Shown here: in pieces, positions 1 through 64,000 of the stretch
How positions within the stretch are numbered: position 1 is the first letter of the stretch
Layout: every line of letters starts with the position of its first letter
Virus record (IMG/VR): IMGVR_UViG_3300028840_002104
Location: 21,819-85,818 of that record
From: a virus
Reading direction: 5' to 3' (one strand)
Length of the DNA: 64,000 nt
Program-made: the position numbers and the translations under genes
The notes under the pieces: generated by a model
Told to the model about the DNA's origin: nothing
What the model saw: the letters and a program-made list of their open reading frames with translations, nothing else
The model's database searches: none

Positions 1-876
1 ATTCAGGCTGTGGAGTGGGCCAGAACTGCCGACGACAACAACTCCTTGCAAAATTCAGCCGACTTATACGACGCCGAAGGACTGGCCCCTCCGCCTTTTC
101 TCTTTCACGACGAAGTTCCTTCAGGAAACCTGAAGAGAAGGGACGCACTTAGAGCTTTTCCTCGAATGGCTGAAGAAAGGTGGGGAGATACTTTCATTAC
201 CAAGATGGGGGGCATAATGCTCCCCTTCACTCCGCACCTCTTTGGTTTGAACAACCACGGATTTTGCCCTCCCAATTTTGTAGTGGGCAAGCTTCACGAA
301 AACTCACGGTTTGCATCAGGAGATTTTAGGCAAGATCCTGACGCTGAAGAGGAAGAGCCTCCTTACGGAGAGGCGGCTGAGCAGAGATCCGACGACAGAA
401 TTATACCCATTGACTCAGCAGTTATTATGTTTAGCGGAGACTGGTCCATAGGACAAGGTGTGGTTACTTTTGGTGGTCTTGATGATGGCTCACCAAGCTC
501 CGCGACAGCAGGAGACTACGCTGTTGGGGTTGTCACCGCTCGTCTTGAGAACGGTCTTTATCTAATCCAAGTCAGCGGAGTTTGCCGAGCTTTTGGTTGG
601 GTAGAAAATCTTGTGACCTATTCTGAAGGCACGGAAGACGAGGTTGTAGGCTCTGAGCCCGGTTATGGTTCTACGACAAGAGTCTATCCAAAGCAGTACT
701 CAAGTACGGGATTTTTTACGCCATCTGCTTTGGGTAATGCTATTCCTGTTATTGCCGCTTTCTACCCTCCAGAGGAGTACGAAGAGGGCAAGTATCGTGT
801 TCCTCTCTTGGTTAGTCTAGGAGCTTCTGGTGGTGGAGGCGGCGCTAACTTCATCTCCTTTTCGGAGTACCCATGA
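1..876 (+). CDS. Virion appendage protein, 3' part (5' truncated)
   Basis: The reading frame is open from the first base, so this is the C-terminal 291 residues of a longer protein. A GTG at position 10 is not a convincing start. I recognise no enzymatic motif. The sequence is rich in Gly, Ser, Pro and aromatic residues, and ends with a Gly run (GASGGGGGA) before a short tail, as in virion structural proteins. The stop overlaps the next start (ATGA). Its place at the head of a run of appendage genes suggests a tail or baseplate component; this is inference. Confidence 0.6.
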   Translation: MQAVEWARTADDNNSLQNSADLYDAEGLAPPPFLFHDEVPSGNLKRRDALRAFPRMAEERWGDTFITKMGGIMLPFTPHLFGLNNHGFCPPNFVVGKLHENSRFASGDFRQDPDAEEEEPPYGEAAEQRSDDRIIPIDSAVIMFSGDWSIGQGVVTFGGLDDGSPSSATAGDYAVGVVTARLENGLYLIQVSGVCRAFGWVENLVTYSEGTEDEVVGSEPGYGSTTRVYPKQYSSTGFFTPSALGNAIPVIAAFYPPEEYEEGKYRVPLLVSLGASGGGGGANFISFSEYP

Positions 877-3341
877 GCTATACGGTTCATCCACCCTTTT
901 ACTTGTTTGACTACGGCACGGATATAGATCTCATGGGCTGGAACGAAAACAGAGGCTTGATTTTCAACTCTACGCCTCTTAAGATAGCCTACCCAACGGA
1001 TCTTTACAGAGGTCGTGTTCCTTTGTGGTCTAGTCACATTGAGCAAGTTTTCAACTACCACAATGATCTTCGCCTGGCAGCGGGAAGAGACCCTTATGAG
1101 TTTCATGCCTACATAGACGCTTTCCACTCGGATGTCTACGCGGCCAGAAATGGCTTGACCATGACTCAGGCAACGCTCTATGGAAGCACCGTTCATTTTG
1201 GTGTCTTGGAAATTGTACCTTTTGACTGCCTCTGGTACTCTCGTTGGCGCAGATCTAGTATCCAGGAAGTTCCAATCATTCCTTTCTGCTATTTTCCTGA
1301 AGAGATGGGCAGAGAGCCAAAAGAGCTTGAGTTTTTTGGGGGTGGCAGGCTTCCCTGGGAAAACATTGAGGTTATTGGCTTCAACGGAGATGTTGACTGG
1401 ACAAATAATGATCCTGACTACAGACGAATCAATGGTGTCTGGGAAGGTCTTCTTTTCTATCGCAGGCTCCGAGATTCAAATGGTGTTGAGAGAGACCTAA
1501 TTTCCATCAAGCAGCTCTACACAACGGGAGACGAGCGTGGGGATGAGTTTTGGTATTGGCCAAATAGTTTCTACAGACAACTCTTCTTTGGAGCTACTCC
1601 GAGCTACAAAAGACCTGACATCTACATTGACCGTCCTTATCCAGGCTCTCGGTCTAGGGATACTAGACCAGAGTACGAGTATTTTGAGACTCAGCCTCGT
1701 TGGGAGACTCCTGCCTACTTGGGTCCGTTTAAGAACACACATTTCGATCTTATTGAAGTTCCAGAAGAGCTTCCTGAAGGAACAGAGTCTTTTGAAGTTG
1801 ACGTCCCTGTTAGAAGTTCTGACGGCGCAGACTTAGGGATTTCCTTAACACTTAACTTTTCTCGTCCTGGTGTAGATCAGGCAATCTTCTATGTTGGTTT
1901 CCGTCTCCTTCGGACAGAGCCTTCTTTCTTTGAAGAGCATCTGCCTTTGGTTGGTTCTCCGGATCTTTTTAATGAGAGGATGAACTTCCACATCATGCAG
2001 GAAAGGCATCTGACAGAAAGAGGCGGAAACATTAATCCTTCTGATAACGCCATCTATAGCTACTTAGAAATAATTCCGTTTTCGGAATACGCTTTGTTCT
2101 CAATGGGGCGAAACACGATCTTTCCGCGCTTCAGTCATTCCTATCTTGACGGAAGATCTAAGGCGCGAAAAATAGTTGCCCATGTTGATTCGATGCCAGC
2201 AGAAAGTCGTTTCTCTTTCAAACCAGGAGACAACGTTGCTTCTTTCGAGGGAACGCCTACACTGACAGGCTACGCTTCAAACTTTAGGGATTACTTTGCC
2301 GAAGCGCGGGAATCTCTAGAGGGCTTGATTGAAGACGGCTTGATAGTGAGAAAGAATGTAGGCGGAAACGACACCCCAGAGATTGGTTCTTTGCCTGACT
2401 TTCTCCGAACTAAGTACACATCCGAAGGAGAGAGAGACGAGCTATGGAGTGAACAGCCTTGGCCTGATCGTACCAAGTTTGATGAATGGGAGCATGAACT
2501 TTCTGAGATAGGAACTAAAGTAGTTGTTCTAAAGCCTGAAGATCCGGAGGTCTATGATCTTAGAATAGAAGTCTTGAGAGGGCCTTGGGACATTGATCTA
2601 GATGAAGTTGCTTTCCGTTCTTTCTCAGTTCCAAGACTTCATCTTAGGCTTGATTGCGGCACGGGCCTCTTGGCTTACGATACTGTTATATTGGCTCCCG
2701 GAGGCTCTGCGTGGGCTCCAGGAGTTTGGCCTCTAGGCCCACATAATCTAAATTGGTCTCCTGGGGATACTCTCGAAAGTCACGTATACTATAATCGGTT
2801 TCCTGAAGCGTATGCTCTCTTGGAGTCTGAGATCTTGTCGGAAATAGACTCCAACCCTTGGACTGTTCTTGATGCGGCGGGCAGTAGTGCTCAGCCTGAT
2901 CCAACAACTCCGCTCGGAAGGCAAGACTGGTTTGACTCAGAAGCTATTCAAAGCGGCTTGGATGCCTATAAGAATTTGCCAGGCAACGGAGGAGGTTACA
3001 CTTTTTGGTACTCTCTTGAGGACATTCTCGGCAAGCTACACTTTAGCGCGTATACCTGGTCTGGCTACGGCAGCTCTGACTGGACAAGAATTACGACCGG
3101 TATTTCTAGGAATATCATTGGCGGTCATATTGTCATGCTTGTGTCTGATCCTTGGATATATCGCATGTTCGGCCAGGATATTACAGGGGACCCTTTCGCG
3201 GAGGGTTGGCTTCTTCCTGCTCTTGGAGAGGGTCTTGCTAGAGCAGGCATACGACTTGACGTTTTAACCAGAAGCGAAAGTGGCGCGGAAAGAATAGAAG
3301 AGCTTACTGAACCTACAGGCGGTAAAATACTAGTTTTCTAG
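873..3341 (+). CDS. Large putative tail/baseplate structural protein
   Basis: The product is 822 residues, overlapping the upstream stop by 4 nt. It is rich in Tyr, Trp, Phe, Asp and Pro with no signal peptide, transmembrane segment or catalytic motif that I recognise. The composition and the neighbouring spike- and fibre-like genes fit a virion appendage. An SD (GGAGG) just after its stop serves the next gene. I cannot name the family. Confidence 0.55.
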   Translation: MSYTVHPPFYLFDYGTDIDLMGWNENRGLIFNSTPLKIAYPTDLYRGRVPLWSSHIEQVFNYHNDLRLAAGRDPYEFHAYIDAFHSDVYAARNGLTMTQATLYGSTVHFGVLEIVPFDCLWYSRWRRSSIQEVPIIPFCYFPEEMGREPKELEFFGGGRLPWENIEVIGFNGDVDWTNNDPDYRRINGVWEGLLFYRRLRDSNGVERDLISIKQLYTTGDERGDEFWYWPNSFYRQLFFGATPSYKRPDIYIDRPYPGSRSRDTRPEYEYFETQPRWETPAYLGPFKNTHFDLIEVPEELPEGTESFEVDVPVRSSDGADLGISLTLNFSRPGVDQAIFYVGFRLLRTEPSFFEEHLPLVGSPDLFNERMNFHIMQERHLTERGGNINPSDNAIYSYLEIIPFSEYALFSMGRNTIFPRFSHSYLDGRSKARKIVAHVDSMPAESRFSFKPGDNVASFEGTPTLTGYASNFRDYFAEARESLEGLIEDGLIVRKNVGGNDTPEIGSLPDFLRTKYTSEGERDELWSEQPWPDRTKFDEWEHELSEIGTKVVVLKPEDPEVYDLRIEVLRGPWDIDLDEVAFRSFSVPRLHLRLDCGTGLLAYDTVILAPGGSAWAPGVWPLGPHNLNWSPGDTLESHVYYNRFPEAYALLESEILSEIDSNPWTVLDAAGSSAQPDPTTPLGRQDWFDSEAIQSGLDAYKNLPGNGGGYTFWYSLEDILGKLHFSAYTWSGYGSSDWTRITTGISRNIIGGHIVMLVSDPWIYRMFGQDITGDPFAEGWLLPALGEGLARAGIRLDVLTRSESGAERIEELTEPTGGKILVF

Positions 3342-3351
3342 GAGGTTTCCA

Positions 3352-4353
3352 ATGTCTAGACCTTGGGATTTAGGTTTCTATCACAGTGGCGCAGGAGACG
3401 ATGATCTTGGTGGAGCAATAGGTAGCAGGATAGACAATGCTGACATGATCTCTTGGACGTCTCTTGTGAATGTTACAGGAGTTACGATCATTGATGCTGC
3501 TTCATTTCATGCTTTGGACCTAGACGAGAATCCTCTAGGAGTACTTGCTTATGAGAACGCTTCAGGTTCGCTAAAGTGGCAGCCTCCAGGAGAAGCTGTC
3601 TTTGGTTCTCTGGTGGATGTGGGAGCTGGCGGTCTAAACTACTTGTACGGACCTTATGATGACTCTCAGTATCTCGCTGTCGAAGTTCAGGCAGGCAGTC
3701 TTCCAGGAAGTGACCAGCAGGATAATGTGAATTTCTCCTACATCAGCAATGTGATCTTCGACGACGTTACTTCTCAGGAAAGCGAGACCGGGGACATTGA
3801 GTACAAGGGCTTTTTTATCAAGAACGAGAGCGGGGATTTTCTAACTGGTCTACAAGTCTATGCGGATGTTTCCTATGTTGATTCCGGTGCTCTTGTTTCA
3901 GGCTATGGTAGTTCAGGAAGTGTTGAAGTAGACATGGGAAGTTATCTTGCCGATTTTCCTGCATCAGGCTTCATGTATAATTCGGAAAGAAGTGAGGCCC
4001 TCTATTACGCATCGAAGTCTATAGACGGTACGAAGGCTCTGGTTTCTTCCGCAGGAAGAGGTGTCCGAGGAACGGCTGCTGCGGCGGGTCTGGCAGGTGA
4101 CGGCATTAACTACTATGCTCCCATTGACCTGGGATTTGAAGAGCCCTCTGGTGGGAGTATCCAGACAATAGCGAATGAAAGCACAGCTCCTTCGGGAGTA
4201 AGTTTCAACTACCACGGTCTTTCTTCAGTCAAACTGCTTGGTGGCCTCGGTCCTCTAGAAATGTGGGGAGTCTGGCTCAAGAGATTTGTTCAGGTCAACT
4301 CAAGGCCCCTTGTTGGCCAGAGAGGGTCACTTCGGTTTGTCTTCGACAACTAA
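3352..4353 (+). CDS. Putative tail adhesin protein, paralogue of the gene at 6748
   Basis: The product is 333 residues; the start ATG has a strong SD (AGGAGG). It is clearly related to the protein encoded at 6748-7782. Both have a central NxIFDD motif followed by an acidic stretch, a YxxPID element after a GRGxxG turn (GINYYAPIDLG here, TIDYYVPIDVG there), and a C-terminal PLVGQRGSLRFVF / ITPGMSEVGKLRFDL block. Beta-rich, Gly/Ser-rich composition suggests a beta-sandwich virion protein. Two copies separated by a spike-like gene point to tandem duplication within the appendage module. Confidence 0.55.
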   Translation: MSRPWDLGFYHSGAGDDDLGGAIGSRIDNADMISWTSLVNVTGVTIIDAASFHALDLDENPLGVLAYENASGSLKWQPPGEAVFGSLVDVGAGGLNYLYGPYDDSQYLAVEVQAGSLPGSDQQDNVNFSYISNVIFDDVTSQESETGDIEYKGFFIKNESGDFLTGLQVYADVSYVDSGALVSGYGSSGSVEVDMGSYLADFPASGFMYNSERSEALYYASKSIDGTKALVSSAGRGVRGTAAAAGLAGDGINYYAPIDLGFEEPSGGSIQTIANESTAPSGVSFNYHGLSSVKLLGGLGPLEMWGVWLKRFVQVNSRPLVGQRGSLRFVFDN

Positions 4354-4363
4354 GGAATGACAC

Positions 4364-5956
4364 ATGGCAGATCATTACGTCAATTTTGACGCTACAAACA
4401 ATGGTGATGGTACTACTTGGACAGATGCGGCTGCTCCAGGAGGGGCGGGTGCTTGGAATCAGTTCACAGCCGCTGAGCACGCTTCTGTTTCAGCAGGAGA
4501 CTTTGTTTGGTTCAAGCCCGGAAATTCGACAAGAAAGTCTCTGTCACCGAAGGCGGGGAGTTTAGGTAGCTGGATTCATTACTGCTCTTGGCCCTCTGCT
4601 AGCCATCGTTACTATGAATCTAGGCCCTCAGGTCCTAGAACTACTTGGGACCCTCTTGGTGAGTGGGCAAATCTTCTTTCCTTAGTCGCGGAAAGCCATA
4701 ACTGGTACTCAGGTTTTAACATTGCTCAAGGTTCTGATGGTTTTAAGATCAATTCCAAGGAAGATGTCTATGGGGAAAGAATAGATTCCACTCAGTACGA
4801 TCCTTCCACGTCCAAAGGAGGGCTTCAGATTGTTAGTTCTAAGCAGATCTTTCTCTACAGTTGCTGGTTTAGAGGTAATTCCACAGTTTCTGGCACAAGA
4901 AACGGCATTGACATTGATTCTGCGGAAGCAGTTACCCTGTCGTCTTGTCAAGTAGAAGCAGGAACTTCTGATGCATGGATGGTCTACTGTTTAGATAGCA
5001 AAGGTGTTCGTCTCTTCACCGCTTCTCTCACAGGAACTGAACCTGGCTACGGAATGGGTTTCGTGGGCTGCTCTCGTTGTTCACTGCGTAATTGTGAGAC
5101 TAGCAAGATCAGAAGTAGATATAGCTCGGACCTTCACATGATCTTTTGTGAAACAACCGAAGGCTCAAGTGACTACGGTCTTGAGATTATGGATATTACA
5201 GATTCTGACGATGATTCGTGTCATATTGTCGCGGACTCTTGTATCTTTGAAGGAAGCAGTGCCGACGTGTACCTTCCTTCGGGAAACCTGAAGGGCTCTA
5301 TCATTGGCTCTGAGAACACTTTTGACCTTCCGAGTTTGACACAGGATCCCGACAACAAGTTTCTGATTTCCTTGTCCAACCACAACAGCGTTGACAATAA
5401 TTTCATTCAGCGAAGTTGGGCGGGAGACATCAGCGTTTCGCCTGTCAAGCGAGAGGGCCACTATTGGTTTAGTTATTTGATGTCCCCTAGCTCTGCTGTC
5501 GGCACATCTGGCGGAGTTGACGGCCTTGTCCTGAGCCCTCCAGGTCATGAGACAATGAGAGTAGTTTTTCCTGAAGTTCCTTGGTACGACGGATACGCCA
5601 TGATTAAAATATACGGAGCTTATTCTTCAGGCTGGTCTTCGGGAGAGCTAAACCACCACACTCTCTGGGCAGAGGGCGAGGTTCTTTTGGAGTACACCCG
5701 AAGAGCCCTGATTCCCATGGTAAATCAAAGGCATTATTTAAGCGGCCTGGACGAAGATATAGGAACAGGTAGCACAGAAGATACGGCGTCAACTTGGTCT
5801 GACGGAACCGTAACTCCTTTTGTTTTGACCCTTTCCTGCTTTTTTGGCTCACTAGAATTTTTGGACAGAAGAGCGCAAATAAGGGTCTATTTGGCGAATT
5901 CTGGTGGTCTCGTATACATTGACCCTGTTCCGGAGGTTGCGAGGTACTATTTCTGA
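4364..5956 (+). CDS. Putative tailspike-like protein with parallel beta-helix
   Basis: The product is 530 residues. The N-terminus (MADHYVNFDATNNGDGTTW) resembles the opening of right-handed parallel beta-helix proteins, in which a YV.....GxDGtsW motif precedes the helix. Residues of about 80-330 are a series of short strands and turns with repeated polar and Cys/Ser residues (for example SSCQVEAGTSDAW, VGCSRCSLRNCE), as in solenoid rungs. Such proteins bind or cleave surface polysaccharide; no catalytic residues can be assigned here. Its stop overlaps the next start (TGATGG). Confidence 0.5.
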   Translation: MADHYVNFDATNNGDGTTWTDAAAPGGAGAWNQFTAAEHASVSAGDFVWFKPGNSTRKSLSPKAGSLGSWIHYCSWPSASHRYYESRPSGPRTTWDPLGEWANLLSLVAESHNWYSGFNIAQGSDGFKINSKEDVYGERIDSTQYDPSTSKGGLQIVSSKQIFLYSCWFRGNSTVSGTRNGIDIDSAEAVTLSSCQVEAGTSDAWMVYCLDSKGVRLFTASLTGTEPGYGMGFVGCSRCSLRNCETSKIRSRYSSDLHMIFCETTEGSSDYGLEIMDITDSDDDSCHIVADSCIFEGSSADVYLPSGNLKGSIIGSENTFDLPSLTQDPDNKFLISLSNHNSVDNNFIQRSWAGDISVSPVKREGHYWFSYLMSPSSAVGTSGGVDGLVLSPPGHETMRVVFPEVPWYDGYAMIKIYGAYSSGWSSGELNHHTLWAEGEVLLEYTRRALIPMVNQRHYLSGLDEDIGTGSTEDTASTWSDGTVTPFVLTLSCFFGSLEFLDRRAQIRVYLANSGGLVYIDPVPEVARYYF

Positions 5957-6234
5957 TGGATGTCTGGAATCGTTTCGGCCTAATCCGACAAGCTGACCAA
6001 AAGTATTGGACTCCCCACGGTCTTTTGATCCACGGGAATCCTCAGAAGGTCCTTGGTCTTGAGGAATACGAGATTGAGGCGTACATACTCTCTTCCCAGG
6101 CTCTTGATAAGTGGGATATCTCAGGTGTCAAGGGTCCTAGAAGTAGAGTGGGTGCTTCTCCAGGAGTACCTTCTACTGCTACAGGGAGAGACAAGGCAGC
6201 CAAGCCTTATGTGACGCAAGGAGGTTTCTTGTGA
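5956..6234 (+). CDS. Small tail-module protein of unknown function
   Basis: The product is 92 residues, starting in the stop region of the spike-like gene and overlapping the next gene by 4 nt. The sequence begins MDVWNRFGLI and has no known motif. The Gly/Ser/Pro-rich second half (about residues 55-75) is probably flexible. Tight translational coupling suggests a partner or chaperone of the neighbouring appendage proteins; this is inference from position only. Confidence 0.5.
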   Translation: MDVWNRFGLIRQADQKYWTPHGLLIHGNPQKVLGLEEYEIEAYILSSQALDKWDISGVKGPRSRVGASPGVPSTATGRDKAAKPYVTQGGFL

Positions 6235-6737
6235 ACGTCACTTATCGTTTCTGGGTTTCAAATGCTGGTTTCATGGCCGAAGGACTAAGCCCTGATTTTG
6301 AGGCGCTTCATCGTGAGTCTGACGGCTTTGATCTCATAGGTTCCGCTCCGTCTATCACTGAGATTGGCGGAGGCTGGTACAAGTTCACCATTCCACAGAC
6401 AGACATGCCTATAGTAGGCGTGGTTGATGCAGATCCAGGAGACTCGAACAATCTTGACAGCAGGGATCGTTACATTCCTGTGTTCATGCATGAGGATGAC
6501 TACAATCTGGACTTGCAGCTCTCTTCGCTGAACATCTCGGCCTCTCAGATTGCAGATGCAGTTTGGCAGGAACCAATTGATGACCATGATGGGGTGTCCG
6601 GCTCTGCTGCCCAGTATCAGTCTGTTCTCCTGCGCGGTGAGTGGGAACTAGATGGCAGTACCTTGAAGCTAAAGACTCCAGAGGGCGTGACCTTCCAGGA
6701 ATTCACGATCAGTACGACAGCTCGAACGCCAACGTAA
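6231..6737 (+). CDS. Putative phage appendage protein (ADAVW..DH motif)
   Basis: The product is 168 residues with a GTG start following an SD (AAGGAGG). Around residues 106-125 it carries QIADAVWQEPIDDHDGVSGS, matching the A(D/E)AVWD.....H...GS motif common in phage tail and adhesin proteins next to a GGWYKFTI-type beta element (seen near residue 45). This supports a virion role without defining its exact part. It lies between the spike-like gene and an adhesin paralogue. Confidence 0.55.
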   Translation: MNVTYRFWVSNAGFMAEGLSPDFEALHRESDGFDLIGSAPSITEIGGGWYKFTIPQTDMPIVGVVDADPGDSNNLDSRDRYIPVFMHEDDYNLDLQLSSLNISASQIADAVWQEPIDDHDGVSGSAAQYQSVLLRGEWELDGSTLKLKTPEGVTFQEFTISTTARTPT

Positions 6738-6747
6738 GGAGACTCCA

Positions 6748-7782
6748 GTGTCTTTGGATATTCGTTTCTTGCGAACAAATAGCCTGGCAACTCAGGATGG
6801 TCAGGCTGGCTACAACATGCGTGGTGGTAGGTACTCTGCTGATGAGATAGTTGATGTAATTGCGGAGCTTCCCTACGAGCTGACAGGAGTTAACTTCACC
6901 TCCGCTTCTTCGAGAAACCTCAGAGGCGGAAGAGTAGGCTATCTGAACTTCAACTACGATTATGGCTATTTCAACTACTCTTGGAACTATCGACACCAGA
7001 TGTCGTGGAAGGCTCCCGGGTCCCCTGAGTTTGGACCTACTCTTGATGTCCCCCTTGATCCCTTTGATATTTCCGCACGCATAGAGCTTTACGACGGATA
7101 TGATCCTGACAAGTATCTTCTTGTCGAAGTAGCCCAAGGCGAGCTTCCTCTCCAGAACTTCTCGGATCTTCCAGTCATGCTTCTTCCGAGCATCAACAAC
7201 ATCTTCGACGACGCCACGCCCCTTGAGGCGGAAGAAGGTATGACTGACTACAGATGCGTAGTTGCTCGAAACGTAGGAGACTCCTCGTGGACAACAGCCT
7301 CCCTTTGGTTAGAGACCAACATCTCTTCAACCACGGTTTCCAATTTCTCAGGATACGCCACTGAGGGAGAGATCACTATCAACGTAGCTTCTACCATCGG
7401 CTATCCCAAGTCAGCCTACATTTTCAATCGGAACTACGGTGAGATCATGCTGTATGACTACAAGACGCCTACTTCTTTCCACGTGCCAGTCCTGGGAAGA
7501 GGCGCTCTGGGGTCAACGGTGACTGGCGGTGAATACGAGAACACCATTGACTACTACGTGCCTATTGATGTGGGAGTAGGTGGCTCCTATCCAACGGTTA
7601 CAGTTAGCAGCTATGAGGCCCGTCCTTTCGGAATTACCTTTGCCCATCCCCTCCCAAATTCTCCTCTTTCGGCTACCGTGGTCAACGGAGAATTTGTACC
7701 CATTTGGCTAGGAAGACAGATCACTCCTGGCATGTCTGAGGTCGGTAAATTGCGGTTTGATCTTATTCTGGAGGCGGCATGA
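6748..7782 (+). CDS. Putative tail adhesin protein, paralogue of the gene at 3352
   Basis: The product is 344 residues. The GTG start follows AAGGAG with 7 nt spacing. It shares with the protein at 3352-4353 the NNIFDD block (about residues 149-155), the GRGALGS turn followed by TIDYYVPIDVG, and a C-terminal KLRFDL end. It has an extra aromatic N-terminal stretch (Tyr/Asn-rich, residues 60-85). The stop overlaps the next ATG. It is likely a virion surface protein. Confidence 0.55.
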   Translation: MSLDIRFLRTNSLATQDGQAGYNMRGGRYSADEIVDVIAELPYELTGVNFTSASSRNLRGGRVGYLNFNYDYGYFNYSWNYRHQMSWKAPGSPEFGPTLDVPLDPFDISARIELYDGYDPDKYLLVEVAQGELPLQNFSDLPVMLLPSINNIFDDATPLEAEEGMTDYRCVVARNVGDSSWTTASLWLETNISSTTVSNFSGYATEGEITINVASTIGYPKSAYIFNRNYGEIMLYDYKTPTSFHVPVLGRGALGSTVTGGEYENTIDYYVPIDVGVGGSYPTVTVSSYEARPFGITFAHPLPNSPLSATVVNGEFVPIWLGRQITPGMSEVGKLRFDLILEAA

Positions 7783-8579
7783 GACGAAGCCTTAGTGGAT
7801 CTTACGGCATCTGTAGGACTAAACGCTTCAATCTTCGAGAAGGCTTTGCTGTCTGGAATACTTCCAGAACCCTCGTGGATGGCCATAAGATTATGACCTT
7901 TGGTTACTTCCAGGATGATCCTGTCAGCTTTGAGACCATGGCCAAGTGGGGATACTTTGAAAGCTTGCCTGATCCTCCAGAGATCGAACTTTTTCCCGAT
8001 GTGACAAGCTATGACAACATGCAGCTAGCTGTCTTCGGAGACTTTGGTGTTGTCATGACTATTCCTTACTACTTCTACATCCTCGGCACCAGGAGAGTTC
8101 TCCAGGTTAGGGTCTGGTGGTGCAAAGACAAAGACGATGGGCCTGATCTGGCCGATTTGGTCTTGAAGGTAAATCCTCTGGATGCTTCTGAGCTTCAGCT
8201 AGGATCAGAGCTTGCTTCATATGCGATAGCCGGTCTTACTGAGGCAACAGCGGAGTACATACCCAATGGCTTGGACATGGGCTCTATGACCACTAACAGC
8301 TACAAAGATATCTATCTCGGCTTCCATGCTCCGCCTTCGGTGCAGAGCACGGGAGAAGTATACATGAAGGTTGACTTTGAAGCAGGTATTCCGCCATCTG
8401 ACATCGGAGATGCTGTCGTTGGTGGGTCTGCTCACTATGGCGGCCAGGACGCACCAATAGATCAGATCGTTCTTAACTATGACATCATTTTGGCCGTTCA
8501 TTGTATAACTTCCCAGGAAGCAGAGAACCTCCCAGGGACGGTTACAGGCGTACCAAGCCATATTGAATGGAGTGACTAG
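7779..8579 (+). CDS. Tail-module protein of unknown function
   Basis: The product is 266 residues and overlaps the upstream gene by ATGA. No enzymatic motif is visible. It is beta-rich, with aromatic and acidic residues, and is followed immediately by the next ATG without a gap. The position between an adhesin-like and a fibre-like gene suggests a structural component. Confidence 0.5.
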   Translation: MRRSLSGSYGICRTKRFNLREGFAVWNTSRTLVDGHKIMTFGYFQDDPVSFETMAKWGYFESLPDPPEIELFPDVTSYDNMQLAVFGDFGVVMTIPYYFYILGTRRVLQVRVWWCKDKDDGPDLADLVLKVNPLDASELQLGSELASYAIAGLTEATAEYIPNGLDMGSMTTNSYKDIYLGFHAPPSVQSTGEVYMKVDFEAGIPPSDIGDAVVGGSAHYGGQDAPIDQIVLNYDIILAVHCITSQEAENLPGTVTGVPSHIEWSD

Positions 8580-9500
8580 ATGAGCTTTCCTACGGACTCT
8601 CACGACGACTTTGTGACCATGGTTGACCATAGGCTTACTCCTGTGGATAACTCCGAGAGCTACGAGATACCAGAGGAGCCCTCTGATCCTACGGTCTATA
8701 CGGAAGAGCGACCTACCGAAGGGACCCTCTTTGTCACAGGCTCAATCACCTTCACGGAAGTTTCATACGAGCCTACTCAGAGCGGCGAGTTCTACGTGAA
8801 CTACAATACGGGACAGATCCTCTTCCATGAGGACGATAGAACCAAGGTAGTCACCGTTGTTTACCAAGGCGTGGGAAGTGCTTCTAAGGCGGTAGACTGG
8901 AACAACGTCTACACATCCATCCAGAATACTCAGGATGAGGTAACCGTCCTTAGAGACCTTCTGCTGGCAGGTAAGGTAGAGGCCACAGATCCTGTTTCTA
9001 AGAAGGTCCAGGTCTACGGAGGCACTTTCTATCCCACAGCCAAGATCCCTGCCACCTTGACGGACACATTGGTAGACTTCGCGTCTCCCCCGTACCTTCT
9101 CAGCGCCATCACGGTTTCCTATTGGAGACCCATTCTCTTGGTTGTGGACCCTGACGGCGACCTTGAGGTAATCGAGGGAACCATTTCCGCGACTGAGACA
9201 GACTTTAGCTTTCCTGGCACCTTTGAGCTGGCCTACAGGAACTATCTTGTGATCTGTGAGATCCACGTCCGAGACAACGGCACAGGCGCTCCAGGCACGA
9301 TCATAGATATCACGGACGACAAGATCTTTGATAGGCGGCCTTTGGTTGCTTCAGGCGCTCCTATTGAAGGAGTGGCTCCTCCTGCGAATTCCGTGGTTTT
9401 GTGGCCCTCTTCGGAGACAGTTCCCACAGGATGGCTCAGAATAGGCACAGAGACGCTCTCCCTCGGAGGGGTCGAGCACTTCTACATCAAGAGAACGTAA
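8580..9500 (+). CDS. Putative tail fibre protein with collar-like C-terminus
   Basis: The product is 306 residues. Residues of about 265-290 (ANSVVLWPSSETVPTGWLRI) match the 'P.G.ivlW......iP.GW' pattern of the phage tail collar domain found at the ends of fibres. Upstream is a short stretch (SIQNTQDEVTVLRDLLLAG) that could form a coiled-coil neck. It is the last gene of the appendage module; about 20 nt later the next promoter begins. Confidence 0.6.
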   Translation: MSFPTDSHDDFVTMVDHRLTPVDNSESYEIPEEPSDPTVYTEERPTEGTLFVTGSITFTEVSYEPTQSGEFYVNYNTGQILFHEDDRTKVVTVVYQGVGSASKAVDWNNVYTSIQNTQDEVTVLRDLLLAGKVEATDPVSKKVQVYGGTFYPTAKIPATLTDTLVDFASPPYLLSAITVSYWRPILLVVDPDGDLEVIEGTISATETDFSFPGTFELAYRNYLVICEIHVRDNGTGAPGTIIDITDDKIFDRRPLVASGAPIEGVAPPANSVVLWPSSETVPTGWLRIGTETLSLGGVEHFYIKRT

Positions 9501-9520
9501 AAAATACTACGTTTATACCC

Positions 9521-9550
9521 TTGACCCCTGCTTTCCAGCCGTGATACAAT
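9521..9550 (+). promoter_or_regulatory. Sigma70-type promoter for the replication module
   Basis: TTGACC (9521-9526) and TACAAT (9545-9550) are separated by 18 bp. It is in the first gap of the window and precedes the helicase gene. The same pattern of TTGAC(C/G), an 18-bp spacer and TACAAT recurs at 34225-34254. Confidence 0.7.
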
Positions 9551-9551
9551 G

Positions 9552-9568
9552 CTATTGACAGTCAATAG
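9552..9568. promoter_or_regulatory. Palindromic candidate operator at the transcription start
   Basis: CTATTGAC-A-GTCAATAG is a perfect 8-bp inverted repeat around one base. It begins 2 bp after the -10 box, so it covers the expected transcription start. This placement suits a repressor operator; it could also form a small 5'-end hairpin. No binding protein can be assigned. Confidence 0.5.
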
Positions 9569-9595
9569 TTTGAAAGAATGGTCACGGAGGTTAGC

Positions 9596-11053
9596 ATGAA
9601 AGAGGACCGGTCCCCCTTCCTGGCCGTAGACTGTAGAGTCCACCTTTGCAACCTACGCCCGGAGGTTTTTGAAGCCATTCAGACGTCTCTGACGTTCAAA
9701 AATCCGAAGTATGAGCAGACTAGGAAGTTCAGCCCCTACAACTTCATCTCTCCCAAGATCCCTCGGAACATCAAACTGTGGCGCAAGGTGGGAGAGGTGC
9801 TCTCTGTTCCCAGGGGATACAGTTTTGAGACTGTGGGGGGTTTTGACTTCCTTCCGAAGACGTTTCAGCAGTCGCGGAATAACTTTGCCTACGGAACCCA
9901 TCTTGCTCGTTTTCCAAAGCCTCACTATACATTAACAGGTATACAGGAGAGAGCCCTCGAAGCCTTTGTGCGGGGAGAGCCTAAGCGCCCTTTCAATACA
10001 TATCTCTTTGTGATGCCCACAGGTACAGGGAAGACGGTCACAGCGGCTGTGGCGGCGGCCAAGACACGAGAGAGAACACTCATCCTAGTCCATAACCAGT
10101 TGATAGCGAGCCAGTGGCGGAGAGACCTGGCGGGCTGCTTCAATCTGGCCAACAAAGACATTGGTTTGGTGAGGCAGAACACAATTCGTCTGGGAGATCA
10201 GTTCACCATTGCTTTTCTCCAGACTCTCTTCAAGCGCCCAAAGGTTTGGCAGGATATCAGGTATTCCTTTGGGTGCATGATCTTTGATGAATGTCACATC
10301 GTACCCGCCAGAACGTTCTATGACATCGCGGATGATTGCCCTTCCCTTTATCGAATTGGGCTCACCGCGACACCGACTCGGAATGACGGTCTTCATGACA
10401 TCATGTTTAATGTCTTTGGTCAACCATTCTACGACCTCTCTACAGACAGCAACGTGGAGTCAGAAGTTTCCATTCCAGTCTCAGACGTGATTGTCAGGCA
10501 TACAAACTTTGTACCTGATGTTCCAAAAGGAATGCCTCTAGACATCTCAACAACTGTCAAAGAGCAGGCTTTCTGTGAAGATCGAAACAGGCAGATCGTT
10601 GCGGATGTAAAGAAAGAGGTTTCAGAGGGTCATAGCTGTCTGGTTATCTGTCTGAGAAAGGCCCACGTGGAGATATTGATCCGAATGCTTGCGGATAGAA
10701 TGGTCCTCGCTCTTCCGCTTACAGGCAGCCTCACGAAGAAGAAGGTTAGGGACTATGAGGCCAAGCTTTTGGATAGAAGCTGTCGCGTTGCTGTAGCCAC
10801 GTCTCAGTTCGTGAAGCTTGGAACCTCAATCAATCCTTTGGATCGTCTCTTCATTGCTTGTGTCGTGGCTAATGAGAAAGACCTTCTCCAGCTTGCAGGA
10901 AGAATCAGGCGGAAAGCAGACTCTAAGAATGATGCTGTAATTTATGATTACGTTGACTCTAAGGTTCGAATGCTGTGGAACCATTTCCGCAAGCGGGCCA
11001 AAGTCTACAAGAAGATGGGCGTTGAAAGGTTCCGAAAAGCCGAGTTTGTGTGA
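9596..11053 (+). CDS. SF2 DNA helicase (UvsW/XPB-like)
   Basis: The product is 485 residues. The ATG at 9596 is preferred over the in-frame ATG at 9578 because GGAGG lies 7 nt before it. SF2 motifs are clear: Walker A MPTGTGKT (about residue 140), Walker B FDECH (about 231), motif III LTATPTR (about 257), and motif VI LQLAGRIRRK near residue 438. Overall order resembles phage UvsW and XPB/SSL2-type helicases, which unwind branched DNA and drive fork regression. It heads the replication and recombination module behind its own promoter. Confidence 0.88.
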   Translation: MKEDRSPFLAVDCRVHLCNLRPEVFEAIQTSLTFKNPKYEQTRKFSPYNFISPKIPRNIKLWRKVGEVLSVPRGYSFETVGGFDFLPKTFQQSRNNFAYGTHLARFPKPHYTLTGIQERALEAFVRGEPKRPFNTYLFVMPTGTGKTVTAAVAAAKTRERTLILVHNQLIASQWRRDLAGCFNLANKDIGLVRQNTIRLGDQFTIAFLQTLFKRPKVWQDIRYSFGCMIFDECHIVPARTFYDIADDCPSLYRIGLTATPTRNDGLHDIMFNVFGQPFYDLSTDSNVESEVSIPVSDVIVRHTNFVPDVPKGMPLDISTTVKEQAFCEDRNRQIVADVKKEVSEGHSCLVICLRKAHVEILIRMLADRMVLALPLTGSLTKKKVRDYEAKLLDRSCRVAVATSQFVKLGTSINPLDRLFIACVVANEKDLLQLAGRIRRKADSKNDAVIYDYVDSKVRMLWNHFRKRAKVYKKMGVERFRKAEFV

Positions 11054-11061
11054 GGTGTGCT

Positions 11062-11259
11062 ATGGAGAAGTGTCCTAACTGCGGGGCTTTCGTGAGAAGC
11101 TCTGTAACAAGAATAGCTAGCGCAAAGTTTCAACTGCTGGTCAGGATTGATTTGCTTCGAGACAGGATGTCAGAAGAAGAGTTCAGGCTTCTGGAGAATG
11201 ATATTTTAGAGATTGTTGACGAAGGCGATCACAGGAGACGTTACCCGCACATTGAATGA
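11062..11259 (+). CDS. Small protein with CPNC motif
   Basis: The product is 65 residues. The ATG at 11062 follows a GAGGTG SD that overlaps the helicase stop. The N-terminal CPNCGAF is half of a zinc ribbon; no second CxxC follows, so metal binding would need a partner or dimer. The rest is charged and helical. Function is unknown. Confidence 0.55.
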   Translation: MEKCPNCGAFVRSSVTRIASAKFQLLVRIDLLRDRMSEEEFRLLENDILEIVDEGDHRRRYPHIE

Positions 11260-11271
11260 AGGGAGAACTTA

Positions 11272-11556
11272 ATGTACGGACTACCTGAGCTTGTAGAAGG
11301 CGAGTGTAATGCGATTTTGGAGATTGCTGATGACTACGGAGATAACAGCGCAACTATTCGCTGTCAGCTTGAGCCAGAGCATGAAGGCCCACACAAGGAG
11401 GTGTTTCAGCGAGACGGAATGCCCGTAGTCATTACCTGGCACGGAGATGAGCGAAAGGTCTGCTCGAAGTGTAAAGCAAAGGTGTTTGATTGGAACATAG
11501 ACACCTCTGGAGGTAAGTTTAAAGCCAAGTGTCCTGAATGTGACGCAGTTCAGTAG
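11272..11556 (+). CDS. Small zinc-ribbon-like protein
   Basis: The product is 94 residues. Cys pairs CSKC (about residue 68) and CPEC (about residue 88) form a probable C-terminal zinc ribbon. The N-terminal half contains C..........C and 'CQLEPEHEGPHKE', a His/Cys-containing pattern seen in small phage proteins. Function is unknown. An SD (GGGAGAA) precedes the ATG. Confidence 0.6.
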   Translation: MYGLPELVEGECNAILEIADDYGDNSATIRCQLEPEHEGPHKEVFQRDGMPVVITWHGDERKVCSKCKAKVFDWNIDTSGGKFKAKCPECDAVQ

Positions 11557-11568
11557 AAGGGAGAAAAG

Positions 11569-12009
11569 ATGGGTAAGGTGTCGTTTTCTGGGAAGAAGTC
11601 AGACGGTCCTCCCAAACTAGCAGTCTTGGAGACAAAGGCAAAGAGGTATGGCCAGATCCAAGAACAGATCAATACGCTGGAAAAGGAGAAAGATGTCCTG
11701 AAGGCTGAGATGAAGCCTCTGGTCAAAGATCTAGGCGTTCCTACCAAGAAAGGCGGAAGTAAGCTCACCATTGGTGGTTGGATTCCTGAACGCCGCGCTA
11801 AGGTCGAGGTATTCCTGAAAGAAGGTGCGGAAAAGAAGCTGGAAGAAGAAGGCATCCTTGATCTAGTGACTACTCGCAAGCTAGACAAGAAGAAGCTAGA
11901 AGCCGCGCACAAAGAGGGACTCATAGACGATGATCTCCTCTTGGCTGTGGTTGATGAAAAGGTTACTTACAGCTTCTACTGTACCAAGGTTAAGGATAGT
12001 GAAAGCTGA
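11569..12009 (+). CDS. Small coiled-coil protein of the replication module
   Basis: The product is 146 residues, with SD GGGAGAA before the ATG. Residues of about 20-50 (QIQEQINTLEKEKDVLKAEM) form a heptad-like coiled coil. The middle and C-terminus are Lys/Glu-rich, with a repeated 'EEGILD/KEGLIDD' pattern. It resembles small phage accessory proteins of unknown function. The stop overlaps the GTG start of the next gene by 11 nt. Confidence 0.6.
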   Translation: MGKVSFSGKKSDGPPKLAVLETKAKRYGQIQEQINTLEKEKDVLKAEMKPLVKDLGVPTKKGGSKLTIGGWIPERRAKVEVFLKEGAEKKLEEEGILDLVTTRKLDKKKLEAAHKEGLIDDDLLLAVVDEKVTYSFYCTKVKDSES

Positions 12010-12784
12010 CAATCTGAAGAAGGTCAGAAAGCTTCCAGACGGATGGCTTGAGTATGTGGTTGATTGCGATGAATGCAAGGCCCTGGCCCCTCTTCCGCTT
12101 TTTCGGAAAGGCGTTTTGGGAAGCGTGTTCTTTGTGTTCTATCCTTTCTTCTACTCTCAAGACAGCGAGCTTCTGAAGAGATACATTTCACAGGAGATCC
12201 TTGGTATCTCTATCTTGATGTGTTTTCCTTTCTGCGCTCCTCTAGATAAACCGAAGATTTCAAAGCCGCATTCCAGAACGTGTCTTCCGAAGTTTCAGGA
12301 GTTAGTAGATCACTATGTTCCCGAAGCTATAGTCACGGTTGGTTCGGATTGTTTCAGTCACCTTTGCTGTGAGGGTTCTAGCCCTCCTGATATGAGGTTA
12401 CTTGCTGGCACATTTGTCTATCCCGACCAGTTTGCCCTTCAGTCAGGAAGAGTTCCTGTGGGAGTTGTCAGAAGTCCTACGAAGCTTATTTCAGAAGGCC
12501 ACCCTCTTGAGGAGGTGCTAGGCATATTCAGATCTCAGATTGGTCACATGAACGCATGGTTTGAGCGGGAGAACATTCCGACAGAGTTAAGAGAAAGGAG
12601 AATTGTTGCGGAACCTAATGACTCCAAAGAGAACCAGGAAGAGACACGTACAGCTTCCAAGCGGGAGAGAGATTCCAGTTTTCTCTATCGGCGCTCTAGC
12701 AGCAAGGATAAAGAGAAAGGCGCACACAATCAGGTGGTGGATTCGAGAAGGAATAGTTCCTCCTCCGGTCCTCGATTTAGGTGA
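11999..12784 (+). CDS. Divergent uracil-DNA-glycosylase-like protein, probably inactive
   Basis: The product is 261 residues from GTG 11999, preceded by AAGG. The layout parallels the family 4 UDG encoded at 14954. There is a CDEC pair near residue 17, then ILMCFPFCAP and 'RTCLPKFQELVDHYVPEAI' matching 'ACRPR...CRPRLEATLNVIRPRI', then VGSDCF in place of ALGRVA. The GEAPGxxED catalytic/uracil-pocket motif of family 4 is not seen, so a structural or regulatory role or another substrate is more likely. About 60 C-terminal residues overlap the next gene in another frame and are Ser/Arg/Lys-rich, possibly an accidental extension. Confidence 0.45.
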   Translation: MKADNLKKVRKLPDGWLEYVVDCDECKALAPLPLFRKGVLGSVFFVFYPFFYSQDSELLKRYISQEILGISILMCFPFCAPLDKPKISKPHSRTCLPKFQELVDHYVPEAIVTVGSDCFSHLCCEGSSPPDMRLLAGTFVYPDQFALQSGRVPVGVVRSPTKLISEGHPLEEVLGIFRSQIGHMNAWFERENIPTELRERRIVAEPNDSKENQEETRTASKRERDSSFLYRRSSSKDKEKGAHNQVVDSRRNSSSSGPRFR

Positions 12785-12947
12785 TGGTAAACGTTGGTAT
12801 ATGGCCAGAGAGATTGAGATCTATGTCACCATCGCGGAGAATGAACAGATCAAACAGGGCTCTTCAATGAAGAAGACCAACTTTTCTTCCCGTCTTCGTG
12901 CGGAGATAGCACAACTTAGAGAGGATGTCGAGAATGCCAAGATCTAG
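12606..12947 (+). CDS. MerR-type helix-turn-helix DNA-binding protein
   Basis: Residues of about 25-75 form a MerR/excisionase-like winged helix: IPVFSIGALAARIKRKAHTI (helix-turn-helix), then RWWIREGIVPPP, then a wing GDGKRWYMAREIE. The C-terminus is charged and helical. The start is uncertain: TTG 12606 has GGAG 5 nt upstream, while ATG 12618 lacks a good SD. The gene overlaps the preceding one by about 180 nt in another frame. It could regulate this module or act as an architectural replication protein. Confidence 0.65.
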   Translation: MRNLMTPKRTRKRHVQLPSGREIPVFSIGALAARIKRKAHTIRWWIREGIVPPPVLDLGDGKRWYMAREIEIYVTIAENEQIKQGSSMKKTNFSSRLRAEIAQLREDVENAKI

Positions 12948-13290
12948 AAAGAACACAAAGAGTGGATTGCCCAAAGATCCTGCAAAGAACTTCAAGGTTC
13001 TGAAAGCAAAGAACGACGAAATGATTAAGAAGGCTGTCGAATCCTCAATGAAGGAAGGTGACGTTGATATAGGAACACTCAACCTTTCTTATAGCCCGCT
13101 TGAGGTAGGCTTTGTCGAGGTTGACATAGGAATTAAGAATTTTGGAAATGGCGCTCGTGTTGCTCTCCGTATTCCTTGTCAGCCTGGTGAGGAGCCAGAA
13201 GCTTTCGCCAAAGCTTGGGATCTTTGTGAGAATCAACTAGGTCCAAAACTCAAGGAAGTGGCTCAAGTGGCTAAGAAGTATAAGGTATGA
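12934..13290 (+). CDS. Small protein of unknown function
   Basis: The product is 118 residues. The ATG at 12934 is chosen because GAGAGG lies 9 nt upstream; ATG 12925 overlaps that SD. The N-terminus is basic (PRSRKNTKSGLPKDP) and the middle looks like beta strands (GFVEVDIGIKNFGNGARVAL). The stop overlaps the next ATG (ATGA). No family is recognised. Confidence 0.55.
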   Translation: MPRSRKNTKSGLPKDPAKNFKVLKAKNDEMIKKAVESSMKEGDVDIGTLNLSYSPLEVGFVEVDIGIKNFGNGARVALRIPCQPGEEPEAFAKAWDLCENQLGPKLKEVAQVAKKYKV

Positions 13291-13919
13291 ATGACCGTCT
13301 AGTGATGCTCTTGATTTCCAGATCTTCTCTGAGCAGCGATGGCAAGGTCCTTCTTACGGAGCTTTATCCTCACGTGGAAGAAGGGTACATTCCGAATGAC
13401 AGGAACATCTCAGTTCTTCTAGGTTGGCCGCTTGATAGAGTCAAGCATACCTATGAAGAACTTGAGGATAGAGGCGTTTTCGTTGGCGTTCCTCTTATTG
13501 GCGAGCACCAGGTTTACGGAGGTTGTAGGCTGGACTTAGAGGTTTTGGCCAAAGAGCAAGGCAAGACACTCTCTGAGTTGAAGTACAAGGAGTTCTTAGG
13601 CACGTTGCCTAAAGAGGTCCCGACTCACCATTCTGATTTTTCTGACATCGGTGAGCTTTCAACTAAGGATCTGTTTACTTACTTCTCGAAGCTTCATCGT
13701 ATCGTAGAGAAAAGCGAGTACTGTTCAAAACCAAAGGACTTCCGTCAGATCCAAGTCTTACACAAGACCTATGGCTCTGAGATGGTTTATCACATGATTG
13801 GTACACTTCTCTGGGATAGAAAGTTCTACGCCTGGGGTCCTCCAACCATCGCTAATCTGTTTGAGAAACGGAAGCTTCTTTACACAGACATCCAAAAATC
13901 CCTTACTAAGAAGGTCTAG
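13287..13919 (+). CDS. Putative winged-helix replication protein
   Basis: The product is 210 residues. The N-terminal 80 residues (ending LLGWPLDRVKHTYEELEDRG) resemble a winged-helix domain in which a short helix is followed by a recognition helix and a beta wing. The C-terminal half is helical and aromatic. It precedes a DnaC-like gene, so it may be a replication initiator or loader partner, as in phage O/P pairs; this is inference from context and fold impression. Confidence 0.45.
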   Translation: MNDRLVMLLISRSSLSSDGKVLLTELYPHVEEGYIPNDRNISVLLGWPLDRVKHTYEELEDRGVFVGVPLIGEHQVYGGCRLDLEVLAKEQGKTLSELKYKEFLGTLPKEVPTHHSDFSDIGELSTKDLFTYFSKLHRIVEKSEYCSKPKDFRQIQVLHKTYGSEMVYHMIGTLLWDRKFYAWGPPTIANLFEKRKLLYTDIQKSLTKKV

Positions 13920-13982
13920 AGGCCATCTATAAAGATTAAAGAATACAGAAGAGAATAAGATGGTCATATCCTATAGAGTAAC

Positions 13983-14005
13983 AACCTAACTCGGAGAGTT
14001 AGGTT
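13983..14005 (+). promoter_or_regulatory. Perfect 10-bp hairpin in a 120-base gap
   Basis: AACCTAACTC (13983-13992), loop GGA, GAGTTAGGTT (13996-14005) form a perfect stem between the gene ending at 13919 and the next start at 14042. No T-run follows, so it is more likely a leader or processing hairpin than an intrinsic terminator. Confidence 0.6.
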
Positions 14006-14041
14006 GAATAGTCTACAGTTATGTCGCGCCAGGAGAAAAAG

Positions 14042-14581
14042 ATGGAAGTTTCTTTCACCAAAAGGTTTCTTCTTGACCACGGAGTTTCCGAGAGGTTTCA
14101 GGACAAGTACATAGAAGACTTCGAGCACATTAGGGAAAACCAGAGTCACAGTTTCATTGGTTATCTCTCCAGGCTCTTTGTTGACAAGAGACCAAGCAAC
14201 CTTTGGCTTCAAGGAAGTCCTTCTTCTGACGCAGAGCTAATGGGAGCTTTGGTTGTGAGAGAAGCCCTCTTTCATAGCTTGGAAGCTTTCATGCTCAGAC
14301 CGGGGAAAGTTCAAGATGCTCTGTACGCTTGGTGGCAAGGAGAGTCTCAGCTTTGGATGGAGTTGACCTTGGCCTATGTGGTGGTTTTCAATCTTGAGAA
14401 TTTAGTTCTGAGCAGTCAGAAGGAAGCGGCAGCTCTGACTAAGCTGTTTTTGCTTCGAGAAGATTTAGGAAGATCAATTGTTGTTATTTCTTCCGCTTCA
14501 TCCAATGCTTTGTCGGATACCTTTGGTGAGGCTTTGGGTTGTGCGGTTAGAAGGTTCCAGCAAATTGATTGTCCTGGCTAG
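14042..14581 (+). CDS. DnaC-like helicase-loader homologue with degenerate ATP site
   Basis: The product is 179 residues. The ATG at 14042 has AGGAG 6 nt upstream; an earlier in-frame ATG (14021) lacks an SD. The layout follows DnaC-type AAA+ loaders. LWLQGSPSSDAELMGALVV (about residue 52) sits where Walker A (GPPGTGKT) is expected but lacks the Lys. VVFNLENL sits at the Walker B position without paired acids. 'LFLLREDLGRSIVVISSAS' matches the 'R...GRPtiitSN' sensor region. It probably assists loading of the DnaB encoded at 16320, perhaps without ATP hydrolysis. Confidence 0.45.
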   Translation: MEVSFTKRFLLDHGVSERFQDKYIEDFEHIRENQSHSFIGYLSRLFVDKRPSNLWLQGSPSSDAELMGALVVREALFHSLEAFMLRPGKVQDALYAWWQGESQLWMELTLAYVVVFNLENLVLSSQKEAAALTKLFLLREDLGRSIVVISSASSNALSDTFGEALGCAVRRFQQIDCPG

Positions 14582-14589
14582 GAAAGACC

Positions 14590-15015
14590 ATGAGCTTCAA
14601 TCTTGATAATAGACCTATGCCTGCTCTGTTCGTAGATGCTTTAGGCTTTGTCTTTCTTCCGATTGAGCAGACGTGGAAAGATAAGTTCCTGGGAAAACCT
14701 CAGAGGTATCAAACACTTTCTGTGGTGCGGCAATGGATGTATCAAGTAAGTGGCAGGTTTGGTCTCTATCTGTTGGTTGAGTCTGAGGAGATGGTAGAGA
14801 AGCTTAGAGAAGAGGAGTACATTCTCTTCTACAATGATTTCATCGTTGTGAAGAAACCGGAAGAGCTTATTGAATGGATGATGGTATTGAAAGCATACGC
14901 AGTGACTAATCTTCCCAAGCAGTGGGAAAAGCCTGTGAGAGGAGCATACACGTATGAAAGCATCTCCCATGCAATTAGGATTATCTCAATGCTCGCTCCC
15001 TCCAAAGGTGGCTAG
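14590..15015 (+). CDS. Protein of unknown function
   Basis: The product is 141 residues. The ATG at 14590 has AGGAAAG upstream, overlapping the previous stop. It is aromatic-rich with mixed alpha/beta character (LSVVRQWMYQVSGRFGLYLL). It overlaps the UDG gene by 62 nt. No motif is recognised. Confidence 0.55.
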   Translation: MSFNLDNRPMPALFVDALGFVFLPIEQTWKDKFLGKPQRYQTLSVVRQWMYQVSGRFGLYLLVESEEMVEKLREEEYILFYNDFIVVKKPEELIEWMMVLKAYAVTNLPKQWEKPVRGAYTYESISHAIRIISMLAPSKGG

Positions 15016-15670
15016 CAGTCTCAAGAAGAGGCGGAAGATCCTACCCTTGATTTTGGAGTGGAATGACTGTCGAAAGTGCAACATAGGCAAGTCTAGGGAG
15101 AACATCGTTTTTGGAAAGGGCTTTGTCAATGCTCCTGTGGTTTTGGTAGGTGAGGCTCCAGGGGAAAGAGAAGACGAGCAGGGAATACCTTTCGTTGGTC
15201 CAGCAGGCCAGCTCTTAGATGAGATCTTGGATAACCTGATCGTTGGTGAGTTCTCCAGGGCTCTATCTTACAAGCACGATGACTGTGTTCCTTGGAGAAG
15301 GTGTTTCATAACTAATATCGTGGCTTGTCGTCCTAGAGGTAGGCGTGGTAATAGACAGCCTAATCCACAGGAGATATCTAAGTGTCGTCCTAGACTAGAA
15401 GCCACACTCAATGTCATCAGACCCAGGATCATCGTTGCTCTGGGAAGAGTAGCCGAAGCGAACCTAATTGGTCACGGAGGTTTGTCGTTTCCTTTGAAGC
15501 TTCAGGGGGTGCATATCTTTCAGGTTACGCATCCTGCGGCTTATCTATACGGGGGAAAAGAAAGAATGAGAGAGGACAAGAAGGTATGGGTGTCTGTTGT
15601 AGAAAAGGCGGACGAGCTAAGAGAGGGCTTGCGTCCTACTTCGATAGTCCTTCCGCTTCTGACAATGTAG
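14954..15670 (+). CDS. Uracil-DNA glycosylase, family 4
   Basis: The product is 238 residues; the ATG has GAGAGGAG 8 nt upstream. Family 4 hallmarks are present: CRKC (about residue 39) and the later ACRPRGRR / CRPRLEAT cysteines that hold a 4Fe-4S cluster, the uracil-pocket motif VGEAPGEREDEQGIPFVGPA (about 66-85), and THPAAYL near residue 195 in the position of the HPS motif. It removes uracil from DNA in base-excision repair. Phage copies usually lie with replication genes, as here. Confidence 0.88.
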   Translation: MKASPMQLGLSQCSLPPKVASSLKKRRKILPLILEWNDCRKCNIGKSRENIVFGKGFVNAPVVLVGEAPGEREDEQGIPFVGPAGQLLDEILDNLIVGEFSRALSYKHDDCVPWRRCFITNIVACRPRGRRGNRQPNPQEISKCRPRLEATLNVIRPRIIVALGRVAEANLIGHGGLSFPLKLQGVHIFQVTHPAAYLYGGKERMREDKKVWVSVVEKADELREGLRPTSIVLPLLTM

Positions 15671-15678
15671 AAGAATGG

Positions 15679-15873
15679 ATGACCAGAGTTCCAGTTTCAG
15701 GTTGGTGGATTCCGAAAGATCAGATTGAGTCGGAGATAAGTTTTCGGGAAGTTCGTTTTCGTGTGCGTATGTCAGGATTAGACCGTCATTGGGATTGGCC
15801 CCCAATAGATCCTTACGATCCGTATGAATACGATTTTAGGGAGTATACAGATTGGGGCGCTAGAGTTTGGTAG
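15679..15873 (+). CDS. Small aromatic/acidic protein
   Basis: The product is 64 residues from ATG 15679, just after the UDG stop. The SD is weak and an earlier start inside UDG cannot be excluded. The C-terminus is rich in Tyr, Asp, Pro and Trp (PPIDPYDPYEYDFREY). Function is unknown. Confidence 0.45.
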   Translation: MTRVPVSGWWIPKDQIESEISFREVRFRVRMSGLDRHWDWPPIDPYDPYEYDFREYTDWGARVW

Positions 15874-15882
15874 GAGGTAAGT

Positions 15883-16107
15883 ATGGCAGACTATTCTAAG
15901 TGGCATTGTCACGTAAGACCAGGGTATCACAAGGTAGAGCACTATGTATGCGTCTGGCGTTGGTTTGTGGATGTTTATGATGGCAGGGGCAAGCATGTTC
16001 GGTCTCACGTTTCTTTGGATAAGAAGTGGGCGCAAAGAAGGGCAAGGAATTTGAGAGAAGATTGGAAGAGAAGAGCCAAGGAGGTGTCAGGTGGAAGGAA
16101 AAGATGA
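15883..16107 (+). CDS. Small basic protein
   Basis: The product is 74 residues with an SD AGGAGG before the ATG. The N-terminus is aromatic and His-rich (WHCHVRPGYHKVEHYVCVW), and the C-terminus is strongly basic and helical. It might bind nucleic acid. It overlaps the next gene's GTG start by 17 nt. Confidence 0.5.
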   Translation: MADYSKWHCHVRPGYHKVEHYVCVWRWFVDVYDGRGKHVRSHVSLDKKWAQRRARNLREDWKRRAKEVSGGRKR

Positions 16108-16333
16108 TACAGGTCTTGTTGGGTTTGAGGGACAAACGTTCTATTGTCCTGAATGTGAGGCACAGTTGACCTTATGCTTGGAGGAATTTGGTAGGAAAGC
16201 TGTTCTTCATTCTGAGCGGTCTAAGCTAGCGAAGGCCATAGAGCTGAGAGAGGAGAAGATAGCAAGCTTACAAGCGGACTTGGTTGTTTTAGTCAAGAGA
16301 AGAGAGGTTATGGAGGCTGATGGTCAATCCTGA
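16091..16333 (+). CDS. Small CPEC-motif coiled-coil protein
   Basis: The product is 80 residues with a GTG start. CPEC (about residue 19) and a later Cys could bind metal. Residues of 40-75 are a charged helix (AIELREEKIASLQADLVVL) likely to form a coiled coil. It overlaps the DnaB gene by 14 nt. Function is unknown. Confidence 0.5.
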   Translation: MEGKDDTGLVGFEGQTFYCPECEAQLTLCLEEFGRKAVLHSERSKLAKAIELREEKIASLQADLVVLVKRREVMEADGQS

Positions 16334-17678
16334 ACTAGAAGCAATTGCAGCGTTTCTTGAAGCAAGTCCTTCGGAAGGTCAAAGAGATTTTCTAGCGGCG
16401 ACCAAAAAGATAGCCCTCTTCAGACAGTTCTATGTTGAGTGGCAATGGATTGTTACCTATGTGGGCGAATACGGGAATGCTCCTAAGAAGCGGACATTTC
16501 TTGAGTACTTTCCTACAATGAAGTTGCCAGAGAAACCAGAGACCTTATCCTTTTGTATGGAGCGGCTTTTTGAGCGGGAGAAGTTCAACCGCATCAGACA
16601 GATGGTACATGATGTTCAGGAAGATCTGAGTAGTACGGATGTCTCGGCTGCGTCGAAAGCAGCAGCAAAGATCTCTGACGTTGTACTTGACCTTGACCAT
16701 ATGTGGTCTCGGAAGAAAGACATCAACGTGGGAGAAGAGGTCGAAAGAAGATACCAAAGCTATTTGGAGATTGAGAGGCAGACCACGGCTTCTGGTGTAG
16801 GTACTCCCTGGCCCACGTTGAATAGGATGATCCCTCCTCTGAGGCCCAAGAATTTGGTTGGCTTCCAAGCCAGAGGCGGTTTGGGAAAGACGTGGCTTGC
16901 AGTAGTCCTGGCAACTCATTTCTGGCGGTTAGGCAGGAAAGTCCTCTTCATCACAAAAGAGATGGGGGCCGAAGAAGTTGTGGCCAGAGTAGACAGCTAT
17001 CTCTTTGGTATTAAATGGACACCTTTCTCTCGTGGGGAATTGTCTCAGAAAGAGAAAGCACGGTTTGCCTTACTGCTGAAGAAGGCCGAAGGTCAGTTTT
17101 CAGGAGAGCTGATTATCTCAGACGAAGAAGACCTAGATGCTTTTGGCTTGGACTCATTCATCTCCAAGCTGAGCGAGTATAGTCCTGACGTGGCAATTTT
17201 AGACGGGCTTCATCTTTTGTTTGGAACTACTGAAAGGTCAAGCGGTAGAGATGAGAGCTATGTCCAATCAGCCTATGCTATCAGCAGGAAGATGAAAAGA
17301 ATAGCGCGGGCAAAGAATGTCCTCCTGCTTGAGACTACCCAGACAGGTAGAGACGCGGAGAAAGGCAAGAAAGGCTACACAGGGGGAGGAGTTACAGCTA
17401 CCCAGTGGACAGATGCTCTTCATCAGGATTGTGACTACCTCTTTGAGATCTGTGGTTATCGAGAGACCAAGTACAAGTGGAGAGAGCTGAAGCTAATCAA
17501 GGGAAGAAATTGTCCTGTTGGTGAAAGCGTATTCTACAAGTTTGAGATGGACCCTCCGGTGTTCAAGGAGTTGCCGACAGACTTCGATCCCAACGCAGAG
17601 ACGGAAAACGAAGCTACCAAGATAGCAGTGAGAAGCGTCTTTGGTGAAAAGGAGGCTAGCCGTGAATTTTCAACCTAA
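16320..17678 (+). CDS. Replicative DNA helicase, DnaB-like
   Basis: The product is 452 residues; the ATG has GGAGG 5 nt upstream. A helical N-terminal domain is followed by a RecA-like core with Walker A ARGGLGKTW (about residue 183). 'LFITKEMGAEEVVARVDSY' is the conserved FSLEM-like region. VAILDGLHLL (about 288) is Walker B, and LLETTQTGR is the H3/Gln region. It is the fork helicase acting with the primase encoded 550 bp downstream. Confidence 0.88.
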   Translation: MVNPELEAIAAFLEASPSEGQRDFLAATKKIALFRQFYVEWQWIVTYVGEYGNAPKKRTFLEYFPTMKLPEKPETLSFCMERLFEREKFNRIRQMVHDVQEDLSSTDVSAASKAAAKISDVVLDLDHMWSRKKDINVGEEVERRYQSYLEIERQTTASGVGTPWPTLNRMIPPLRPKNLVGFQARGGLGKTWLAVVLATHFWRLGRKVLFITKEMGAEEVVARVDSYLFGIKWTPFSRGELSQKEKARFALLLKKAEGQFSGELIISDEEDLDAFGLDSFISKLSEYSPDVAILDGLHLLFGTTERSSGRDESYVQSAYAISRKMKRIARAKNVLLLETTQTGRDAEKGKKGYTGGGVTATQWTDALHQDCDYLFEICGYRETKYKWRELKLIKGRNCPVGESVFYKFEMDPPVFKELPTDFDPNAETENEATKIAVRSVFGEKEASREFST

Positions 17679-17931
17679 TTTTACTTTCGAGGCGAAGGAG
17701 GCCAAACAGTTCTATGTAGAATGGAACGAACCCAAGAAGTTTGGAAAGGCCAATCTTCGCGTGGTGGTTACTAAAGATGAGATCTTTCTCCAGATCAAGC
17801 ACGATCATAAGGAGTGGTCAGCTAGATTTGAGAGGGCAGAGGATCTAGATATGGTACGAACAATCATGAAGCAAGGATTGGTCTTGGTAGACGATGCACG
17901 GCGGGATTGGTTAGAAATGAGGCAACCATGA
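17662..17931 (+). CDS. Small protein of unknown function
   Basis: The product is 89 residues from GTG 17662, chosen for its SD (AAGGAGG, 6-7 nt upstream) inside the end of the DnaB gene. The sequence is beta-rich in the middle (NLRVVVTKDEIFLQIKHD). It overlaps the next start (ATGA). Function is unknown. Confidence 0.5.
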   Translation: MNFQPNFTFEAKEAKQFYVEWNEPKKFGKANLRVVVTKDEIFLQIKHDHKEWSARFERAEDLDMVRTIMKQGLVLVDDARRDWLEMRQP

Positions 17932-18167
17932 CTAAGGCTGAGATTGAAAAGGTAGAGAAGGACGTTGTAAGTGCTAAACACTACTGGAAGTCTCAGAATA
18001 CTGAGCGATTGTCAATTGAGGATGTCCAGATGGTCGCAAACATGAGGATGATCTGTACAGCTCTTGACTGTTTGCTCAGGAGAGTTAGTAGATTAGAGGA
18101 AATAGCCAACCATCACAAGGACTTTGATGACTGGCTCAGAGAGGAGAAAGAATGCATCCCGCACTAG
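17928..18167 (+). CDS. Small helical protein
   Basis: The product is 79 residues from ATG 17928, overlapping the previous stop. It is predicted almost wholly alpha-helical, charged, with two Cys. It overlaps a tiny membrane ORF (18152-18238). Function is unknown. Confidence 0.5.
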   Translation: MTKAEIEKVEKDVVSAKHYWKSQNTERLSIEDVQMVANMRMICTALDCLLRRVSRLEEIANHHKDFDDWLREEKECIPH

Positions 18168-18238
18168 CGTTTGTCCTCGGTTGGATTATTGGTGTTCTGT
18201 CGCTCATGTTTTGGCTCATGTTTGGTCAGCAGCCGTGA
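18152..18238 (+). CDS. 28-residue membrane peptide
   Basis: ATG 18152 follows GAGGAGAAAGA. The peptide starts MHPALAFVLGWIIGVLSL and is one hydrophobic helix ending at GQQP. Its stop shares bases with the primase GTG start (GTGA), so translation would be coupled. It may be a real micro-protein or only a coupling leader for the primase. Confidence 0.4.
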   Translation: MHPALAFVLGWIIGVLSLMFWLMFGQQP

Positions 18239-19158
18239 ACGGCCAGGATCTAAAGAGACTCTGTGAAAGTCTGGGATTAGAGAAGCTTCACAATCGAGGA
18301 AGCGACATTACAAGCTTATGTCCTTTCCACGATGAGAGGCATCCGTCTTTCGGAGTTTCGATTGAGAAGAGGTATCATCCGTTTAACTGTTTTTCCTGTG
18401 GAGCTTCAGGTAATCTTTTGACTATGGTTTGTCATCTTCGAGGTTTGAGGAGAAAAGAGGGCCTGGCCTTTATAGAGAGCTTTGGCAGTTATTCAATCCC
18501 ACCAGTCAGCGCAGAGATTCAGCCCTATGGTGCATCCAGGCGCGGAAAAGATATCAGGGTCCCTGCGTCTCTGTATGCTCCTTATCGAATAGGCAGAAGC
18601 AAGTCCTTTGCGTGGCTCTTGGAAAGAGGTATTCCCCTGGAGCTTTCTGGAGAGTGTGACATAGGCTTTGATCCAGAAGAGAGGAGAGTCCTCTTCCCGT
18701 GGTGGGAGCCTGGCGGCAAGTTTTTCAACGGTGCCACAGGGAGAAGCATGGTGGGCTCCTCTTTGAAGTCTAAGCCTTTCTTCGGATTGAAAAAGGGCAG
18801 CCATCTCTTCAGGCCAAAGATGAGCGGTCCCTATGACTACAGGAAGACCCTCTTCGTTGTGGAGGGAGAAGTAGACGCGCTTCGAGTGGCCAGTTTTGGT
18901 TATACCAATGTGGTGGCTACAGGAGGTTTTCCTACAAGGGCTCAAGCTGAAAAGATGGCCGAAGTAGCAGGCGTGGTGATGCTTGCTTTCGATAATGATC
19001 CAGCAGGCAAAGAGATGTCTAGGAAACTGCTGTCGTGGACTGGAGAGTGGACACGGTTTGTCAAGTTCAAGTATGTTTCGGACGCAAAAGACCCTGCGGA
19101 GCTGAGCAAACAAGAGTTTGAAGAAGGTATAGACAAGGCAGAGTTTTTCTTAGGATGA
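18235..19158 (+). CDS. DNA primase, DnaG-type (CHC2 zinc finger plus TOPRIM)
   Basis: The product is 307 residues from GTG 18235. The CHC2 zinc finger is CPFHDERHPSF...NCFSCGASGN (residues of about 29-62). The TOPRIM domain has FVVEGEVDALR (about 207) and LAFDNDPAGK (about 252), the conserved Glu and DxD metal ligands. It is shorter than bacterial DnaG and lacks its DnaB-binding C-terminal domain. It makes RNA primers at the fork with the DnaB helicase upstream. Confidence 0.87.
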   Translation: MNGQDLKRLCESLGLEKLHNRGSDITSLCPFHDERHPSFGVSIEKRYHPFNCFSCGASGNLLTMVCHLRGLRRKEGLAFIESFGSYSIPPVSAEIQPYGASRRGKDIRVPASLYAPYRIGRSKSFAWLLERGIPLELSGECDIGFDPEERRVLFPWWEPGGKFFNGATGRSMVGSSLKSKPFFGLKKGSHLFRPKMSGPYDYRKTLFVVEGEVDALRVASFGYTNVVATGGFPTRAQAEKMAEVAGVVMLAFDNDPAGKEMSRKLLSWTGEWTRFVKFKYVSDAKDPAELSKQEFEEGIDKAEFFLG

Positions 19159-19169
19159 AAATAAAACTA

Positions 19170-19198
19170 TTGACAAGGTGTCTGAGGTATGATAGACT
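19170..19198 (+). promoter_or_regulatory. Sigma70-type promoter upstream of the ssDNA-binding-like gene
   Basis: TTGACA (19170-19175) and TAGACT (19193-19198) are separated by 17 bp, directly after the primase stop. A leader of about 120 nt follows. Confidence 0.7.
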
Positions 19199-19266
19199 GT
19201 TATTGTATTGTCGAGATACTGTTTAGGTAGCCGATAGTGGCCCCCAACCCCAGGGAGGTGAGTACC

Positions 19267-19287
19267 ATGTCTGAAATCCTGGTGTAG
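19267..19287 (+). CDS. Possible 6-residue leader peptide
   Basis: In the leader after the 19170 promoter, GGGAGG (19253-19258) lies 8 nt before ATG 19267, which encodes MSEILV followed by TAG. A good SD in front of such a short ORF, ahead of a second SD for the main gene (AAGGAGGAAAGT), suggests translational control. It may also be chance. Confidence 0.3.
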   Translation: MSEILV

Positions 19288-19326
19288 TGCTTCGATGGTT
19301 TGTTGGAATACTAGAAGGAGGAAAGT

Positions 19327-20292
19327 ATGCGGATGCGAACAAAAGAAGACAGTAGCAAAGATGTCAAGAAAACCTCTTACGAGGGAGTCTCCAGAGGGAA
19401 CATCAAGAAGATTGCCTTTGCTCTTGGCGTCAAGGTCATGACAGGCCATTCGGCCACGGATATTGCTCAGAACGTTCTCCAGAAGCTCAAAGACTACTCT
19501 GAGCTTTGGTCTACGCTTGGTGATGAGGAACAGGCCAACGCTCGTCTGATTGGTTACGAGCCTCCCGCAATTCGTGGAGGACTTCAAGAGGCTACTTCTG
19601 ATGGTGAAGACCTTCCCGAAGGAGTTCCTGTTTCAGGCTGGATGAAAACGGGTAGAGACGAGATTCAAGATGCGGTTAATGAGCAGGAACGTAGAGCCAA
19701 GATGCGGTCTGTTCCTAAGCTCTTTGTCCGAGACGGTGACACAGTGACCGTGGATGTTCTCAGAGATCCAGAGACTAGGGACCCCGGTGCTCTCTGTGCT
19801 CTCAATCTTCATGCAGTGAAGACGACAAGCGGCTGGAATTATTCTGTCTGCTCTCAAGGTACAAGAGACAAAGAGGGTAATCCTTGCCGTTGTGCTTTCT
19901 GCGAGAGCAACAACAAGAGGCTCAATCGGAAGTCTCTGAGAATGATCTACATGGTCGTGGACAGAGATGAGCGAGAGGGAAAAGACGGCAAGATCTACAA
20001 AGACCAGGTAAGGTTCTTTGAGACGGATACCAGGCTCCACAAGACGCTAGAGAGATTGGCTCAGAGAGGTATCCTAGATACGAACTCTATCGAAATAGGT
20101 AGACAAGGTGACAAGCAGGCCGCTTGGTCTGTAGTCCCCATCGGGAAGAGCGACTCTCCTGACAAGACGGAAGAGGCCAAAGAGCTTAGAGATAAGTTCG
20201 AGGATTTCTACAGGCCGCCGACTTACGCGGAGCAAAAAGAAATCATCGCTGATGTTCCTAGTTCAGGAGTTGCTGAGAGGGAGGCGAATTGA
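19327..20292 (+). CDS. Putative single-stranded DNA-binding or replication accessory protein
   Basis: The product is 321 residues, with SD AAGGAGG before the ATG. A central domain (about residues 135-240) contains beta strands and a Cys cluster C.......CRCAFC, similar to the zinc element of gp32-like phage ssDNA-binding proteins. The C-terminus becomes acidic then ends EREAN. A dedicated promoter and position between primase and polymerase fit an abundant ssDNA-binding protein. The identification is by context and pattern, not firm. Confidence 0.45.
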   Translation: MRMRTKEDSSKDVKKTSYEGVSRGNIKKIAFALGVKVMTGHSATDIAQNVLQKLKDYSELWSTLGDEEQANARLIGYEPPAIRGGLQEATSDGEDLPEGVPVSGWMKTGRDEIQDAVNEQERRAKMRSVPKLFVRDGDTVTVDVLRDPETRDPGALCALNLHAVKTTSGWNYSVCSQGTRDKEGNPCRCAFCESNNKRLNRKSLRMIYMVVDRDEREGKDGKIYKDQVRFFETDTRLHKTLERLAQRGILDTNSIEIGRQGDKQAAWSVVPIGKSDSPDKTEEAKELRDKFEDFYRPPTYAEQKEIIADVPSSGVAEREAN

Positions 20293-20295
20293 GCA

Positions 20296-20613
20296 ATGGC
20301 TCTTATATGTGATTACTGCGAAGCTAACGTTACGGAAGACGACGTGTGCGAAGAGTGTAATGCTCATATGTGCTGTGACTGTACTTGTGTAGACGACGAA
20401 ACGGTTTGCAAGGAGTGTGGTACTGAGTGCGGCACGTGCGGTCTTCCTTTTGCAGGTCCTGACTACTGTGCTGAGTGCGGAGAAGATGTCTGCCCTGAGT
20501 GCATAGAGGACGATCTTTGCAGTTCCTGTGCTTATGCAGACGAAAGTACGGAGGATGATTTAGATGATGGAGAAAGACCCGAAGATTATCTCCCTTCCGA
20601 CGCAATCGACTGA
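20296..20613 (+). CDS. Cys-rich multi-zinc-finger protein with acidic tail
   Basis: The product is 105 residues with about nine CxxC-type pairs (CDYC, CEEC, CKEC, CGTC, CAEC, CPEC, CSSC) followed by a Glu/Asp tail. It is likely to bind several zinc ions and to mediate protein or nucleic-acid contacts. The acidic C-terminus (ESTEDDLDDGERPEDYLP) recalls tails that recruit partners. It overlaps the next gene by 50 nt. Confidence 0.6.
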   Translation: MALICDYCEANVTEDDVCEECNAHMCCDCTCVDDETVCKECGTECGTCGLPFAGPDYCAECGEDVCPECIEDDLCSSCAYADESTEDDLDDGERPEDYLPSDAID

Positions 20614-20914
20614 GGAGACTCTTGAAGAGGAGCCCACGACGATCAGTGTCATTGTCAGATCCAGCAAAGGCGAAGAGAAGGTCCTGGAAGAAAAAGTGAT
20701 CGAATACGTTTTGGTCACTGGCACGATTGATGGCAATCTGAAGAGCCATACCAACTTGGCGATTGCAGATAGGATCTTGTTCCTGCTGGAATTGGGCAAG
20801 ACGATGCTAATCACGATACCCATGGTTCAGAAGATCTCAATGCCCGGGAAGAATAAGGTCGTGGTTCCTTCTAAGAGCGGCATAATGAACTTTGTGCGGA
20901 GAGGCAAGAAGTAA
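20564..20914 (+). CDS. Small protein of unknown function
   Basis: The product is 116 residues from ATG 20564 (ATG 20567 also possible). The N-terminus is acidic, and the remainder is alternating beta and helix ending in a basic patch (KSGIMNFVRRGKK). It lies just before the polymerase gene. Function is unknown. Confidence 0.5.
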   Translation: MMEKDPKIISLPTQSTEETLEEEPTTISVIVRSSKGEEKVLEEKVIEYVLVTGTIDGNLKSHTNLAIADRILFLLELGKTMLITIPMVQKISMPGKNKVVVPSKSGIMNFVRRGKK

Positions 20915-20924
20915 ATTGCTGGTT

Positions 20925-22766
20925 ATGAATGACCAAACGCTCCAAATGGTATGTCGGGATTTACTGAAAGAGCCAGCATTCGCAATCGACACAGAGACCT
21001 ATGACCCATCAGTTACTCAGAACGCGCTTTCTTTACACAAAGCCAGGATACTGATGGTTTCGATCTGCTTTGGTGACTCTCCGTATAGAACGTATTCCAT
21101 TCCCACGTCGGCGCAGTCGCCGGATTTTCTTCCAACATATGCCGTGGTAAACGCGCTTTCAAAGGTCCTAGAAGATCCTTCTGTGCTGAAAGTTATGTGG
21201 AATGCGAACTATGACGTCAATGTCTTTTTGAACCATGGCGTGAGAACTGTTCGCTACTGTTGTGGAATGGTCATGGCGTGGTGTCTGGATGAGAACAAGC
21301 CAAAAGGTCTGAAAGATCGAAGCGTTGAAGTTCATAGGCATTTGCGGAAGACAAAGAATGTTGACTTTGAGGATACCGACGAACTAGCCATTTATGCTGA
21401 GCAAGACGCTAGAGCCACCTGGGATCTCTACCGTGCTTTTACGAAAGGCCAGATTGAGCTTTCTGAGGTTCCCAAGACAATGGTTTTGTCAGGAGTCAGA
21501 AAGAAGTTCTTTCACGAGCAAGAGATGCCTTTGGTAGATGTTGTGGTTTCCATGGAAAGACGTGGTATCCAGCTTGATGTGGACGGCATTCGCAAGACGG
21601 CCAAGAAGATGGAGAAGCGTCTAGACGATCTTGAGGATAGGATCTACACCGAAGCAGGCCACGACTTCAACATTGGATCTGGCCCACAGCTTGCCGGTGT
21701 TCTCTTTGATGAACTAGACCTCCCTGTCTTGAGGCGGACAAAAAAGACCTCTAGACCTTCTGTGGATAAGATGACGCTCTCTCTTTTGAGAAACCATCAT
21801 CCCATCGTTGACTTTGTTTTGGAGCATTCTGCTGTCAGGAAGCTCTACAGTACCTATGTTTGTCCTGAGAAGGATGGTCTACCCTGCGGTCTTTTGGCTC
21901 ATGCTGATATGGCAGGCGTTATTCATCCTACGATGAACACTGTGGGAGCTGTAACAGGCAGGTTCTCTGGGAGTCAGCCCAATCCTCAGAACATTCCGAA
22001 AGACGCGGATAGAGATGAATGGAAGATAAGGTCTAAGTTTATAGCGCGGCCAGGTCATTCTCTGATAGTCGCGGATAAATCTCAGATTGAGCTTAGGCTG
22101 CTTACGGTTTTCTGTCGTGACCCCTTACTCATGAAGGTTTACCAAGAGGGCGGAGATGTTCACCAAACGACGGCTGACACTTGCCGAGTCATAAGAGACA
22201 AGGCCAAGGCGGTCAACTTTGGTGCTGTCTACGGGCTTCAGGCTCGAAGTTTAGCGGCAAATCTCACGTTCTATGGTACTCCTACTACGGAGGCTGAGGC
22301 TCAAGCTCTCTTGGATAGCTTCTTCAACAAGACCTACAAAAAGATAGACCCTTGGCGTAAGTCTTGGATTAAGCTTCACAATGAGCGGGGTTTTGTTCCT
22401 CTGATTACAGGCAGGCCACGGCGCATTCCTGATCTTTTCTCAAGGAATAGGTTCAAGCGTAGCGTGGCAGAGCGTGAGCTGATTAACAACACTATTCAGG
22501 GAAGTGCAGCAGATCTGATGAAACAGGCCATGCTTCGATGTCATTTTGACAGAGAGCTTCGAGAGCTGGAATGTTTCATGCTTATCCAGGTTCATGATGA
22601 ATTGGTGTTTGAGGTTCCAACCGCGAATGCTGAAAAGGCGGCAAGAAGAGTTCGGGAGTTGATGTGCCAGCTTCCAGATGGCCTCATTTTGCCGATTGAC
22701 ATACCGATTGAAGTTAACGTGGCGATAGGCCCAAACTGGCGAGAAACGGAGAAATTGGCAGCATAG
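20925..22766 (+). CDS. DNA polymerase I (family A) with 3'-5' exonuclease
   Basis: The product is 613 residues from ATG 20925; a TTG nine bases earlier is an alternative. Exonuclease motifs: AIDTETYDP (about residue 20), MWNANYDVNVF, and YAEQDARATWDLY. Polymerase motifs: A = DKSQIELRLL (about 383), B = RDKAKAVNFGAVYG (about 424), C = QVHDELVFE (about 555). The 5' nuclease domain of bacterial PolI is absent, as in many phages. This is the replicative polymerase. Confidence 0.92.
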   Translation: MNDQTLQMVCRDLLKEPAFAIDTETYDPSVTQNALSLHKARILMVSICFGDSPYRTYSIPTSAQSPDFLPTYAVVNALSKVLEDPSVLKVMWNANYDVNVFLNHGVRTVRYCCGMVMAWCLDENKPKGLKDRSVEVHRHLRKTKNVDFEDTDELAIYAEQDARATWDLYRAFTKGQIELSEVPKTMVLSGVRKKFFHEQEMPLVDVVVSMERRGIQLDVDGIRKTAKKMEKRLDDLEDRIYTEAGHDFNIGSGPQLAGVLFDELDLPVLRRTKKTSRPSVDKMTLSLLRNHHPIVDFVLEHSAVRKLYSTYVCPEKDGLPCGLLAHADMAGVIHPTMNTVGAVTGRFSGSQPNPQNIPKDADRDEWKIRSKFIARPGHSLIVADKSQIELRLLTVFCRDPLLMKVYQEGGDVHQTTADTCRVIRDKAKAVNFGAVYGLQARSLAANLTFYGTPTTEAEAQALLDSFFNKTYKKIDPWRKSWIKLHNERGFVPLITGRPRRIPDLFSRNRFKRSVAERELINNTIQGSAADLMKQAMLRCHFDRELRELECFMLIQVHDELVFEVPTANAEKAARRVRELMCQLPDGLILPIDIPIEVNVAIGPNWRETEKLAA

Positions 22767-23041
22767 GAGGATACTATGGAACGCACAAGAGAAGCGTCGG
22801 CACTAGAAGGGGAGTTGCGGCGAGAGCTTACTAGAATTAGAGGAGACCATGAGTCGGCTAAGATAGCCCTGGAGATTTTGGAAGAAGAGCCCACCCTAGT
22901 TGATGTTAGCTGCTACGAAAGTTTGGATCAAGCTCGAAGGGCAGTACTATTTCTTTCTAAGCGAGAGGAGAAGCTTGTACTGAGGCTTAAGGAGCTTGCA
23001 GACGAGAGTGAAATTGATAGCTAAGATTGGCAGCATAGGAG
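22754..23041 (+). repeat. Exact 16-bp direct repeat flanking one gene
   Basis: ATTGGCAGCATAGGAG occurs at 22754-22769 (end of the polymerase gene) and again at 23026-23041. Most of it occurs inverted a third time within 23202-23222. The gene 22776-23024 lies between the two direct copies. Confidence 0.7.
22776..23024 (+). CDS. Small coiled-coil protein
   Basis: The product is 82 residues with AGGAGG 6-7 nt before the ATG. It is charged, alpha-helical throughout and likely a coiled coil (AVLFLSKREEKLVLRLKELA). It is bounded by a 16-bp direct repeat. Function is unknown. Confidence 0.5.
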   Translation: MERTREASALEGELRRELTRIRGDHESAKIALEILEEEPTLVDVSCYESLDQARRAVLFLSKREEKLVLRLKELADESEIDS

Positions 23042-23222
23042 AAAGGCCAGCACGTGCGGCAATGGAATGCAGTAATGGATTGGACCCGCTGTAATTCGAG
23101 TCCCTGTTGGATAAAGACCTTAGTCGCGAGAGGTGCTTTTCCAAGCAGACTTGTCATAAGTCGGAGATCTTAGTGTTCTGGCGTCAAATCTAGCAAGATG
23201 TGCTTTTCTCCTACTGCTGCCA
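23028..23222 (+). ncRNA. Candidate structured RNA closed by a 20-bp stem
   Basis: Left arm 23028-23047 pairs with right arm 23202-23222: 8 bp, a single bulged base, then 12 bp including one G-U pair. About 154 nt lie inside, with no ORF carrying an SD. Interior elements include the palindrome GCACGTGC (23050-23057) and GGAC/GTCC. The arm design resembles the gene-enclosing stems at 42.6-46.5 kb. Expression cannot be judged from sequence. Confidence 0.5.
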
Positions 23223-23239
23223 TTTGAAAGGATGAAGAT

Positions 23240-23473
23240 ATGCTTGAGAACATGAGTCCTGATGTTCGGCATTTTATTACGCCTCTTCTAGGTTATGGCG
23301 GAGGAAGACCTAGTTGTAGAACTTGTGCTTTTTGTGACGATGTTCAGGATACGCCAGGGCCTAACGGAGAGCCCGCTTTAGCTTGTTTTATTGTGTCAGA
23401 AGCGTTAGGTGTTTTTGCGACGGGGGCAGACAACTACTGCCAGAGATGGAAGGCTGTTCCAGAGACACCTTAG
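23240..23473 (+). CDS. Small Cys-containing protein
   Basis: The product is 77 residues, with SD GAAAGGATG before the ATG. The arrangement CRTCAFC....C....YC suggests metal binding. It is similar in style to small phage zinc proteins. It is followed closely by the next gene (SD AAGGAGG). Function is unknown. Confidence 0.5.
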   Translation: MLENMSPDVRHFITPLLGYGGGRPSCRTCAFCDDVQDTPGPNGEPALACFIVSEALGVFATGADNYCQRWKAVPETP

Positions 23474-23490
23474 CTAAGGAGGATGAGAAG

Positions 23491-23694
23491 ATGGGCAAAT
23501 GGAAATTAGGAAAGAAGCCTCATCTAGGTATTGAGCAAGCTCTTTGGAATCAGTTTGCTGAAAATCTGGAAGAGAGTTCCGAGATAATCGGTTCGACTAT
23601 CGGAAGATCTGTAGCTGAAGCTTTGTCGGATCAACTGATGAAGACGCCTATAACCATAACCATTTCGGTGAAACCTGAAGGATTAGGTAGATAA
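23491..23694 (+). CDS. Small helical protein
   Basis: The product is 67 residues from ATG 23491, with AAGGAGG upstream. The body is an amphipathic helix (ALWNQFAENLEESSEIIGST) followed by a beta strand (PITITISV). Function is unknown. Confidence 0.5.
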   Translation: MGKWKLGKKPHLGIEQALWNQFAENLEESSEIIGSTIGRSVAEALSDQLMKTPITITISVKPEGLGR

Positions 23695-23777
23695 CTTAAT
23701 GAGACCTGGTTTGATAGTTTGTTTTTGCTTGAGAGGTTGCCAACGGTCTCCAGGAGAAATAGATAGGAGGCTTGGCG

Positions 23778-24092
23778 ATGCCAACAAAGTCTACTGCTGA
23801 CATTAGGACGAAGTACAAGGCACGTTTGAGGGAAGTTAGAGAGAAGTATGGCTGCAAAACCCAGTCCGCTCTCGCGGAAAAGATGGGCATACCCAGACAG
23901 ATAGTCCAGCAGGTTGAATGTGGCCGTATCTTTCTTTCTTCCGCAATGGCGTTGTGGATCAAAGAAGTGACAGGCTGCTCTTTGGACGAGCTTTTCGAGC
24001 TTGTTGAGAAGGAGAAGCCTAAGTCTGCATCTTTTCAGTCCGCTTTGAGTTTTGGTTCAAGTCGTAGGAGAAGGCGAAAAGGTAGTGATTGA
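23778..24092 (+). CDS. XRE/Cro-family helix-turn-helix regulator
   Basis: The product is 104 residues; ATG 23778 has TAGGAGG 7 nt upstream. Residues of about 12-65 form a Cro/C1-type HTH: LREVREKYGCKTQSALAEKM, GIPRQIVQQVECGRIFLS, and a following amphipathic helix TLDELF-like (CSLDELFEL). The C-terminus is very basic (SSRRRRRKGSD). Its stop overlaps the recA start (GTGATTGA), so it may control or be coupled to recA. Confidence 0.78.
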   Translation: MPTKSTADIRTKYKARLREVREKYGCKTQSALAEKMGIPRQIVQQVECGRIFLSSAMALWIKEVTGCSLDELFELVEKEKPKSASFQSALSFGSSRRRRRKGSD

Positions 24093-25221
24093 AGACATCG
24101 TTCTTTCGATTGAAGAGAAGTTTGGGAAAGGTGCCGTCCTTCCTGCTAGCGAAGCTAAAGGCTTGGTTATCAGGAAGTTTTCCACGGGCAGTATTGTTCT
24201 TGACTACGCGCTGAAAGGCGGCTGGCCCAAGGGAAAGATCGTAGAGATCTTAGGAGCTGAGTCGTCTGGTAAGAGTACGCTAGCCCTTATTGCTTCAGGA
24301 GAGTTTCAGAAAGAGCATCCTTCTGGAGTTGTTGTCTACCTTGATTTGGAAGGCACACTAGATAAGGCTTGGGCTTTGCAGCTTGGCGTTGATTTGGAGA
24401 GGCTCTACGTCGCGGATAACACTCATTTGGTAGGCGGTGAAGATGCAGGAGATTTCCTGGTTCGCTGGATGGAGGCGGGGAAAGACTCAGGAGAGCCCAC
24501 GCTCTTTGTTCTGGACTCTATTTCTGCTGCGGTTCCTCTTAGAGAGATCGAAGATGAGATGGGAAAAGCACAGGTTGCTCTCCATGCCAGACTGATAAAC
24601 AAAATGCTCAGAAAGCTTTTGGTCGGGATGCGGTATGACTTGTCCAGAGAGGAGCCTCCCTTTACTCTGATCCTAATCAATCAAGTAAGGATGAAGGTAG
24701 GTATGCCAGGCTACGGCAATCCCTACATCGGTACAGGCGGCCAAGGCAGGAAGTTCTTGGCTTCTCAGCGCATCTACTTGGTTAGAGAAGGCTTTGTTAC
24801 CTACCAGACGAAGGTTGAGGAAAAGACAGTCAAGCGAAGTATAGGGATAAAGGTCAAGTTTCGCGTCGAAAAGAACAAGACTGGTGGCCAGATGGGAGAA
24901 GTAGGTGTCTTTTCATTGTATACTCAGAAGAGAGGCTCTCTTCTTCCAGGAATGATTGATAACGGGAAGGAGATCATTCCTCTTCTGAAAGACCTTGAGC
25001 TGATTGAGAAAAAGAAAGGAAAGCTGATATGGGATGGCGTTCCATTTTCAGAAAGAAAGCTGACAGAACATTTCAGGACGAGTCGAGAGAGCCTTCAACG
25101 CGCCCGGTCGGTATTGTTAGGCGAGATAGGCCAAAGCCCAGGCCCTTCCCAGGAAAAGAAGGCGAAGAGGACGTCCAAGAAATCTCCCCAGAAGGGGAAG
25201 CCGTTGAAGTTCAAGCATTGA
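24085..25221 (+). CDS. recA: RecA recombinase
   Basis: The product is 378 residues from GTG 24085; a TTG at 24052 is an alternative. The N-terminus IEEKFGKGAVLP is typical of RecA. Walker A is GAESSGKST (about residue 55). LDLEGTLD corresponds to the E. coli DTEHALD region. FVLDSISA is Walker B, and LILINQVRMKVG matches the conserved INQ-R region, followed by a loop with GGQGRKF and ASQRIYL. The C-terminus is Lys-rich rather than acidic. It catalyses strand exchange in repair and replication. Confidence 0.92.
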   Translation: MIEDIVLSIEEKFGKGAVLPASEAKGLVIRKFSTGSIVLDYALKGGWPKGKIVEILGAESSGKSTLALIASGEFQKEHPSGVVVYLDLEGTLDKAWALQLGVDLERLYVADNTHLVGGEDAGDFLVRWMEAGKDSGEPTLFVLDSISAAVPLREIEDEMGKAQVALHARLINKMLRKLLVGMRYDLSREEPPFTLILINQVRMKVGMPGYGNPYIGTGGQGRKFLASQRIYLVREGFVTYQTKVEEKTVKRSIGIKVKFRVEKNKTGGQMGEVGVFSLYTQKRGSLLPGMIDNGKEIIPLLKDLELIEKKKGKLIWDGVPFSERKLTEHFRTSRESLQRARSVLLGEIGQSPGPSQEKKAKRTSKKSPQKGKPLKFKH

Positions 25222-25700
25222 AGGAGGACGCCTCTTTTGAAGACTTGGCCGAGTTGATAAAAGGTCAGGATATCTTCGAGGACGACAAGAAGGGCAGGAT
25301 GATTACCGCTCTGGTAGCCCTCCTCCAGGATTTCGGCAGAAGAGCAAGTGGATGCCTCACGTTTGACGGCTTGATTGAGAGCGTGGTTGTCAGGAAAATC
25401 CCTGCCAATGTGACGTTGACAACTGTTGCCTCAGCTTTCATGGAAGAAGGCGAGCATCGAATTCTTCTCAATATCATCTTTCTGCGAAAGGTAGACGACA
25501 AAGAAGAGACCGTCAGGCTGGAGAGATTGCCTTTGTTGGATGATGTCATTGAGGTAAAGCAGACGGCAAGGCAATTTAGGTTCATTAGGATAAATAGGTT
25601 TCCTTTGGTGGCTAGTGGGGCTCACCTGCTTGAGTTTGTGCTAGATGGTGAGTTGATGGCCAGGTATCCGTTTAGTGTGAGAACGGGGAGTCCGAAGTAA
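25218..25700 (+). CDS. Protein of unknown function downstream of recA
   Basis: A start at TTG 25218 (TTGA overlap with the recA stop) gives 160 residues. The frame stays open back to ATG 25029, which would overlap recA by 193 nt. The protein is beta-rich with a GCLTFDGLIESVVV stretch and a C-terminal strand series ending FVLDGELMARYPFSV. No family is recognised. The stop overlaps the next ATG (TAATG). Confidence 0.45.
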   Translation: MKEDASFEDLAELIKGQDIFEDDKKGRMITALVALLQDFGRRASGCLTFDGLIESVVVRKIPANVTLTTVASAFMEEGEHRILLNIIFLRKVDDKEETVRLERLPLLDDVIEVKQTARQFRFIRINRFPLVASGAHLLEFVLDGELMARYPFSVRTGSPK

Positions 25701-27049
25701 TGCTTTTCAATGAAGATGTGGCCTTTGCTCCTCCGGTTGACCATGTTGTGGAGAAGAAGATTGTCAGGGTTCCTTCCTTTGCCCAAGGTGCCTATACGAG
25801 ACTAGGCGCACGTGTCCGAGGAGAGGTCAGTGGGGTCAAGAGGTTTCATTGGGGAAGCTACTGGCATACTCGTGATGGTTACGGCCAGTCTGCTGTCATA
25901 ATGGCGGAAGAGCTTCACAAGCGCGGTTATGAGATGGAGCTTCGCGATACCGGCAACGAATACCAGACCTTAGATTGCGCGGAGTCTCGATTGATCCAGA
26001 AGCTGCGGAAGAAGAGAGTCTCTGATCCTGATTTTGAGTTTGCTTTCTGCATGGCTCCAGACATGGGAATGTTAGATCTTACCTCGCCCTTCTTAGTTTT
26101 CTATTCGATGTGGGAAGCTACCGAACTTCCGAAGACGTGGATTCCATTTATTCGAGAGGCAGACACCATTATCACGCCTTCGGAGTGGGTAGCTTCCGTT
26201 TTTCATGCTGCGGTCAAGAATCTGAGCATTCCTGTTGTGGTGGTGAATGTCCCTCTTCGCTCGGAAGTCTACAAGTTTCGGGAAAAGGCTTTCCTCAAGA
26301 GAATGTATAGGACACTTTCTAAGAGGCGGCCTAAGCCTTTTAGGTTTCTTTTCGTGAGCACGCCCGTTAAGAGAAAAGGAATAGATGTTCTGATTGAGGC
26401 ATTTCAGCAGGCGTTTCCTGTTGAGGCTTTGGATAACGTGGCTCTCCACCTTCATATGCGAACAGGCCCTTTGAATAGGCACGTCTTTCCAGAGCAGGAT
26501 AAAGTAGCGGCGCGGGTTGAAGACGACTACAGAATTACTTACAACCTCAAGCCCATACCGTTGAGGAAACTCCTGAAGGTATATGACAAGCATGATTGCC
26601 TAGTTCACACTTCAAGGTCGGAAGGTTTCGGTCTCACTCCTTGTCAGGCTATGGCGTGTGGCTTGCCTGTGATCTGCACGAACGCTACAGGCTGTACGGA
26701 ATACGTGATGTCGCCTGAGCCCTACGCTTTTCCGATCAACATCTCAGGTTGGGAAAGCTGTGACCACGCATTCTACAAGGAAGGCGAGTGGTCAACTCCT
26801 GACGTGGGTCATGCGGCACATCAAATGAGGTATGTCTATGAGCACAGAGAAGAGGCCATGGATAGAGCCAACAAAGGCTCAAGGTGGGTTCTCAAGAATT
26901 TTGGCCGAGAGGCGACAGTAGCAAAGCTGGAAAGGGCGCTTGAATGGTCAAAAGCAGTACACAATTTGAAGATGAGGTCGCTGAAGAATTCGGCGGGAGA
27001 AGACAACTCGCATCAGGTTCCATCCCAGGTAGTCCGGGTGACGTTGTAG
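25700..27049 (+). CDS. Glycosyltransferase, GT4 type (GT-B fold)
   Basis: The product is 449 residues. The C-terminal half has the GT4 signature: FVSTPVKRKGIDVLIEAF (about residue 215), then HTSRSEGFGLTPCQAMACG (about 305) carrying the EX7E-type motif, then LPVICTNATGCTEYV. The N-terminal Rossmann half has YWHTRDGYGQSA. It transfers a sugar from an activated donor to an unknown acceptor; DNA, virion protein or host surface are possible. It sits unexpectedly between recA and a resolvase-like nuclease. Its end overlaps the next gene by 106 nt. Confidence 0.82.
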   Translation: MLFNEDVAFAPPVDHVVEKKIVRVPSFAQGAYTRLGARVRGEVSGVKRFHWGSYWHTRDGYGQSAVIMAEELHKRGYEMELRDTGNEYQTLDCAESRLIQKLRKKRVSDPDFEFAFCMAPDMGMLDLTSPFLVFYSMWEATELPKTWIPFIREADTIITPSEWVASVFHAAVKNLSIPVVVVNVPLRSEVYKFREKAFLKRMYRTLSKRRPKPFRFLFVSTPVKRKGIDVLIEAFQQAFPVEALDNVALHLHMRTGPLNRHVFPEQDKVAARVEDDYRITYNLKPIPLRKLLKVYDKHDCLVHTSRSEGFGLTPCQAMACGLPVICTNATGCTEYVMSPEPYAFPINISGWESCDHAFYKEGEWSTPDVGHAAHQMRYVYEHREEAMDRANKGSRWVLKNFGREATVAKLERALEWSKAVHNLKMRSLKNSAGEDNSHQVPSQVVRVTL

Positions 27050-27306
27050 TTTCGGATGAGTACCTGATTGAGTGCAAAGAGACAGATAAGACTCAGTTCA
27101 TTCTAAAACGAAGTATTTGGGGAAAGATAATAAAGGAGTCTCTTAGTCTGGGCTTGGTTCCTGCGATAGCTCTTCGATTTTGGGGTTGTAATCGAACAGG
27201 ATTTAGGCGAAGAGATCTTATCATTCTAGACAGACACGAGTTTCTTGCGTTGTTGGACGAACTCAGAGAGTACAGGGAGAGCGAAGATGCCAAGAGGCAT
27301 GAGTGA
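26944..27306 (+). CDS. Holliday-junction-resolvase-like PD-(D/E)XK nuclease
   Basis: The product is 120 residues. The order of motifs fits the small resolvase/VRR-like fold: FEDEVAEEFGGRRQLASGS, PGDVVVSDEYLIECKETD (Asp plus ExK), and then WGKIIKESLSLGLVPAIAL. It would cut branched DNA intermediates. A second protein with a similar pattern is encoded at 30564. The start overlaps the glycosyltransferase by 106 nt but the nuclease motifs begin early, so a much shorter form is unlikely. Confidence 0.68.
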   Translation: MVKSSTQFEDEVAEEFGGRRQLASGSIPGSPGDVVVSDEYLIECKETDKTQFILKRSIWGKIIKESLSLGLVPAIALRFWGCNRTGFRRRDLIILDRHEFLALLDELREYRESEDAKRHE

Positions 27307-27538
27307 GATACGGAGAGCAGCCAAAGAAGGTCGTAAGGTCAAAATTCGTTATCTTCGGAAAGGTCGCGGTAGAGACAGAGATCGAATGGTCACCAGAACT
27401 GTTACCGGCTACGAGCGGAAAGGCCGCTACTTGTATGTTGACCACAGAGGCAGAACGAAGTCGTTTATTGCCTCTAGAATTCAGTCGGCGCGGATTGCAA
27501 AGACGAAAGCAGAACCTAAGTATCCAGTAAAGCTTTGA
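27287..27538 (+). CDS. Small WYL-like beta-barrel protein
   Basis: The product is 83 residues from ATG 27287. It reads like a minimal WYL or SH3-like barrel: VKIRYLRKGRG, then VTRTVTGYERKGRYLYVDH, then RGRTKSFIASRIQSARI. WYL domains often sense nucleic-acid ligands in regulators; here no HTH accompanies it. The assignment is tentative. Confidence 0.45.
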   Translation: MPRGMSEIRRAAKEGRKVKIRYLRKGRGRDRDRMVTRTVTGYERKGRYLYVDHRGRTKSFIASRIQSARIAKTKAEPKYPVKL

Positions 27539-27550
27539 AAGAAAAATAGA

Positions 27551-27766
27551 ATGCGAGAGAAGGAGAGGCTGAGAAATTCGATAATGCACCACGAGTTGTC
27601 AGATAATCAGGAGAACGACGTATCTGCGGTGAGGCAAGATGCCTACGATCTTGGTGAGAGCCTCTTAGCTTATTGCCCTGAGTGTAGGGAAAGGTCTTTG
27701 GCTATGACAAAGCTGGAAGAGTGTTTGATGTGGGCAGTTAAAGCAATTGCTTTGAATGAGGAGTAG
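27551..27766 (+). CDS. Acb2/Tad1-like cyclic-nucleotide-sequestering anti-defence protein
   Basis: The product is 71 residues. The C-terminal two-helix hairpin AVRQDAYDLGESLLAY / CPECRERSLAMTKLEECLMW, ending AIALNEE, closely follows the pattern of small phage proteins assigned to the Acb2/Tad1 hairpin domain (consensus like 'R..A..LA..I...PDSREKSLA.T.LE.A.MWANAAIARNE', written from memory). Known members bind cyclic oligonucleotides or cyclic ADP-ribose derivatives and block CBASS or Thoeris immunity. Ligand cannot be inferred. Confidence 0.62.
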   Translation: MREKERLRNSIMHHELSDNQENDVSAVRQDAYDLGESLLAYCPECRERSLAMTKLEECLMWAVKAIALNEE

Positions 27767-27781
27767 TGAAAGGAGTAGAGA

Positions 27782-28309
27782 ATGGGAGAATGTTTCATGG
27801 TTTTGATCTTATGGTCAGATGGTTCAGTTACTCAGAAGGCCATGACTATTGATGATCTTGAGGACTTTTTCCGAAAGCAGAAGACAGAGGAATCCTACAA
27901 AGGCTCCCGGGTCTTCAGGTATGTCGAGAAAGAAGATGTCATAGGAGACTTTGAGGAGCTAGTGAACGGCAATTGGTCTGAGTTAGATCCTTCGAGAAGA
28001 GCTATTCAGGCAGCGTTGTCAAGTCTCCAGGAGGAAAGTCCCGAAAAAGAAGAAAGGACTTATCTGATCTTTGGTTGTACTTCTGGCCAGATCTATGTAG
28101 AGCAAGGATTAGTCTTTGTTCCGAAGGGAACAGAAATCCTTGAAGTTACAGGTTCTCAACAGGTAGTCCTCACGGATGTTGATCCTAGTACGATTGCTCG
28201 GACTTCGGTTCCTGGCGTTGGCCGCTGTATCTTTCTCCCGAAGGAAGCTTATAGGGATGTAAGAGCTACTGACTCAGGCACGCCTGCTCCGGTATTGAGG
28301 GGGTACTAG
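27782..28309 (+). CDS. Protein of unknown function
   Basis: The product is 175 residues. No motif is recognised. The N-terminal 60 residues are mixed alpha/beta, and the C-terminal half is beta-rich and Val/Thr-rich. It directly precedes the Cas4-like nuclease with no gap. Confidence 0.5.
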   Translation: MGECFMVLILWSDGSVTQKAMTIDDLEDFFRKQKTEESYKGSRVFRYVEKEDVIGDFEELVNGNWSELDPSRRAIQAALSSLQEESPEKEERTYLIFGCTSGQIYVEQGLVFVPKGTEILEVTGSQQVVLTDVDPSTIARTSVPGVGRCIFLPKEAYRDVRATDSGTPAPVLRGY

Positions 28310-29287
28310 ATGAGCTTGAAGGATGCCGTGGCGAGGGCTTCAGCGAATAAAGGACTACTTGTTCCTCTCATGCGAGACTTTATCGCGGCTGAAGAGCAAG
28401 CGGTCCTAGATGGTAGAATGAAAGGCTGGAAGATAGCTGCTCACGAGAGAAATAGCCTCTTAGAGCTTTTGGCTATGCAGGAAGACGAAGTAAAGAATGG
28501 CCAAGACAAAGGTATTGTAGGCAGAAATGATTCTGATGGAAATCCCCTTCTGCATCCTTCGCAGATGATGAAGTGTCTGAGGCAGCAGGCGTATAAGTAC
28601 TTCAAAGCTCCAGGACAAGCAGGTTCTTCTAGAGAGGTCTTCGAGGGCCACCAAAAGATGTCCAATGGTACTTACTTTCACTATCGGATACAGTCATTGT
28701 TGATGCGTATGGGCATCTTGGTGGCTCCGGAGATCCTCATTGACGGGTTTCTCGGTCCCTGTCACGTGGTAGGCCATGGTGATGGCATAGTCGTGGTCTC
28801 GGAAGAGCACTTCCCCAATTTTGGTGGTGTCTTTGGTCAACGGTATCTTCTTGAGCTGAAGAGCGCCAATGACAGGAATTTCTGTCTTTTCGCGGGAGGG
28901 AAGATCTACGAAAGCTATCTTTACCAGGTGCAGATTTACATGCACTTTGTGAAGGCCAAGGGATGTATTCTTCTCTTCGAGGACAAAGATAATCAGAGAA
29001 AGTTGGACATTCTGATTGAGTACAACCCAGAAGTCGTTGACAAGGCTCAAGAGAGAATGTCGGATCTTCATTTTGCCCTGTTGAATGGTGAATTGCCTCC
29101 AGCAGAGAAAGCTTGGACATGCAAGTGGTGTCCTTATGGCCTTCTCTGTGCAGATGAGAATGAAACAAGGAGATGGCTAGATGAAGTTCACAAAGAGTCA
29201 GGAAAAGCTGACGCACTTCGAGACTCAGGCAATAAAACGAGTGGAGCAAAAGGGCTTCGCTTTACCCCCGCGTCCAAGAAAAACTGA
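28310..29287 (+). CDS. Cas4/RecB-like PD-(D/E)XK exonuclease
   Basis: The product is 325 residues. Motifs: LHPSQMMKCLRQQAYKYF (about residue 83), corresponding to the S-x-L-xx-C-xR start of the RecB/Cas4 fold; GHGDGIVVV (about 154); YLLELKSAND (about 182, ExK); YLYQVQIYMH (about 204, QxxxY); and the C-terminal CKWCPYGLLC. One early Cys plus three late Cys are expected to bind a 4Fe-4S cluster. It probably resects DNA ends for RecA-mediated recombination. Confidence 0.78.
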   Translation: MSLKDAVARASANKGLLVPLMRDFIAAEEQAVLDGRMKGWKIAAHERNSLLELLAMQEDEVKNGQDKGIVGRNDSDGNPLLHPSQMMKCLRQQAYKYFKAPGQAGSSREVFEGHQKMSNGTYFHYRIQSLLMRMGILVAPEILIDGFLGPCHVVGHGDGIVVVSEEHFPNFGGVFGQRYLLELKSANDRNFCLFAGGKIYESYLYQVQIYMHFVKAKGCILLFEDKDNQRKLDILIEYNPEVVDKAQERMSDLHFALLNGELPPAEKAWTCKWCPYGLLCADENETRRWLDEVHKESGKADALRDSGNKTSGAKGLRFTPASKKN

Positions 29288-29657
29288 CAAGTATCAGGAT
29301 CTTCCTGACAACATCACAGAGATCTCCTCAGAAGAGCTTGGGGAACGCTATGCAGCTATGGTTGCTTGGTGGGCTTATGCTGAGGCGAAGCTAGGTCTAT
29401 CCCAGGCGCGGCTTGTGGAAACGGCCAGAAACGTCAGCAGCAGGGAGACCTCTCTCTTAGCCCAGTGTACTTCTAAGGAAAAGTGGCGCTTCGAGAAGTA
29501 CCTCTGGACTGATGAGATCTGGTTAACGCTCACCAGTGATAGGGATAAAGATTTGGCCTATCACAATCTCCTCCAGCAGTTAGCGAAGCGGTATGAGAAG
29601 TTCGCTTCCTGCTTGTCCAGGGAGATAACCAGAAGGGGGATAGCTTTCGATGCTTAA
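29181..29657 (+). CDS. Helical protein of unknown function
   Basis: The product is 158 residues and overlaps the nuclease gene by 107 nt; a later start is possible but none has a better SD. It is alpha-helical (MVAWWAYAEAKLGLSQARL) and reminiscent of small phage proteins that accompany Cas4-like nucleases. No function is assigned. Confidence 0.5.
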   Translation: MKFTKSQEKLTHFETQAIKRVEQKGFALPPRPRKTDKYQDLPDNITEISSEELGERYAAMVAWWAYAEAKLGLSQARLVETARNVSSRETSLLAQCTSKEKWRFEKYLWTDEIWLTLTSDRDKDLAYHNLLQQLAKRYEKFASCLSREITRRGIAFDA

Positions 29658-29841
29658 AGATGTGTACGTTGTTGAGAAATGGGAGCCTCACGAGTGCTCT
29701 GAGATTGTTGGTGTCTTTGCTGACAAAGAGGACGCTTTAGAGGCGGGGAAGACTTATGTGAATCCTGATCGTTGCTGCTGGGCTATTACTAGATATCCGT
29801 TGAACAAGCGATTTCACGGGCAAGTTATTTTCAGAAGCTAG
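29650..29841 (+). CDS. Small protein of unknown function
   Basis: The product is 63 residues, overlapping the previous gene by 8 nt. The layout beta-strand (DVYVVEKWEP), EIVGVFADKEDALEAG helix, then strands, resembles short alpha/beta phage proteins of unknown role. Confidence 0.5.
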   Translation: MLKDVYVVEKWEPHECSEIVGVFADKEDALEAGKTYVNPDRCCWAITRYPLNKRFHGQVIFRS

Positions 29842-29849
29842 GAGAAGAA

Positions 29850-30083
29850 ATGATAGAAGCTGAACGAGAGTTTCAAATGTGCAGCAAGTATATCTCAGAG
29901 CTTCAGTTTCTCAGAGGAGAGCTTCACGGTCTTCTCAGAATGATGGACAACAACAAGCGGATAATTGAACATGCTCTAGAGCGTGTAGAGAAGGCTACAG
30001 GTTTTCCTATGACCATGGAGACCTGGCAGAACGCTTCTCTTAGGCAGGCTGAAGAGCGGCATCAAAGGAAGAGAGATGCCTAA
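29850..30083 (+). CDS. Small coiled-coil protein
   Basis: The product is 77 residues with SD TAGGAGAAG. It is almost entirely helical and charged (FLRGELHGLLRMMDNNKRII). It overlaps the endolysin-like gene by 8 nt. Function is unknown. Confidence 0.5.
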   Translation: MIEAEREFQMCSKYISELQFLRGELHGLLRMMDNNKRIIEHALERVEKATGFPMTMETWQNASLRQAEERHQRKRDA

Positions 30084-30537
30084 GTACATACACACGGACT
30101 ACAATCCTCTGGTTACATTCGATGAAGAGCATGGATGGTTTTATGAGGTCAAACCGGGCTCTCCTGATGAGGTTCTCGATTTCGCGCCTAGCTGTTGGTT
30201 CTCTCTCAGGGAGTTTAGGTGTCCTTGCTGTCAAGCGGTGATTGTTTCCTCAAAGTTGATTAACAAGCTTACGCTTTTGAGGGAAGAGCTACAGTTTCAG
30301 GTAACCATTTCGAGTGGCTACCGTTGTGAGGCGAAGAACACGGCGGTAGGCGGAGTTCCTAACTCTCAGCACTTGAAGGGTACGGCAGTAGACATCCCCA
30401 AGTACACTCAGGATGTTGTTGTAGTCAGAACTATGAGGGCTGCTCTTGAGAGGCGATTTGCTCAAGGCGGCATGGGCGAGTACTCAGGACATTTTCACGT
30501 TGATGTGCGTGGATTTCGTGCTCGTTGGCGGAAGTAA
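30076..30537 (+). CDS. Peptidase M15-type endolysin-like protein
   Basis: The product is 153 residues. The M15 D,D-carboxypeptidase/endopeptidase motifs are clear: SSGYRCEAKNTAVGG (about residue 76), SQHLKGTAVDI (His and Asp zinc ligands, about 96), and HFHVDVRG near the C-terminus (third ligand). The N-terminal FSLREFRCPCC is also common in this family. It has no signal peptide. It would cut peptidoglycan cross-links during lysis or act in the virion. Confidence 0.83.
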   Translation: MPKYIHTDYNPLVTFDEEHGWFYEVKPGSPDEVLDFAPSCWFSLREFRCPCCQAVIVSSKLINKLTLLREELQFQVTISSGYRCEAKNTAVGGVPNSQHLKGTAVDIPKYTQDVVVVRTMRAALERRFAQGGMGEYSGHFHVDVRGFRARWRK

Positions 30538-30548
30538 CCCCACATCTG

Positions 30549-30559
30549 GTATACTTTGG
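30549..30559 (+). promoter_or_regulatory. Possible extended -10 element
   Basis: TGGTATACTTT after the M15 gene stop contains TGnTATACT, an extended -10. No -35 match is present at 17 bp. It is placed 5 nt before the next ATG, so any transcript would be leaderless or start further down. Weak. Confidence 0.25.
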
Positions 30560-30563
30560 ATAG

Positions 30564-30908
30564 ATGACGGCACGATCTACATGGAAGGCGAATGAGCGTA
30601 AGGCAGCAGGTTTCTTTGGCTCGGTTCGTAACCGATGTTCTGGCTCATCGGGAAGGTCAGACCTTAGCCGTTCTGACTCCACGAATGAGCGGATCTACGT
30701 TGAGACGAAAACTTCAAAACGAAGCAGTCTTCACACTCTTTTCCGCGAGACAGAAGACAAGGCGGCCAAAGAAGGAAAAATCCCAATCCTCCAGATATTC
30801 CGTACTGGTGATAGACGAGGCCCCCTGATTACGCTTAGACCGGAGCACCTTCTCTATGTTGCTTTTGAACGATTGCTTGCTATGCTTGAGGAGGCTCTAG
30901 ATGAATGA
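30564..30908 (+). CDS. Resolvase-like PD-(D/E)XK nuclease
   Basis: The product is 114 residues. KANERKAAGFFGSVRNRCSG, then SDLSRSDSTNERIYVETKTS gives an Asp and an ExK (VETK) in the spacing of small archaeal-type Holliday-junction-resolvase-like nucleases, followed by KAAKEGKIPILQIF. It is distinct from the nuclease at 26944. The start has a weak SD. Confidence 0.55.
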   Translation: MTARSTWKANERKAAGFFGSVRNRCSGSSGRSDLSRSDSTNERIYVETKTSKRSSLHTLFRETEDKAAKEGKIPILQIFRTGDRRGPLITLRPEHLLYVAFERLLAMLEEALDE

Positions 30909-31308
30909 CGCTGAATCTTTCTATCCTGAGTACACTGTTGGGGAGTTAACTCTCAAGATCAAGGGGACGACTAGCCCTCAAGGTGCTGCTCAGTTTGCCG
31001 TTGCGCGGTTGCGCGAAGGCGAGTGGTATGTGGACTTTGTTTTCATGGGGGGCAATGCTGGCCAGCAGGCAGACAAGGCTTGTTATGCCGCCCACAGGAG
31101 TTTGGTGATAGAGTGGGGCATTGATGCCTTCTTTATTCCGCTTCGATTTGTGGCCCAGACGAGACCAGAGAGAGATCCTCAGACAGGAGAAGTTACTCGT
31201 CCGCTGAAGGACATCTTTGTGTGGCGGCTTTGGCGTTCGGAAGCCTACTATGACGTGGCGGCGGAAGAAAGAAGAGCCCCTACAGCAGCTAAGCACACTG
31301 GGACGTAG
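30901..31308 (+). CDS. Protein of unknown function
   Basis: The product is 135 residues, overlapping the previous gene by 8 nt. Mixed alpha/beta, no recognised motif, basic C-terminus. It is the last gene before a promoter-operator region. Confidence 0.5.
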   Translation: MNDAESFYPEYTVGELTLKIKGTTSPQGAAQFAVARLREGEWYVDFVFMGGNAGQQADKACYAAHRSLVIEWGIDAFFIPLRFVAQTRPERDPQTGEVTRPLKDIFVWRLWRSEAYYDVAAEERRAPTAAKHTGT

Positions 31309-31367
31309 AATTTGCAGTTTTTGGTCGATTCGTTCTATGAAAGCGTGTATTTTTGTCAGTTGTTTCG

Positions 31368-31397
31368 TTGACAGGCGCTTCGGATCTCCCATAGCAT
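31368..31397 (+). promoter_or_regulatory. Sigma70-type promoter
   Basis: TTGACA (31368-31373), an 18-bp spacer, and TAGCAT (31392-31397) lie in the 140-base gap between 31308 and 31450. Confidence 0.6.
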
Positions 31398-31414
31398 AGT
31401 GTATAGAAACACTA
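31397..31414. promoter_or_regulatory. Palindromic candidate operator at the transcription start
   Basis: TAGTGT (31397-31402), 6 nt, ACACTA (31409-31414) is a perfect 6-bp inverted repeat across the expected start of the 31368 promoter, in the same relative place as the palindrome at 9552. Confidence 0.45.
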
Positions 31415-31449
31415 TTACACCTCAGTTACCTTTTGAAAGGAGGTAGATT

Positions 31450-31662
31450 ATGGGAGGTGGCGGCGCAACTTACACGATGGTAGAAGCTGATGGCACTAGG
31501 ACTCCTGGTCTCACGTATGCCGATGCCCGACAGTTCGTAGGACAGAGAGGTATCCGAATGGAAACGGCGACAGGTCGAGAGTATAGGCCGAGACCTCGAA
31601 GAGCAGCGGCTACAGGAAGACGGCGAACGGCTTTTGAAGCACAGAGAGCCTACGCTAGGTAA
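31450..31662 (+). CDS. Small basic protein
   Basis: The product is 70 residues, with AAAGGAGG before the ATG. It starts MGGGGATYTMVEADG and ends in an Arg-rich helix (RPRRAAATGRRRTAFEAQRA). It has its own promoter and is followed by a strong terminator, so it is a single-gene transcription unit, probably well expressed. It may bind nucleic acid; function unknown. Confidence 0.6.
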   Translation: MGGGGATYTMVEADGTRTPGLTYADARQFVGQRGIRMETATGREYRPRPRRAAATGRRRTAFEAQRAYAR

Positions 31663-31677
31663 GTTCTAGTAATGATA

Positions 31678-31711
31678 CAGAAGTAAGTAAATGTAGCCCT
31701 AACTTGCTTCT
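31678..31711 (+). promoter_or_regulatory. 11-bp hairpin after the 31450 gene
   Basis: CAGAAGTAAGT (31678-31688) pairs with ACTTGCTTCTG (31701-31711), with one G-U pair and a 12-nt loop. It stands between the gene stop and the terminator and may stabilise the 3' end. Confidence 0.5.
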
Positions 31712-31720
31712 GGTCGGTGT

Positions 31721-31749
31721 GGGGAGGTCGTTTCGGCCTCCCCTTTTTT
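31721..31749 (+). terminator. Rho-independent terminator
   Basis: GGGGAGGTCG-TTT-CGGCCTCCCC forms a 10-bp stem (one G-U) at 31721-31743, followed by six T. It separates the unit at 31450 from queC. Confidence 0.85.
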
Positions 31750-31765
31750 GAATGGAGGTATGACA

Positions 31766-32533
31766 ATGGATGCTAGAATTAGGGCGCTTCTTCTCTTTTC
31801 AGGTGGTCTTGATAGCACAGTAGCCTTGTGGCATATCCTGAAAGACCACGATCTTCGGACAGTCTGTCTTCACTTTACCCACGGGCTGAAACCTACTCAC
31901 CATATCACCGATCTATCCGCAATCATCAATGAAGCCAATGATGAGTTCGGAAGAAACAGTGTCACTCTTGAGGTTGTTCATCTTCCCGACTTTTGGCTAG
32001 GTCTTGAGGACTACCAGCCTGAGTGGAGACTGAAAGCAGCCGAAGGCCCTACCAACAGGGAAATTCTCCACGCTCGAAACCTGGTCTATCTGTCTCTTGC
32101 TGTTCCTTACGCCATCCGTTTTGGGGCCAACAATATTTTCACAGGATTTCTCGCTGGTGTTCCTGTCGTCCCACCTGACGCGACTCTTCAGTTCTCGGAA
32201 ATGGCAGAAAAGGTTATCCACGAAGCGATAGGCGAAACTCTTCTAGAGAACTTTGGCGGCCTGGCCGTCATTTCTCCCATGATAGCTATGGATAAGCTAG
32301 ATGTCTGGAAACACGCAGATCAGTTTGGCATTCTAGGTCTTGTCAAGGATCGTGCGTCTAGTTGCAACGCATTCTTCATCAATGACCCTGATCTCCTTGT
32401 TGCGGAGCATTCTTGGGGATGGGGTTGCGGTAAATGTCAGTCATGCGAAGAAAGGGCGAATTCCTGGGAAGCATTTCAGAAAATCAGAAAGGTCGGAGGC
32501 AAAGGTGAACAGCAGGGAGAGACAGAAGGCTGA
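31766..32533 (+). CDS. queC: QueC, 7-cyano-7-deazaguanine (preQ0) synthase
   Basis: The product is 255 residues; ATG 31766 has GGAGG 7 nt upstream. The PP-loop LLFSGGLDSTVALW (about residue 8) binds ATP. The C-terminal SSCNAF...GWGCGKCQSCEERA supplies the four zinc Cys. QueC converts 7-carboxy-7-deazaguanine to preQ0. In phages this feeds insertion of deazaguanine into DNA; the other steps are encoded next to it and DpdA at 37935. No amidotransferase (Gat) extension is present. Confidence 0.92.
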   Translation: MDARIRALLLFSGGLDSTVALWHILKDHDLRTVCLHFTHGLKPTHHITDLSAIINEANDEFGRNSVTLEVVHLPDFWLGLEDYQPEWRLKAAEGPTNREILHARNLVYLSLAVPYAIRFGANNIFTGFLAGVPVVPPDATLQFSEMAEKVIHEAIGETLLENFGGLAVISPMIAMDKLDVWKHADQFGILGLVKDRASSCNAFFINDPDLLVAEHSWGWGCGKCQSCEERANSWEAFQKIRKVGGKGEQQGETEG

Positions 32534-33104
32534 GAATGCCCTTCGGCGGATGTTCTCAGTTTACCGCGACAAGGACGATATTCCGCACATAGAGTTTAAG
32601 ACGACCAGTACGAAAGACACTCCCGCACGTGTAGTTCGTATGTACGAGGAGTTCTTCTCTGCGGAAGAGCCTGACTTCACAACCTTTTCCGCTGATGTAG
32701 ACACTCTTGTCGTTGTTCGGGATATCGAGTTTGTCTCTGTCTGCGAACATCATCTACTCCCATTCTATGGCCGCGCCCATGTAGGCTACCTGCCAGACGG
32801 GAAAATAGCTGGCTTGTCAAAGTTTGGTCGTGTGGTTGACTTCTTCGCCAAGAGGCCGCAGCTTCAGGAAAGAATGACTGATGAGACTGCGGAGTATCTT
32901 ATGAAGAAGCTCAAGCCACGCGCTCTGTGTGTTTATGTGGAAGCCAAGCATACTTGCATGGCTCTGCGCGGAACAAGAAAGCTCAATTCAACTACGGTTA
33001 CTCATGCAATTCGAGGGAATGAAGAGAAAGTGCGTTTCGAGGTGAAGCGTGAATTTCTCCAGATGCTAAAAGGAGGTCTGAGTAATGGTGGCAACAGTTA
33101 TTAA
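32505..33104 (+). CDS. folE: GTP cyclohydrolase I, FolE
   Basis: The product is 199 residues. GTG 32505 is chosen because GGAGG lies upstream within the end of queC and the FolE core starts soon after. Motifs: SVCEHHLLPFYGRAHVGYLP (zinc Cys and His, about residue 80), GLSKFGRVVDFFAKRPQLQE, and EAKHTCMALRG. It forms dihydroneopterin triphosphate from GTP, the first step of deazaguanine synthesis. It overlaps queC by 29 nt and queD by 20 nt. Confidence 0.92.
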   Translation: MNSRERQKAENALRRMFSVYRDKDDIPHIEFKTTSTKDTPARVVRMYEEFFSAEEPDFTTFSADVDTLVVVRDIEFVSVCEHHLLPFYGRAHVGYLPDGKIAGLSKFGRVVDFFAKRPQLQERMTDETAEYLMKKLKPRALCVYVEAKHTCMALRGTRKLNSTTVTHAIRGNEEKVRFEVKREFLQMLKGGLSNGGNSY

Positions 33105-33564
33105 GCAACTGAAGTCTCTCTCCCTTGCCCACAAGCTCACTTCTCGTAAGGCGGGAAAGTGTTGTCGTCTACACGGGCATAACTACCAAATTACGGTTTT
33201 CTATGAGGACGAGGTTGATGAAGAGACTGGCATGGTTCTGAACTTTAGTGAGTTCGACCTTCTTGAGGAGTTTATTTCTTGGCTTTTTGACCACAGAGCG
33301 GTCAAGAAGGCTACCAGGCACACTAAGGATTACTTGGCTTTTCCTTTTGAGCCTACGGCTGAGATGCTGGCCGCCACTATCGCTTACTCAGCTTTTCTGA
33401 CGCTCAAGCCTTCAGCTCACGGAGCGATTATGGTGCAGGTGTCTGAAACAGACAGGTGCGCTGCCAGATATCGCTTAGCTTTAGGAGGGCTTCCGGAGAA
33501 GCTAGAGGATTGGATTGTAGACATGCTATCTCGTTTTAGAGTAGGGGGAGTGGCACATGAGTGA
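33085..33564 (+). CDS. queD: QueD, 6-carboxytetrahydropterin synthase
   Basis: The product is 159 residues with AAAGGAGG upstream. The PTPS-family residues are visible: LAHKLTSRKAGKCCRLHGHN (His ligand, catalytic Cys, HGHNY), FDHRAV, EPTAEMLA, and SETDRCAARY. It turns dihydroneopterin triphosphate into 6-carboxytetrahydropterin. It is translationally coupled to folE and queE. Confidence 0.92.
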   Translation: MVATVIKQLKSLSLAHKLTSRKAGKCCRLHGHNYQITVFYEDEVDEETGMVLNFSEFDLLEEFISWLFDHRAVKKATRHTKDYLAFPFEPTAEMLAATIAYSAFLTLKPSAHGAIMVQVSETDRCAARYRLALGGLPEKLEDWIVDMLSRFRVGGVAHE

Positions 33565-34195
33565 GCGGCTGAAGATTAACGACATCTTTCTGAGTATTCA
33601 AGGAGAAGGTCAGTATGTGGGGACTCCGATGGTCTTCATCAGATTCGCAGGATGCAATCTTTCCTGTAGCTGGTGTGATACGGACAAGTATGAGCACTAC
33701 TGCATGACAGCGGAGCAGGTCTTTAACTATATCAAGACTCTTTGTAACTATCCTAGTTCTATTCCTGTCTGTCTTACAGGAGGGGAGCCTCTTCTTCAAT
33801 GGGGATTGGCAATGGAAGAGCTTGCCAACAGGCTTATAGAGAAAGGCTCAGGACTTCATCTTGAGACGAACGGTCTTCTGCTCGACGGAGAGATTGGTCT
33901 AGGTGTTTTTGACTATGTTACGGTTAGTCCTAAGCCCCCCTCTTCAGGCTGCGAAACTCTTGACTACTGGGATAGCTTAGCTCTCTCTCGCGCTGATGAG
34001 TTTAAGGTTGTGATAGCAGATCAGGAGGACTACAATTGGGTTGTTCAGAATGCTTGCTGGTTTGTTGATCGTCCCCTTTTTCTCCAGCCTTGTGACGGAA
34101 GGTCTTCTTTCTCTGATCTCTGGGAGATGTGGCAGAAGAACCCTATCCCCTGTCGGATACTTCCTCAAGTCCACAAGCTCGTGGGCGTCAAGTAA
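33557..34195 (+). CDS. queE: QueE, 7-carboxy-7-deazaguanine synthase (radical SAM)
   Basis: The product is 212 residues, overlapping queD by 8 nt. FLSIQGEGQYVGTPMVFIRF leads into the 4Fe-4S motif CNLSCSWCDT (about residue 31). CLTGGEPLLQ is the GGEP SAM-binding motif. It makes 7-carboxy-7-deazaguanine for QueC. It ends the queC-folE-queD-queE run. Confidence 0.92.
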   Translation: MSERLKINDIFLSIQGEGQYVGTPMVFIRFAGCNLSCSWCDTDKYEHYCMTAEQVFNYIKTLCNYPSSIPVCLTGGEPLLQWGLAMEELANRLIEKGSGLHLETNGLLLDGEIGLGVFDYVTVSPKPPSSGCETLDYWDSLALSRADEFKVVIADQEDYNWVVQNACWFVDRPLFLQPCDGRSSFSDLWEMWQKNPIPCRILPQVHKLVGVK

Positions 34196-34224
34196 ATTAC
34201 TGTCAAAATACCTGCCATATCCTC

Positions 34225-34254
34225 TTGACGCCCCTCTCCTATGAATGGTACAAT
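34225..34254 (+). promoter_or_regulatory. Sigma70-type promoter
   Basis: TTGACG (34225-34230), an 18-bp spacer and TACAAT (34249-34254), in the gap after queE. It closely matches the spacing and -10 of the 9521 promoter. Confidence 0.7.
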
Positions 34255-34292
34255 GATAGTGCAAAATGCGAGAATGAATGTATGATTCGGAG

Positions 34293-34315
34293 GTAACCAC
34301 AATGGGCGTGGTTAC
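34293..34315 (+). promoter_or_regulatory. Perfect 8-bp leader hairpin holding a start codon in its loop
   Basis: GTAACCAC (34293-34300) pairs with GTGGTTAC (34308-34315). The 7-nt loop contains the ATG of a 22-residue leader ORF and the stem begins at the last G of its SD (GGAGG, 34289-34293). Folding should therefore limit its translation. Confidence 0.55.
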
Positions 34316-34370
34316 ACAGATGCAAGGAGGTCAAGATGACGCGGTTATTGTCAGAATCCATGCCTTTTGA
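34302..34370 (+). CDS. Possible 22-residue leader ORF overlapping the next gene
   Basis: GGAGG (34289-34293) precedes ATG 34302. The peptide starts MGVVTQMQGGQDDAVIV and ends in another frame inside the gene at 34336. It contains that gene's SD, so translating ribosomes could modulate its initiation. Confidence 0.35.
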   Translation: MGVVTQMQGGQDDAVIVRIHAF

Positions 34371-34674
34371 GATGAGGCCATTCCTCTCTCCACAAGAGCT
34401 GGAAGAAGCCATCTCAAGCAAAGAGGGAATGGACGCTCTTCTAGCCAAGATGCAAGAGCATCATGGTGCCAACGAGGAGCACCAGAGATCCTTTCTCTCT
34501 AAACCTATGTCTTTTGTAGGTCCCGCCCATGCGATTCTCTACATGGTGCGCGTATCCAAGGAGCTTTGGCCAGAGGCGCGTATCACGGTCAGAAAGATCA
34601 CAGTTCGGAAGAATGACATGGGGTCTGGGTTCGTTCCAGGCGTCCTGAAGGCGTTTGTTACTTTGAAGTCTTGA
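34336..34674 (+). CDS. Protein of unknown function
   Basis: The product is 112 residues with AAGGAGG before the ATG. No motif is recognised. The C-terminal half is basic beta-strands (ARITVRKITVRKNDMGSG). It is the first main gene after the 34225 promoter. Confidence 0.55.
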   Translation: MTRLLSESMPFEMRPFLSPQELEEAISSKEGMDALLAKMQEHHGANEEHQRSFLSKPMSFVGPAHAILYMVRVSKELWPEARITVRKITVRKNDMGSGFVPGVLKAFVTLKS

Positions 34675-34684
34675 GGAGTGTGTC

Positions 34685-35137
34685 ATGGGTTCGCTCAAGA
34701 TGGTCACAAAGAGGCGTATTCGCCGCCCTATTTATAGGTATCCAGAGCTTCAGGCTTTGGTAGAGAGCGCGGATATTCACAAAGGGTCCAAGGTTACGAG
34801 GGTCGATAGGTGGAATCGAGAGACACAAGTTCTAGATTTCACTACAGTCGTTGGAGAGCCCTTGTCCCAGGGAAGGAGGTTCAATACTGTCAAGAGGTTT
34901 CTTGTCGAAGTGCCTGTGGTTGTGGTCGAAGGAGATGATGGTTTACCAGTAGCCGCGACACTTCAATCGTTTCCGCCGGATTATCGTCTGACAGAAGCGA
35001 TCATTGTGCCATGGTTAGTCCAGAAAGCCGAGCGCCAGGCGAAGAAGGCGCGGAGGAAAGACCTAGACATTGGTTTGGTCAGCCAACCGTTTGGGGTGAT
35101 TACCGCTCAGTATCCAACGTTTGCGAAAAGGAGATGA
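34685..35137 (+). CDS. Basic protein of unknown function
   Basis: The product is 150 residues. The N-terminus is basic (KRRIRRPIYRYPE) and the C-terminus has a Lys/Arg-rich helix (KAERQAKKARRKDLDIG). Beta strands fill the centre. It may be nucleic-acid-binding; function unknown. Confidence 0.5.
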   Translation: MGSLKMVTKRRIRRPIYRYPELQALVESADIHKGSKVTRVDRWNRETQVLDFTTVVGEPLSQGRRFNTVKRFLVEVPVVVVEGDDGLPVAATLQSFPPDYRLTEAIIVPWLVQKAERQAKKARRKDLDIGLVSQPFGVITAQYPTFAKRR

Positions 35138-35139
35138 AA

Positions 35140-36234
35140 ATGGTTGAAAAGAAAGATGTGGCTAACATTCTTAGTGGTATTATCACTCAGGCTGAGACAA
35201 TCAAGGATCAGGCTGAGTGGCTTCTCTCTAAGTTTGGTGGCAGCAAGAAAGAGCAGAAGGAATCGCCTGGCGCGAAGTCTGAAACAAGTCTTCAGGATGA
35301 GATGAGAGTCTTTCCCAAGCCTGACGTCATCAAAGAGATGGGCAGAGAGAAGTGCCTGGAGTGGTTTGACGCTCTTGGTCTCAGCACGGCTGAGCATAAG
35401 AACGACTCTCCGTCCAAGCTCCGAACGGATCTCTTGGTCATGGCGGTTGCCATAGATGGTGACAGCTCTTCAAGGCATCATAAGGTGACTGTTGCTCAGG
35501 TGGCCGCGCTCCTGGAATGCGAGGTAGAAGATGAGGACAATAAGACGGTCCTTCTTACCAAGATTGGTGAAGCAATATCTCAGCGCCTGAACAGCGGACA
35601 AGAAGTTGAGGAGGGTCCTGATGAGGAAGAGACAGAAGAAGGCCCTGAAGAAGAAGAAACGCCTTCAGGCGAAGGAGAAGAAGAGACAGAGGAAGGTCCA
35701 GACGAAGAAGAGGAAGAGACACCTGATGACGGCGAAGAGGAGGAAGGCCCAGAAGAAGGCCCGGAAGAAGCGAACTTAGGCGGAGATTTTGTCCTGAAGC
35801 CCAAGTTCATCAAGAAGGCCAAGGAGAGCATAGCTGAAGAGGTGGAGAAAGACAGCAATGCTGTTGCGGAACTAGCTGTTGAGGCTAAGGTCAACTGGGT
35901 TCCCTTCCTGCCTGAAGATGTCCAGAAAGCCGCGCTAGACATGAGCGACGAGGACTTAGTTCTCGCTTTTGAGTGCGCCTTTGTTGATGATGAGGGAGAA
36001 GATCATGACTGGGATGAGGCGTATTCTCATAACGGCACGGTGTTCTGCAATGGCGTTGATGTCAAGGAACATGAAGGTGATGAGGACTTCACTTGGCATT
36101 CAAGCGTAGAGTCGCCGCCAGAGGGCATTGATCCCAGTGACTTTGGAATAGGCGTTTCTCGTGGTTCCGATGAGACTCACTACTTCATGATCCATGATGG
36201 GAAAATTCTTGAAGTAGAACCCGTGTCAGGCTGA
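35140..36234 (+). CDS. Acidic-linker protein of unknown function
   Basis: The product is 364 residues. ATG 35140 is chosen with AAGGAG 6 nt upstream; ATG 35134 is in frame too. Residues of about 153-207 are almost only Glu, Asp, Gly, Pro and Thr in repeats like EEGPDEEETEEGPEEEETP. This flexible acidic linker joins a helical N-terminal domain to a mixed C-terminal domain (GGDFVLKPKF onward). Such linkers can mimic nucleic acid or bind basic proteins; no function is established. Confidence 0.6.
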   Translation: MVEKKDVANILSGIITQAETIKDQAEWLLSKFGGSKKEQKESPGAKSETSLQDEMRVFPKPDVIKEMGREKCLEWFDALGLSTAEHKNDSPSKLRTDLLVMAVAIDGDSSSRHHKVTVAQVAALLECEVEDEDNKTVLLTKIGEAISQRLNSGQEVEEGPDEEETEEGPEEEETPSGEGEEETEEGPDEEEEETPDDGEEEEGPEEGPEEANLGGDFVLKPKFIKKAKESIAEEVEKDSNAVAELAVEAKVNWVPFLPEDVQKAALDMSDEDLVLAFECAFVDDEGEDHDWDEAYSHNGTVFCNGVDVKEHEGDEDFTWHSSVESPPEGIDPSDFGIGVSRGSDETHYFMIHDGKILEVEPVSG

Positions 36235-36257
36235 ATTTTCTGGCTGACCGTGGCCAC

Positions 36258-36291
36258 GAGGAGGAAGTCTCTCTTTTGGGGCTTCCTCCTC
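36258..36291 (+). terminator. Terminator-like perfect 10-bp hairpin
   Basis: GAGGAGGAAG (36258-36267) and CTTCCTCCTC (36282-36291) pair perfectly with a 14-nt loop, 24 nt after a stop codon. A T-run is lacking (ACCCCCTAAAA follows), so termination would be weak or factor-assisted. Confidence 0.55.
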
Positions 36292-36660
36292 ACCCCCTAA
36301 AAGTTATGCTCAGAGTTATTGCATTTGTTCATAAGGGGTTGGGCTTGGCGTGTTGAGGTTGGTTTCGTTCAGGCACGTTTAGGTTGGTTACGGCTAGGTC
36401 TGGTTAGGTTGGCCATGGCGTGGAAAGGTTAGGTTGGCTGTGGTTTGGTAGTGCAGGGTTTGGTCCCTAGTGGGGTCTGTTGGGTTCAGTTTTGGTTAGG
36501 TCTGTTGGGTTGAGGTATGTTCAGTTCTGGCCGGTCATGGCGCGTTGAGTTGCGGTTTGTTTCGTTAAGGCGGGGCGAGCTTAGGTGTGGTTTGTTTTGG
36601 TCCGGTAGGGTCGGTTTGGGTTGGTTGGGTTAAGGTTTGGTATGTCTACTTGAAAGGATG
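36292..36660. other. Non-coding G/T-rich tract with degenerate GGTT repeats
   Basis: No ORF with an SD is present. In 36421-36600 I count 18 A and 20 C in 180 bases, so G+T is about 79% on this strand. GGTTAGGTTGG occurs exactly at 36402-36412 and 36427-36437, with many near copies (GTTGGGTT, GGTTTGG). Candidate roles are an R-loop or G-quadruplex-forming control or replication element, or an untranslated RNA; none is shown by sequence alone. Confidence 0.75.
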
Positions 36661-36666
36661 TGAGTT

Positions 36667-37290
36667 ATGCCAGCAAAGAAAGTTGCAAAGGTGTTAGGTC
36701 CTGAAGTTTCTAACGGTGCCAAGGTTGCTATTGAGTCAGGAATTCCATTTACGCTCAGAGCAAGGGTGCGGGGTGTTTCTCCAGGTCTCATTATGCATGC
36801 TTGGAACTGTGAGGCAATAGCTAATCTTCCAGGCAAAGGCGCAAAGAAGAAGGATGATCTTGAGACTTATGTTCGGCGTGATGACGAAGGTTATCTTTGC
36901 ATTCCAGGTGAGTATTTTAGGGGCTCTATGATTAATGCGGGCAGATCCAGAAAAGATCCCAGATCTTCTAGGAAATCCATGATGGATCTTTTGAAGGCGG
37001 CAGTTATTCCTCTGACCTATTTGGCTCCTATTAGTCCTAAGTCTAAGGAGTGGCCTAAAGTGCATAAGTGCCGAGCGGTCATTCAGCGTTCGGCTATTAC
37101 TAGAGAACGTCCCTGGTGGCCTGAAGGGTGGGAAGCTCAGATAGACCTTCAGTGTATTATGCCTGAATACGTGAGTCCCACGGTGTTTCACGACATCTTG
37201 GTAGATGCGGGAAGGTTTGTGGGTGTGGCTGACTATCGTCCTACTTACGGTCGTTTTCAGGTTATTCACAGCGAGATTCTTGAGGACTAG
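36667..37290 (+). CDS. Conserved-looking phage protein of unknown function
   Basis: The product is 207 residues; ATG 36667 has AAAGGATG upstream. It is well folded in appearance, with Trp/Pro-rich middle (TRERPWWPEGWEAQIDLQC) and a C-terminal FVGVADYRPTYGRFQVI element that I have the impression recurs in phage proteins. No catalytic motif is recognised. It is the first gene after the G/T-rich tract. Confidence 0.55.
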   Translation: MPAKKVAKVLGPEVSNGAKVAIESGIPFTLRARVRGVSPGLIMHAWNCEAIANLPGKGAKKKDDLETYVRRDDEGYLCIPGEYFRGSMINAGRSRKDPRSSRKSMMDLLKAAVIPLTYLAPISPKSKEWPKVHKCRAVIQRSAITRERPWWPEGWEAQIDLQCIMPEYVSPTVFHDILVDAGRFVGVADYRPTYGRFQVIHSEILED

Positions 37291-37314
37291 AGGTGTCTTG
37301 GTTGTGGCCAAAAC

Positions 37315-37350
37315 GGGGAGAGGGTCGCTTGTGAGAGAGGCTCTCTCCCC
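37315..37350 (+). terminator. Terminator-like hairpin
   Basis: GGGGAGAG (37315-37322) pairs with CTCTCCCC (37343-37350), loop 20 nt, followed by ACCTCCTATTTTA. It lies in the 85-base gap after the gene ending at 37290. Confidence 0.5.
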
Positions 37351-37375
37351 ACCTCCTATTTTAGAAGGGAATATC

Positions 37376-37654
37376 ATGGCTGCGAAAGCGGGTCTGAAAG
37401 CTAAAGAACACCTGTGGCGGCATAACTACAGGAAGCTTAGCCCTCGTGAGCAGAGGGAAGGGCAGCCTCCGTTCATTGAATGTTTTCTCTGCGGGAGTTA
37501 TACTTCTGTTCAGGGTAGAGAATGGGTTCAGATGGCCTCTTTGTCTCCTCGGATGTTGAAGAAAGAGGGTCTAGATGGGTTTCCTCAGACTCACCTTTTG
37601 GTCTGTCGTCTCTGCGAGAGGGATCTTTTGAGATTGGAGAAGTCCTTTGCCTAG
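37376..37654 (+). CDS. Small zinc-ribbon protein
   Basis: The product is 92 residues from ATG 37376 with AGAAGGGA upstream. CFLC (about residue 38) and CRLC (about residue 80) form a probable zinc site. The N-terminus is basic. It resembles HNH-like zinc scaffolds without the catalytic His. Function is unknown. Confidence 0.55.
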   Translation: MAAKAGLKAKEHLWRHNYRKLSPREQREGQPPFIECFLCGSYTSVQGREWVQMASLSPRMLKKEGLDGFPQTHLLVCRLCERDLLRLEKSFA

Positions 37655-37669
37655 AATCAGGAGAATCTC

Positions 37670-37924
37670 ATGAACATTGAAAGCTTGAAAGATGCAGAAG
37701 CTCATGTGAGGGTTGCTCAAAACATTCTTACGGCTCAAAGGAAAAAGTGTCCCGATGATGGGCCTTACGAAGATTTAGACAAGGGAATTAAAGCCTGTTC
37801 TTGGGTCCTTTCGTCTCTTGAGGATGTGCTTAACGATTTTCCTCGCAAGTACACGTGCTCTGTTTGTGGCGCTATCTTTGAGCCCTCTTGTCCTGTTTGC
37901 GCGATGTATTTGGACGAAGGTTAG
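37670..37924 (+). CDS. Small helical protein with C-terminal zinc site
   Basis: The product is 84 residues. A helical N-terminal part is followed by YTCSVCGAIFEPSCPVCAMY, two CxxC pairs fit for one zinc. It directly precedes the DpdA-like gene, whose SD lies at its stop. Confidence 0.55.
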   Translation: MNIESLKDAEAHVRVAQNILTAQRKKCPDDGPYEDLDKGIKACSWVLSSLEDVLNDFPRKYTCSVCGAIFEPSCPVCAMYLDEG

Positions 37925-37934
37925 GAGGTCTCTG

Positions 37935-39236
37935 TTGCCTAGAATCTTCTATGCGGGAACTGATGAAGATGAATTCTACAACCTATCATGCGAGCAAGGC
38001 GTTGATGCACAGCTTGTCTCTTTCTACAAAATGCGGAAATGGCCTGCCCTACTCCGCAAGCGGAAAGAAGAGCATCCAGAGGTAGACTTCTTTGTTGATT
38101 CGGGGGCCTACACGTTTCAGCGAGAAAAGGGTCAAGAGCTTACCCTTGATGATTACGAGCTTTACGCGGAAGAGTACACCAAGTATCTAGAGACAAACAT
38201 TGACTGTATATTTGCTGCGGCAGAGCTGGATGTTGAACAGGTTGTAGGGCTGGAGAGAGTGTATAGATGGCAGCGGGAATTGTTTGCTCCTCTTGAGGAT
38301 CGCATCCCCATTGTGTATGTCTGGCATCCTTTTCGCGGTCCAGATGGCTGGACAGAGATGTGCAAGCAGCATGAGTATGTGGGCTTCTCCCGCGACGTCT
38401 CGCATGAAGAGCGCGTGAGACTGCTTGCCACAGCGCGGAAATATCTGACCAAGGTCCATGGCTTTGGTATCACTGACTCCACCTCTCTGAGAACGCTGAA
38501 TTGCTATTCCGTGGACTCTCTGACGTGGAAGACTTGTGAGATGTATGGCACTACCTACTATTGGGACGGTTCTACGCTGAAGGTCTTCGATAAGACGCAG
38601 AAAGATCAGAGGCGCAGGTTCAGAGGCCAGTTTGAGACTCTAGGACTTGACTGGGCGGCCATTGAGAATGATGAAAGGCGAGAGATCACTAGAGCTTCCC
38701 TGATGGCCTTTCGTCTCATGGAATTCGCGATGGAGAGGCGGGCGGTCATGGTCCCCTTCTGGGAGTATCGAGTCCCTCCAAGAGAGCTGAGCCCTGAAGA
38801 CATCTCGAAGTGGGCAGAGAAGTTTGGCTGGAAGAATGCTGAGTTTGATGATTCTGAAGAGGACAAGTTCTATGTGAGTCTTGTCCAGGCTGTGCAGAAC
38901 AACTGGGGACTTGAAGACTATGATCCAGAGGATCTGGCAGAAGGTCTTGGCTGGCTTCTGAAGAGTCACGGGAAAGTCACGAGTGATCCTCACGACGCGG
39001 CGATTTATGACAAGATTCGGGTGAAGATGAATGATTGCTTGGTGCCGAAGAAGACATTCGCGGTGCCGAGGACTTCAAATGAGGTATTTCTAGACAGGTT
39101 CCCAAAGCCTAGAGCAAGGTCTTTAGAACCTACTGACTACAATACTTTGGACTGGCGAGAAGTGGATAAGAACATGGCTGCGGCGCTAGATGCAGGTGTC
39201 CGCGAAACGATGGAGGATTCTGATGGGCTTTTCTGA
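37935..39236 (+). CDS. dpdA: DpdA-like 7-deazaguanine DNA transglycosylase
   Basis: The product is 433 residues from TTG 37935, which has AGGAGG 6 nt upstream. It resembles the TGT-related DpdA family: FFVDSGAYTF (about residue 50, the catalytic Asp region), then VGFSRDVSHEERVRLL, then KVHGFGITDSTSL and YSVDSLTWKT (C-terminal barrel strands). It would exchange guanine in DNA for preQ0 made by the QueC-FolE-QueD-QueE set at 31.7-34.2 kb. Subtype and target motif are unknown. Confidence 0.75.
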   Translation: MPRIFYAGTDEDEFYNLSCEQGVDAQLVSFYKMRKWPALLRKRKEEHPEVDFFVDSGAYTFQREKGQELTLDDYELYAEEYTKYLETNIDCIFAAAELDVEQVVGLERVYRWQRELFAPLEDRIPIVYVWHPFRGPDGWTEMCKQHEYVGFSRDVSHEERVRLLATARKYLTKVHGFGITDSTSLRTLNCYSVDSLTWKTCEMYGTTYYWDGSTLKVFDKTQKDQRRRFRGQFETLGLDWAAIENDERREITRASLMAFRLMEFAMERRAVMVPFWEYRVPPRELSPEDISKWAEKFGWKNAEFDDSEEDKFYVSLVQAVQNNWGLEDYDPEDLAEGLGWLLKSHGKVTSDPHDAAIYDKIRVKMNDCLVPKKTFAVPRTSNEVFLDRFPKPRARSLEPTDYNTLDWREVDKNMAAALDAGVRETMEDSDGLF

Positions 39237-39966
39237 CATGCTTGAAGACTTTCTTGAGGAAGAGGCTGACAGTAAGTTTGGTAAGCTTCTCCAGAAGTTT
39301 GCTAAGAAGCTTTGGAAGAAGTACTTCAATGATGATGGGGATGAAGATGAGCAGCCTGAAGTGCCTGGTGAGGAGTTTCACGTTCCTCGGTTCTTGCGCG
39401 TGGTTCCTCTGACTAAGGCTCCGTCTGAAGGCTCTGGCTTTGCTGTCTGTACGGAGAACTACATGGCCTACTACATACCAACGTACAAAGACAGAGGCGG
39501 TTCCATTTGCTTCATCCACGTGGAGATCCACGGTGAAGATGGCTCTGTGGAGAAGGTTCACTACAACAATATGGAGCCCAGAAACCAGTATCGAAAGGGC
39601 AAGGCGCATACAGGTTGTCCAGGTGGCGCGAAGAACTGGACAGACAATGGGGATCATCCTGGTGAGAAGAAGTCATACCTCTACACGACGGCATATCCAG
39701 ACAAAGAGGCCGGTGCTGACGGAACTAGAAGAGGCTATGCTTTCGTCCCATTCTCCAAGCCTGGTAGATACGACGTGAAGATCAGATACCGCCCGACTGG
39801 GAATAGAACCTTTCAAGGCTTTGTGGTCCTCTACTCCAAGAAGATCCGAAATGGCCAAGAAGAATGGGCGGCACACTGTTACTCTTGGAACCAGAGAGGC
39901 GACGGAATTCACAGAACGGTTACGTTGGCCGAAGGTTTCCGCTTCTTCGAGGAGATAAGTCAATGA
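39223..39966 (+). CDS. Protein of unknown function next to dpdA
   Basis: The product is 247 residues from ATG 39223, with GGAGG upstream and a 14-nt overlap with dpdA. An acidic linker (NDDGDEDEQPEVPGEE, about residue 37) separates a helical start from a beta-rich domain with Tyr/Gly pairs. A beta-sandwich or carbohydrate-binding-like fold is possible. It overlaps the phosphoesterase gene by 4 nt. Confidence 0.5.
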   Translation: MGFSDMLEDFLEEEADSKFGKLLQKFAKKLWKKYFNDDGDEDEQPEVPGEEFHVPRFLRVVPLTKAPSEGSGFAVCTENYMAYYIPTYKDRGGSICFIHVEIHGEDGSVEKVHYNNMEPRNQYRKGKAHTGCPGGAKNWTDNGDHPGEKKSYLYTTAYPDKEAGADGTRRGYAFVPFSKPGRYDVKIRYRPTGNRTFQGFVVLYSKKIRNGQEEWAAHCYSWNQRGDGIHRTVTLAEGFRFFEEISQ

Positions 39967-40748
39967 TTGTCGTGTCAGATCTGCACTTTCAGCCGTTCAA
40001 GAGAGCTTCGGAACAATCTCCTTTGCTTGAGCCTTTCTTTACCTATGTGTGTGGCAGAGACGAGCTGCTTATCTTGGATGGCGACACCTTTGATTGCTTT
40101 CCATACACCTTCTTGATGGCTCTAGAGATGTTTGGTCATTGGTTTGAGGATGTGGCTTTGAGTGGTGGTCTCATCGTTATTGAAGGCAATCACGACTACG
40201 GCATCAAGAGTATAGCTTCTTCTTTGGAGCTATCTGTCTGTTCCCAGGGAGGCTTAGAGATCCAGGATTGTAAAGGCAGGCTGTGGATGATAAAGCATGG
40301 TCATACCCTTGATTCTGTGTGGGGAAAAGAAGGTGTGTTTGACTCAGAGCAACCGAAGAAGGTCAAGTTCGGAAGAGCTTTTTTGGCTGTTTCGATTCTG
40401 CTTGAGCGAGCTATCCCGTCTTCGGATGATCGTCTTCTGGCGGCGGGGAGAAAGGTCTATCGTGCTCTGTGTCCAAAAGGTGAGGAGGTCCAGACAGAGA
40501 TCTATAGACAAGATGCTCTCAGGCATTTCTCTAGAGGCTTTCACGGATATCATTACGCCCACACTCATGATCTACACCATGAAACGGTGAGCGTTGGCGA
40601 TAGACGAGCAGTGATCCTAAACGCGAAAGACTGGACAAGTGGCTCTGAGTCCGTGTACTTTTCGCGGCTAGAAGAAGACGCAATCTACGAGTTTACCGAG
40701 GATGGTCCTCGGCTACATTGGCAGGCTGGTCAGTCAGAAACCGCCTAG
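39963..40748 (+). CDS. Calcineurin-like metallophosphoesterase
   Basis: The product is 261 residues from ATG 39963. Metal-binding motifs: VVSDLHF (DxH, residue 5), LDGDTFDCF (GDxxD, about 38), EGNHDYG (GNHD, about 78), HGHT (about 114) and YAHTHD (in place of GHTH, about 203). The substrate could be nucleotide, nucleic acid or another phosphoester. It shares the operon with dpdA. Confidence 0.83.
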   Translation: MIVVSDLHFQPFKRASEQSPLLEPFFTYVCGRDELLILDGDTFDCFPYTFLMALEMFGHWFEDVALSGGLIVIEGNHDYGIKSIASSLELSVCSQGGLEIQDCKGRLWMIKHGHTLDSVWGKEGVFDSEQPKKVKFGRAFLAVSILLERAIPSSDDRLLAAGRKVYRALCPKGEEVQTEIYRQDALRHFSRGFHGYHYAHTHDLHHETVSVGDRRAVILNAKDWTSGSESVYFSRLEEDAIYEFTEDGPRLHWQAGQSETA

Positions 40749-40762
40749 CAGAAGGAGGTGAG

Positions 40763-40933
40763 GTGAAAAGAGTGCTCAAAGTCAATCGACCCTTTGAGAG
40801 AAGACGTAATGGCAAGGATATGTCCGTTTCCTTGGACAGAATCCGGAGAGTGCAGGCCATACGTCCAGGTCTTGGCCCAGAGCTGGAGCACAGACTGCGT
40901 GAGGAGGGCAGAATTGTTGGCCGCAGTGTCTGA
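40763..40933 (+). CDS. Small basic protein
   Basis: The product is 56 residues from GTG 40763 with AAGGAGG upstream. It is Arg-rich and helical (SLDRIRRVQAIRPGLGPELE). Function is unknown. Confidence 0.5.
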   Translation: MKRVLKVNRPFERRRNGKDMSVSLDRIRRVQAIRPGLGPELEHRLREEGRIVGRSV

Positions 40934-40965
40934 GCCAAGAGAATGTCAGAATGAAAGGATGAACG

Positions 40966-41166
40966 ATGGATGAAGTTAGATTTCCTGATGTGACTGTTCG
41001 ATTGGTGGGCGAATCTGGTAACGCTTTCGTCATCATGGGAAAAGTGATAAGCGCTCTGAAAAGAGCGGGTCACGCTGACGCGGTAGATGAGTACACCGCT
41101 GAGGCTGAGTCAGGAGATTATGACAACCTGCTTACTGTCACGATGAGGTGGGTTAACGTAGAATAG
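40966..41166 (+). CDS. Small protein of unknown function
   Basis: The product is 66 residues with GAAAGGATG before the ATG. Predicted strand-helix-strand (VTVRLVGESGNAFVIMGKVI...). Function is unknown. Confidence 0.55.
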   Translation: MDEVRFPDVTVRLVGESGNAFVIMGKVISALKRAGHADAVDEYTAEAESGDYDNLLTVTMRWVNVE

Positions 41167-41178
41167 GAGGTTGCCAGT

Positions 41179-41529
41179 ATGCGTGGTGAGAGAGAGGACG
41201 ACGGCTTTGCAACAGGCGTTGTTGTCGTGATTTTGATTGTTGTGATCGGAGTAGCTCTTTTTGGAAGCGGTTATTGGTTAGCAGCAAGGCACTATAATCG
41301 AAGTCTGGATAAGATCAGAGCTTGGTATCTTGCAGACCTCAACAAGACTCCTATGAGAGTCCTAATGCCGGAAGATCTAGACGTGGACGATCAGATCAGA
41401 TTGGCCACAGCCATTCTCAACAGCGCACTTCAAGTTCAAGGATCTGTGGTTGATGTCACGGTCACGCCTCCAGAGATTGTGCGAGGTGTTGAAAAAGTAG
41501 AAGCTGCGGCGAAAGGGATGGTAGAATGA
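41179..41529 (+). CDS. Single-pass membrane protein
   Basis: The product is 116 residues with TAGGAGG before the ATG. One transmembrane helix (residues of about 13-36, rich in Val, Ile, Gly) follows an acidic N-terminus; the soluble part continues with RHYNRSLDKIRAWYLAD. It may be an inner-membrane or lysis-related protein. It overlaps the next gene by ATGA. Confidence 0.55.
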   Translation: MRGEREDDGFATGVVVVILIVVIGVALFGSGYWLAARHYNRSLDKIRAWYLADLNKTPMRVLMPEDLDVDDQIRLATAILNSALQVQGSVVDVTVTPPEIVRGVEKVEAAAKGMVE

Positions 41530-41840
41530 AGACAAAGACAACGTTGATCGGACCAAACGATGGCCTACCTACCTGGGTTACGTTCAAAACGCTTTCGGGT
41601 AGAGAGATCGAAACCATCGGTCCCGCAGGAGAGATCAAGCTCCAGGAGGAAGATCGAACCTTTGTTCGTTGTCGCGGAGAAAAGGTCATGCAGGTTCTTC
41701 AGATAGATGAAGACAAGGTGACTTATGAAGACCTTTTCAAGGAAGCGAAGCGGCAAAACCTGAAGTGGATTGTCTTTGGCAATCCTGCGGCGGTCCCAAG
41801 AGCAGGAGAAATCAAGATACTGGAACTGATAGAAGAGTGA
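41526..41840 (+). CDS. Small protein of unknown function
   Basis: The product is 104 residues, overlapping the membrane-protein gene. Mixed alpha/beta with no recognised motif. It is the last gene before a terminator and the 40-bp repeat region. Confidence 0.5.
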   Translation: MKTKTTLIGPNDGLPTWVTFKTLSGREIETIGPAGEIKLQEEDRTFVRCRGEKVMQVLQIDEDKVTYEDLFKEAKRQNLKWIVFGNPAAVPRAGEIKILELIEE

Positions 41841-41846
41841 CACCTC

Positions 41847-41863
41847 CTCCCCTTACCGGGGAG
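41847..41863 (+). promoter_or_regulatory. Short GC hairpin after a stop codon
   Basis: CTCCCC-TTACC-GGGGAG, a perfect 6-bp stem starting 7 nt after the stop at 41840, immediately before a larger terminator stem. Confidence 0.4.
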
Positions 41864-41869
41864 CCCGGC

Positions 41870-41924
41870 GAGACCGGCAATCTGGAATTGTGCTTGCGTG
41901 GTTTTGGATTGCTGGTCTCTTTTT
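41870..41924 (+). terminator. Rho-independent terminator with a 13-bp stem
   Basis: GAGACCGGCAATC (41870-41882) pairs with GATTGCTGGTCTC (41907-41919), one G-U, and a run of five T follows (41920-41924). The 24-nt loop is larger than usual. Confidence 0.7.
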
Positions 41925-41932
41925 ATTCTGAG

Positions 41933-41948
41933 AAGCTTCGCGAAGCTT
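41933..41948. repeat. Perfect 16-bp palindrome
   Basis: AAGCTTCGCGAAGCTT reads the same on both strands and ends 2 nt before the 40-bp tandem repeat. It could bind a dimeric protein or form a small cruciform. Confidence 0.6.
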
Positions 41949-41950
41949 TG

Positions 41951-42118
41951 GCCTGTGGCTGGCCTGTGTCAGGCCCTGGCAGGCCCTGTGGCCTGTGGCT
42001 GGCCTGTGTCAGGCCCTGGCAGGCCCTGTGGCCTGTGGCTGGCCTGTGTCAGGCCCTGGCAGGCCCTGTGGCCTGTGGCTGGCCTGTGTCAGGCCCTGGC
42101 AGGCCCTGTGGCCTGTGG
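41951..42118. repeat. GC-rich tandem repeat, 40-bp unit, 4.2 copies
   Basis: Identical units at 41951-41990, 41991-42030, 42031-42070 and 42071-42110, then 8 bp of a fifth. Each unit contains GGCCTGTG- and AGGCCCTG-type subrepeats. The unit length is not a multiple of three and the overlapping frames encode only repeats, so it is non-coding. Adjacent AT-richer DNA and a strong promoter suggest an iteron-like control or replication element. Confidence 0.9.
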
Positions 42119-42132
42119 TTACTCTTGTAACC
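42117..42132 (+). promoter_or_regulatory. Small hairpin at the end of the tandem repeat
   Basis: GGTTAC-TCTT-GTAACC, a perfect 6-bp stem with 4-nt loop, at the junction to the AT-richer spacer. Confidence 0.4.
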
Positions 42133-42243
42133 TGACTACGTTTGTTACTATTCCCAGATTTTGCCTAAAATGCTTAAATACGAGACTTACGCCGATTTGA
42201 CCTGTTTTGACAGTAATGATTATGTCTAGTGACAGTACCCCTA

Positions 42244-42272
42244 TTGACAAATATGCATATACTCTGTATAAT
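42244..42272 (+). promoter_or_regulatory. Consensus sigma70 promoter for the cassette operon
   Basis: TTGACA (42244-42249) and TATAAT (42267-42272) with a 17-bp spacer: a perfect match to the consensus. It reads toward the stem-bounded genes and probably drives strong early transcription. Confidence 0.88.
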
Positions 42273-42295
42273 GTGGTATGCTGTCACTATGACAG

Positions 42296-42316
42296 AACAC
42301 AGTATTACACTGTGTT
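42296..42316. promoter_or_regulatory. Inverted repeat just downstream of the promoter
   Basis: AACACAG (42296-42302), 7 nt, CTGTGTT (42310-42316). A perfect 7-bp palindrome 24 bp after the -10 box; an operator or 5' hairpin. Confidence 0.5.
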
Positions 42317-42319
42317 AAC

Positions 42320-42648
42320 ATTCTTTCACAACATAGGCCACAATGGCCAATCCTCATGATCTCTGGTCATGCTACTGCTAAACCAGTAAAGTCCAGTATG
42401 ACATGAGATGATAGGTTAGGCTTCCCTCTGTCTACTTTCTGAGGTATCCTCCGGTTCTCCCACAGGTACACAGATACCTAAGTAAGCACACCAGAGCAAA
42501 ACGTTGTCCTTGACGTTGAGAGTAGACTCCTAACACGGATCTTTGACAATTTTGAGTAGTGAGACTGAACCTATACTGTGGTGTATGGCAAGATACACAC
42601 GCGGTTGAAGCTAAGGTAAAGGAACTACATGGTGGTGTATATCCACTA
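42320..42648 (+). promoter_or_regulatory. Structured untranslated leader of the cassette operon
   Basis: No ORF has a credible SD. Several short stems are visible: GGCCA/TGGCC (42336-42348), AGGTA/TACCT, AACGT/ACGTT, and GTGTAT (42581-42586) with ATACAC (42593-42598). The latter ATACAC could alternatively pair with a second GTGTAT at 42635-42640, so two exclusive folds are possible. Its length (about 370 nt from the likely start to the first cassette) is unusual for a phage leader. Confidence 0.5.
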
Positions 42649-43120
42649 GTTGACACCAGACCAGCCCACTCTTTTGAAGGAGGTTGGTCATGGCTAGAAC
42701 CTTTTCACAATTGCTTGACAGTGAAAAAACGGCTTTTCTTGAGAAAGCTTACCGTTCTAAGGATAGAGTTCTTGACCCGCAAGATTACGCACAGGCTATG
42801 TATGTTCAGGATGCCGTCAACATGAATGGCGTGGTGGCATCCTTGGCAGAGCTTATGCCTAAGATTCGTGAGGAAGCGTCGGTCAGAGCGGAAGTCTTCA
42901 CACTAACCTTAGGTGATGATGATGTTTATGGATTTCCCATAACTGAATTCATTAACAGGCATCCGATAGTGAGACTCTTCGCGGAGACCCTGTACCAAAA
43001 AAGTCACTTTCCGATGGGCGATAATTATCACTTCGCATATGAGATCTGCTCGGAACGAATGAAAGAAAGTTCCTAGCTAGTGAGATTGAAGGAGAAAGAG
43101 TGGGCTGTTCTGGTGTCAAC
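42649..43120 (+). repeat. Stem-bounded cassette 1: inverted repeat enclosing one gene
   Basis: Left arm 42649-42674 and right arm 43095-43120 are complementary over 26 nt with one C-U mismatch (42661/43108). The left arm ends 15 nt before the ATG; the right arm starts 19 nt after the stop. The arm sequence is unrelated to those of the other cassettes. Confidence 0.92.
42690..43076 (+). CDS. Cassette 1 protein of unknown function
   Basis: The product is 128 residues. The start lies in the module GGAGGTTGGTC-ATG shared by most cassette genes. It is mostly helical (FSQLLDSEKTAFLEKAYRSK) with no recognised motif or membrane segment. Expression from the strong 42244 promoter suggests an early host-takeover protein; this is inference. 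Confidence 0.65.
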   Translation: MARTFSQLLDSEKTAFLEKAYRSKDRVLDPQDYAQAMYVQDAVNMNGVVASLAELMPKIREEASVRAEVFTLTLGDDDVYGFPITEFINRHPIVRLFAETLYQKSHFPMGDNYHFAYEICSERMKESS

Positions 43121-43123
43121 ATG

Positions 43124-43959
43124 CGTCAGTATCCAATCGGCCCGCCCTCTCAAAGGAGGTTGGTCATGGATACTAACAGACTTATCGCTCTGGTAGAGAC
43201 AGTCGAGGATATTCCTGATTGTTGGTTTGACTCTAATGAGTATGTATCCAGCAAGCAGGCAGACAACTTCTTCGCCCTTAACTCGGAGAGTAAGATTGTC
43301 AACGGTGACCAGTTCTTTGTCACCGCTTGTCAAGTCGAGGATGTTCTCAGAGATAAGGCTCCTCATTTGGTTGAAAGCTTTCACCAGTTGATGCTTTACC
43401 TGGAAGATCGTGTCGTTGATGCGGTTGATACAGCAGAAGCTAATGCTGAAGAAGCCGACGATAAGACATATCAACGGAACAATTATCGAGAGATGGCAGA
43501 TTTAGGTGAGTACTTGCAAGAAAGGTACGATGAGCTGGAAGGCGAGTGTGCAGAGCTGGAAGAGGAGAACAAAGATCTTCGAGAACAGCTTGAGATGGAG
43601 GAAAGAGTTTCGCACAGAGACTCTGAGACCTTCAAGGTGCTGAAGAAAACAGGTGCCTGTTGGGAAGGCATAATGTTTGCCGATGGGTACTCAGATCCCA
43701 ACGAAGCATGGAAAGCCTGCGAGAATCCAGACTGGATGGATTGGTTTTTACAGGTCGTTATGCTTGACGGCAGTTCTGTGAAAAGAAGCTCGGATTATGA
43801 AGTCTTCAAGGTGGGCTATGACAAGCTTATCCGCTTTGGTGGCGTGACTCAGAAGCAGAAACTTGAGTATATCAGGGAATGTTTTCCGAACGTTCCAGAT
43901 TTCTCTCATTTGCTGAAGTGAGAGAATAGGTCAGAGGGCGTGCCGCTTGGATACTGACG
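43124..43959 (+). repeat. Stem-bounded cassette 2
   Basis: Left arm 43124-43150, right arm 43933-43959, complementary over 27 nt with U-C (43137/43946) and C-U (43142/43941) mismatches. It starts 3 nt after cassette 1. The left arm ends 15 nt before the ATG and the right arm starts 11 nt after the stop. Confidence 0.92.
43166..43921 (+). CDS. Cassette 2 coiled-coil protein
   Basis: The product is 251 residues, with start module GGAGGTTGGTC-ATG. Residues of about 110-155 are a strong coiled coil (YDELEGECAELEEENKDLRE). The C-terminal 90 residues are alpha/beta with Trp and Asp. Function is unknown. Confidence 0.65.
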   Translation: MDTNRLIALVETVEDIPDCWFDSNEYVSSKQADNFFALNSESKIVNGDQFFVTACQVEDVLRDKAPHLVESFHQLMLYLEDRVVDAVDTAEANAEEADDKTYQRNNYREMADLGEYLQERYDELEGECAELEEENKDLREQLEMEERVSHRDSETFKVLKKTGACWEGIMFADGYSDPNEAWKACENPDWMDWFLQVVMLDGSSVKRSSDYEVFKVGYDKLIRFGGVTQKQKLEYIRECFPNVPDFSHLLK

Positions 43960-43961
43960 TA

Positions 43962-44798
43962 CTCTCAGCCTTGGAAATGGCGGTCAATAGGCACAGGTTT
44001 GATCTCAACTAGAAAGGTTGGAACTATGCCTAGAAAGAAAAACGTAAAGACTACGCCCCAAACCGAAACCAAGAAGGAAACCTCGACCAAAAAGAGGCGT
44101 CCTCGCAAGACTCCGGCTGATGTAAAGGAAGATCCTAAAAAGGCTGCAAAGGCAAAGCCTGAAGACTCCAAGAAGGCGAAGCCTGAAGATGCCAAGGATA
44201 AGCCTGCCATCAGCTACGAACCCAAAGAGGTTCACATGGTTGGAGCCAAGAAAAGCCCTTGGGCTGCTCTGTGGTTCTACGCGAAGTCTCACGTGATGGT
44301 CTGCTCAGGATTTCCAATGCCCTGGTGGACTGAAAAGAGGCCCAACACGCTAGAGTCGGAAGTCAATCTTCTCTCAGGCACTCTTGACCAGATTGTGACA
44401 TTGAGAATTCAATGGCATATGTTTGGAAACAAGGTAACCACGTATCTGCAAGCCAATGTCAGAGACGGTGCAGGCAAGCCCGAGCTTTTGGCTAAGGCGG
44501 CGGAACCTGTGAGTGCGATGGACACGGCAAAGGCTATTCCTGTTCTTCTTAAGATGGGAGAAGAGGCGGGCTTCAAGATCTCTGAGATCAAGAAAGGCGT
44601 TGAAAGGCTCGATAAGATCCGCGAGCGATTGGATTTGATCCTGATGAACGCTCAGCCGCTCATCTCTATGCAAAAGCTCCTAAGAGCCAAGCAAGATCCT
44701 TACATGGAGATTGCTGAAGAGGAGAAAGAGAGCGCCTAGCGTGATTAGGACTAATTGACCAACAGTAGCTTATTGATCGCCATTTCCACGGCTGAGAG
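43962..44798 (+). repeat. Stem-bounded cassette 3
   Basis: Left arm 43962-43989, right arm 44771-44798, complementary over 28 nt with one U-C mismatch (43971/44789) and one G-U wobble (43983/44777). It starts 2 nt after cassette 2. Confidence 0.92.
44026..44739 (+). CDS. Cassette 3 protein with basic repetitive N-terminus
   Basis: The product is 237 residues. Residues 1-65 are Lys/Pro-rich with repeats of KPED(S/A)KK type and are probably disordered and nucleic-acid-binding. The rest is folded (KSPWAALWFYAKSHVMVC), ending in a long helix. The SD here is GAAAGG, differing from the shared module. Function is unknown. Confidence 0.65.
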   Translation: MPRKKNVKTTPQTETKKETSTKKRRPRKTPADVKEDPKKAAKAKPEDSKKAKPEDAKDKPAISYEPKEVHMVGAKKSPWAALWFYAKSHVMVCSGFPMPWWTEKRPNTLESEVNLLSGTLDQIVTLRIQWHMFGNKVTTYLQANVRDGAGKPELLAKAAEPVSAMDTAKAIPVLLKMGEEAGFKISEIKKGVERLDKIRERLDLILMNAQPLISMQKLLRAKQDPYMEIAEEEKESA

Positions 44799-44850
44799 AG
44801 CAACTAGCCTTGACCTAGCCGCCTTTCACTGAATGAATGGAGGTTCGGTC

Positions 44851-45270
44851 ATGGAAGCTGCAACAGATACGACGAAGATTCGTCTTGAGAATGACAATTT
44901 GAGGAAACGCTGTGAGGATATGGGCGTTGTCCTATCCTTAGCCGCCTCAATTGCCGACAAGAGGCACCACGACGGAGAAGGCTTTCTGGGCCTTGTCCTG
45001 CGAGAGGTGTCAGAGACAGGCTTGAAAGACGTTTTGGTACTCACTCGCGGAATATGTTTCTTCTGTGAGGATCATCCCCAAAGGGTTGTAGGCTTGATCC
45101 ATGAAGTAGCGAATTACAGCGACTTCTCGGAAAGCATTGATCCTTACGGAGAGCATGAGATGGGCGTGTTCGAGTGGTATGGTCGGAAATGCTTCTGGAA
45201 GGTAGACTTTCAGGGTGGGCATGATGGCATCAACCGAATACTTACCATCCTATTCGCAGAGGAGTACTAG
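44851..45270 (+). CDS. Cassette 4 protein A, unknown function
   Basis: The product is 139 residues, start module GGAGGTTCGGTC-ATG. An N-terminal helical region precedes CFFCEDHP and an aromatic C-terminal half (MGVFEWYGRKCFWKVDF). The CxxC might bind metal. The stop is followed one base later by the ATG of gene B. Confidence 0.6.
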   Translation: MEAATDTTKIRLENDNLRKRCEDMGVVLSLAASIADKRHHDGEGFLGLVLREVSETGLKDVLVLTRGICFFCEDHPQRVVGLIHEVANYSDFSESIDPYGEHEMGVFEWYGRKCFWKVDFQGGHDGINRILTILFAEEY

Positions 45271-45271
45271 A

Positions 45272-45505
45272 ATGGCGTGGAAAAGCGATCATCCCCTGTT
45301 TAGAAGTCTCACAGATGAAGAAGAGTTGGAAATGAGAGTTTGGGCGCGTGACAATTACGAGCTGCTATCTGAGATTAACGCTCTTTGGCATCCTGTAGTC
45401 CGAGAAGAGTGTAATCGGATGAACGATGAACATCTCAGAGATAGCACTAATTCGTTTCTGGCACAGATTGAATACATAGCCAATGAAGCGAGAGAAGAAG
45501 CCTGA
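45272..45505 (+). CDS. Cassette 4 protein B, unknown function
   Basis: The product is 77 residues, starting 1 nt after gene A (SD GGAG within its end). Acidic and helical. Function is unknown. Confidence 0.6.
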   Translation: MAWKSDHPLFRSLTDEEELEMRVWARDNYELLSEINALWHPVVREECNRMNDEHLRDSTNSFLAQIEYIANEAREEA

Positions 45506-45548
45506 GTGAAGGAATGGTGAAGGGCGGCTAGTTCAAGGCTAGTTGTGG

Positions 45549-45962
45549 CAAGATTAGGTCCGATCTGGCCTGCCTCTAGATTGGAGGTTTGGTCATGAGC
45601 ATGACAGTATTCGATTGTCGAATGAGTCCAGTTTTCCGTCTTCCATTGGAACAAGCTCCTGGCGCGGAAGAAGCGATAGAGAGGCTTGACCTTGAGGATG
45701 ATTGTATGGTTGATTTCGATGAGATTGTCTGCGGTTGGGCTGAACACAACGCGGAGCTTGAAAAGTGGCTCCATGATTGGTGGCGTGCCGATGAGGTTAT
45801 CTCTGACGGTCAAATCGTCGAAATCAAAGGCCGTAGGTATGTGGAAATTGCCATGGGCATTGTTCAGATTCCGCCCTGGCGTCCAGATATCGCGAAAGCC
45901 TTGAGGTTGAAGGCCCCTAACTGACAGTATGAAGGAGGCAGGCCAGCTCGGATCTAATCTTG
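45549..45962 (+). repeat. Stem-bounded cassette 5
   Basis: Left arm 45549-45576, right arm 45935-45962, complementary over 28 nt with one U-C mismatch (45564/45947) and one G-U wobble (45558/45953). It starts 3 nt after cassette 4. Confidence 0.92.
45595..45924 (+). CDS. Cassette 5 protein, unknown function
   Basis: The product is 109 residues, start module GGAGGTTTGGTC-ATG. Acidic, with Trp-containing helices (NAELEKWLHDWWRADEVIS). No recognised motif. Confidence 0.62.
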   Translation: MSMTVFDCRMSPVFRLPLEQAPGAEEAIERLDLEDDCMVDFDEIVCGWAEHNAELEKWLHDWWRADEVISDGQIVEIKGRRYVEIAMGIVQIPPWRPDIAKALRLKAPN

Positions 45963-46504
45963 TGTCAGAACCGACTCAGCCTATCCAGCTAGTTTGGAGG
46001 TTTGGTCATGGATAGTCTAGTCAAGGCACAAATGAGATACGTTCTTTTTCTGAGCCCTTTGGCGCGTTCCTTAGAAGCGTCAGGAGATGCTGCACTCAAG
46101 CTCTCGGCTGCTTATGGTCGTGATGAGCCAAACATGGAGGCTGAGTTTGTGGCAGAGGCGCTAATGTTCTACGTTCAGGCTATCGCTTGTATAGATGTTA
46201 GAGAGGATATTCTGAATGATGGAACGAATGACGCGCTTGTTGAAAAGGATTATGAGCACAGAAATCGGTTGATGGCCAAGATGTATGATAGTTTCCGAAT
46301 CTACCTCGATAGGTTCAAGAGGCAGAAGGAAGGCCACAGAGACTATGGTATAAAGGAGTTGGCTGAAGCTTTCGTGCAGGCGGCGAAAGGCGGAGGCTTT
46401 GACTCTGCTCACCGTTTGGTAACTATGGCTTCAGAAGAGATCTTTGGTGGTCACGTTCGGATATAAAGCATGAGTTGCTGGATGGGCTGATTCGGTTCTG
46501 ACAC
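45962..46504 (+). repeat. Stem-bounded cassette 6
   Basis: Left arm 45962-45989, right arm 46477-46504, complementary over 28 nt with one C-U mismatch (45975/46491) and one U-G wobble (45982/46484). Its left arm begins on the last base of cassette 5. Confidence 0.92.
46008..46466 (+). CDS. Cassette 6 helical protein, unknown function
   Basis: The product is 152 residues, start module GGAGGTTTGGTC-ATG. Almost wholly alpha-helical, no transmembrane segment. Function is unknown. It is the last gene of the array. Confidence 0.62.
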   Translation: MDSLVKAQMRYVLFLSPLARSLEASGDAALKLSAAYGRDEPNMEAEFVAEALMFYVQAIACIDVREDILNDGTNDALVEKDYEHRNRLMAKMYDSFRIYLDRFKRQKEGHRDYGIKELAEAFVQAAKGGGFDSAHRLVTMASEEIFGGHVRI

Positions 46505-46527
46505 TCTGCCAAGAGATTTCACGGGTT

Positions 46528-46616
46528 TTGGTCCCCATGACCAAGGCAGGCGGAGAACATCTCAACCGTTATACTTAGAGAGTTCGGCCAATTTTCGGAC
46601 ACGTTCTCCGTCTGCC
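46528..46616 (+). promoter_or_regulatory. Two hairpins closing the cassette array
   Basis: TTGGTC-CCCAT-GACCAA (46528-46544) is a perfect 6-bp stem. Next, 46545-46558 pairs with 46603-46616 over 14 nt (one G-U), enclosing 44 nt with no ORF. This looks like a cassette stem with nothing inside and may mark the 3' end of the operon transcript. No T-run follows. Confidence 0.6.
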
Positions 46617-46640
46617 ACCTCCTATTTGTATAGGTTCCTC

Positions 46641-46669
46641 TTGACATTGACATCAGGATAGGTTACATT
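46641..46669 (+). promoter_or_regulatory. Sigma70-type promoter
   Basis: TTGACA (46641-46646), 17-bp spacer, TACATT (46664-46669), after the cassette array. Confidence 0.6.
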
Positions 46670-46711
46670 GGGTGTAGATAGTGTCAAACGTTGGCACTGC
46701 GGCATACACCC
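46670..46711. promoter_or_regulatory. Inverted repeats at the start of the 46641 transcript
   Basis: GGGTGTA (46670-46676) pairs with TACACCC (46705-46711), and AGTGTC with GGCACT inside. The outer repeat spans the expected transcription start, so it may be an operator; the inner repeat can form a leader hairpin. Confidence 0.4.
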
Positions 46712-46728
46712 TTTCTAGTAGGATGATT

Positions 46729-46753
46729 GGGCGGCCTTCACGGGTCGCCCTTT
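46729..46753 (+). terminator. Terminator-like hairpin between promoter and gene
   Basis: GGGCGGCC (46729-46736), loop TTCACG, GGTCGCCC (46743-46750), one G-U, then TTTCGTCTTTT. It sits between the 46641 promoter and ATG 46771, so it could attenuate transcription of the gene. Confidence 0.6.
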
Positions 46754-46770
46754 CGTCTTTTGGAGGTCCT

Positions 46771-47034
46771 ATGAAAGTCGAAGTTGAGATAGATGAAGAG
46801 TTACTTGAGCAGGCGCGGGGATATCTGAAGAAGCTTAGAGAGGTAGACGAAGGTAAGTTTGCTGAGCAGGAAAAGATTCTTGGTCAAAAAGTGTCATTCG
46901 CTCTACTGTCAAGGCTATCAGGTACTTTCGCATCGCTAGGCTTGGAAATCACCAAACAGGTGGATGCTGATTTAGGCGAAAAGGCCGAAAGGCGTTTCTT
47001 TCCAACGCTATTAAAGCGTAAGAAGGATACTTGA
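46771..47034 (+). CDS. Small helical protein of unknown function
   Basis: The product is 87 residues from ATG 46771 with GGAGG upstream, not the upstream GTG 46681 that would run through the hairpin. Highly charged and helical. It precedes the ArdC unit and its promoter begins at the stop region. Confidence 0.6.
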   Translation: MKVEVEIDEELLEQARGYLKKLREVDEGKFAEQEKILGQKVSFALLSRLSGTFASLGLEITKQVDADLGEKAERRFFPTLLKRKKDT

Positions 47035-47059
47035 CAGTTCTTTCCATGTCTGCTAGAAT
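47031..47059 (+). promoter_or_regulatory. Sigma70-type promoter for the ArdC gene
   Basis: TTGACA (47031-47036), 17-bp spacer, TAGAAT (47054-47059). A perfect hairpin TCAGAT-GAA-ATCTGA (47067-47081) would sit at the very 5' end of the transcript. Confidence 0.8.
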
Positions 47060-47101
47060 GTTACTGTCAGATGAAATCTGAACCAAGAGAGGAGGCCGAA
47101 A

Positions 47102-48106
47102 ATGGGGAACTCGGTCTATGACATCGTTTACGAGAGAATAGTCCAGAAACTTGAGGAAGGTGTTGTTCCGTGGCAGAAGCCGTGGGCAGGTTGCAAACCC
47201 CCCGCCAGTTTGGTCAGGAAGACCCCCTACAGGGGAATCAACGTTGTCCTGCTTGCCATGTCTGGCCAGTCGTCGCCTTGGTGGTTGACCTACAAGGATT
47301 GTAGACAGCGCCTGGGTGGGCGGATCAAAGATGGCCAGTACAACAAGTGGTCAATGGTAGTCTTCTGGAAACCTCGCTTGAAGGTCAATGGCAAATGGCT
47401 GAATGATAAGCAGTTTGCCGCCTTCAATCGGTCGTCCATCGGAGATAACGATGAGGTTGAAAGCGTTCCACTACTCAGGTACTACCGAGTTTGGAACCTA
47501 TCTCAGTGTGAGGGTATCCCTGAAGACAAGATCCCTGAAGAGGTAGGCAAAGATGGTGAGCCTCTGGATCTCTGTGAAGAGATCGTTGATGGTATGCCTT
47601 GCCCTCCTGCGATAAAGCTCTCTGATGTAGGTAGAGCTTTCTATCGTGGAGGTATGTTCGATGAGGTGTCCCTTCCACGTCCTCGATACTTTGAGAACAA
47701 GGAAGCTTACTACGTGACCCTCTTTCACGAATTGGCTCATGCAACTGGCCACGAGAAGCGGCTAGCGCGGAAGAAGGCTGCGGCTGATAGTCGATTGGTT
47801 GGCTCCTACAGTCAAGAAGAGCTGGTGGCGGAAATGACTGCCTGCTTTCTCTGCTCTGAAGTGGGCATCGAATCGACCTTTGATAACTCAGCGGCTTACA
47901 TTAGCGGCTGGCTTGAGTCCTTCGACGGAGATAGAAAGATGCTGGTGTTTGCAGGTCATGCGGCACAGAAGGCGGCAGATTGGATTATGAACCGCATTCC
48001 AGATGAAAAGGTTCTTGATCTGATAGGCGGCAAAAGTGCAGGTGTGACAGGGAAAGCGTGCTATACTGAAGATGTAGATAGAGCAGCATTCGCCAATGTC
48101 AATTAA
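47102..48106 (+). CDS. ArdC-type antirestriction protein (ssDNA-binding plus zincin-like)
   Basis: The product is 334 residues with GAGGAGG upstream. The N-terminal domain (VYERIVQKLEEGVVPWQKPW, then YRGINVVLL and WLTYKDC) is the ArdC N-terminal ssDNA-binding fold. The C-terminal zincin-like domain has YYVTLFHELAHATGHEKRL (HExxH, about residue 210) and YSQEELVAEM with the third ligand Glu. ArdC proteins protect incoming DNA from restriction. It has its own promoter. Confidence 0.82.
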   Translation: MGNSVYDIVYERIVQKLEEGVVPWQKPWAGCKPPASLVRKTPYRGINVVLLAMSGQSSPWWLTYKDCRQRLGGRIKDGQYNKWSMVVFWKPRLKVNGKWLNDKQFAAFNRSSIGDNDEVESVPLLRYYRVWNLSQCEGIPEDKIPEEVGKDGEPLDLCEEIVDGMPCPPAIKLSDVGRAFYRGGMFDEVSLPRPRYFENKEAYYVTLFHELAHATGHEKRLARKKAAADSRLVGSYSQEELVAEMTACFLCSEVGIESTFDNSAAYISGWLESFDGDRKMLVFAGHAAQKAADWIMNRIPDEKVLDLIGGKSAGVTGKACYTEDVDRAAFANVN

Positions 48107-48127
48107 CCTACTAGAAGGAGGTGAGCC

Positions 48128-49172
48128 CGAAAGCCATCAATCTGTTATGCCAACACTTGCTGCTCTATTTAGACGGGATTGGCGGCCTGAACGGTGACTC
48201 TCTTGGTTGGTCTGAGGTTGGGCAGTTTCTATCGAGTGACCCCTTTGGCAGGATACCTCGCCCAGGCACTGCCCAATCTCGACCATTTGAAAGGAGTGTC
48301 AGACGATGGAGCCTTCCTTTTCTGGCCATGGTCTTGACGGTTTGACTCCTGATCCTTTTAAGCTGTCAGACGATACAGTCAGAGCCTATTGGTATCTTCG
48401 GGACGAACTTCTGAAAGAGTCCCAGGTTGACCTCGCCTGCGATTGCCAACGGAGCCTCGGCTACGTTCTCCTCTTCGCCCAAAAAACTGTCTGGGCCTTT
48501 CGTGCATACGACCGCCTTCGGATGATGGGCTTTGAGTATGCCGACTATCTGAGCGCCGGTGACGGCTATCTTGGCATGGGCCAGGTTTGTCTAGCCAAGG
48601 GAGATCATCAAGGCGGAGTGAATGCGATTGAATCAGCTCTTCAGATGTACTCTAAGGCCAAGGCTGTTCACAGAGCGGGAGTTGCCAATCTCCTGCTAGC
48701 ATCCTTCTTCTGCGAGATAGGCAAGCACAAAGACCTGGGGATAAAAAGTCTCTTCATGGCCACATCCATTCTTGAGGCAGCACAAGATTCGTGCCGTCTT
48801 GTTGTGGCCAAGCAGTTGATAGCGGAACTGAAAGACGAGGAGCCCGCATGTCCTTGCCCTATAACGCTCAAAGAGTTTGACCTCTCGGACAGAGAGCGTG
48901 GGCTTTGGTCGGCATGGTCGCTTCCCGTTTTGCCTGTGGCCACGTTCTATGCTCAAGAAGCAGGTAATACCGTGGTCAGAAGGATTTCCATCCAGCCATG
49001 TCGAATGATCTATGTAAATGATTATGGCGATATCGCGGATGTTCGAGTGATTGGCGGCTATCCAGAAGTAGAGATCAAATCGTGCGAAATCTCTACCGCA
49101 GAAGGCAAAGGTCGGAAAGCAGTGCTTGGCGACACTGCGTTTAAGCTAATTGGTGAAGGTTGATGGCTTTCG
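48128..49172 (+). repeat. Inverted repeat enclosing the 48306 gene
   Basis: Left arm 48128-48143 and right arm 49157-49172 are complementary over 16 nt with one wobble. The right arm overlaps the stop codon of the enclosed gene. Inside, 48208-48226 and 48268-48285 form another 18-bp stem with one bulged T and one wobble. The stretch 48107-48305 between ardC and this gene shows no convincing ORF. Confidence 0.65.
48306..49163 (+). CDS. TPR-like helical protein of unknown function
   Basis: The product is 285 residues with AAGGAG upstream. Residues of about 20-190 are paired helices with TPR-like spacing (SLGYVLLFAQKTVWAFRAYD, GMGQVCLAKGDHQGGVNAIE, ANLLLASFFCEIGKHKDLGI). The C-terminal 90 residues are beta-rich (KEFDLSDRERGLW, RRISIQPCRMIYVND). 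A protein-binding role is likely. Stems flank the gene. Confidence 0.5.
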   Translation: MEPSFSGHGLDGLTPDPFKLSDDTVRAYWYLRDELLKESQVDLACDCQRSLGYVLLFAQKTVWAFRAYDRLRMMGFEYADYLSAGDGYLGMGQVCLAKGDHQGGVNAIESALQMYSKAKAVHRAGVANLLLASFFCEIGKHKDLGIKSLFMATSILEAAQDSCRLVVAKQLIAELKDEEPACPCPITLKEFDLSDRERGLWSAWSLPVLPVATFYAQEAGNTVVRRISIQPCRMIYVNDYGDIADVRVIGGYPEVEIKSCEISTAEGKGRKAVLGDTAFKLIGEG

Positions 49173-49178
49173 TGTGCC

Positions 49179-49343
49179 ATGGTTAGAAAATGTGGACAGA
49201 AGATGGAAGTGTTCAGTAGAGTCGTAGGCTATCACCGCCCAGTATCTCATTGGAACCCAGGCAAGCAAGAAGAGTTCGGAAATCGCAAGCCGTACAAGGT
49301 TGATGAGGCTCAATTTAGAAAGGAGCCCGAAGCGAAAGGATGA
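49179..49343 (+). CDS. Stand-alone glycyl-radical segment of anaerobic ribonucleotide reductase (NrdD-like)
   Basis: The product is 54 residues. MEVFSRVVGYHRPVSHWNPG followed by KQEEFGNRK matches the C-terminal part of NrdD-type reductases, in which the Gly of RVxGY carries the radical. The rest of NrdD is absent from this window. The start ATG has no SD, and the upstream frame is closed by a TGA at 49161, so it is not the remnant of an adjacent gene here. It may act as a spare part or be a relic. Confidence 0.55.
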   Translation: MVRKCGQKMEVFSRVVGYHRPVSHWNPGKQEEFGNRKPYKVDEAQFRKEPEAKG

Positions 49344-49347
49344 AAGC

Positions 49348-49836
49348 ATGGCCTATTTGAGTATGAAAGGCAAGTCCATTTGCGAGATGTGCGAAGACTG
49401 GGAAGGTCTTGGCCAGTATGATGACTGTGATGGTGACTGCTCCAAGAAGGTCTTTGGTGGCCGCTTTGTGTTGATAGATGTCCACGAGTTTGTGGATCTT
49501 CTCAAGGCGCGGTCAAAGGTAGAGATAGACGCTCTGAGAGAGAAGCTTGCTGTTACGGAGAGGGCTCTCAAGGCGCGGCTGCAAGACGTCAGAAACCTTG
49601 AGAAGAGGTACGACGAGATTGTCAAGGAGAGAGACGGTCTCGAAGAGCAGGCTAAGCATTTACTGCGGCAGGTTGAAGACCCAGGCGGTCCTCTCCAGGA
49701 GCTTAGGTGTCCTCATTGTGGAATGTTTTCTTTTGCTGAGAGAGAGGCTGTCGCAGGCGCTCGGAGACTGCCTAACTATTGTTGTTGGTGTTCCAGATGC
49801 GTGGACGAGAAACTAGAGACGGAGCTTTCAACATGA
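49348..49836 (+). CDS. Coiled-coil protein with zinc sites at both ends
   Basis: The product is 162 residues from ATG 49348 with a GAAAGGATGAA SD region. N-terminal CEMCEDW and DGDC, a central coiled coil (EIDALREKLAVTERALKARL), and C-terminal CPHCGMF and CCWCSRC give at least two probable metal sites. It may be a nucleic-acid-binding scaffold. Confidence 0.55.
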   Translation: MAYLSMKGKSICEMCEDWEGLGQYDDCDGDCSKKVFGGRFVLIDVHEFVDLLKARSKVEIDALREKLAVTERALKARLQDVRNLEKRYDEIVKERDGLEEQAKHLLRQVEDPGGPLQELRCPHCGMFSFAEREAVAGARRLPNYCCWCSRCVDEKLETELST

Positions 49837-50090
49837 CTTACTCTGAGATTGGTGAATACACTGAAGAAGAAGAGAAGCCTGCGGAATTGACAAAAGTGGA
49901 AGGTCAGTTGTTCTACGACGGCTTACCCGTTTTTGAGATCCCACGCAAAGGTTACGATCATTTGGTGGATACCTTAACGTGGGAAGGTCTCCAGACGATA
50001 GCTTTCAATGGTGGTTTCGATTACATCATTGTAACCAAAGTTACAGACGCGGTAGCGGATGACCACGTGACCATCTATGAGAAAGATTGA
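49833..50090 (+). CDS. Small protein of unknown function
   Basis: The product is 85 residues from ATG 49833, overlapping the previous stop. Acidic N-terminus, then mixed alpha/beta. Function is unknown. Confidence 0.5.
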   Translation: MTYSEIGEYTEEEEKPAELTKVEGQLFYDGLPVFEIPRKGYDHLVDTLTWEGLQTIAFNGGFDYIIVTKVTDAVADDHVTIYEKD

Positions 50091-50169
50091 AGGTCTAGAG
50101 AGAGATCTCTTAGGCGTGATTTCTGTCTTTACTCCTGCGCGGTATCGTAAGGAGGCGGCGAGTGAATAG
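50077..50169 (+). CDS. 30-residue micro-protein
   Basis: The ORF starts MRKIEGLERDLLGVISV and ends in the start region of the next gene. No clear SD. It fills the gap between 50090 and 50162, where otherwise no gene is seen. Uncertain. Confidence 0.3.
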   Translation: MRKIEGLERDLLGVISVFTPARYRKEAASE

Positions 50170-50365
50170 AAGAGAGTTTTGGAAAAGTCTTGTTGGTGCA
50201 GGCGTTTTTCTTTCTCGCGGAGAAAAAGAAGAGCCCAAAGAACCTTCAGTTCATAGTATCTATTCAGCTCCAGATACGTTTGTTGTTGTGAAGAAGCAGA
50301 CAGGAGAAGCGGTCTCGGTTAAAGAAGTGAGCCCAAACGATAGAGTGGAGATAGTCTTTGAGTGA
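50162..50365 (+). CDS. Small protein with twin-arginine-like signal sequence
   Basis: The product is 67 residues from GTG 50162 with AAGGAGG upstream. The N-terminus MNRREFWKSLVGAGVFLS fits a Tat-type motif (RR-x-F-x-K followed by a hydrophobic stretch). The short remainder is charged. Export by Tat of such a small protein would be unusual, so the motif may be fortuitous. It overlaps the next gene by 8 nt. Confidence 0.5.
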   Translation: MNRREFWKSLVGAGVFLSRGEKEEPKEPSVHSIYSAPDTFVVVKKQTGEAVSVKEVSPNDRVEIVFE

Positions 50366-50588
50366 CTGGCTCCAAGAACTTCTAGATGATGTGCGAAAAG
50401 ATTGGTATCGTGGAGATGAAGAGTCAGATACTCCGTTTCAGATTGAAGGCACGTTCTACGATGAGTCCTTTGTTGCCGAGTCTTGGATAGTTAGATGTAG
50501 GCGTTGTTATAGAAGATTCGCAACTTCTAAATGCCCTGCTAAGCTCGTATGCAGGTGTCAAGCCGATTTCGGCGGGAGAATGAAATGA
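50358..50588 (+). CDS. Small Cys-containing protein
   Basis: The product is 76 residues from TTG 50358. C-terminal pattern RCRRCYRRFATSKCPAKLVC suggests a zinc ribbon. The start lacks a strong SD. It overlaps the next gene by 4 nt. Confidence 0.5.
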   Translation: MSDWLQELLDDVRKDWYRGDEESDTPFQIEGTFYDESFVAESWIVRCRRCYRRFATSKCPAKLVCRCQADFGGRMK

Positions 50589-50923
50589 TTAGACGATACA
50601 CACATGAGCCTTTTCGAGATGGCCGAACTATCTATCGTATTGAGCCTTGTCCTCTCCACGCGGAACCAAAAGTGACAGTACAGGTGATGTCTGACAATGA
50701 TCTAGACCAAGGTCTAAGAGTTGTGGATATTTCTTGTCCGAGCTTTGATGACTTCTATAATGGCGTAGGTCCCTTTTGTCGAGGATCTATTGGTGCTGAA
50801 GGTTTGGTTAACTGCTGCTTGGCCGAGTCAGGAGATGAAGAGAGCTGTCTTCTCTGGGCTCAGAAGCTGTGGCTTGAGAGGTCCGAGCCTACTACCCAGG
50901 TCGCGGAGAATAAAGATGAATAA
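50585..50923 (+). CDS. Small protein of unknown function with Cys residues
   Basis: The product is 112 residues from ATG 50585. Cys/His residues (CPLHAE, DISCPSF, VNCCLAE) may bind metal. The SD is GGGAGAATG. Function is unknown. Confidence 0.5.
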   Translation: MIRRYTHEPFRDGRTIYRIEPCPLHAEPKVTVQVMSDNDLDQGLRVVDISCPSFDDFYNGVGPFCRGSIGAEGLVNCCLAESGDEESCLLWAQKLWLERSEPTTQVAENKDE

Positions 50924-51092
50924 TGTAGCAATGAAGCTCTTCATGCTTCCTCTTGAGAAAAAGATAGCGCGGAAGAGAGAAGAATGGGCCTATTATACAA
51001 ACATGCCCTTAGATAGACCACCATCTTTAGCTAGGAGTATTCCAGATGGCAGCAGAGCAGCAAGTGTTCCTCGTACTCGAAGACACGGATGA
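50916..51092 (+). CDS. Small basic protein
   Basis: The product is 58 residues from ATG 50916, overlapping the previous and next genes. Lys/Arg-rich with a short helix (LPLEKKIARKREEWAYYTNM). Function is unknown. Confidence 0.4.
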   Translation: MNNVAMKLFMLPLEKKIARKREEWAYYTNMPLDRPPSLARSIPDGSRAASVPRTRRHG

Positions 51093-51333
51093 TCCAGATC
51101 TTGTCTTTTCGGTAGGTCTCTTTTATGATCCTGAAGAAGACCAGGTGCCAAGGCTTCAGTTTTCTTGGTCCAGCGCAGAGGAGTTTTCAGAAGAGTTCAT
51201 TGTAGATGATGCTGTCAGCATCAGTTTTCCTGACATGGCTGAAGTAGATCTTTTGATTGACGCGCTGAAGAAAGTGAAGGAAGAACTTCTAGTATTTGAG
51301 ATGCTTTCAGGTTCTTCAACAAAAGGAAGTTGA
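51046..51333 (+). CDS. Acidic protein of unknown function
   Basis: The product is 95 residues. Alpha/beta, strongly acidic (FSSAEEFSEEF-like region), ending with GSSTKGS. Function is unknown. Confidence 0.5.
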   Translation: MAAEQQVFLVLEDTDDPDLVFSVGLFYDPEEDQVPRLQFSWSSAEEFSEEFIVDDAVSISFPDMAEVDLLIDALKKVKEELLVFEMLSGSSTKGS

Positions 51334-51334
51334 C

Positions 51335-52585
51335 ATGGCAGAAGAAAAGAAAAGAAGAAGACGTAGACGGAAAAAGAATGTTGCTCCAATTGACAAAACT
51401 TTCCCTGGCGCGGAAGAACCGGCTGATAAAAGAAATAAGATAGCACTACTACTAGAGATAGAAGAAACATTAGTAGAGAAGTTATGTGTAGATAGAGAAG
51501 AAGTCCAGCAGAACTTGAGAACATTAGCCTTTGGCAAAGCTTCTAGTATACCTGAAGAAAGTCCTCCAGCAGTCAGCAAAAGTCCTTCCAGTCCTGCGTC
51601 TTTGCACATAGCCCCCAATTGTGCAGGAGTCGGAGAATGTTCCGAAGATCCGCCCCACATTAATCAATTAGGGGCGGAAAAATCAAACATTGCCGCCGAG
51701 AGTGATCTTTCTGAGGAAAACTGTGATGACCCTCCCAGTACTAATGTTTCAGGAAAGGAACTTTCGGCGGCTTCTCTTGCACTAGAAGGCGGCCTTTCTG
51801 AGGATAAAAGTGGTGAGAATGAGACTCCTTTGACAGTAAGCGCGGCACCAAATGAATTGGCTACTATAGAAGAAGATAGAGAACTAGTACCCTTTGGCGT
51901 ACCACATTTGGTGAGAGCTTGTAACAATTGCGCTTATTTTGATCTTTGCCCGGTTTCAGAAAGAGACACGGTATGCCAGTTCGTTGGACACATTCAACGC
52001 CATGAAGTTAAAAGTGTAAGTGATGCTATTGACGCAATGCGTGGCATTGCGGAGAAAGAAGCAAAGCGTTATGAAGAAAGCCTTCTAAACGAGAGGTTCC
52101 AGGGAGGGGAGTTAAGTGACAAGACGTTTAGAGCGGCTGATAGTGCTTTTAGTAAGCTCTCACAAGTAGTTAAGATGGCATCAAAGAATCAAGGTAGCAC
52201 GCCAGCAGAAGAAGTACTTACAGTGAAAGGTAAGACCGGTGTCATTGACAAGCTGTTTGAGAAGGTACTAAGCGGCGGACTAACAATAGACGTAGCTGAT
52301 GACACGTCACGTGAGGAAGCTGGAGACCAATTGAGCGAAGAGTCCTACAGAAACCCTCTTGACACGATTTCGCCAGATGATGTGCTAGCGCCACCTTCTG
52401 ACACACAGGAAGGTCTAGAAAATTTTCCAGAAGGTGATCCTGAGACAGTAGGAGTACCTGACAGTATGTTAGGAGACATTCTGGACATTACGGGAGAAAA
52501 GTTTATTGAAAGTGAGGCACAAACGAAACTGGCACACGGGGAACTACCAGAGGCAGAAATTTCCGAAAACCCATTGACCGAGTAA
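51335..52585 (+). CDS. Disordered acidic protein with four-Cys cluster
   Basis: The product is 416 residues from ATG 51335. A basic start (KKRRRRRRKKN) is followed by a long Ser/Pro/Glu-rich, probably disordered region. Near residue 205 is a cluster ACNNCAYFDLCPVSERDTVC, then a helical part with ERFQGGELSDKTFRA. This Cys cluster plus helix recalls small phage packaging-related proteins but I cannot assign one. Codon use (many CTA, ATA, GTA, AGA) appears more AT-rich than its neighbours. Confidence 0.55.
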   Translation: MAEEKKRRRRRRKKNVAPIDKTFPGAEEPADKRNKIALLLEIEETLVEKLCVDREEVQQNLRTLAFGKASSIPEESPPAVSKSPSSPASLHIAPNCAGVGECSEDPPHINQLGAEKSNIAAESDLSEENCDDPPSTNVSGKELSAASLALEGGLSEDKSGENETPLTVSAAPNELATIEEDRELVPFGVPHLVRACNNCAYFDLCPVSERDTVCQFVGHIQRHEVKSVSDAIDAMRGIAEKEAKRYEESLLNERFQGGELSDKTFRAADSAFSKLSQVVKMASKNQGSTPAEEVLTVKGKTGVIDKLFEKVLSGGLTIDVADDTSREEAGDQLSEESYRNPLDTISPDDVLAPPSDTQEGLENFPEGDPETVGVPDSMLGDILDITGEKFIESEAQTKLAHGELPEAEISENPLTE

Positions 52586-52628
52586 CTGGGACTAACTGTA
52601 AGTAGTTTTACTGTCGAAGGGATAAAAA

Positions 52629-52751
52629 ATGGGAAGAACAAAAAGAGGAGTAAGAGACGGAAGTGGACCCTACAAGGGATCTTACAGGAGAAAGACCTCA
52701 AAGATTGGAAGAAGAAAAGCCTCTGGAAAGAAATGTCCGAAGAGGAAGTAG
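52629..52751 (+). CDS. 40-residue basic micro-protein
   Basis: The ORF encodes MGRTKRGVRDGSGPYKGSYR and continues GRRKASGKKCPKRK. It lies in an otherwise empty gap, with a weak purine-rich leader. Small proteins with G-SG-YKGSYRR and a CP end recur in phages to my recollection. Function is unknown. Confidence 0.5.
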   Translation: MGRTKRGVRDGSGPYKGSYRRKTSKIGRRKASGKKCPKRK

Positions 52752-52767
52752 TTCAAAAGGATGAAAG

Positions 52768-52962
52768 ATGGAGAGAAAAGATCTACCTCACGGAACAAAG
52801 AAGCTATTTGACACTTTCTGTGCCCAAAGAAAGAGGCATAAAAAGCTGTTGAGTAAAGGAGGCCACAACTGGAAAACCGAAAGGGCTTGGTTTGACCTTG
52901 AGAATTCAGCGGTAAACTTTGCTCTTGCTTTTGGCAGGCACTTTAAGGAGTTTGGCAAATGA
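52768..52962 (+). CDS. Small basic protein
   Basis: The product is 64 residues, with AAAGGATGAAAG before the ATG. Basic N-terminal half, amphipathic C-terminal helix (FDLENSAVNFALAFGRHFKE). It overlaps the next micro-ORF by 4 nt. Confidence 0.5.
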   Translation: MERKDLPHGTKKLFDTFCAQRKRHKKLLSKGGHNWKTERAWFDLENSAVNFALAFGRHFKEFGK

Positions 52963-53057
52963 TTGAAGGCATAAACTACATCGAACTTTTGGGAATGATG
53001 CTTTTTGCGATGATTGTTGGTTTCGTTTTGGGAGTATTGTCGAAGAGGGAAGGATGA
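52959..53057 (+). CDS. 32-residue membrane peptide
   Basis: MIEGINYIELLGMMLFAMIV then GFVLGVLSKREG: one transmembrane helix with a short basic tail. It overlaps the previous stop (ATGA). It could be a holin-like or other small membrane protein. Confidence 0.45.
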   Translation: MIEGINYIELLGMMLFAMIVGFVLGVLSKREG

Positions 53058-53061
53058 AGGA

Positions 53062-53364
53062 ATGAGTATCCTTGTAGCTGTTTTTGGAGCGAGGTTTGGC
53101 GAAGACTCTCGTCCAGAGAAAGGCGGGATTTAGTGTCTCCCTGAAAAGGCGCGGATTGAAACGTTTGATTTAGACCCTCCTTCCGAGAGTAAAGGGGAGA
53201 CAACGGTTTTGGTCTTCTTCAACTGGGACAAAGAAAAGGCTATGGAGACCAAAAAATATCACGAGGGCCTGGACATTTGGACAATTGAACTTCCCAAAAA
53301 GGCGAGGATTGAATGTATCCAAGTCCCCAAAGAAATGATGGAGAGCCAGAATGAGAGATCCTAA
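53062..53364 (+). pseudogene. Gene interrupted by an in-frame amber codon
   Basis: ATG 53062 opens MSILVAVFGARFGEDSRPEK, and after codon 23 there is TAG at 53131-53133. The same frame then continues for 76 codons to TAA at 53362-53364. The downstream part is plausible protein and contains two related segments (PEKARIETFDL and PKKARIECIQV). Either a recent nonsense mutation, a sequence error, or readthrough. The downstream part also lacks its own SD and start. Confidence 0.45.
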
Positions 53365-53773
53365 CAAGACCGTCGAATTCTACGACATGAAGAAAGATGC
53401 AGGAAGAAACTTTTGGGCTGAAGTCCAAAAACTTGCAAATGGGGATATCGACTGCCTGATAGTGGGTTTCAAAGAAGCTAGCGGAAAGGCTGAGATGAAG
53501 CTCTGGGAAGTGGAGGCTCTTTGGTTACGGGACTTTCTAATTGAACTTCTTCCCGTGAATGCAGTAACTCAGGCTGTCTGGGAAAGAGAAACTGAGTTCT
53601 TGAAGGGTCTTAGAAAGCAGTTTTTGAACTTCCAATCAGTGGCGGAGCAATTACTCTTCTTGACAAGTGAGGAAGCGGGAAAGGCCTTGTGTGAGCAGGA
53701 GATAAAAGACCTTCTTAAGGAACGCGCCCACGATTTAGCGGATTTGGTGTTTAAGATTAAGGATAAAGAATGA
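53351..53773 (+). CDS. Protein of unknown function
   Basis: The product is 140 residues, overlapping the interrupted gene by 14 nt. Helical in the second half (LTSEEAGKALCEQEIKDLLK). It overlaps the next gene by ATGA. Function is unknown. Confidence 0.5.
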   Translation: MRDPNKTVEFYDMKKDAGRNFWAEVQKLANGDIDCLIVGFKEASGKAEMKLWEVEALWLRDFLIELLPVNAVTQAVWERETEFLKGLRKQFLNFQSVAEQLLFLTSEEAGKALCEQEIKDLLKERAHDLADLVFKIKDKE

Positions 53774-54030
53774 GGGTCGTTCGTTGGATCTTAGATCAGG
53801 TCCTATACCTTGCTTTGATGGTAGTAGTCATGGTCATGACCATTGGCTACAGGATGAGAAAATGGAGGGAGAGACGTGCAAACGTTAATCGCAAGATTAG
53901 ATACTGTGGAGAGTATATTGATACTCGTGGCGGTAGGTACGATCACATATCTAGGAATTTTAGGTATAATGGCGTGGATCGCAAGCAGGGTCTTGAAAAA
54001 GATGGAAGAAAACGAGAACTTCAAGACTGA
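53770..54030 (+). CDS. Membrane protein overlapping a nested membrane ORF
   Basis: The product is 86 residues. One transmembrane helix (QVLYLALMVVVMVMTIGY) is followed by Arg-rich residues. The C-terminal half overlaps a second ORF (53876-54046) in another frame and looks less protein-like. Possibly a holin-type protein. Confidence 0.45.
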   Translation: MRVVRWILDQVLYLALMVVVMVMTIGYRMRKWRERRANVNRKIRYCGEYIDTRGGRYDHISRNFRYNGVDRKQGLEKDGRKRELQD

Positions 54031-54046
54031 CTCCTGGTGGCGGTAG
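53876..54046 (+). CDS. Nested membrane protein in another frame
   Basis: GTG 53876 follows GGAGGGAGAGAC. The 56 residues contain ESILILVAVGTITYLGILGI and then a charged tail (KKMEENENFKTDSWWR). The good SD and single clean transmembrane helix argue that it is real despite overlapping 53770-54030 by 155 nt. Confidence 0.45.
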   Translation: MQTLIARLDTVESILILVAVGTITYLGILGIMAWIASRVLKKMEENENFKTDSWWR

Positions 54047-54062
54047 TAGAACGAGGAAGAAG

Positions 54063-54407
54063 ATGAAGACCAAGCTCATAGCTGAAAAAGATAAGGCCCT
54101 CCTGCTGGTATGTACGGAGACCAAAGAGGAAGAGGCGGGTCTTTCCATTCTTATGGAGCAGATGGCTACCAAGGCTAAGAGGTGGAAAGAAGAGATGGCC
54201 AGGACAAGAGAGAGGCTCAAGATTTTTGGCCTCGAAGATGATCCTCTTCATGTGGAGAGGTTCGTGGTCCGAAAGGGAAGTATAGCTGAAGAAGCTCTGG
54301 AAAAGATAGGTATACCTTGTGCTGGATGTGAAGAAAGGATACCATGTTCTCATGTTGAAGGTTGTGGGAAAGAAACGCGAAATACGGAAGCTCCAGAAGG
54401 CTCATAA
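54063..54407 (+). CDS. Coiled-coil protein with Cys-rich C-terminus
   Basis: The product is 114 residues. Charged helix (MATKAKRWKEEMARTRERLK) followed by GIPCAGCEERIPCSHVEGCG, four Cys and one His that could bind zinc. It overlaps the next ORF. Confidence 0.5.
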   Translation: MKTKLIAEKDKALLLVCTETKEEEAGLSILMEQMATKAKRWKEEMARTRERLKIFGLEDDPLHVERFVVRKGSIAEEALEKIGIPCAGCEERIPCSHVEGCGKETRNTEAPEGS

Positions 54408-54519
54408 GGCTAGGGTTGAGAGACAAAGAGAGCTTCTGGAGGAACTGAGAAAGACGAAGCCTCAAGAAGGTCTAAGATACAGGGAGGTTATGAGTGTCCA
54501 GAGTGTCCCAGAGATTTAG
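54352..54519 (+). CDS. Small basic coiled-coil protein
   Basis: From ATG 54352 the product is 55 residues, Lys/Arg/Glu-rich and helical (GKKREIRKLQKAHKARVERQ). Overlaps both neighbours in other frames. The start is uncertain (GTG 54319 also possible). Confidence 0.4.
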   Translation: MLKVVGKKREIRKLQKAHKARVERQRELLEELRKTKPQEGLRYREVMSVQSVPEI

Positions 54520-54766
54520 GTACTTTGAGATCTTGTGGATAGTTCTAGTTCTGGCTCTTATACTTCTGCCCGGTTGCATTTCGGGCCAGGCTAGGCTAGC
54601 TTGTAAGGAGAATGCCATTCTTGCCCGTCATATGTCAGAATTGGTGAAAAAGGGAGAGACCACAAGAGAGCAGGAGCAGGAATTCATTCATGTGAATGCG
54701 GAGCTGTGGCAAGGCTTTGAGAACCTTCTCAACGCGAAGAAGGTGAAGGATGGCGATCCCGACTAA
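54494..54766 (+). CDS. Putative lipoprotein (possible outer spanin)
   Basis: The product is 90 residues from GTG 54494. A basic N-terminus precedes a hydrophobic stretch and the lipobox LLPGC (Cys about residue 28), typical of signal-peptidase-II cleavage. The mature part is helical and charged. In phages such small lipoproteins are often spanin subunits; the nearby membrane proteins at 53.8 kb would be candidate partners. No lysis function is proven. Confidence 0.55.
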   Translation: MSRVSQRFRYFEILWIVLVLALILLPGCISGQARLACKENAILARHMSELVKKGETTREQEQEFIHVNAELWQGFENLLNAKKVKDGDPD

Positions 54767-55541
54767 GGCTTGGATAAAAAGCCCTGGCGCGGAGAAAGCA
54801 ATCTCTGCCGCTAAGAAATCCAAGGCTTCTAAGGCAGAGAAGAAGGTCCTAGAAGCGGGACGAAAACAGAGAGCTGGCAAGGGACTAACTGGCGCTCAGT
54901 TCCTTGAAAAGACGGGGGGTTTCGGCGCTGTTGGGGGAAAAGGCAAGGGGGCTAGACAGTCAGCTTGGGAAACACGACGCCAAAAGTATGGCCCAAGCGG
55001 GAGAAAGAAGCCAGGCAAGGGAAAGCTTCCAGGGAAAGAGAAGGGTAGAGTATCTGGCGAGAAGGCCAAAGGATTTGAGCAGCTCTCGAAGCGGGGACTT
55101 GCCAGGGCTCCAGTAAAGGGAACAAAAAGATCCAAAGCCGCTGCTAAGAAGGCTCCTGGGAAAACCGTAAGCCCTGCCCAAATGAAGAAGGCCCAGGAAA
55201 GAGCGGCCAAAAAGAAGAAGGCTACTGTTAAGCAGTCCCGGGAAAAGCACAACGGAATGCGGCAAATGGTGAGAGAAGAAGCACGAGCGGCATTCCTTGA
55301 AGTCTTCCAGGAGATGCTAGATCAAAGAACTCCCCCTGGGAAGAAGCCCCCACAGAGAAAGCCTGGGAAGAAGCCGAAGCCAAAACCTACTAGACCTTCC
55401 ACGGGAAGAAAGAGGCCAACACTATTTGGTAGACCTCTTGTAATGCCAGGAGAAGTGCCTGGTGTACTCAAGCATTCCGCGAAGAGAATAGGCAAAGCAG
55501 CCCTATATGCGGGATTAAGCTACGCAGCACTAGCGAGGTAA
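54750..55541 (+). CDS. Very basic protein, AW(D/E)TRR-GPSG family member 1
   Basis: The product is 263 residues, extremely Lys/Ala/Gly-rich. SAWETRRQKYGPSG at residues 71-84 is the family motif also found in the products at 56280, 57249 and 58476. The C-terminal 100 residues contain a more ordered region (REEARAAFLEVFQEMLDQRT) and Pro/Lys-rich tail. Likely a virion-internal or nucleic-acid-binding protein. Confidence 0.6.
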   Translation: MAIPTKAWIKSPGAEKAISAAKKSKASKAEKKVLEAGRKQRAGKGLTGAQFLEKTGGFGAVGGKGKGARQSAWETRRQKYGPSGRKKPGKGKLPGKEKGRVSGEKAKGFEQLSKRGLARAPVKGTKRSKAAAKKAPGKTVSPAQMKKAQERAAKKKKATVKQSREKHNGMRQMVREEARAAFLEVFQEMLDQRTPPGKKPPQRKPGKKPKPKPTRPSTGRKRPTLFGRPLVMPGEVPGVLKHSAKRIGKAALYAGLSYAALAR

Positions 55542-55577
55542 ATCATTAACGATTTTGACTTCGATCTACCCAATCTG

Positions 55578-56225
55578 ATGCGGACAGAATGTTCAATTCT
55601 TGAGCATCAGTTTTGGTTTAAGGCTATTATCGGACTCTCTGCGCTTCCGCAAGCCAAAGGAGCCTTCATAGTTGAGTTGGGCTCAAGGTGTGGCGGAGGA
55701 ACAGTGACGTTGGCTAGAGCGGCAAAGATTGCCGGTCTTCACGTTATTGCAGTTGAGAGGGATGTAGAGTTCAGGTCTCGCTTGAATAGGCTATCCCATA
55801 TCAGTAAAGAGGATCTCCTCCCTTACATTACCGTGATTAACGACGATACGCTGAAAGCGGCGAAGGTCGTGGAAGACTCTTACAAGAAAAACGTGGCCTT
55901 CCTGCACATAGACGCAGACCACACTTACCCAAAGGCGCGGGATGAATTCATTGCTTTTAGTCCCATGGTCATAGAAGGCGGAGTTGTCTGCTTCCATGAC
56001 GCTTTTCCAAGCAGCGTCTACGATACCCAGGTTTCTGAATGCTTGGATGAGCTTGATGACAGGGGTCTTCTGATGGAATGGGAAGAGCTAGAAACTCAGG
56101 AGCCCACTATCTGGGAGTATAAGCCAAGACGTGAAGAATTGCTCGCAAATAGCTGGACGACTAGAGCCTTTGTGAGGAGAACTCAAGGAGAAGAAGATGA
56201 AAGAATGGATCTTTGCTCTGATTGA
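55578..56225 (+). CDS. Class I SAM-dependent methyltransferase-like protein
   Basis: The product is 215 residues. Motif I region FIVELGSRCGGGTVTLARAA, then VIAVERD (post-I acidic residue), then VAFLHIDADHTYPKA and VVCFHDAF typical of the class-I family that includes cephalosporin-hydroxylase-like and CmcI-type proteins. Substrate is unknown. It opens the sugar-chemistry cluster. Confidence 0.7.
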   Translation: MRTECSILEHQFWFKAIIGLSALPQAKGAFIVELGSRCGGGTVTLARAAKIAGLHVIAVERDVEFRSRLNRLSHISKEDLLPYITVINDDTLKAAKVVEDSYKKNVAFLHIDADHTYPKARDEFIAFSPMVIEGGVVCFHDAFPSSVYDTQVSECLDELDDRGLLMEWEELETQEPTIWEYKPRREELLANSWTTRAFVRRTQGEEDERMDLCSD

Positions 56226-56277
56226 CAAGTACGCCAAGAAGCTCAAGAAGAGGGTCTCGAAAATTCTAGGAGAGTAA
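56197..56277 (+). CDS. 26-residue amphipathic micro-protein
   Basis: ATG 56197 with GGAGAAGA upstream encodes MKEWIFALIDKYAKKLKKRV followed by SKILGE. It overlaps the methyltransferase end by 29 nt and the next gene begins 3 nt later. Amphipathic and basic; may be real or a coupling leader. Confidence 0.4.
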   Translation: MKEWIFALIDKYAKKLKKRVSKILGE

Positions 56278-56279
56278 TC

Positions 56280-57239
56280 GTGTCAGATCCTACAGACATT
56301 TGGGCAGCGCCTTGGTTAGACGCTCCTTCAGGGAAGAAATCTTCTCGAAAAGGCGGGAAGAAAGGCAAGGCTTCCAAGAAGGCATGGGACACTAGACGCC
56401 AGAAGTGGGGTCCGTCCGGTATGCCGCCCGAACATCGGGCTAAGAAGAAGGCTAAGAAAGCCGCTCCAAAGGCTCAGAAGAAGGCGGCCAAAGCTAAGGC
56501 GGTCAAGAAAGCCAAGGATGTCCGTGGTTACAAGATGGCAGGCTCAAATGTCTCTAGAACCTTTGATGTCTCGGAGATGTCTACTCGCGACAAGAGGGTT
56601 TTTGACCGCAAGTTTGCCGCCGAGTCCATGGGTGCTCGCTTGTGGGAGAAAAATCCTGACCCCTACTCCCCTTCTTCTCAAAGGCTGGATGAAGCGGCGA
56701 GAAAAGCAGACCAGGAATTAGCAAAGAGAGGCTACAAGCTGGAGCAAGTTGTTCCAGGGAAGCCTGACAACTACAAATATGTAAAGCAGGAAAAGACCAA
56801 GGCGGCCACTCAGAAAAAGACGTCTACTTCTTCAATGGCCTCTGCTTCTGCTAGCCAGGCCAGGAAACAATATCTAGATGCTCCCATTTTCCATCAGAAG
56901 AAAAAGGCCCCGAAGGTCCATTCTAGGATAACTGCCAAGCATAAGGCTGCGGGCAAGAAGAGAAGAGTTATTGGCTCAAAGTCTGATGTGACAGGAGAGT
57001 GGGTAGACAGAGATACTACTCAAGGATATCTAGCAGAGGCAAACAAGAAGAAGCTCAAGGGAGACAAGAAGCATACCTTTGTGGCCCGAAGGATACTTCA
57101 GCACGGGATAAGTCCCGTAAACGCTTACTCTATGGCCAGAGCCCACGACGACTTAGAGCGGAGAGGCGTTCCCATAGACATAAAGGGTATAGAGAGTCGT
57201 AGGCAGCCCAAGAAGATGGGAAGATGGCCTAGATACTAA
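56280..57239 (+). CDS. Very basic protein, AW(D/E)TRR-GPSG family member 2
   Basis: The product is 319 residues from GTG 56280. ASKKAWDTRRQKWGPSGMPP at residues 31-50 is the family motif. A Lys/Ala-rich first third precedes a folded-looking section (RTFDVSEMSTRDKRVFDRKF) and a C-terminal part with HGISPVNAYSMARAHDDLE. Its N-terminal region is closely similar to the interrupted gene at 57249. Confidence 0.6.
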   Translation: MSDPTDIWAAPWLDAPSGKKSSRKGGKKGKASKKAWDTRRQKWGPSGMPPEHRAKKKAKKAAPKAQKKAAKAKAVKKAKDVRGYKMAGSNVSRTFDVSEMSTRDKRVFDRKFAAESMGARLWEKNPDPYSPSSQRLDEAARKADQELAKRGYKLEQVVPGKPDNYKYVKQEKTKAATQKKTSTSSMASASASQARKQYLDAPIFHQKKKAPKVHSRITAKHKAAGKKRRVIGSKSDVTGEWVDRDTTQGYLAEANKKKLKGDKKHTFVARRILQHGISPVNAYSMARAHDDLERRGVPIDIKGIESRRQPKKMGRWPRY

Positions 57240-57248
57240 GGAGAGATC

Positions 57249-57455
57249 ATGGCAGACTCAGGTTTTATCGGAGGAGCCCTTTGGGGAGGTTCCTACAAAG
57301 AGGACTTTGGTGTAGGAAAAGGCAAATCGAAGAAGGGCGGCAAGAAGGGCAAAGCCTCTCAGAAAGCTTGGGAGACTCGAAGACAAAAGTGAGGACCTAG
57401 TGGTATGCCGCCAGAGCATAGGGCCAAAAAGAAGGCAAAGAGGAGGCGTAGCTAG
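57249..57455 (+). pseudogene. AW(D/E)TRR-GPSG family member 3, with in-frame UGA
   Basis: ATG 57249 (SD GGAGAG) opens MADSGFIGGALWGGSYKEDF and reads to AWETRRQK, then TGA at 57390-57392 where member 2 has TGG (Trp). The same frame continues GPSGMPPEHRAKKKAKRRRS to TAG at 57453. In that continuation the differences from member 2 are nearly all synonymous, suggesting selection on the post-stop sequence. It may be read through, freshly mutated, or misread. Confidence 0.6.
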
Positions 57456-57458
57456 TAT

Positions 57459-58130
57459 ATGTTTCTGACAGGTCTCATGATGGTATTGAATGAGGAAGAA
57501 TTTCTAGAAGAGAATCTGGATACCCATCTTCCGCAGGTAGACGCCCTACTTGTGGCCGAAGGCGGAACAGTTTTCGCGGAGAAAGCAGGAATGTGTGGCC
57601 CGAAAGGAGAATCCACAGACAAGACCAGGGAACTGCTTCTCTCACATGAGCAGGACCTCTTTGACTTGGTTCTTGCGGAGCAACTGTGGTCTCACAAGCA
57701 AGAGATGTGGAATTGTTTACTCCAGAAGATTCCTGACCCTACAACCCACGTCGCCTTGATTGACGCAGATGAGTTTTGGTTTGGGGACTCTCTGCGTCGG
57801 GCCACCACTTTTTTTGCCGAGTCTGAAGGAGGAACAGGTAAGGTAAAACTGAGACACTGGAGCGGCTTCTACAAGAACGATCCAGACAGGTTCTTGCTCC
57901 ACGGCTATCCTTGGGACGGCTTCTTCCAGAAGCTGTATAGATGGAGTCCAAAACAGTACTTCACGACGGAGGTCAGGTCCCCATTGGTGATGGTGGATGA
58001 GCATGGTAGAACACTAACCCCTGTGATTACGATAGCCAAGGAAGACATGATCCCAGATCACTATGGGTTCTGTAGAGATAAGAAGAGACACGCGGAGAAA
58101 CAAAGGTATTACTTGCATAGAGGTTTTTGA
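57459..58130 (+). CDS. GT2-like glycosyltransferase (GT-A fold)
   Basis: The product is 223 residues. The N-terminus FLTGLMMVLNEEEFLEENLD is typical of GT-A enzymes. VALIDADEFWFGDS carries the acidic metal/nucleotide-sugar motif. No membrane segment. Acceptor unknown. Confidence 0.62.
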   Translation: MFLTGLMMVLNEEEFLEENLDTHLPQVDALLVAEGGTVFAEKAGMCGPKGESTDKTRELLLSHEQDLFDLVLAEQLWSHKQEMWNCLLQKIPDPTTHVALIDADEFWFGDSLRRATTFFAESEGGTGKVKLRHWSGFYKNDPDRFLLHGYPWDGFFQKLYRWSPKQYFTTEVRSPLVMVDEHGRTLTPVITIAKEDMIPDHYGFCRDKKRHAEKQRYYLHRGF

Positions 58131-58145
58131 ATGAAAGGATGAAAG

Positions 58146-58358
58146 ATGAAGAAGAAGAGTCCAGCATTCGCGTTTGCTTGTAGCGTTCTTTGCCCAGGTT
58201 TGGGACATGCCTATCTTGGAAAGATGATGGATGGCATTATCTGGTTTATTTGTGCTGTTGTGGGATACTTTCTGTTTCTTGTCCCAGGGTTACTTGTTCA
58301 CTTTCTCTGCGCGGTCAATGCGGCAGTGAACGCAGGGAGAATGAACCATGCAGGATAG
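58146..58358 (+). CDS. Small TM2-like membrane protein
   Basis: The product is 70 residues, with GAAAGGATGAAAG before the ATG. CSVLCPGLGHAYLGKMMDGI followed by a second hydrophobic segment matches the two-helix TM2 pattern (PGLGHfYLGK). It is embedded in the sugar-chemistry cluster. Function unknown. Confidence 0.55.
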   Translation: MKKKSPAFAFACSVLCPGLGHAYLGKMMDGIIWFICAVVGYFLFLVPGLLVHFLCAVNAAVNAGRMNHAG

Positions 58359-58479
58359 AATAATCAAAAATACACCAGTAAGAGAACAGACTGGTTTGAC
58401 TAAAAGGAGAAAGACCAAAACAGACAAGCCTTGGAAGAGCTGCGGTCAGAAGAGAGATGACCCGTTCAGAAGGAGATGA
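58348..58479 (+). CDS. 43-residue basic micro-protein
   Basis: The ORF starts MQDRIIKNTPVREQTGLTKR and is Lys/Arg-rich throughout (KPWKSCGQKRDDPFRRR end). It overlaps its neighbours by a few bases. Possibly real, uncertain. Confidence 0.4.
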   Translation: MQDRIIKNTPVREQTGLTKRRKTKTDKPWKSCGQKRDDPFRRR

Positions 58480-59042
58480 AGATGGCAAAGGGAATGCGCG
58501 GCGGTTTCGGAAAGATGGGTGCCAGTAAGAAGAAGGCGGCCAGTAAGAAAGCCTGGGATACTAGAAGGGCCAAGTATGGACCTTCTGGATCAAAGAAACG
58601 AGCGGCCAAGAAAGCTGGTCCTAAAGCTCGGAAAAGAGCGAAAGTATCGCCCAGAGAAGAAGCTCGTAGGTATAGAGTTAAGAAAACTGCTCAAGAAAGA
58701 ATAGCTCTTATGGGCGGTCCTAAGAAGTACAAGCGTACTCGAAGAGCTGTAGGAAAGCAGACTGCTGAGAAACTGAAGGGGACTCGTAGAAGAGGCTTTG
58801 CTATTGGTGAAGGTGGCGCTACTCCGATGGCACAAAGAACTCAGGAAGTTGCTCGCATGGCAAGTAGGGAGCTAGAAGCCAGAGGGAAACAAAAAGCGAA
58901 AAAGCGAGCGGCACCAAAGAAGAAAGCTGGTCCAAGGAAAGACGCTAAGATGAAGATGACTTACTCGGACAAACCGAGTAAGCAGCTCAAGCAGAAGGTA
59001 AAAGTGGCCAGGAAAAGAGGTCGTGCTCGTCCCTACCGCTGA
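58476..59042 (+). CDS. Very basic protein, AW(D/E)TRR-GPSG family member 4
   Basis: The product is 188 residues (start ATG 58476 or 58482). ASKKAWDTRRAKYGPSGSKK at residues 22-41 is the family motif. A later KMKMTYSDKPSKQLKQK stretch is shared with the next protein. Nearly one third of the residues are Lys or Arg. Confidence 0.6.
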   Translation: MKMAKGMRGGFGKMGASKKKAASKKAWDTRRAKYGPSGSKKRAAKKAGPKARKRAKVSPREEARRYRVKKTAQERIALMGGPKKYKRTRRAVGKQTAEKLKGTRRRGFAIGEGGATPMAQRTQEVARMASRELEARGKQKAKKRAAPKKKAGPRKDAKMKMTYSDKPSKQLKQKVKVARKRGRARPYR

Positions 59043-59421
59043 GAGGTTTGCCGAGAGGGATAAGGCTCGCCAGGCTTTGGAGAAAAAGAGAACGCCTCCC
59101 ATGAAGATGACTTATTCGGATAAGCCTAAGAAGAGAGCGGCCAAGAAAGCAGCTCCTAAGAAGAAGATCAGAAAAAAGGACGAGTTTACTCCTTCAAAGA
59201 CAGAACAGCAGATGAGAAAAAGGCACGGAGAAGTTCCGCCCGGGTTTGGTCGTTTGAGTCCAAAGGAGCAGAAGTCTATGCTCCGAAAGTGGGATAAAGA
59301 GACGGCTGAGATAGAAGGAAAGAAAGGCGTAATGGGCAGATCTCCCAAAGAGAGAAAGAGAGTTAGGATCAACCCAAAGGAGAAGGCTCGTAGAGCAAGA
59401 GTTAGGAAAAGAAGAGGATGA
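59023..59421 (+). CDS. Very basic protein sharing MTYSDKP motif
   Basis: The product is 132 residues from GTG 59023, overlapping the previous gene by 20 nt. PMKMTYSDKPKKRAAKKAAP (about residue 26) repeats the motif seen at the end of the preceding protein. The C-terminus contains RRARVRKRRG. Probably nucleic-acid-binding. Overlaps the next gene by ATGA. Confidence 0.55.
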   Translation: MLVPTAERFAERDKARQALEKKRTPPMKMTYSDKPKKRAAKKAAPKKKIRKKDEFTPSKTEQQMRKRHGEVPPGFGRLSPKEQKSMLRKWDKETAEIEGKKGVMGRSPKERKRVRINPKEKARRARVRKRRG

Positions 59422-60071
59422 TCTCCTTCTGCATAGGAGTAAAGAACCGTTGGCGTTGGCTGGAAAGATCCCTTCTTAGTCTTGGTATTGCTAGAGGCCA
59501 GGAAGAGATTGAGGTAATTCTGGTTGACTACGATAGTGATGACGTGGATGATCTTTTCAGTTCCGCGAAAGTCATTCTCAAAGAAATCCCTCTTACTGTT
59601 ATTCATGCGGAGGGCTACTTCGCGAAGTCTAAGGCCCACAACAAGGCTGTTGAAGGTGCGAACGGAGATATTCTCTTCTTCTCGGACACTGATATCTGGT
59701 ATCCGAGGAAGTTTGCCTGGGTGGTCAAGAACTGGACGTGTAGCGAGAGAGATGCTTTCTTTCCAATCGTTAGGTTTCTTGATAAGGACTCAGGCTTGTG
59801 TGAGGATGCTCCAGGCTTTGATGCTATCCACAGCTTCGGAATGTGCGGTATCTCAAGAGAGAACTTCGAGAAGGTAGGTCCCTGGGATGAATCTGTGAAA
59901 GGCGGTGGAGGAGAGGATAGGCTCTTTCACCAAGCTTGTGTAGACGAGGGATTATACGTCCATAGGTTCTTGGTTCCCGGCCTCTTTCATCTTTGGCATC
60001 CGAGAGACTGGCAGTGGAAGGAACAACACCACGAGCCAGGAGAAAGGTATCTAGAAGGTGCAAGACACTAA
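59418..60071 (+). CDS. GT2-family glycosyltransferase
   Basis: The product is 217 residues. ISFCIGVKNRWRWLERSLLS (start of the GT-A fold), VDYDSDDVDDLF, and NGDILFFSDTDIWYPRKF with a DxD (SDTD) are classical GT2 elements; GGGGEDRLFHQACVDEGLYV resembles the ED catalytic region of galactosyltransferase-like GT2 enzymes. Sugar and acceptor unknown. Overlaps the next gene by 14 nt. Confidence 0.72.
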   Translation: MISFCIGVKNRWRWLERSLLSLGIARGQEEIEVILVDYDSDDVDDLFSSAKVILKEIPLTVIHAEGYFAKSKAHNKAVEGANGDILFFSDTDIWYPRKFAWVVKNWTCSERDAFFPIVRFLDKDSGLCEDAPGFDAIHSFGMCGISRENFEKVGPWDESVKGGGGEDRLFHQACVDEGLYVHRFLVPGLFHLWHPRDWQWKEQHHEPGERYLEGARH

Positions 60072-61035
60072 TCTTCTTGTCATAGGAATAGATGCCGCTT
60101 GCTGGCCTATCTGTCAGAGAGAAGGCTTTTTCCTTCATCATGGGCAGGCTTCTAGGGCTCTCGCTTGGCCCTCCTCTTGGAAACCAGGCGAGCATCAGCC
60201 TTTGACTGGCCCGAACTGGACGAATATCTACACTGGAGTCCTTCCAGAGGCTCACGGTGTTCTTCCAGACCCGTGGATAAAAGGCCAGACTAGCTACAGG
60301 GATATCAGTAGAGTTACTGTCTTTGATCTCATGTCCAACTACGGAACGTTTCTCATGCCCATGACCTGGGGTCTAGAACCGCCAGAAGATAGCTGGTGCG
60401 TGCCAGGTTGGATATGTCCAGAGAGGTCTGATGTCGCGGTAGGCGTAGATCTTCCCACAGATTTTCGGTTTGAGGCCCATCCTTTGGGAGACAATCTTCG
60501 ATTTGAGGACTATCAGAAAGCTGATTACGAGGAAAGAGGTCTCTTCTTTAGGTATCTCCGGGATATCGCATATGAGCAGTTGACTGTCTTCAGAAACCTT
60601 CCTAAGAAGGAAACTATGTTCCTCGGGGTTCTCTACCTTGACTGGGTGAACCACGCTTGCGGCAACTCCAAGGAGCTTAGTCTTCTCTCCGCCTACGATT
60701 GGCTGGACAAGATACTCTTGGACATCATCGAAGACATCAAACCGAAAAATCTGTTGATCTGTTCTGACCACGGCATGAGCGAGAAAGGCGGAAACCATTC
60801 TGCTGAAGGTATCTGTGTGGTTAGATCTGACTTTAAGGATAATGCTCGCTTTGTGGCCGAGAGCAATAAAGATATTGCACCTTTCATTCTCGAACTTGCG
60901 GGAGTCCCGTTGAAGGATCATTTGGGCAAAAAGGCGACAAGAGAAAAGATGTCAGATACAGATCAAGAAGAGCTGGAGAAACACATCCAGCAGTTGGCTG
61001 CTCTCGGCTACATTGACTCTAAGGAGTCCGAATGA
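60058..61035 (+). CDS. Alkaline-phosphatase-superfamily phosphodiesterase-like protein
   Basis: The product is 325 residues from GTG 60058. LLVIGIDAACW (metal Asp) near the start, LTGPNWTNIYTGVLPEAHGV with the nucleophile-region Thr/Ser and the HGV, and LLICSDHGMSEKGGNHSAEG (metal DH and H) match type I phosphodiesterase/nucleotide-pyrophosphatase proteins. It could cleave nucleotide sugars or phosphoglycans in the same cluster. Confidence 0.68.
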   Translation: MQDTNLLVIGIDAACWPICQREGFFLHHGQASRALAWPSSWKPGEHQPLTGPNWTNIYTGVLPEAHGVLPDPWIKGQTSYRDISRVTVFDLMSNYGTFLMPMTWGLEPPEDSWCVPGWICPERSDVAVGVDLPTDFRFEAHPLGDNLRFEDYQKADYEERGLFFRYLRDIAYEQLTVFRNLPKKETMFLGVLYLDWVNHACGNSKELSLLSAYDWLDKILLDIIEDIKPKNLLICSDHGMSEKGGNHSAEGICVVRSDFKDNARFVAESNKDIAPFILELAGVPLKDHLGKKATREKMSDTDQEELEKHIQQLAALGYIDSKESE

Positions 61036-61901
61036 TAGTTGCAACCTATCTTGATCCGCTTCCTCATCTTCTAGCATGTCTAGAGATCTGGGACGCTTCT
61101 TTTGGGAGATGGGTGGAAGACAGAAGAGTCTGCACAACAGCTTCTCACGTGGAAACAGTATGTGAGTATGTCAGGGAGAAAGGGCTAGGTTGCTCTGTCT
61201 ATGCAGTTCCGCGCTTCGAGCCCTGGGAATATGTTGGTGGACACTGCACAGCCTTGTACCACGTGAAGTGCGAAGACGAGGACACTCTTCTTTTGACGGA
61301 TCCAGATGTTTTGGCTATAGGCTTTCCCTGGACTCACGTGCTTGAAGCGGAGAAAAACCCTTGGTATTTCTCAGCTTTGGTGTATTCTGAGGATCAGTTA
61401 GAGCTAGAAGTGCCTTTTCATGGAAAATACAGCAAAGAGAGGTATGAGAGACTCTGGGGAAACGTATCTGAGCTTTTGGTAGGACAACGAATGGAGCCTA
61501 GATACTTCAACACAGGGGTTATTATCACAAAGGGTTTGCTCGTTCGTCTTATGAGAAAGGACTATCCTCTCTTTACACGCTATCTTTACGAGACCGCCGA
61601 AGAGCATGAGATCAGACACTGGATACAAGAGCAAGTTGCTCATGCCTTGGCACTTCAGAAACATGATAGAGTGGAGATAGACCCTCTGCCTCAAAACTTC
61701 AACATGATGAATCATCCAAAGTTCGAGACAGGGGAAGAACCAGGTTTTCTTCATTATGGCTGGAAAAACAGAGGCTTCAGAAAGTCTGAGGATCTTACGT
61801 CCATCGAAAAGTTTCTGGGGAGTAAAGGCGGAGGACCCGTGGTGGACAGAGTTAGACAAGAGGTTGAGGAGTTATTCCATGGGATTGAGTCATCCAGATA
61901 G
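61032..61901 (+). CDS. Glycosyltransferase-like protein
   Basis: The product is 289 residues, overlapping the previous gene by ATGA. DTLLLTDPDVLAIGFPW has a DPD motif in the place of DxD, and RYFNTGVIITKGLLVRL matches the GT8-like 'YFNSGV' region. HYGWKNRGFRKS near the C-terminus may hold a later conserved His. Likely GT-A type. Acceptor unknown. Confidence 0.55.
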   Translation: MIVATYLDPLPHLLACLEIWDASFGRWVEDRRVCTTASHVETVCEYVREKGLGCSVYAVPRFEPWEYVGGHCTALYHVKCEDEDTLLLTDPDVLAIGFPWTHVLEAEKNPWYFSALVYSEDQLELEVPFHGKYSKERYERLWGNVSELLVGQRMEPRYFNTGVIITKGLLVRLMRKDYPLFTRYLYETAEEHEIRHWIQEQVAHALALQKHDRVEIDPLPQNFNMMNHPKFETGEEPGFLHYGWKNRGFRKSEDLTSIEKFLGSKGGGPVVDRVRQEVEELFHGIESSR

Positions 61902-62505
61902 CTTCGCTATGTGTATGCATACAGTCATAGCTTTGAAACCAAAGTCTGTGCTGGATGTAGGCTGCGGTTTCGGAATGTTTGGACTCGGTTTCCGTATTTA
62001 CGGAGCAGCTTGGCACAACTACAAGCTGAAGATTGAAGAGAGCTATCATAGTATTCGAGTAGATGGTGTGGAGATCTGCGAAAACCATGTTCAGGCGTGG
62101 CATGACATCTTCTATGACCACATCTTCATGGGAAATGTTGTCGAGCTTGCGGGAAGTCTGCCCAATTATGATGTTCTCTACATGGGAGACTGTCTAGAGC
62201 ATTTGACTGAAATGGAAGCGAGTCTTGCAATTCCTCATTTATGGAGTAGAGCTGACAGGCTTTTCATGCTCGCCTTTCCGTGTTCTACCCAGGTATCAGG
62301 CCCGCGAAACAAGTTTGGAAACGACAGAGGCGGCCATCTTACCGCTTGGGTTCCGGAGAGAGTGGCCGAGATGTGTCCAGGAGCTACGGTGTGGAAAAAG
62401 AGGCTGCCCGGCCAGTGGTTCACGTGGCTTTGGAAAGAATCCCCCGTAGAATTGAAGTGTTGTGATGATCCTGCTTACGATTTTGAGATTGAGAGGATGG
62501 TATAA
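61879..62505 (+). CDS. SAM-dependent methyltransferase
   Basis: The product is 208 residues from ATG 61879; an in-frame ATG at 61756 would give 41 more residues but overlaps the previous gene by 146 nt. SVLDVGCGFGMFGLGF is motif I, VDGVEICENHVQAW is motif II/post-I, DVLYMGDCLEHLTEMEASLA is motif IV. Probably modifies a sugar, protein or nucleotide in the same cluster. Confidence 0.7.
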   Translation: MGLSHPDSFAMCMHTVIALKPKSVLDVGCGFGMFGLGFRIYGAAWHNYKLKIEESYHSIRVDGVEICENHVQAWHDIFYDHIFMGNVVELAGSLPNYDVLYMGDCLEHLTEMEASLAIPHLWSRADRLFMLAFPCSTQVSGPRNKFGNDRGGHLTAWVPERVAEMCPGATVWKKRLPGQWFTWLWKESPVELKCCDDPAYDFEIERMV

Positions 62506-62897
62506 TGGGCTGGCTTAAGAAGATAGACTGGGAAAAAGCGATTGATAAGATCGCAGATCAGATGGGTGATGGTGCTGGCGTTGCTTTTGGAGACTTCTTT
62601 TCTGGGGAGGATCTCAAGATCGTTGCATCTAACGTTGATCTCTTTGTGGAGATGCCCAAAGACCTGATCCAAGTGATCTTCATGAAGCTGAATAGCAGGA
62701 AGTTCGATGACGCTATTACAGCAATTGTTGAAACATACGACGCAGATCTTGTAATCAAGGCCATGCGCGGAAACATCGAAGAGACACAACTTGCTATTGA
62801 TGAGTACGCTAGGCGCTCTAAGTTTCTCAAGAGCGTGGGAAAAGGCACTTTGTATGCCCTTCTCCAGGTACTCTATCATTTAGTCTTGATGGGATAG
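62505..62897 (+). CDS. Helical protein of unknown function
   Basis: The product is 130 residues; its ATG follows the preceding stop region (TAATG). Helical, with WLKKIDWEKAIDKIADQMG at the N-terminus and a hydrophobic C-terminus (LYALLQVLYHLVLMG) that might touch membrane. Function is unknown. Confidence 0.5.
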   Translation: MGWLKKIDWEKAIDKIADQMGDGAGVAFGDFFSGEDLKIVASNVDLFVEMPKDLIQVIFMKLNSRKFDDAITAIVETYDADLVIKAMRGNIEETQLAIDEYARRSKFLKSVGKGTLYALLQVLYHLVLMG

Positions 62898-62901
62898 TGG
62901 C

Positions 62902-63216
62902 ATGAGATTTCCCGAACTTGTAGCCAACTTCCAGTATTCGTCAGGATACTACATGGAAAAGGTCATGCTGAATGCCATTGGTGCTGAAGAAGAAGGCACG
63001 CCAGCCGAAGGAAACGCTTCCAGGAATGGCAATGCCTCTTCTACAAAGGCCGTTGGTACGAGAGTGGCTCGCTACGGAGAGGGCAAAGAGAAGACGGAGA
63101 CGAAAGAATGGCGGAAAAAATCGCAATCGCAACCTATGTCTGCTCAGACGAAAGCTGCGACCTTGAGCAAGCAGCGTTCACTAAACAAGAGGATGACGCG
63201 CTCAGAGGTATTATAG
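62902..63216 (+). CDS. Small protein of unknown function
   Basis: The product is 104 residues, overlapping the next gene by 109 nt; its C-terminal third could be out-of-frame extension. The first 40 residues look ordered (FPELVANFQYSSGYYMEKVM), the rest is Lys/Ser/Asn-rich. A competing ORF at 62972 appears less convincing. Confidence 0.4.
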   Translation: MRFPELVANFQYSSGYYMEKVMLNAIGAEEEGTPAEGNASRNGNASSTKAVGTRVARYGEGKEKTETKEWRKKSQSQPMSAQTKAATLSKQRSLNKRMTRSEVL

Positions 63217-63470
63217 GAAGCGAATGTCCAAGAGTAAACTGCGAAGGAATAGTAAGAAGAACAGAACCCATTCCTCTAATGCTTCCCATGCTAGAGAAGC
63301 TGGAGATTTGGTTCATTCCAGGCGACGGAAGTTTCTTAGTGCGTTTGGGACCCTATCAAGGCGATGAAGAATACAGGCAACAGATTGCCATTGACGGAAG
63401 AGAGCTGATATTCATGACTGTGGCAGACATCTTGTATCTGCTCCAAAAGATGGAGGAAGAAGGTGGCTAA
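63108..63470 (+). CDS. Small zinc-binding-like protein
   Basis: The product is 120 residues. N-terminal YVCSDESCDLEQAAFT and CPRVNCEGIV hold four Cys. The C-terminal half is helical (VADILYLLQKMEEEG). Function is unknown. Overlaps the next gene by 8 nt. Confidence 0.5.
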   Translation: MAEKIAIATYVCSDESCDLEQAAFTKQEDDALRGIIGSECPRVNCEGIVRRTEPIPLMLPMLEKLEIWFIPGDGSFLVRLGPYQGDEEYRQQIAIDGRELIFMTVADILYLLQKMEEEGG

Positions 63471-63672
63471 GAACACATCGAATCTTGACGTAGCTTCCAG
63501 AGAGCGTTCGAGGGCTCCGAGGACAAGAGGCAGAGGAGATCCTTCGATCAATCACGATGCTCTTGAGTTCGACAAGGAAGACGCGGCGAGAACAGTGACC
63601 GCACGAAGAGCAAACAGAGTTACAGGAACCAATCAGCTTCAGAGGGGCTCAGGCGCAGTTCCCACAGCGTAA
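63463..63672 (+). CDS. Small basic protein
   Basis: The product is 69 residues from GTG 63463 with GGAGGAAGAAG upstream. Arg-rich and probably disordered (RERSRAPRTRGRGDPS). Function is unknown. Confidence 0.45.
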   Translation: MAKNTSNLDVASRERSRAPRTRGRGDPSINHDALEFDKEDAARTVTARRANRVTGTNQLQRGSGAVPTA

Positions 63673-63684
63673 AGGAGGAAACCT

Positions 63685-64000
63685 ATGCCTTTGGATCTGA
63701 GAGATATCCAAGGCGGAGAACTTGAACTAAGTGCCTACGGGACAGATTGGGTATACGTTCAGGATAGAGAGACTCCGCTGATGGTGGTGGCGAAAGTGGG
63801 CTCCGTCTACTTCGGCCTCGGAAGAATGCCGGGTAGCGACCCTCTTGTTAATCCCTACATCATAACGGGAGAGACAAGAGTCTTTGGTGGAGAAAGACAG
63901 CTTCCAGACAAGGTAGGATTTAGAGCTGTAGGAAGTTCCGCGACTCTGCGGGTGATGCAAGGCCCTTTCGTTAGTGGAGCCTCTGCCGGAAGCGCGGGGG
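63685..64000 (+). CDS. Protein of unknown function, 3' end beyond the window
   Basis: ATG 63685 follows AAGGAGG. The first 105 residues begin MPLDLRDIQGGELELSAYGT and are beta-rich with many Gly and Val, as in virion structural proteins. The frame is open to the edge. Function cannot be assigned. Confidence 0.6.
   Translation, partial: MPLDLRDIQGGELELSAYGTDWVYVQDRETPLMVVAKVGSVYFGLGRMPGSDPLVNPYIITGETRVFGGERQLPDKVGFRAVGSSATLRVMQGPFVSGASAGSAG

Follow-up and report, generated by a model that had tools for sequence, protein, structure and literature searches.

Our analysis of the window, the whole 64,000-nucleotide stretch of viral DNA considered here, strongly supports the presence of six gene-enclosing stems, in which six abutting pairs of inverted-repeat arms, 26-31 bp in length, together enclose seven open reading frames (ORFs). 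We propose, with a probability of roughly 0.6, that this operon is a series of pre-rRNA-like mRNA domains in which boxA recruits Nus factors, the helices fold during transcription and host RNase III cuts out one RNA per cassette.

Six stems around seven genes

Inverted repeats were scored over the whole 85,818-base record to which the window belongs (Watson-Crick pairs +1, G.U 0, mismatches -2, with 150-2500 nt between arms). The array stems score 22-26, compared with 17 for the best other inverted repeat in the record and a maximum of 14-18 in 40 same-size first-order Markov genomes. All six arm pairs were found where a first-pass annotation had placed them, with stems 2 and 3 proving slightly longer than it had given. 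On the plus strand the leader and trailer arms lie at 42649-42674 and 43095-43120 for stem 1 (one C.U mismatch), 43122-43150 and 43933-43961 for stem 2 (a U.C and a C.U mismatch), 43962-43992 and 44768-44798 for stem 3 (a U.C mismatch and two G.U), 44801-44829 and 45517-45545 for stem 4 (a C.U mismatch and one G.U), 45549-45576 and 45935-45962 for stem 5 (a U.C mismatch and one G.U) and 45962-45989 and 46477-46504 for stem 6 (a C.U mismatch and one G.U), with base 45962 common to stems 5 and 6. Successive cassettes are spaced by 1, 0, 2, 3 and -1 nt, in agreement with the earlier statement that neighbours lie within 3 nt of each other.

The loops between the paired arms carry the genes and measure 358-782 nt. 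For cassettes 1 to 6 the gap from left arm to ATG is 15, 15, 33, 21, 18 and 18 nt and that from stop codon to right arm is 18, 11, 28, 11, 10 and 10 nt, such that in five of the six cassettes the left arm ends 15-21 nt 5' of the ATG and the right arm begins 10-18 nt 3' of the stop. Translation need not melt the arms because they stop outside the ribosome footprint at the start and stop codons. The six arms had been described as mutually unrelated. Their sequences do differ between cassettes, but five of the six units share a leader string across the left arm and ribosome-binding site, RGCC-N12-18-GGAGGTT(N)GGTCATG (5 matches versus 0 in 100 shuffles; the exception is cassette 3, whose leader is unlike those of the other five), and a C.U or U.C mismatch is present in all six stems.

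All seven ORFs lie on the plus strand. No known family was found for those of cassette 1 (42690-43076, 128 aa), cassette 3 (44026-44739, 237 aa with a Lys-rich N-terminus) or cassette 6 (46008-46466, 152 aa), and no confident family for the second ORF of cassette 4 (45272-45505, 77 aa) or the ORF of cassette 5 (45595-45924, 109 aa). Family matches to the cassette 2 ORF (43166-43921, 251 aa) were all weak, a leucine-zipper among them, and its product is probably a coiled coil. The first ORF of cassette 4 (44851-45270, 139 aa) encodes a DUF3768 protein (PF12599, E 5e-12) with distant matches in Rhizobium phages. The family search recognised no recombinase family among the cassette proteins. There were no Rfam matches at 40000-48000 and no SSU rRNA in the whole record; the loops hold ORFs instead.

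An unconstrained MFE fold of 4.1 kb contains all six stems. Mean pair probability per cassette is 0.91-0.97 and the stem stabilities range from -45 to -53 kcal/mol. Wobble-class differences in the six stems comprise 6 G.U and 0 A.C (P 0.016), and the other mismatches are C.U or U.C in 7/7 cases (~1e-5 if mismatch types are equally likely), with at least one per stem and in 6/6 stems one located 9-15 bp from the outer end, near the stem middle. With G.U as the sole kind of wobble difference, A.C being absent, and a C.U mismatch near the middle of every stem, the array stems behave, on this sequence evidence, as plus-strand RNA.

Promoter, leader and boxA-like element

The cassette operon is preceded on the plus strand by a sigma70 promoter, TTGACA-N17-TATAAT (42244-42272), which matches the consensus at 12/12 positions and outranks every other promoter-like site in this region. 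The palindrome CTGTCACTATGACAG (42281-42295, plus strand) lies where transcription is expected to start, seen in the sequence and as the first hairpin of the leader fold, which probably serves as an operator. The predicted untranslated leader (42280-42648, plus strand) is about 370 nt long and structured, with a fold z-score of -2.5 and 1/100 shuffles equally stable. Within it is a boxA-like element of the rRNA antitermination/Nus-factor type, TCTTTGACAATTTTGAGTAGTG (42540-42561, plus strand), the only TCTTTRANAANT match on both strands of the 85.8 kb; the boxA-like CTTTGACAATTT at 42541 stands 96 nt 5' of stem 1 and downstream of the perfect promoter. A boxA in the transcribed leader of the cassette operon is thus placed on sequence grounds, and is well supported by them.

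Strings similar to the window boxA precede 16S/23S rRNA in many bacteria, chiefly Planctomycetes, and the exact string is absent from all genomes searched. As a motif the window boxA spans 12 nt, and its 5-nt spacing to TAGTG was found beside rRNA in 0/22 of the five-nt cases sampled, 2 of which were too short to judge. A boxA-like string much like it occurs in Glaciecola contigs, where no Rfam match was found nearby.

One-cassette relatives in Streptomyces phages

Borockvirus-like Streptomyces phages are distant relatives of the window phage, with a capsid protein 39% identical. In five of these (BRock, GiJojo, Alone3, LuckySocke and pSt2308) one homologous gene (GiJojo gp202, BRock gp9 and kin) is likewise stem-enclosed, the helix having 28-31 bp with a constant central A.C mismatch; homology between this gene and cassette 1 was not detectable. 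The first-pass annotation had suggested looking for compensatory changes in related phages, and in these distant one-cassette relatives pairing is kept, with 4 double-sided compensatory pairs, 1 change from U.G to U-A and 0 broken pairs. As a close relative of the window phage was not found, covariation was testable only here. Upstream of the Streptomyces-phage stems sits a copy of the host pre-23S rRNA boxA leader. The pattern TTGAGAAYTNNACAGTGKRCGCGA, taken from the Alone3 leader, occurs in 10/199 actinobacterial genomes with at most 6 copies each, and 12/12 copies fetched were located 30-41 nt 5' of 23S rRNA. The distance from boxA to the first stem is greater in the window than in these phages. 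The covariation in the relatives and the upstream rRNA-type boxA leaders lend support to the earlier view that gene loops with their own stems come nearest to the pre-rRNA stems cut by RNase III. No description of the gp9/gp202 cassette as stem-enclosed was found in the literature searched.

Within IMG/VR, cassette 3 gave no relative and cassette 4 none that was confirmed. The neighbouring ArdC gene led to 28 loci, where identity reached 41% at most and stems of this kind were lacking; DNA polymerase and terminase searches led to distant loci only, again without stems. Scans of viral contigs returned 26 stretches with the leader string, none recognisable as a gene-enclosing stem array, and 6 with the boxA string, strong stems being found in none. 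A clear gene-enclosing stem was not found in the other capsid-protein relatives, BS162P1 and MT835482. Early operons of other, unrelated actinophages carry rRNA-type boxA leaders without gene-enclosing stems, and boxA and stems are therefore separable.

Expression of the operon and known parallels

Transcription would start at the perfect sigma70 promoter and copy first the long leader with its rRNA-type boxA. Host NusB/S10 and other Nus factors would bind this boxA and hold the leader near the polymerase, aiding elongation and long-range pairing. Each gene would be transcribed between leader and trailer arms, which on pairing form a helix of 26-31 bp. The transcript would thereby become a row of six helices, and every loop that they close would have its own ribosome-binding site and ORF or ORFs. 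Host RNase III, the phage itself having none, may cut these helices as it does the 16S and 23S leader-trailer helices, so that every cassette would yield a single short RNA whose ends are paired, and we infer as the benefit early mRNAs that are equal, durable and translated separately. Weighing against this model are the spacing of the window boxA to TAGTG and its greater distance from the first stem, the stemless boxA leaders of other actinophages, and the fact that covariation could be followed only in one-cassette relatives whose enclosed gene shows no detectable homology to cassette 1. The more general proposal, that some phages dress early mRNAs as rRNA precursors, with a host-derived boxA and one helix per gene harnessing the route by which the host elongates, folds and RNase III-processes rRNA, and with the central mismatch of each helix acting as a dedicated processing signal, has in our estimation about an even chance of being correct.

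Long near-perfect RNA duplexes of 26-31 bp are normally good RNase III substrates, and an rrn-type boxA close by points to use of the rRNA pathway in full. Both argue against stems that stay uncut, where mRNA loops would shield ends from exonucleases and RNase E, a stop beside a start would favour re-initiation by the same ribosome and boxA would act purely in antitermination. We consider this unlikely, although it would suit the placement of the arms outside the ribosome footprint in five of six cassettes, the stability of the helices and the finding that E. coli needs its leader-trailer helix for more than RNase III cutting, since the helix matters also when RNase III is absent (PMC10250234). 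The transcript has six RNase III-type helices and one boxA behind a very strong promoter, and leaders resembling those of rRNA are found repeatedly in the early operons of actinophages unrelated to one another, as might be expected of a decoy. Such a decoy would draw NusB/S10, SuhB or RNase III off host rRNA operons and so help to stop ribosome synthesis, with the genes as passengers. This is very improbable, however, as every stem fits tightly around a gene that has a strong ribosome-binding site of its own, a feature superfluous for a sponge.

Tandem cassette-like order, a short common leader string and unrelated gene contents could point to mobile or recombining DNA units with terminal inverted repeats. 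Such units are largely refuted by arms that differ between cassettes, the lack of a recognised recombinase family, the strand bias of the mismatches toward RNA pairing and the in-place covariation of homologous Streptomyces-phage arms, and we give them an extremely slim chance. Archaea produce circular RNAs when they process pre-rRNA at stems of this type, and the Streptomyces relatives encode RNA ligases, which would fit stems that bring the RNA ends together so that each mRNA is circularised. Because neither RNA ligase (PF09414) nor RtcB (PF01139) was found in the record, which is possibly incomplete, we demoted circularisation to a similarly minimal probability.

If the preferred reading of pre-rRNA-like mRNA domains cut by RNase III is true, the maturation route of boxA/Nus tethering and leader-trailer helices serves more than rRNA, and phages express protein genes by it. 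It would then provide a tractable system for roles of boxA and helix other than ribosome assembly, and would suggest a portable design in which a polycistronic transcript is cut into mRNAs that are equal and protected at their ends. With isolated Streptomyces phages at hand, this reading is already testable at the bench.

No report of a phage mRNA of such build was found in the literature searched, which took in few subscription papers. The RNase III sites of T7 early mRNA are local hairpins between genes; the operon resembles T7 in that host RNase III probably cuts an early phage transcript between its genes, whereas the window arms lie far apart with genes between them. Unlike transposon or integron cassettes, the arms differ per unit and no recombinase family accompanies them. 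Outside rrn, the boxA elements of lambdoid nut, suhB and a ParE-like toxin bring Nus factors of the host to transcripts other than rRNA (PMC5725501, PMC10250234), as proposed here, but without gene-enclosing helices. In the present operon, with its structured leader, no N-type protein has been recognised so far. In rrn operons boxA and the leader-trailer helix act together, and their roles apart from ribosome assembly are still debated (PMC10250234, PMC4807359). The bacterial rrn operon shares with the array a long helix (about 26-30+ bp) round each product, a boxA upstream and serial products in one transcript, and differs in that the phage loops are protein genes with ribosome-binding sites, in six units nearly without spacer and with no rRNA. 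Borockvirus-type Streptomyces phages likewise have a host-like pre-23S boxA followed by a gene-enclosing helix that is mismatched at its centre, but as a single cassette with different arm sequences, and no similarity was detectable between its gene and cassette 1.

Stems enclosing the cassette genes

All six inverted repeats of the first-pass annotation were found at the positions it described and its spacings hold, except that stems 2 and 3 proved slightly longer. When arm pairs are scored +1 for Watson-Crick, 0 for G.U and -2 for mismatches the six stems score 22-26, against 17 for the runner-up long-distance pair in the whole record and best scores of 14-18 in 40 simulated genomes. The unconstrained minimum-free-energy fold of 42560-46680 contains 25-30 pairs of each stem, and mean arm pair probability is 0.91-0.97 when each cassette is folded separately.

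Read as plus-strand RNA, the non-Watson-Crick positions of the six stems comprise six G.U and seven C.U or U.C, with no other type. Arms matched only as DNA would be expected to give G.U and A.C equally, making six against none a 0.5^6 = 0.016 event, and C.U/U.C as the sole remaining mismatch type has a probability of ~1e-5 if all types are equally likely. Such restricted departures, together with the location of all genes of the region on the plus strand, indicate that the pairing was most likely selected in the transcript. In every stem 9-15 bp separate a C.U or U.C mismatch from the outer end (stem 2 has two mismatches of this type), and this central pyrimidine mismatch seems to have been selected.

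Five cassettes share the module RGCC-N12-18-GGAGGTT(N)GGTCATG, which begins in the left arm, takes in the ribosome-binding site and ends with the start codon (five matches versus none in 100 shuffles); cassette 3 lacks it. The seven cassette proteins are unrelated to one another; one contains DUF3768 and the remaining six have no confident family. Directly after stem 6 a hairpin (TTGGTC-CCCAT-GACCAA, 46529-46546) contains CCATGACCAA, the exact complement of TTGGTCATGG, a string that lies across the start codon in cassettes 1, 2 and 6 and, in nearly this form, in 4 and 5; the hairpin is a possible antisense or shared-regulator site. The structured non-coding stretch at 46505-46660 (14-bp stem GGCAGGCGGAGAAC/GTTCTCCGTCTGCC, fold z -3.6), which precedes the next promoter at 46641, might be a terminator or a small RNA.

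A perfect sigma70 promoter stands at the start of the operon, and directly upstream of the promoter region is a perfect 40-bp tandem repeat (41949-42118, 4.2 copies, 100% identical). Just downstream of the cassettes an ArdC-like anti-restriction gene (47102-48106) has its own near-consensus promoter (47031-47059). The window corresponds to bases 21819-85818 of the virus record, which is 85,818 bases long. The record also encodes terminase, portal, major capsid, tape-measure, DnaB, primase, DNA polymerase A and RecA, and within 31748-39236 of the window there are genes for QueC, GTP cyclohydrolase I and a queuine tRNA-ribosyltransferase-like (DpdA-type) protein, a set that suggests 7-deazaguanine modification of phage DNA.

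A single-cassette form in Streptomyces phages

Relative searches found no close relative of the window phage; its capsid protein shares 38-40% identity with the capsid proteins of the Streptomyces phages GiJojo, BRock, Alone3, LuckySocke and pSt2308. In an inverted-repeat scan the top long-distance repeat of GiJojo surrounds a single gene, gp202, which lies on the minus strand at 109322-109678 between arms at 109278-109305 and 109697-109724; the gp202 homologues in the other four phages (38-55% protein identity) are likewise enclosed. Across the five, which give at most four independent helix versions as the arms of Alone3 and LuckySocke are the same, four pairs show two-sided changes (three G-C/A-U, one U-A/C-G), one U.G changed to U-A and no pair was broken. 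An A.C mismatch is constant at pair 14 of 28, while conservation of the neighbouring untranslated sequence is poor. This covariation, for which the first-pass annotation had called, is a result for the single-cassette form in these relatives. BRock has a second strong long-distance inverted repeat (compared sequence L080, 2530-2552/5014-5036, score 20) with several genes inside, which was not seen in its relatives.

boxA-like leaders

The sequence TTGANAAYTNNACAGYG immediately precedes the stem in the Streptomyces phages, and its Alone3 version is TTGAGAATTGAACAGTGGACGCGA. A pattern built from the latter is present in 10 of 199 actinobacterial genomes, at no more than six copies per genome; all 12 fetched copies are found 30-41 nt upstream of the 5' end motif of 23S rRNA, and 16S, wherever visible, ends 276-355 nt before it. 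Given this position beside 23S rRNA, the Streptomyces phages have the pre-23S boxA leader of their host.

With both strands of the 85.8 kb taken together, the broad boxA family TCTTTRANAANT has a single match, which falls at 42540 within the cassette operon's 370-nt leader. Scanning genomes with TCTTTGACAATT-N3-5-TAGTG returned 116 places, among which, as listed, 38 copies precede 16S rRNA and 3 precede 23S rRNA, these rRNA-adjacent copies being mainly from Planctomycetes and nearly all with a 3-nt spacer. The 5-nt spacer class, to which the window phage belongs, had no rRNA neighbour among the matches listed, so the identification of the putative boxA at 42540 rests on its 12-nt core and position. 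Five Glaciecola contigs (L081, L117, L188, L191 and L195) have in common TCTTTGACAATTT-AGTAGTGAGA, which closely resembles the window element; no rRNA motif was found nearby in any of the five and no Rfam match in three of them, and it is a possible non-rRNA boxA site.

An actinobacterial-leader search placed boxA-like sequences at the start of putative early operons in other, unrelated actinophages, namely Likavirus and Gordonia phage Bantam, and the mycobacterial version of the leader matched at operon heads of Adzzy and Bongo. These rRNA-like leaders of Likavirus, Bantamvirus, Fromanvirus and Bongovirus (compared sequences L216 684-705, L217 687-708, L219 1115-1143, L221 950-978 and L222 1394-1415) precede the first gene in terminal operons that, from place and gene content, are probably early. 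Several of the operons include anti-restriction genes; in the window the ArdC-like gene stands at 47102, close behind the cassettes. The operons scanned contained no gene-enclosing stems, so boxA may be common at the heads of actinophage early operons and the helices an addition; phages in general could possibly use host rRNA antitermination. Two viral contigs contain nested inverted repeats of TTTTGGGAC units (L043 5400-5684, L050 9841-10125), perhaps a replication origin.

Proposed processing and the rrn parallel

We propose that the cassette transcript would fold and be cut one cassette at a time by host enzymes. As the arms lie just beyond the reach of a ribosome at the start and stop codons, translation and pairing could coexist. 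The main rival is an uncut closed loop that would protect the ends of each cassette RNA. The phage record contains neither an RNase III gene nor an RNA ligase from either family searched (PF09414 and RtcB, PF01139).

In the rrn operons of E. coli, NusB/S10 is bound by boxA, the Nus/SuhB complex is believed to hold the leader at the polymerase so that the leader pairs with the trailer once this emerges, and the leader-trailer helix is then cut by RNase III (PMC4807359, PMC10250234). The order of parts in the window, as read from its sequence, is alike; unlike rrn, genes take the place of the rRNA and six helices stand in series with almost no spacer.

Follow-up and report, generated by a model that had tools for sequence, protein, structure and literature searches.

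A free-standing glycyl-radical tail of anaerobic ribonucleotide reductase in a phage, a probable counterpart of the small subunit of split bacterial NrdD

What use could a phage make of the last few dozen residues of an enzyme whose remainder it does not seem to encode? The question is raised by a short open reading frame (ORF) in a viral record of 85,818 bases, maybe itself a fragment, of which positions 21819 to 85818 make up the 64,000 nucleotides hereafter called the window. An initial annotation, made from the letters alone, had taken this ORF for a stand-alone glycyl-radical tail of the anaerobic (class III) ribonucleotide reductase (RNR) NrdD. It regarded the tail either as a piece that restores an oxygen-cleaved host enzyme, in the manner of the YfiD spare part of pyruvate formate-lyase (PFL), or as a relic, and suggested a profile search against NrdD and a survey of phages for isolated copies. 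We arrive at a different reading, to which we assign a probability of roughly two in three: the ORF would encode, as a phage copy, the small subunit that carries the radical in a split host class III RNR.

The tail ORF and its surroundings are listed in Table 1. A Shine-Dalgarno site is missing ahead of its ATG, as the initial annotation had correctly cautioned; yet the ORF is tightly packed between two genes of the same strand and fills the gap between them, such that coupling of its translation to the upstream gene is plausible. The phage record also encodes a family A polymerase, RecA, ArdC and a FolE/QueD/QueE/QueC set. Judged from gene content, the latter set suggests DNA modification by this phage. 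The similarity of a 416-aa protein to a queuine tRNA-ribosyltransferase family possibly reflects a shared domain only.

Table 1. The tail ORF, two of its codons and nearby features, in window coordinates.
Feature	Position	Strand	Basis or remark
Free-standing NrdD glycyl-radical tail, 54 aa, MVRKCGQKMEVFSRVVGYHRPVSHWNPGKQEEFGNRKPYKVDEAQFRKEPEAKG	49179..49343	+	ORF (ATG at 49179, TGA at 49341-49343), Pfam/NCBIfam matches, family alignments
Codon of Gly17, presumed radical glycine	49227..49229	+	Equivalent to Gly621 of Thermotoga maritima NrdD (tmNrdD); invariant in all aligned free tails
Codon of Cys5, equivalent of the fourth zinc ligand	49191..49193	+	Aligns with the last Cys of the tmNrdD zinc motif
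Upstream gene, 285 aa, no family match	48306..49163	+	Stop 15 nt before tail start
Downstream gene, 162 aa, coiled-coil-like, no confident family	49348..49836	+	Start 4 nt after tail stop
ArdC-type anti-restriction protein, two genes upstream of the tail	47102-48106		ArdcN and zincin-like metallopeptidase domains
Four 7-deazaguanine (queuosine/PreQ0) genes	31766-34195		QueC, FolE, QueD (PTPS), radical SAM QueE-like
416-aa protein	51335-52585		Residues 193-315 match a PHROG annotated queuine tRNA-ribosyltransferase, 5.9e-7

The suggested profile search places the window tail on the radical end of NrdD only (PF13597 NRDD, profile positions 526-562 of 562, E=2.1e-10, 40.3 bits at a cut-off of 26.2), a match far above what chance would be expected to yield for such a sequence. 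The C-termini of the NCBIfam NrdD models PRK08579 and TIGR02487 are matched as well, and the domain identity claimed in the initial annotation is thereby borne out. Homology to the Gly_radical domain of PFL is absent, NRDD being the only match in Pfam and NrdD models the only ones in NCBIfam; unlike GrcA/YfiD, the tail is homologous to NrdD and not a member of GrcA. In a profile of the free-tail family, its Gly17 aligns with Gly621, the known radical glycine of T. maritima NrdD, an enzyme whose zinc motif has been described too (PMC4493059). With the NrdD proteins of T. maritima, Prevotella copri and phage T4 it shares the C-terminal glycyl-radical domain, including the counterparts of the radical glycine and of the last zinc ligand. 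It differs from them in being a separate polypeptide without barrel, finger loop and ATP-cone, and of the four zinc ligands only the equivalent of the last one, Cys5, is present.

Modelled by AlphaFold on its own, the window tail (pLDDT 75.5) is predicted to form two short strands flanking Gly17, plus a helix. Compared with the PDB, this model gave no significant match (YfiD, 6owr, reached a non-significant E=3.1). Querying the solved structures with the window tail as a single sequence likewise gave no match, whereas the family profile did match. The lack of enzyme body and activase, which the initial annotation had noted for the window, extends to the entire 85.8-kb record: its 85,818 bases, possibly fragmentary, contain neither a second NrdD match (PF13597; barrel with finger loop and substrate site), nor the activase NrdG, nor a large subunit of class I/II RNR.

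The suggested survey showed that stand-alone tails recur among viruses. Two scans of IMG/VR were carried out, the larger of which yielded 284 relatives. Among the best 80 of these, which were kept, the reading frames reveal 72 short stand-alone tails, two of them starting at a contig edge, and eight ends of full-length NrdD, a ratio not to be read as a prevalence because the query favours free tails. When 32 tail-bearing viral records were searched as a whole, the tail was the sole NrdD match in each, with two tails in two of the records; an NrdD body was found in none, nor was NrdG or PF02867, the other large RNR subunit.

Twelve positions are invariant across eleven divergent tails, including Ser13-Arg14, Gly17, Arg20-Pro21, Trp25 and Gly28-Lys29, and the window copy keeps all twelve. 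Close pairs of phage tails show a dN/dS of 0.070, with 30.8 synonymous versus 10.2 nonsynonymous changes (binomial P 1.5e-14 under neutrality; six informative pairs with 164 synonymous and 676 nonsynonymous sites, two more pairs being identical), a figure for pairs of the family that leaves out the window tail, which has no close homolog. Pairs of tails from bacterial contigs give 0.050. These substitution patterns point to strong purifying selection on the free-tail family.

The surroundings of the viral tails are recurrent as well. An AAA_24 ATPase lies just upstream at 16 loci, and an SF2 helicase (14 loci), DUF669 (13), a DUF3799 nuclease (12) and RusA (10) are found repeatedly; by their annotation, these neighbors represent a replication/recombination module. 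Another set of tails adjoins a small lipoprotein gene. Since these settings differ from each other and from the non-phage genes that lie beside several tails in Thermoguttaceae, the tail has moved more than once. At L030, L100, L128 and L131 the tail ORF reads in frame into a lipoprotein-like ORF with a hydrophobic stretch and a lipobox; the two are either fused or overlap in the same frame.

Several individual viral loci deserve mention on their own account. ANMV-1 infects an uncultured archaeon, and its free tail lies within a 144-aa CDS (L017 3686-4120). This tail and those of L009, L013, L058, L087 and L095 carry an N-terminal CxxC...CxxC extension of their own, which resembles a zinc ribbon and, judged from its cysteine pattern, would make up for the missing zinc ligands in another way. 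The full-length NrdD frame of L018 (MT835493.1) extends into a C-terminal glutaredoxin-like stretch, FTTKTCPNCKMAK. In the free tail at L012 5001-5120 the conserved Trp codon is replaced by an in-frame TAG; a recoded stop was considered and rejected, as a single TGG->TAG change in a single copy looks like a pseudogene or a sequencing error.

The main surprise of our analysis came from bacteria and had been overlooked in the initial annotation: many bacterial genomes encode NrdD as a body and a separate tail. A scan of one genome per species, together with whole-genome searches, revealed that in many genomes positions 1-525 of the NRDD profile map to one ORF and positions 526-562 to a separate small ORF just downstream. 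The roughly 30 split genomes belong to Lentisphaerota/Victivallales, Thermoguttaceae, FCPU426 and Margulisbacteria, and include the complete chromosome of strain zth2 as well as Victivallis vadensis DSM 14823. We found no earlier description of a split NrdD or of an NrdD spare part, subscription journals being largely outside this search.

Operon tail genes comprise 45-60 residues, and their ATG follows the stop of the body gene after 21-422 nt, mostly with a Shine-Dalgarno site. The body ends in ...FSICPVHGYIPGEHxxCPLE...stop, while the tail starts with M-(A/S)-K-C-G-x-K-T-E-V-Y-S-R-V-C-G-Y-F-R-P. The split point thus falls within the second Cys pair of the zinc site and leaves three ligands on the body and the fourth on the tail. 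At many of these loci nrdG comes next, giving the order nrdD body, tail, nrdG, and a body alignment confirms that the conserved residues of the barrel are retained. Two further types of split were observed, one in which the zinc site stays on the body (L210-L216), and one in which body and tail overlap (ATGA) and the tail has an N-terminal extension (L232, L233). Neither an intron or intein nor an assembly error accounts for this gene structure: the gaps are variable and mostly hold a Shine-Dalgarno site and an ATG, and the split is found in dozens of assemblies, among them a complete chromosome (L134) and V. vadensis (L143).

Some split loci show peculiarities. Two different tandem tail genes follow one nrdD body at L124, L140 and L142. 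The archaeal MAG locus L227 is also split; its genome, the Aenigmatarchaeota MAG G046, has NrdD broken over several loci (L170, L197, L227), and a radical SAM ORF comes after its split tail gene. Thermoguttaceae furthermore have conserved solitary tails with a Cys-rich end (L116, L119, L120, L121), near a flavoprotein gene in L119-L121 and in a setting that is not phage-like; these are possible cellular spare copies.

The domain boundary of the window tail coincides with that of the operon subunit. Its start, M-x-x-K-C-G, is the operon-subunit boundary, and it aligns without gaps to the whole V. vadensis operon tail, K-C-G start included (63% identity over 41 residues). Along this line, the phage tail L008 shares a KGTPCE-type helical N-extension with the operon tail L232 (E=3e-21). 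At several positions phage tails differ from operon tails, while the radical Gly, the adjacent Tyr and the GK-EEF stretch are present in phage tails as in catalytic tails. An operon position is seen only in hosts, the window tail having no adjoining nrdD body or nrdG.

We compared the occurrence of extra solitary tails with the state of NrdD in sampled genomes. Among genomes drawn evenly from the phylum of G032, solitary tails occur in all seven type-A split genomes and in none of 28 other NrdD genomes (Fisher 1.5e-7), an association that is inflated by shared ancestry and rests largely on one clade. Three of the seven split genomes were already known from the tail scan; the four newly drawn ones alone give 4/4 versus 0/28 (1 in 35,960). 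In samples of the phyla of G035 (Planctomycetota) and G144 (a Desulfobacteraceae MAG), the split genome G035 has solitary tails, the split genome G174 has none, and G139, a planctomycetotal genome with fused NrdD, shows a weak solitary match (E 1.3e-4). Across these genome samples, solitary tails appear to go with split NrdD and almost never with fused NrdD.

A tree of the 38-residue cores gives little resolution, with free, operon and fused tails mixed, and the window tail has no supported neighbor that would point to its donor. Neither the upstream gene nor the family A DNA polymerase led to a close sister phage, or to a host, when their relatives were searched for, and the RecA of the window, though matching many phages, does so at below 60% identity and is of no use for assigning a host.

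To place an operon tail on its body, we modelled the V. vadensis body, the intergenic linker and the tail as one chain with AlphaFold2, reading through the TAG (L143:5931-8123); the model was guided by an alignment with fused homologs, and comprises the operon tail and not the phage tail. It reached a pLDDT of 82.9 and a pTM of 0.76, with an unstructured linker (<50) and a tail at about 70-80. Superposition covers 547 residues of 4u3e (model residues 97-731, tail included; Z 33.7, 3.1 Å), and the agreement with 8p2s is similar (Z 36.0, 2.8 Å). The operon tail is thus predicted to be placed as in solved NrdD, which is compatible with assembly of the two parts and is not proof of it. The glycyl-radical domain of P. 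copri NrdD shifts as one piece, and inhibition by dATP leaves it disordered (PMC11226230), a behavior that fits a detachable part.

The same small tail occurs in phages and, in bacteria, beside the body it belongs to, and we conclude that phages probably furnish the enzyme of their host with a radical subunit that plugs into it. The glycyl radical on Gly17 of the free tail would be put in place by host NrdG, and the activated tail would reach with its loop into the open barrel of a host NrdD body, its single Cys completing the zinc site that the body leaves unfinished. Once docked, the tail would relay its radical to the finger loop so that NTPs can be reduced, and a damaged tail could be swapped for a fresh one. 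Because it is the tail that is lost through oxygen or turnover, an extra, replaceable phage copy may be useful to the phage by keeping host dNTP synthesis going during its replication; the host of this particular phage would accordingly be expected to carry a split NrdD.

Related arrangements are known. Validated autonomous glycyl radical cofactors are confined to YfiD/GrcA of Escherichia coli and Y06I of phage T4, which both serve PFL, and the authors of that work considered spare parts for other glycyl-radical enzymes possible (PMC8683613). The NrdD tail resembles them as a small free glycyl-radical protein with a phage example (PMC8683613, PMC12338860). As in YfiD/GrcA and Y06I, where the activase of the parent enzyme installs the radical and the protein acts in trans, the same may by analogy hold for the NrdD tail. 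NrdD tails are shorter, however (about 45-60 residues versus 127 in YfiD/Y06I), and in hosts exist also as the regular operon subunit besides a spare. A catalytic RNR chain in two genes with a separate C-terminal part is known from the Pseudomonas aeruginosa class II enzyme NrdJa/NrdJb (PMC4520616, as cited in PMC9669993); it is B12-dependent, unlike NrdD, and its separate chain has no glycyl radical. Introns, inteins or homing endonucleases likewise leave some phage nrdD genes in pieces (PMC3653736), but there both pieces are present and close together, whereas here the tail is alone, with its own start, and in many different phages.

Several other explanations have to be weighed against subunit supply. 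The main rival, which we regard as unlikely, takes the free tail for a spare part that replaces the lost C-terminal fragment of an oxygen-cleaved, fused host NrdD. Both rely on the same chemistry, and the tail has the chemistry and the size class of YfiD/Y06I, for which extension to other enzymes was explicitly allowed (PMC8683613); the window tail is up to 65% identical to tails of fused phage NrdD, and the weak solitary match in G139 comes from a fused genome. Subunit supply or replacement is nevertheless ranked higher because split nrdD exists in bacteria, because the start of the window tail fits the operon subunit, and because solitary tails follow split, not fused, NrdD in the genome samples. 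Thus, of the YfiD-like proposal in the initial annotation, action in trans stands as the most likely mode, while its target gives way, split NrdD being better supported than cleaved fused NrdD. A tail that competes for NrdG or for the barrel, and so switches host RNR on or off, or that evades dATP inhibition, would be a regulator; the allosteric signal of P. copri NrdD indeed works through the glycyl-radical domain (dATP; PMC11226230), and phage tails depart from operon tails at the positions mentioned. The conserved radical Gly, Tyr and GK-EEF speak against this, since a pure decoy has no need of the glycine, and phages need dNTPs; we hold such a role to be quite improbable.

That the tail is a relic of a full-length phage nrdD might be read from its shortness, the missing Shine-Dalgarno site, the lack of a body gene in the record and the TAG-bearing relative L012. 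About 70 stand-alone copies, the selection on the family (dN/dS ~0.07), the full set of invariant residues in the window copy and an intact ORF fitted between two genes all contradict decay; for the family a relic is ruled out, and this second proposal of the initial annotation is disfavoured as very improbable. The least probable explanation, hardly to be expected at all, is that the phage owns a split NrdD whose body gene lies beyond the sequenced record; the record may be fragmentary, but none of the 32 other tail-bearing viral records holds a body either.

For the RNR family, these observations account for very short phage and archaeal-virus genes annotated as 'anaerobic ribonucleoside triphosphate reductase', such as that of ANMV-1. 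Short tails of this kind would have escaped a family-wide RNR phylogeny, because proteins below 400 residues were dropped from it (PMC9531940). The existence of autonomous cofactors beyond PFL, a question raised in PMC8683613, becomes directly testable, and a naturally split class III RNR offers biochemists a system of two parts, of which the oxygen-labile one that bears the radical is freely exchangeable. In its widest form the conclusion is tentative, and we would put it at somewhat less than an even chance: class III RNR would be modular in several phyla, with the radical on an exchangeable subunit of ~45-60 residues that phages swap into the host enzyme. If this is true, the phage tail ranks among the smallest known metabolic genes, and one tiny phage protein would control host dNTP synthesis, perhaps altering oxygen tolerance or dATP feedback.
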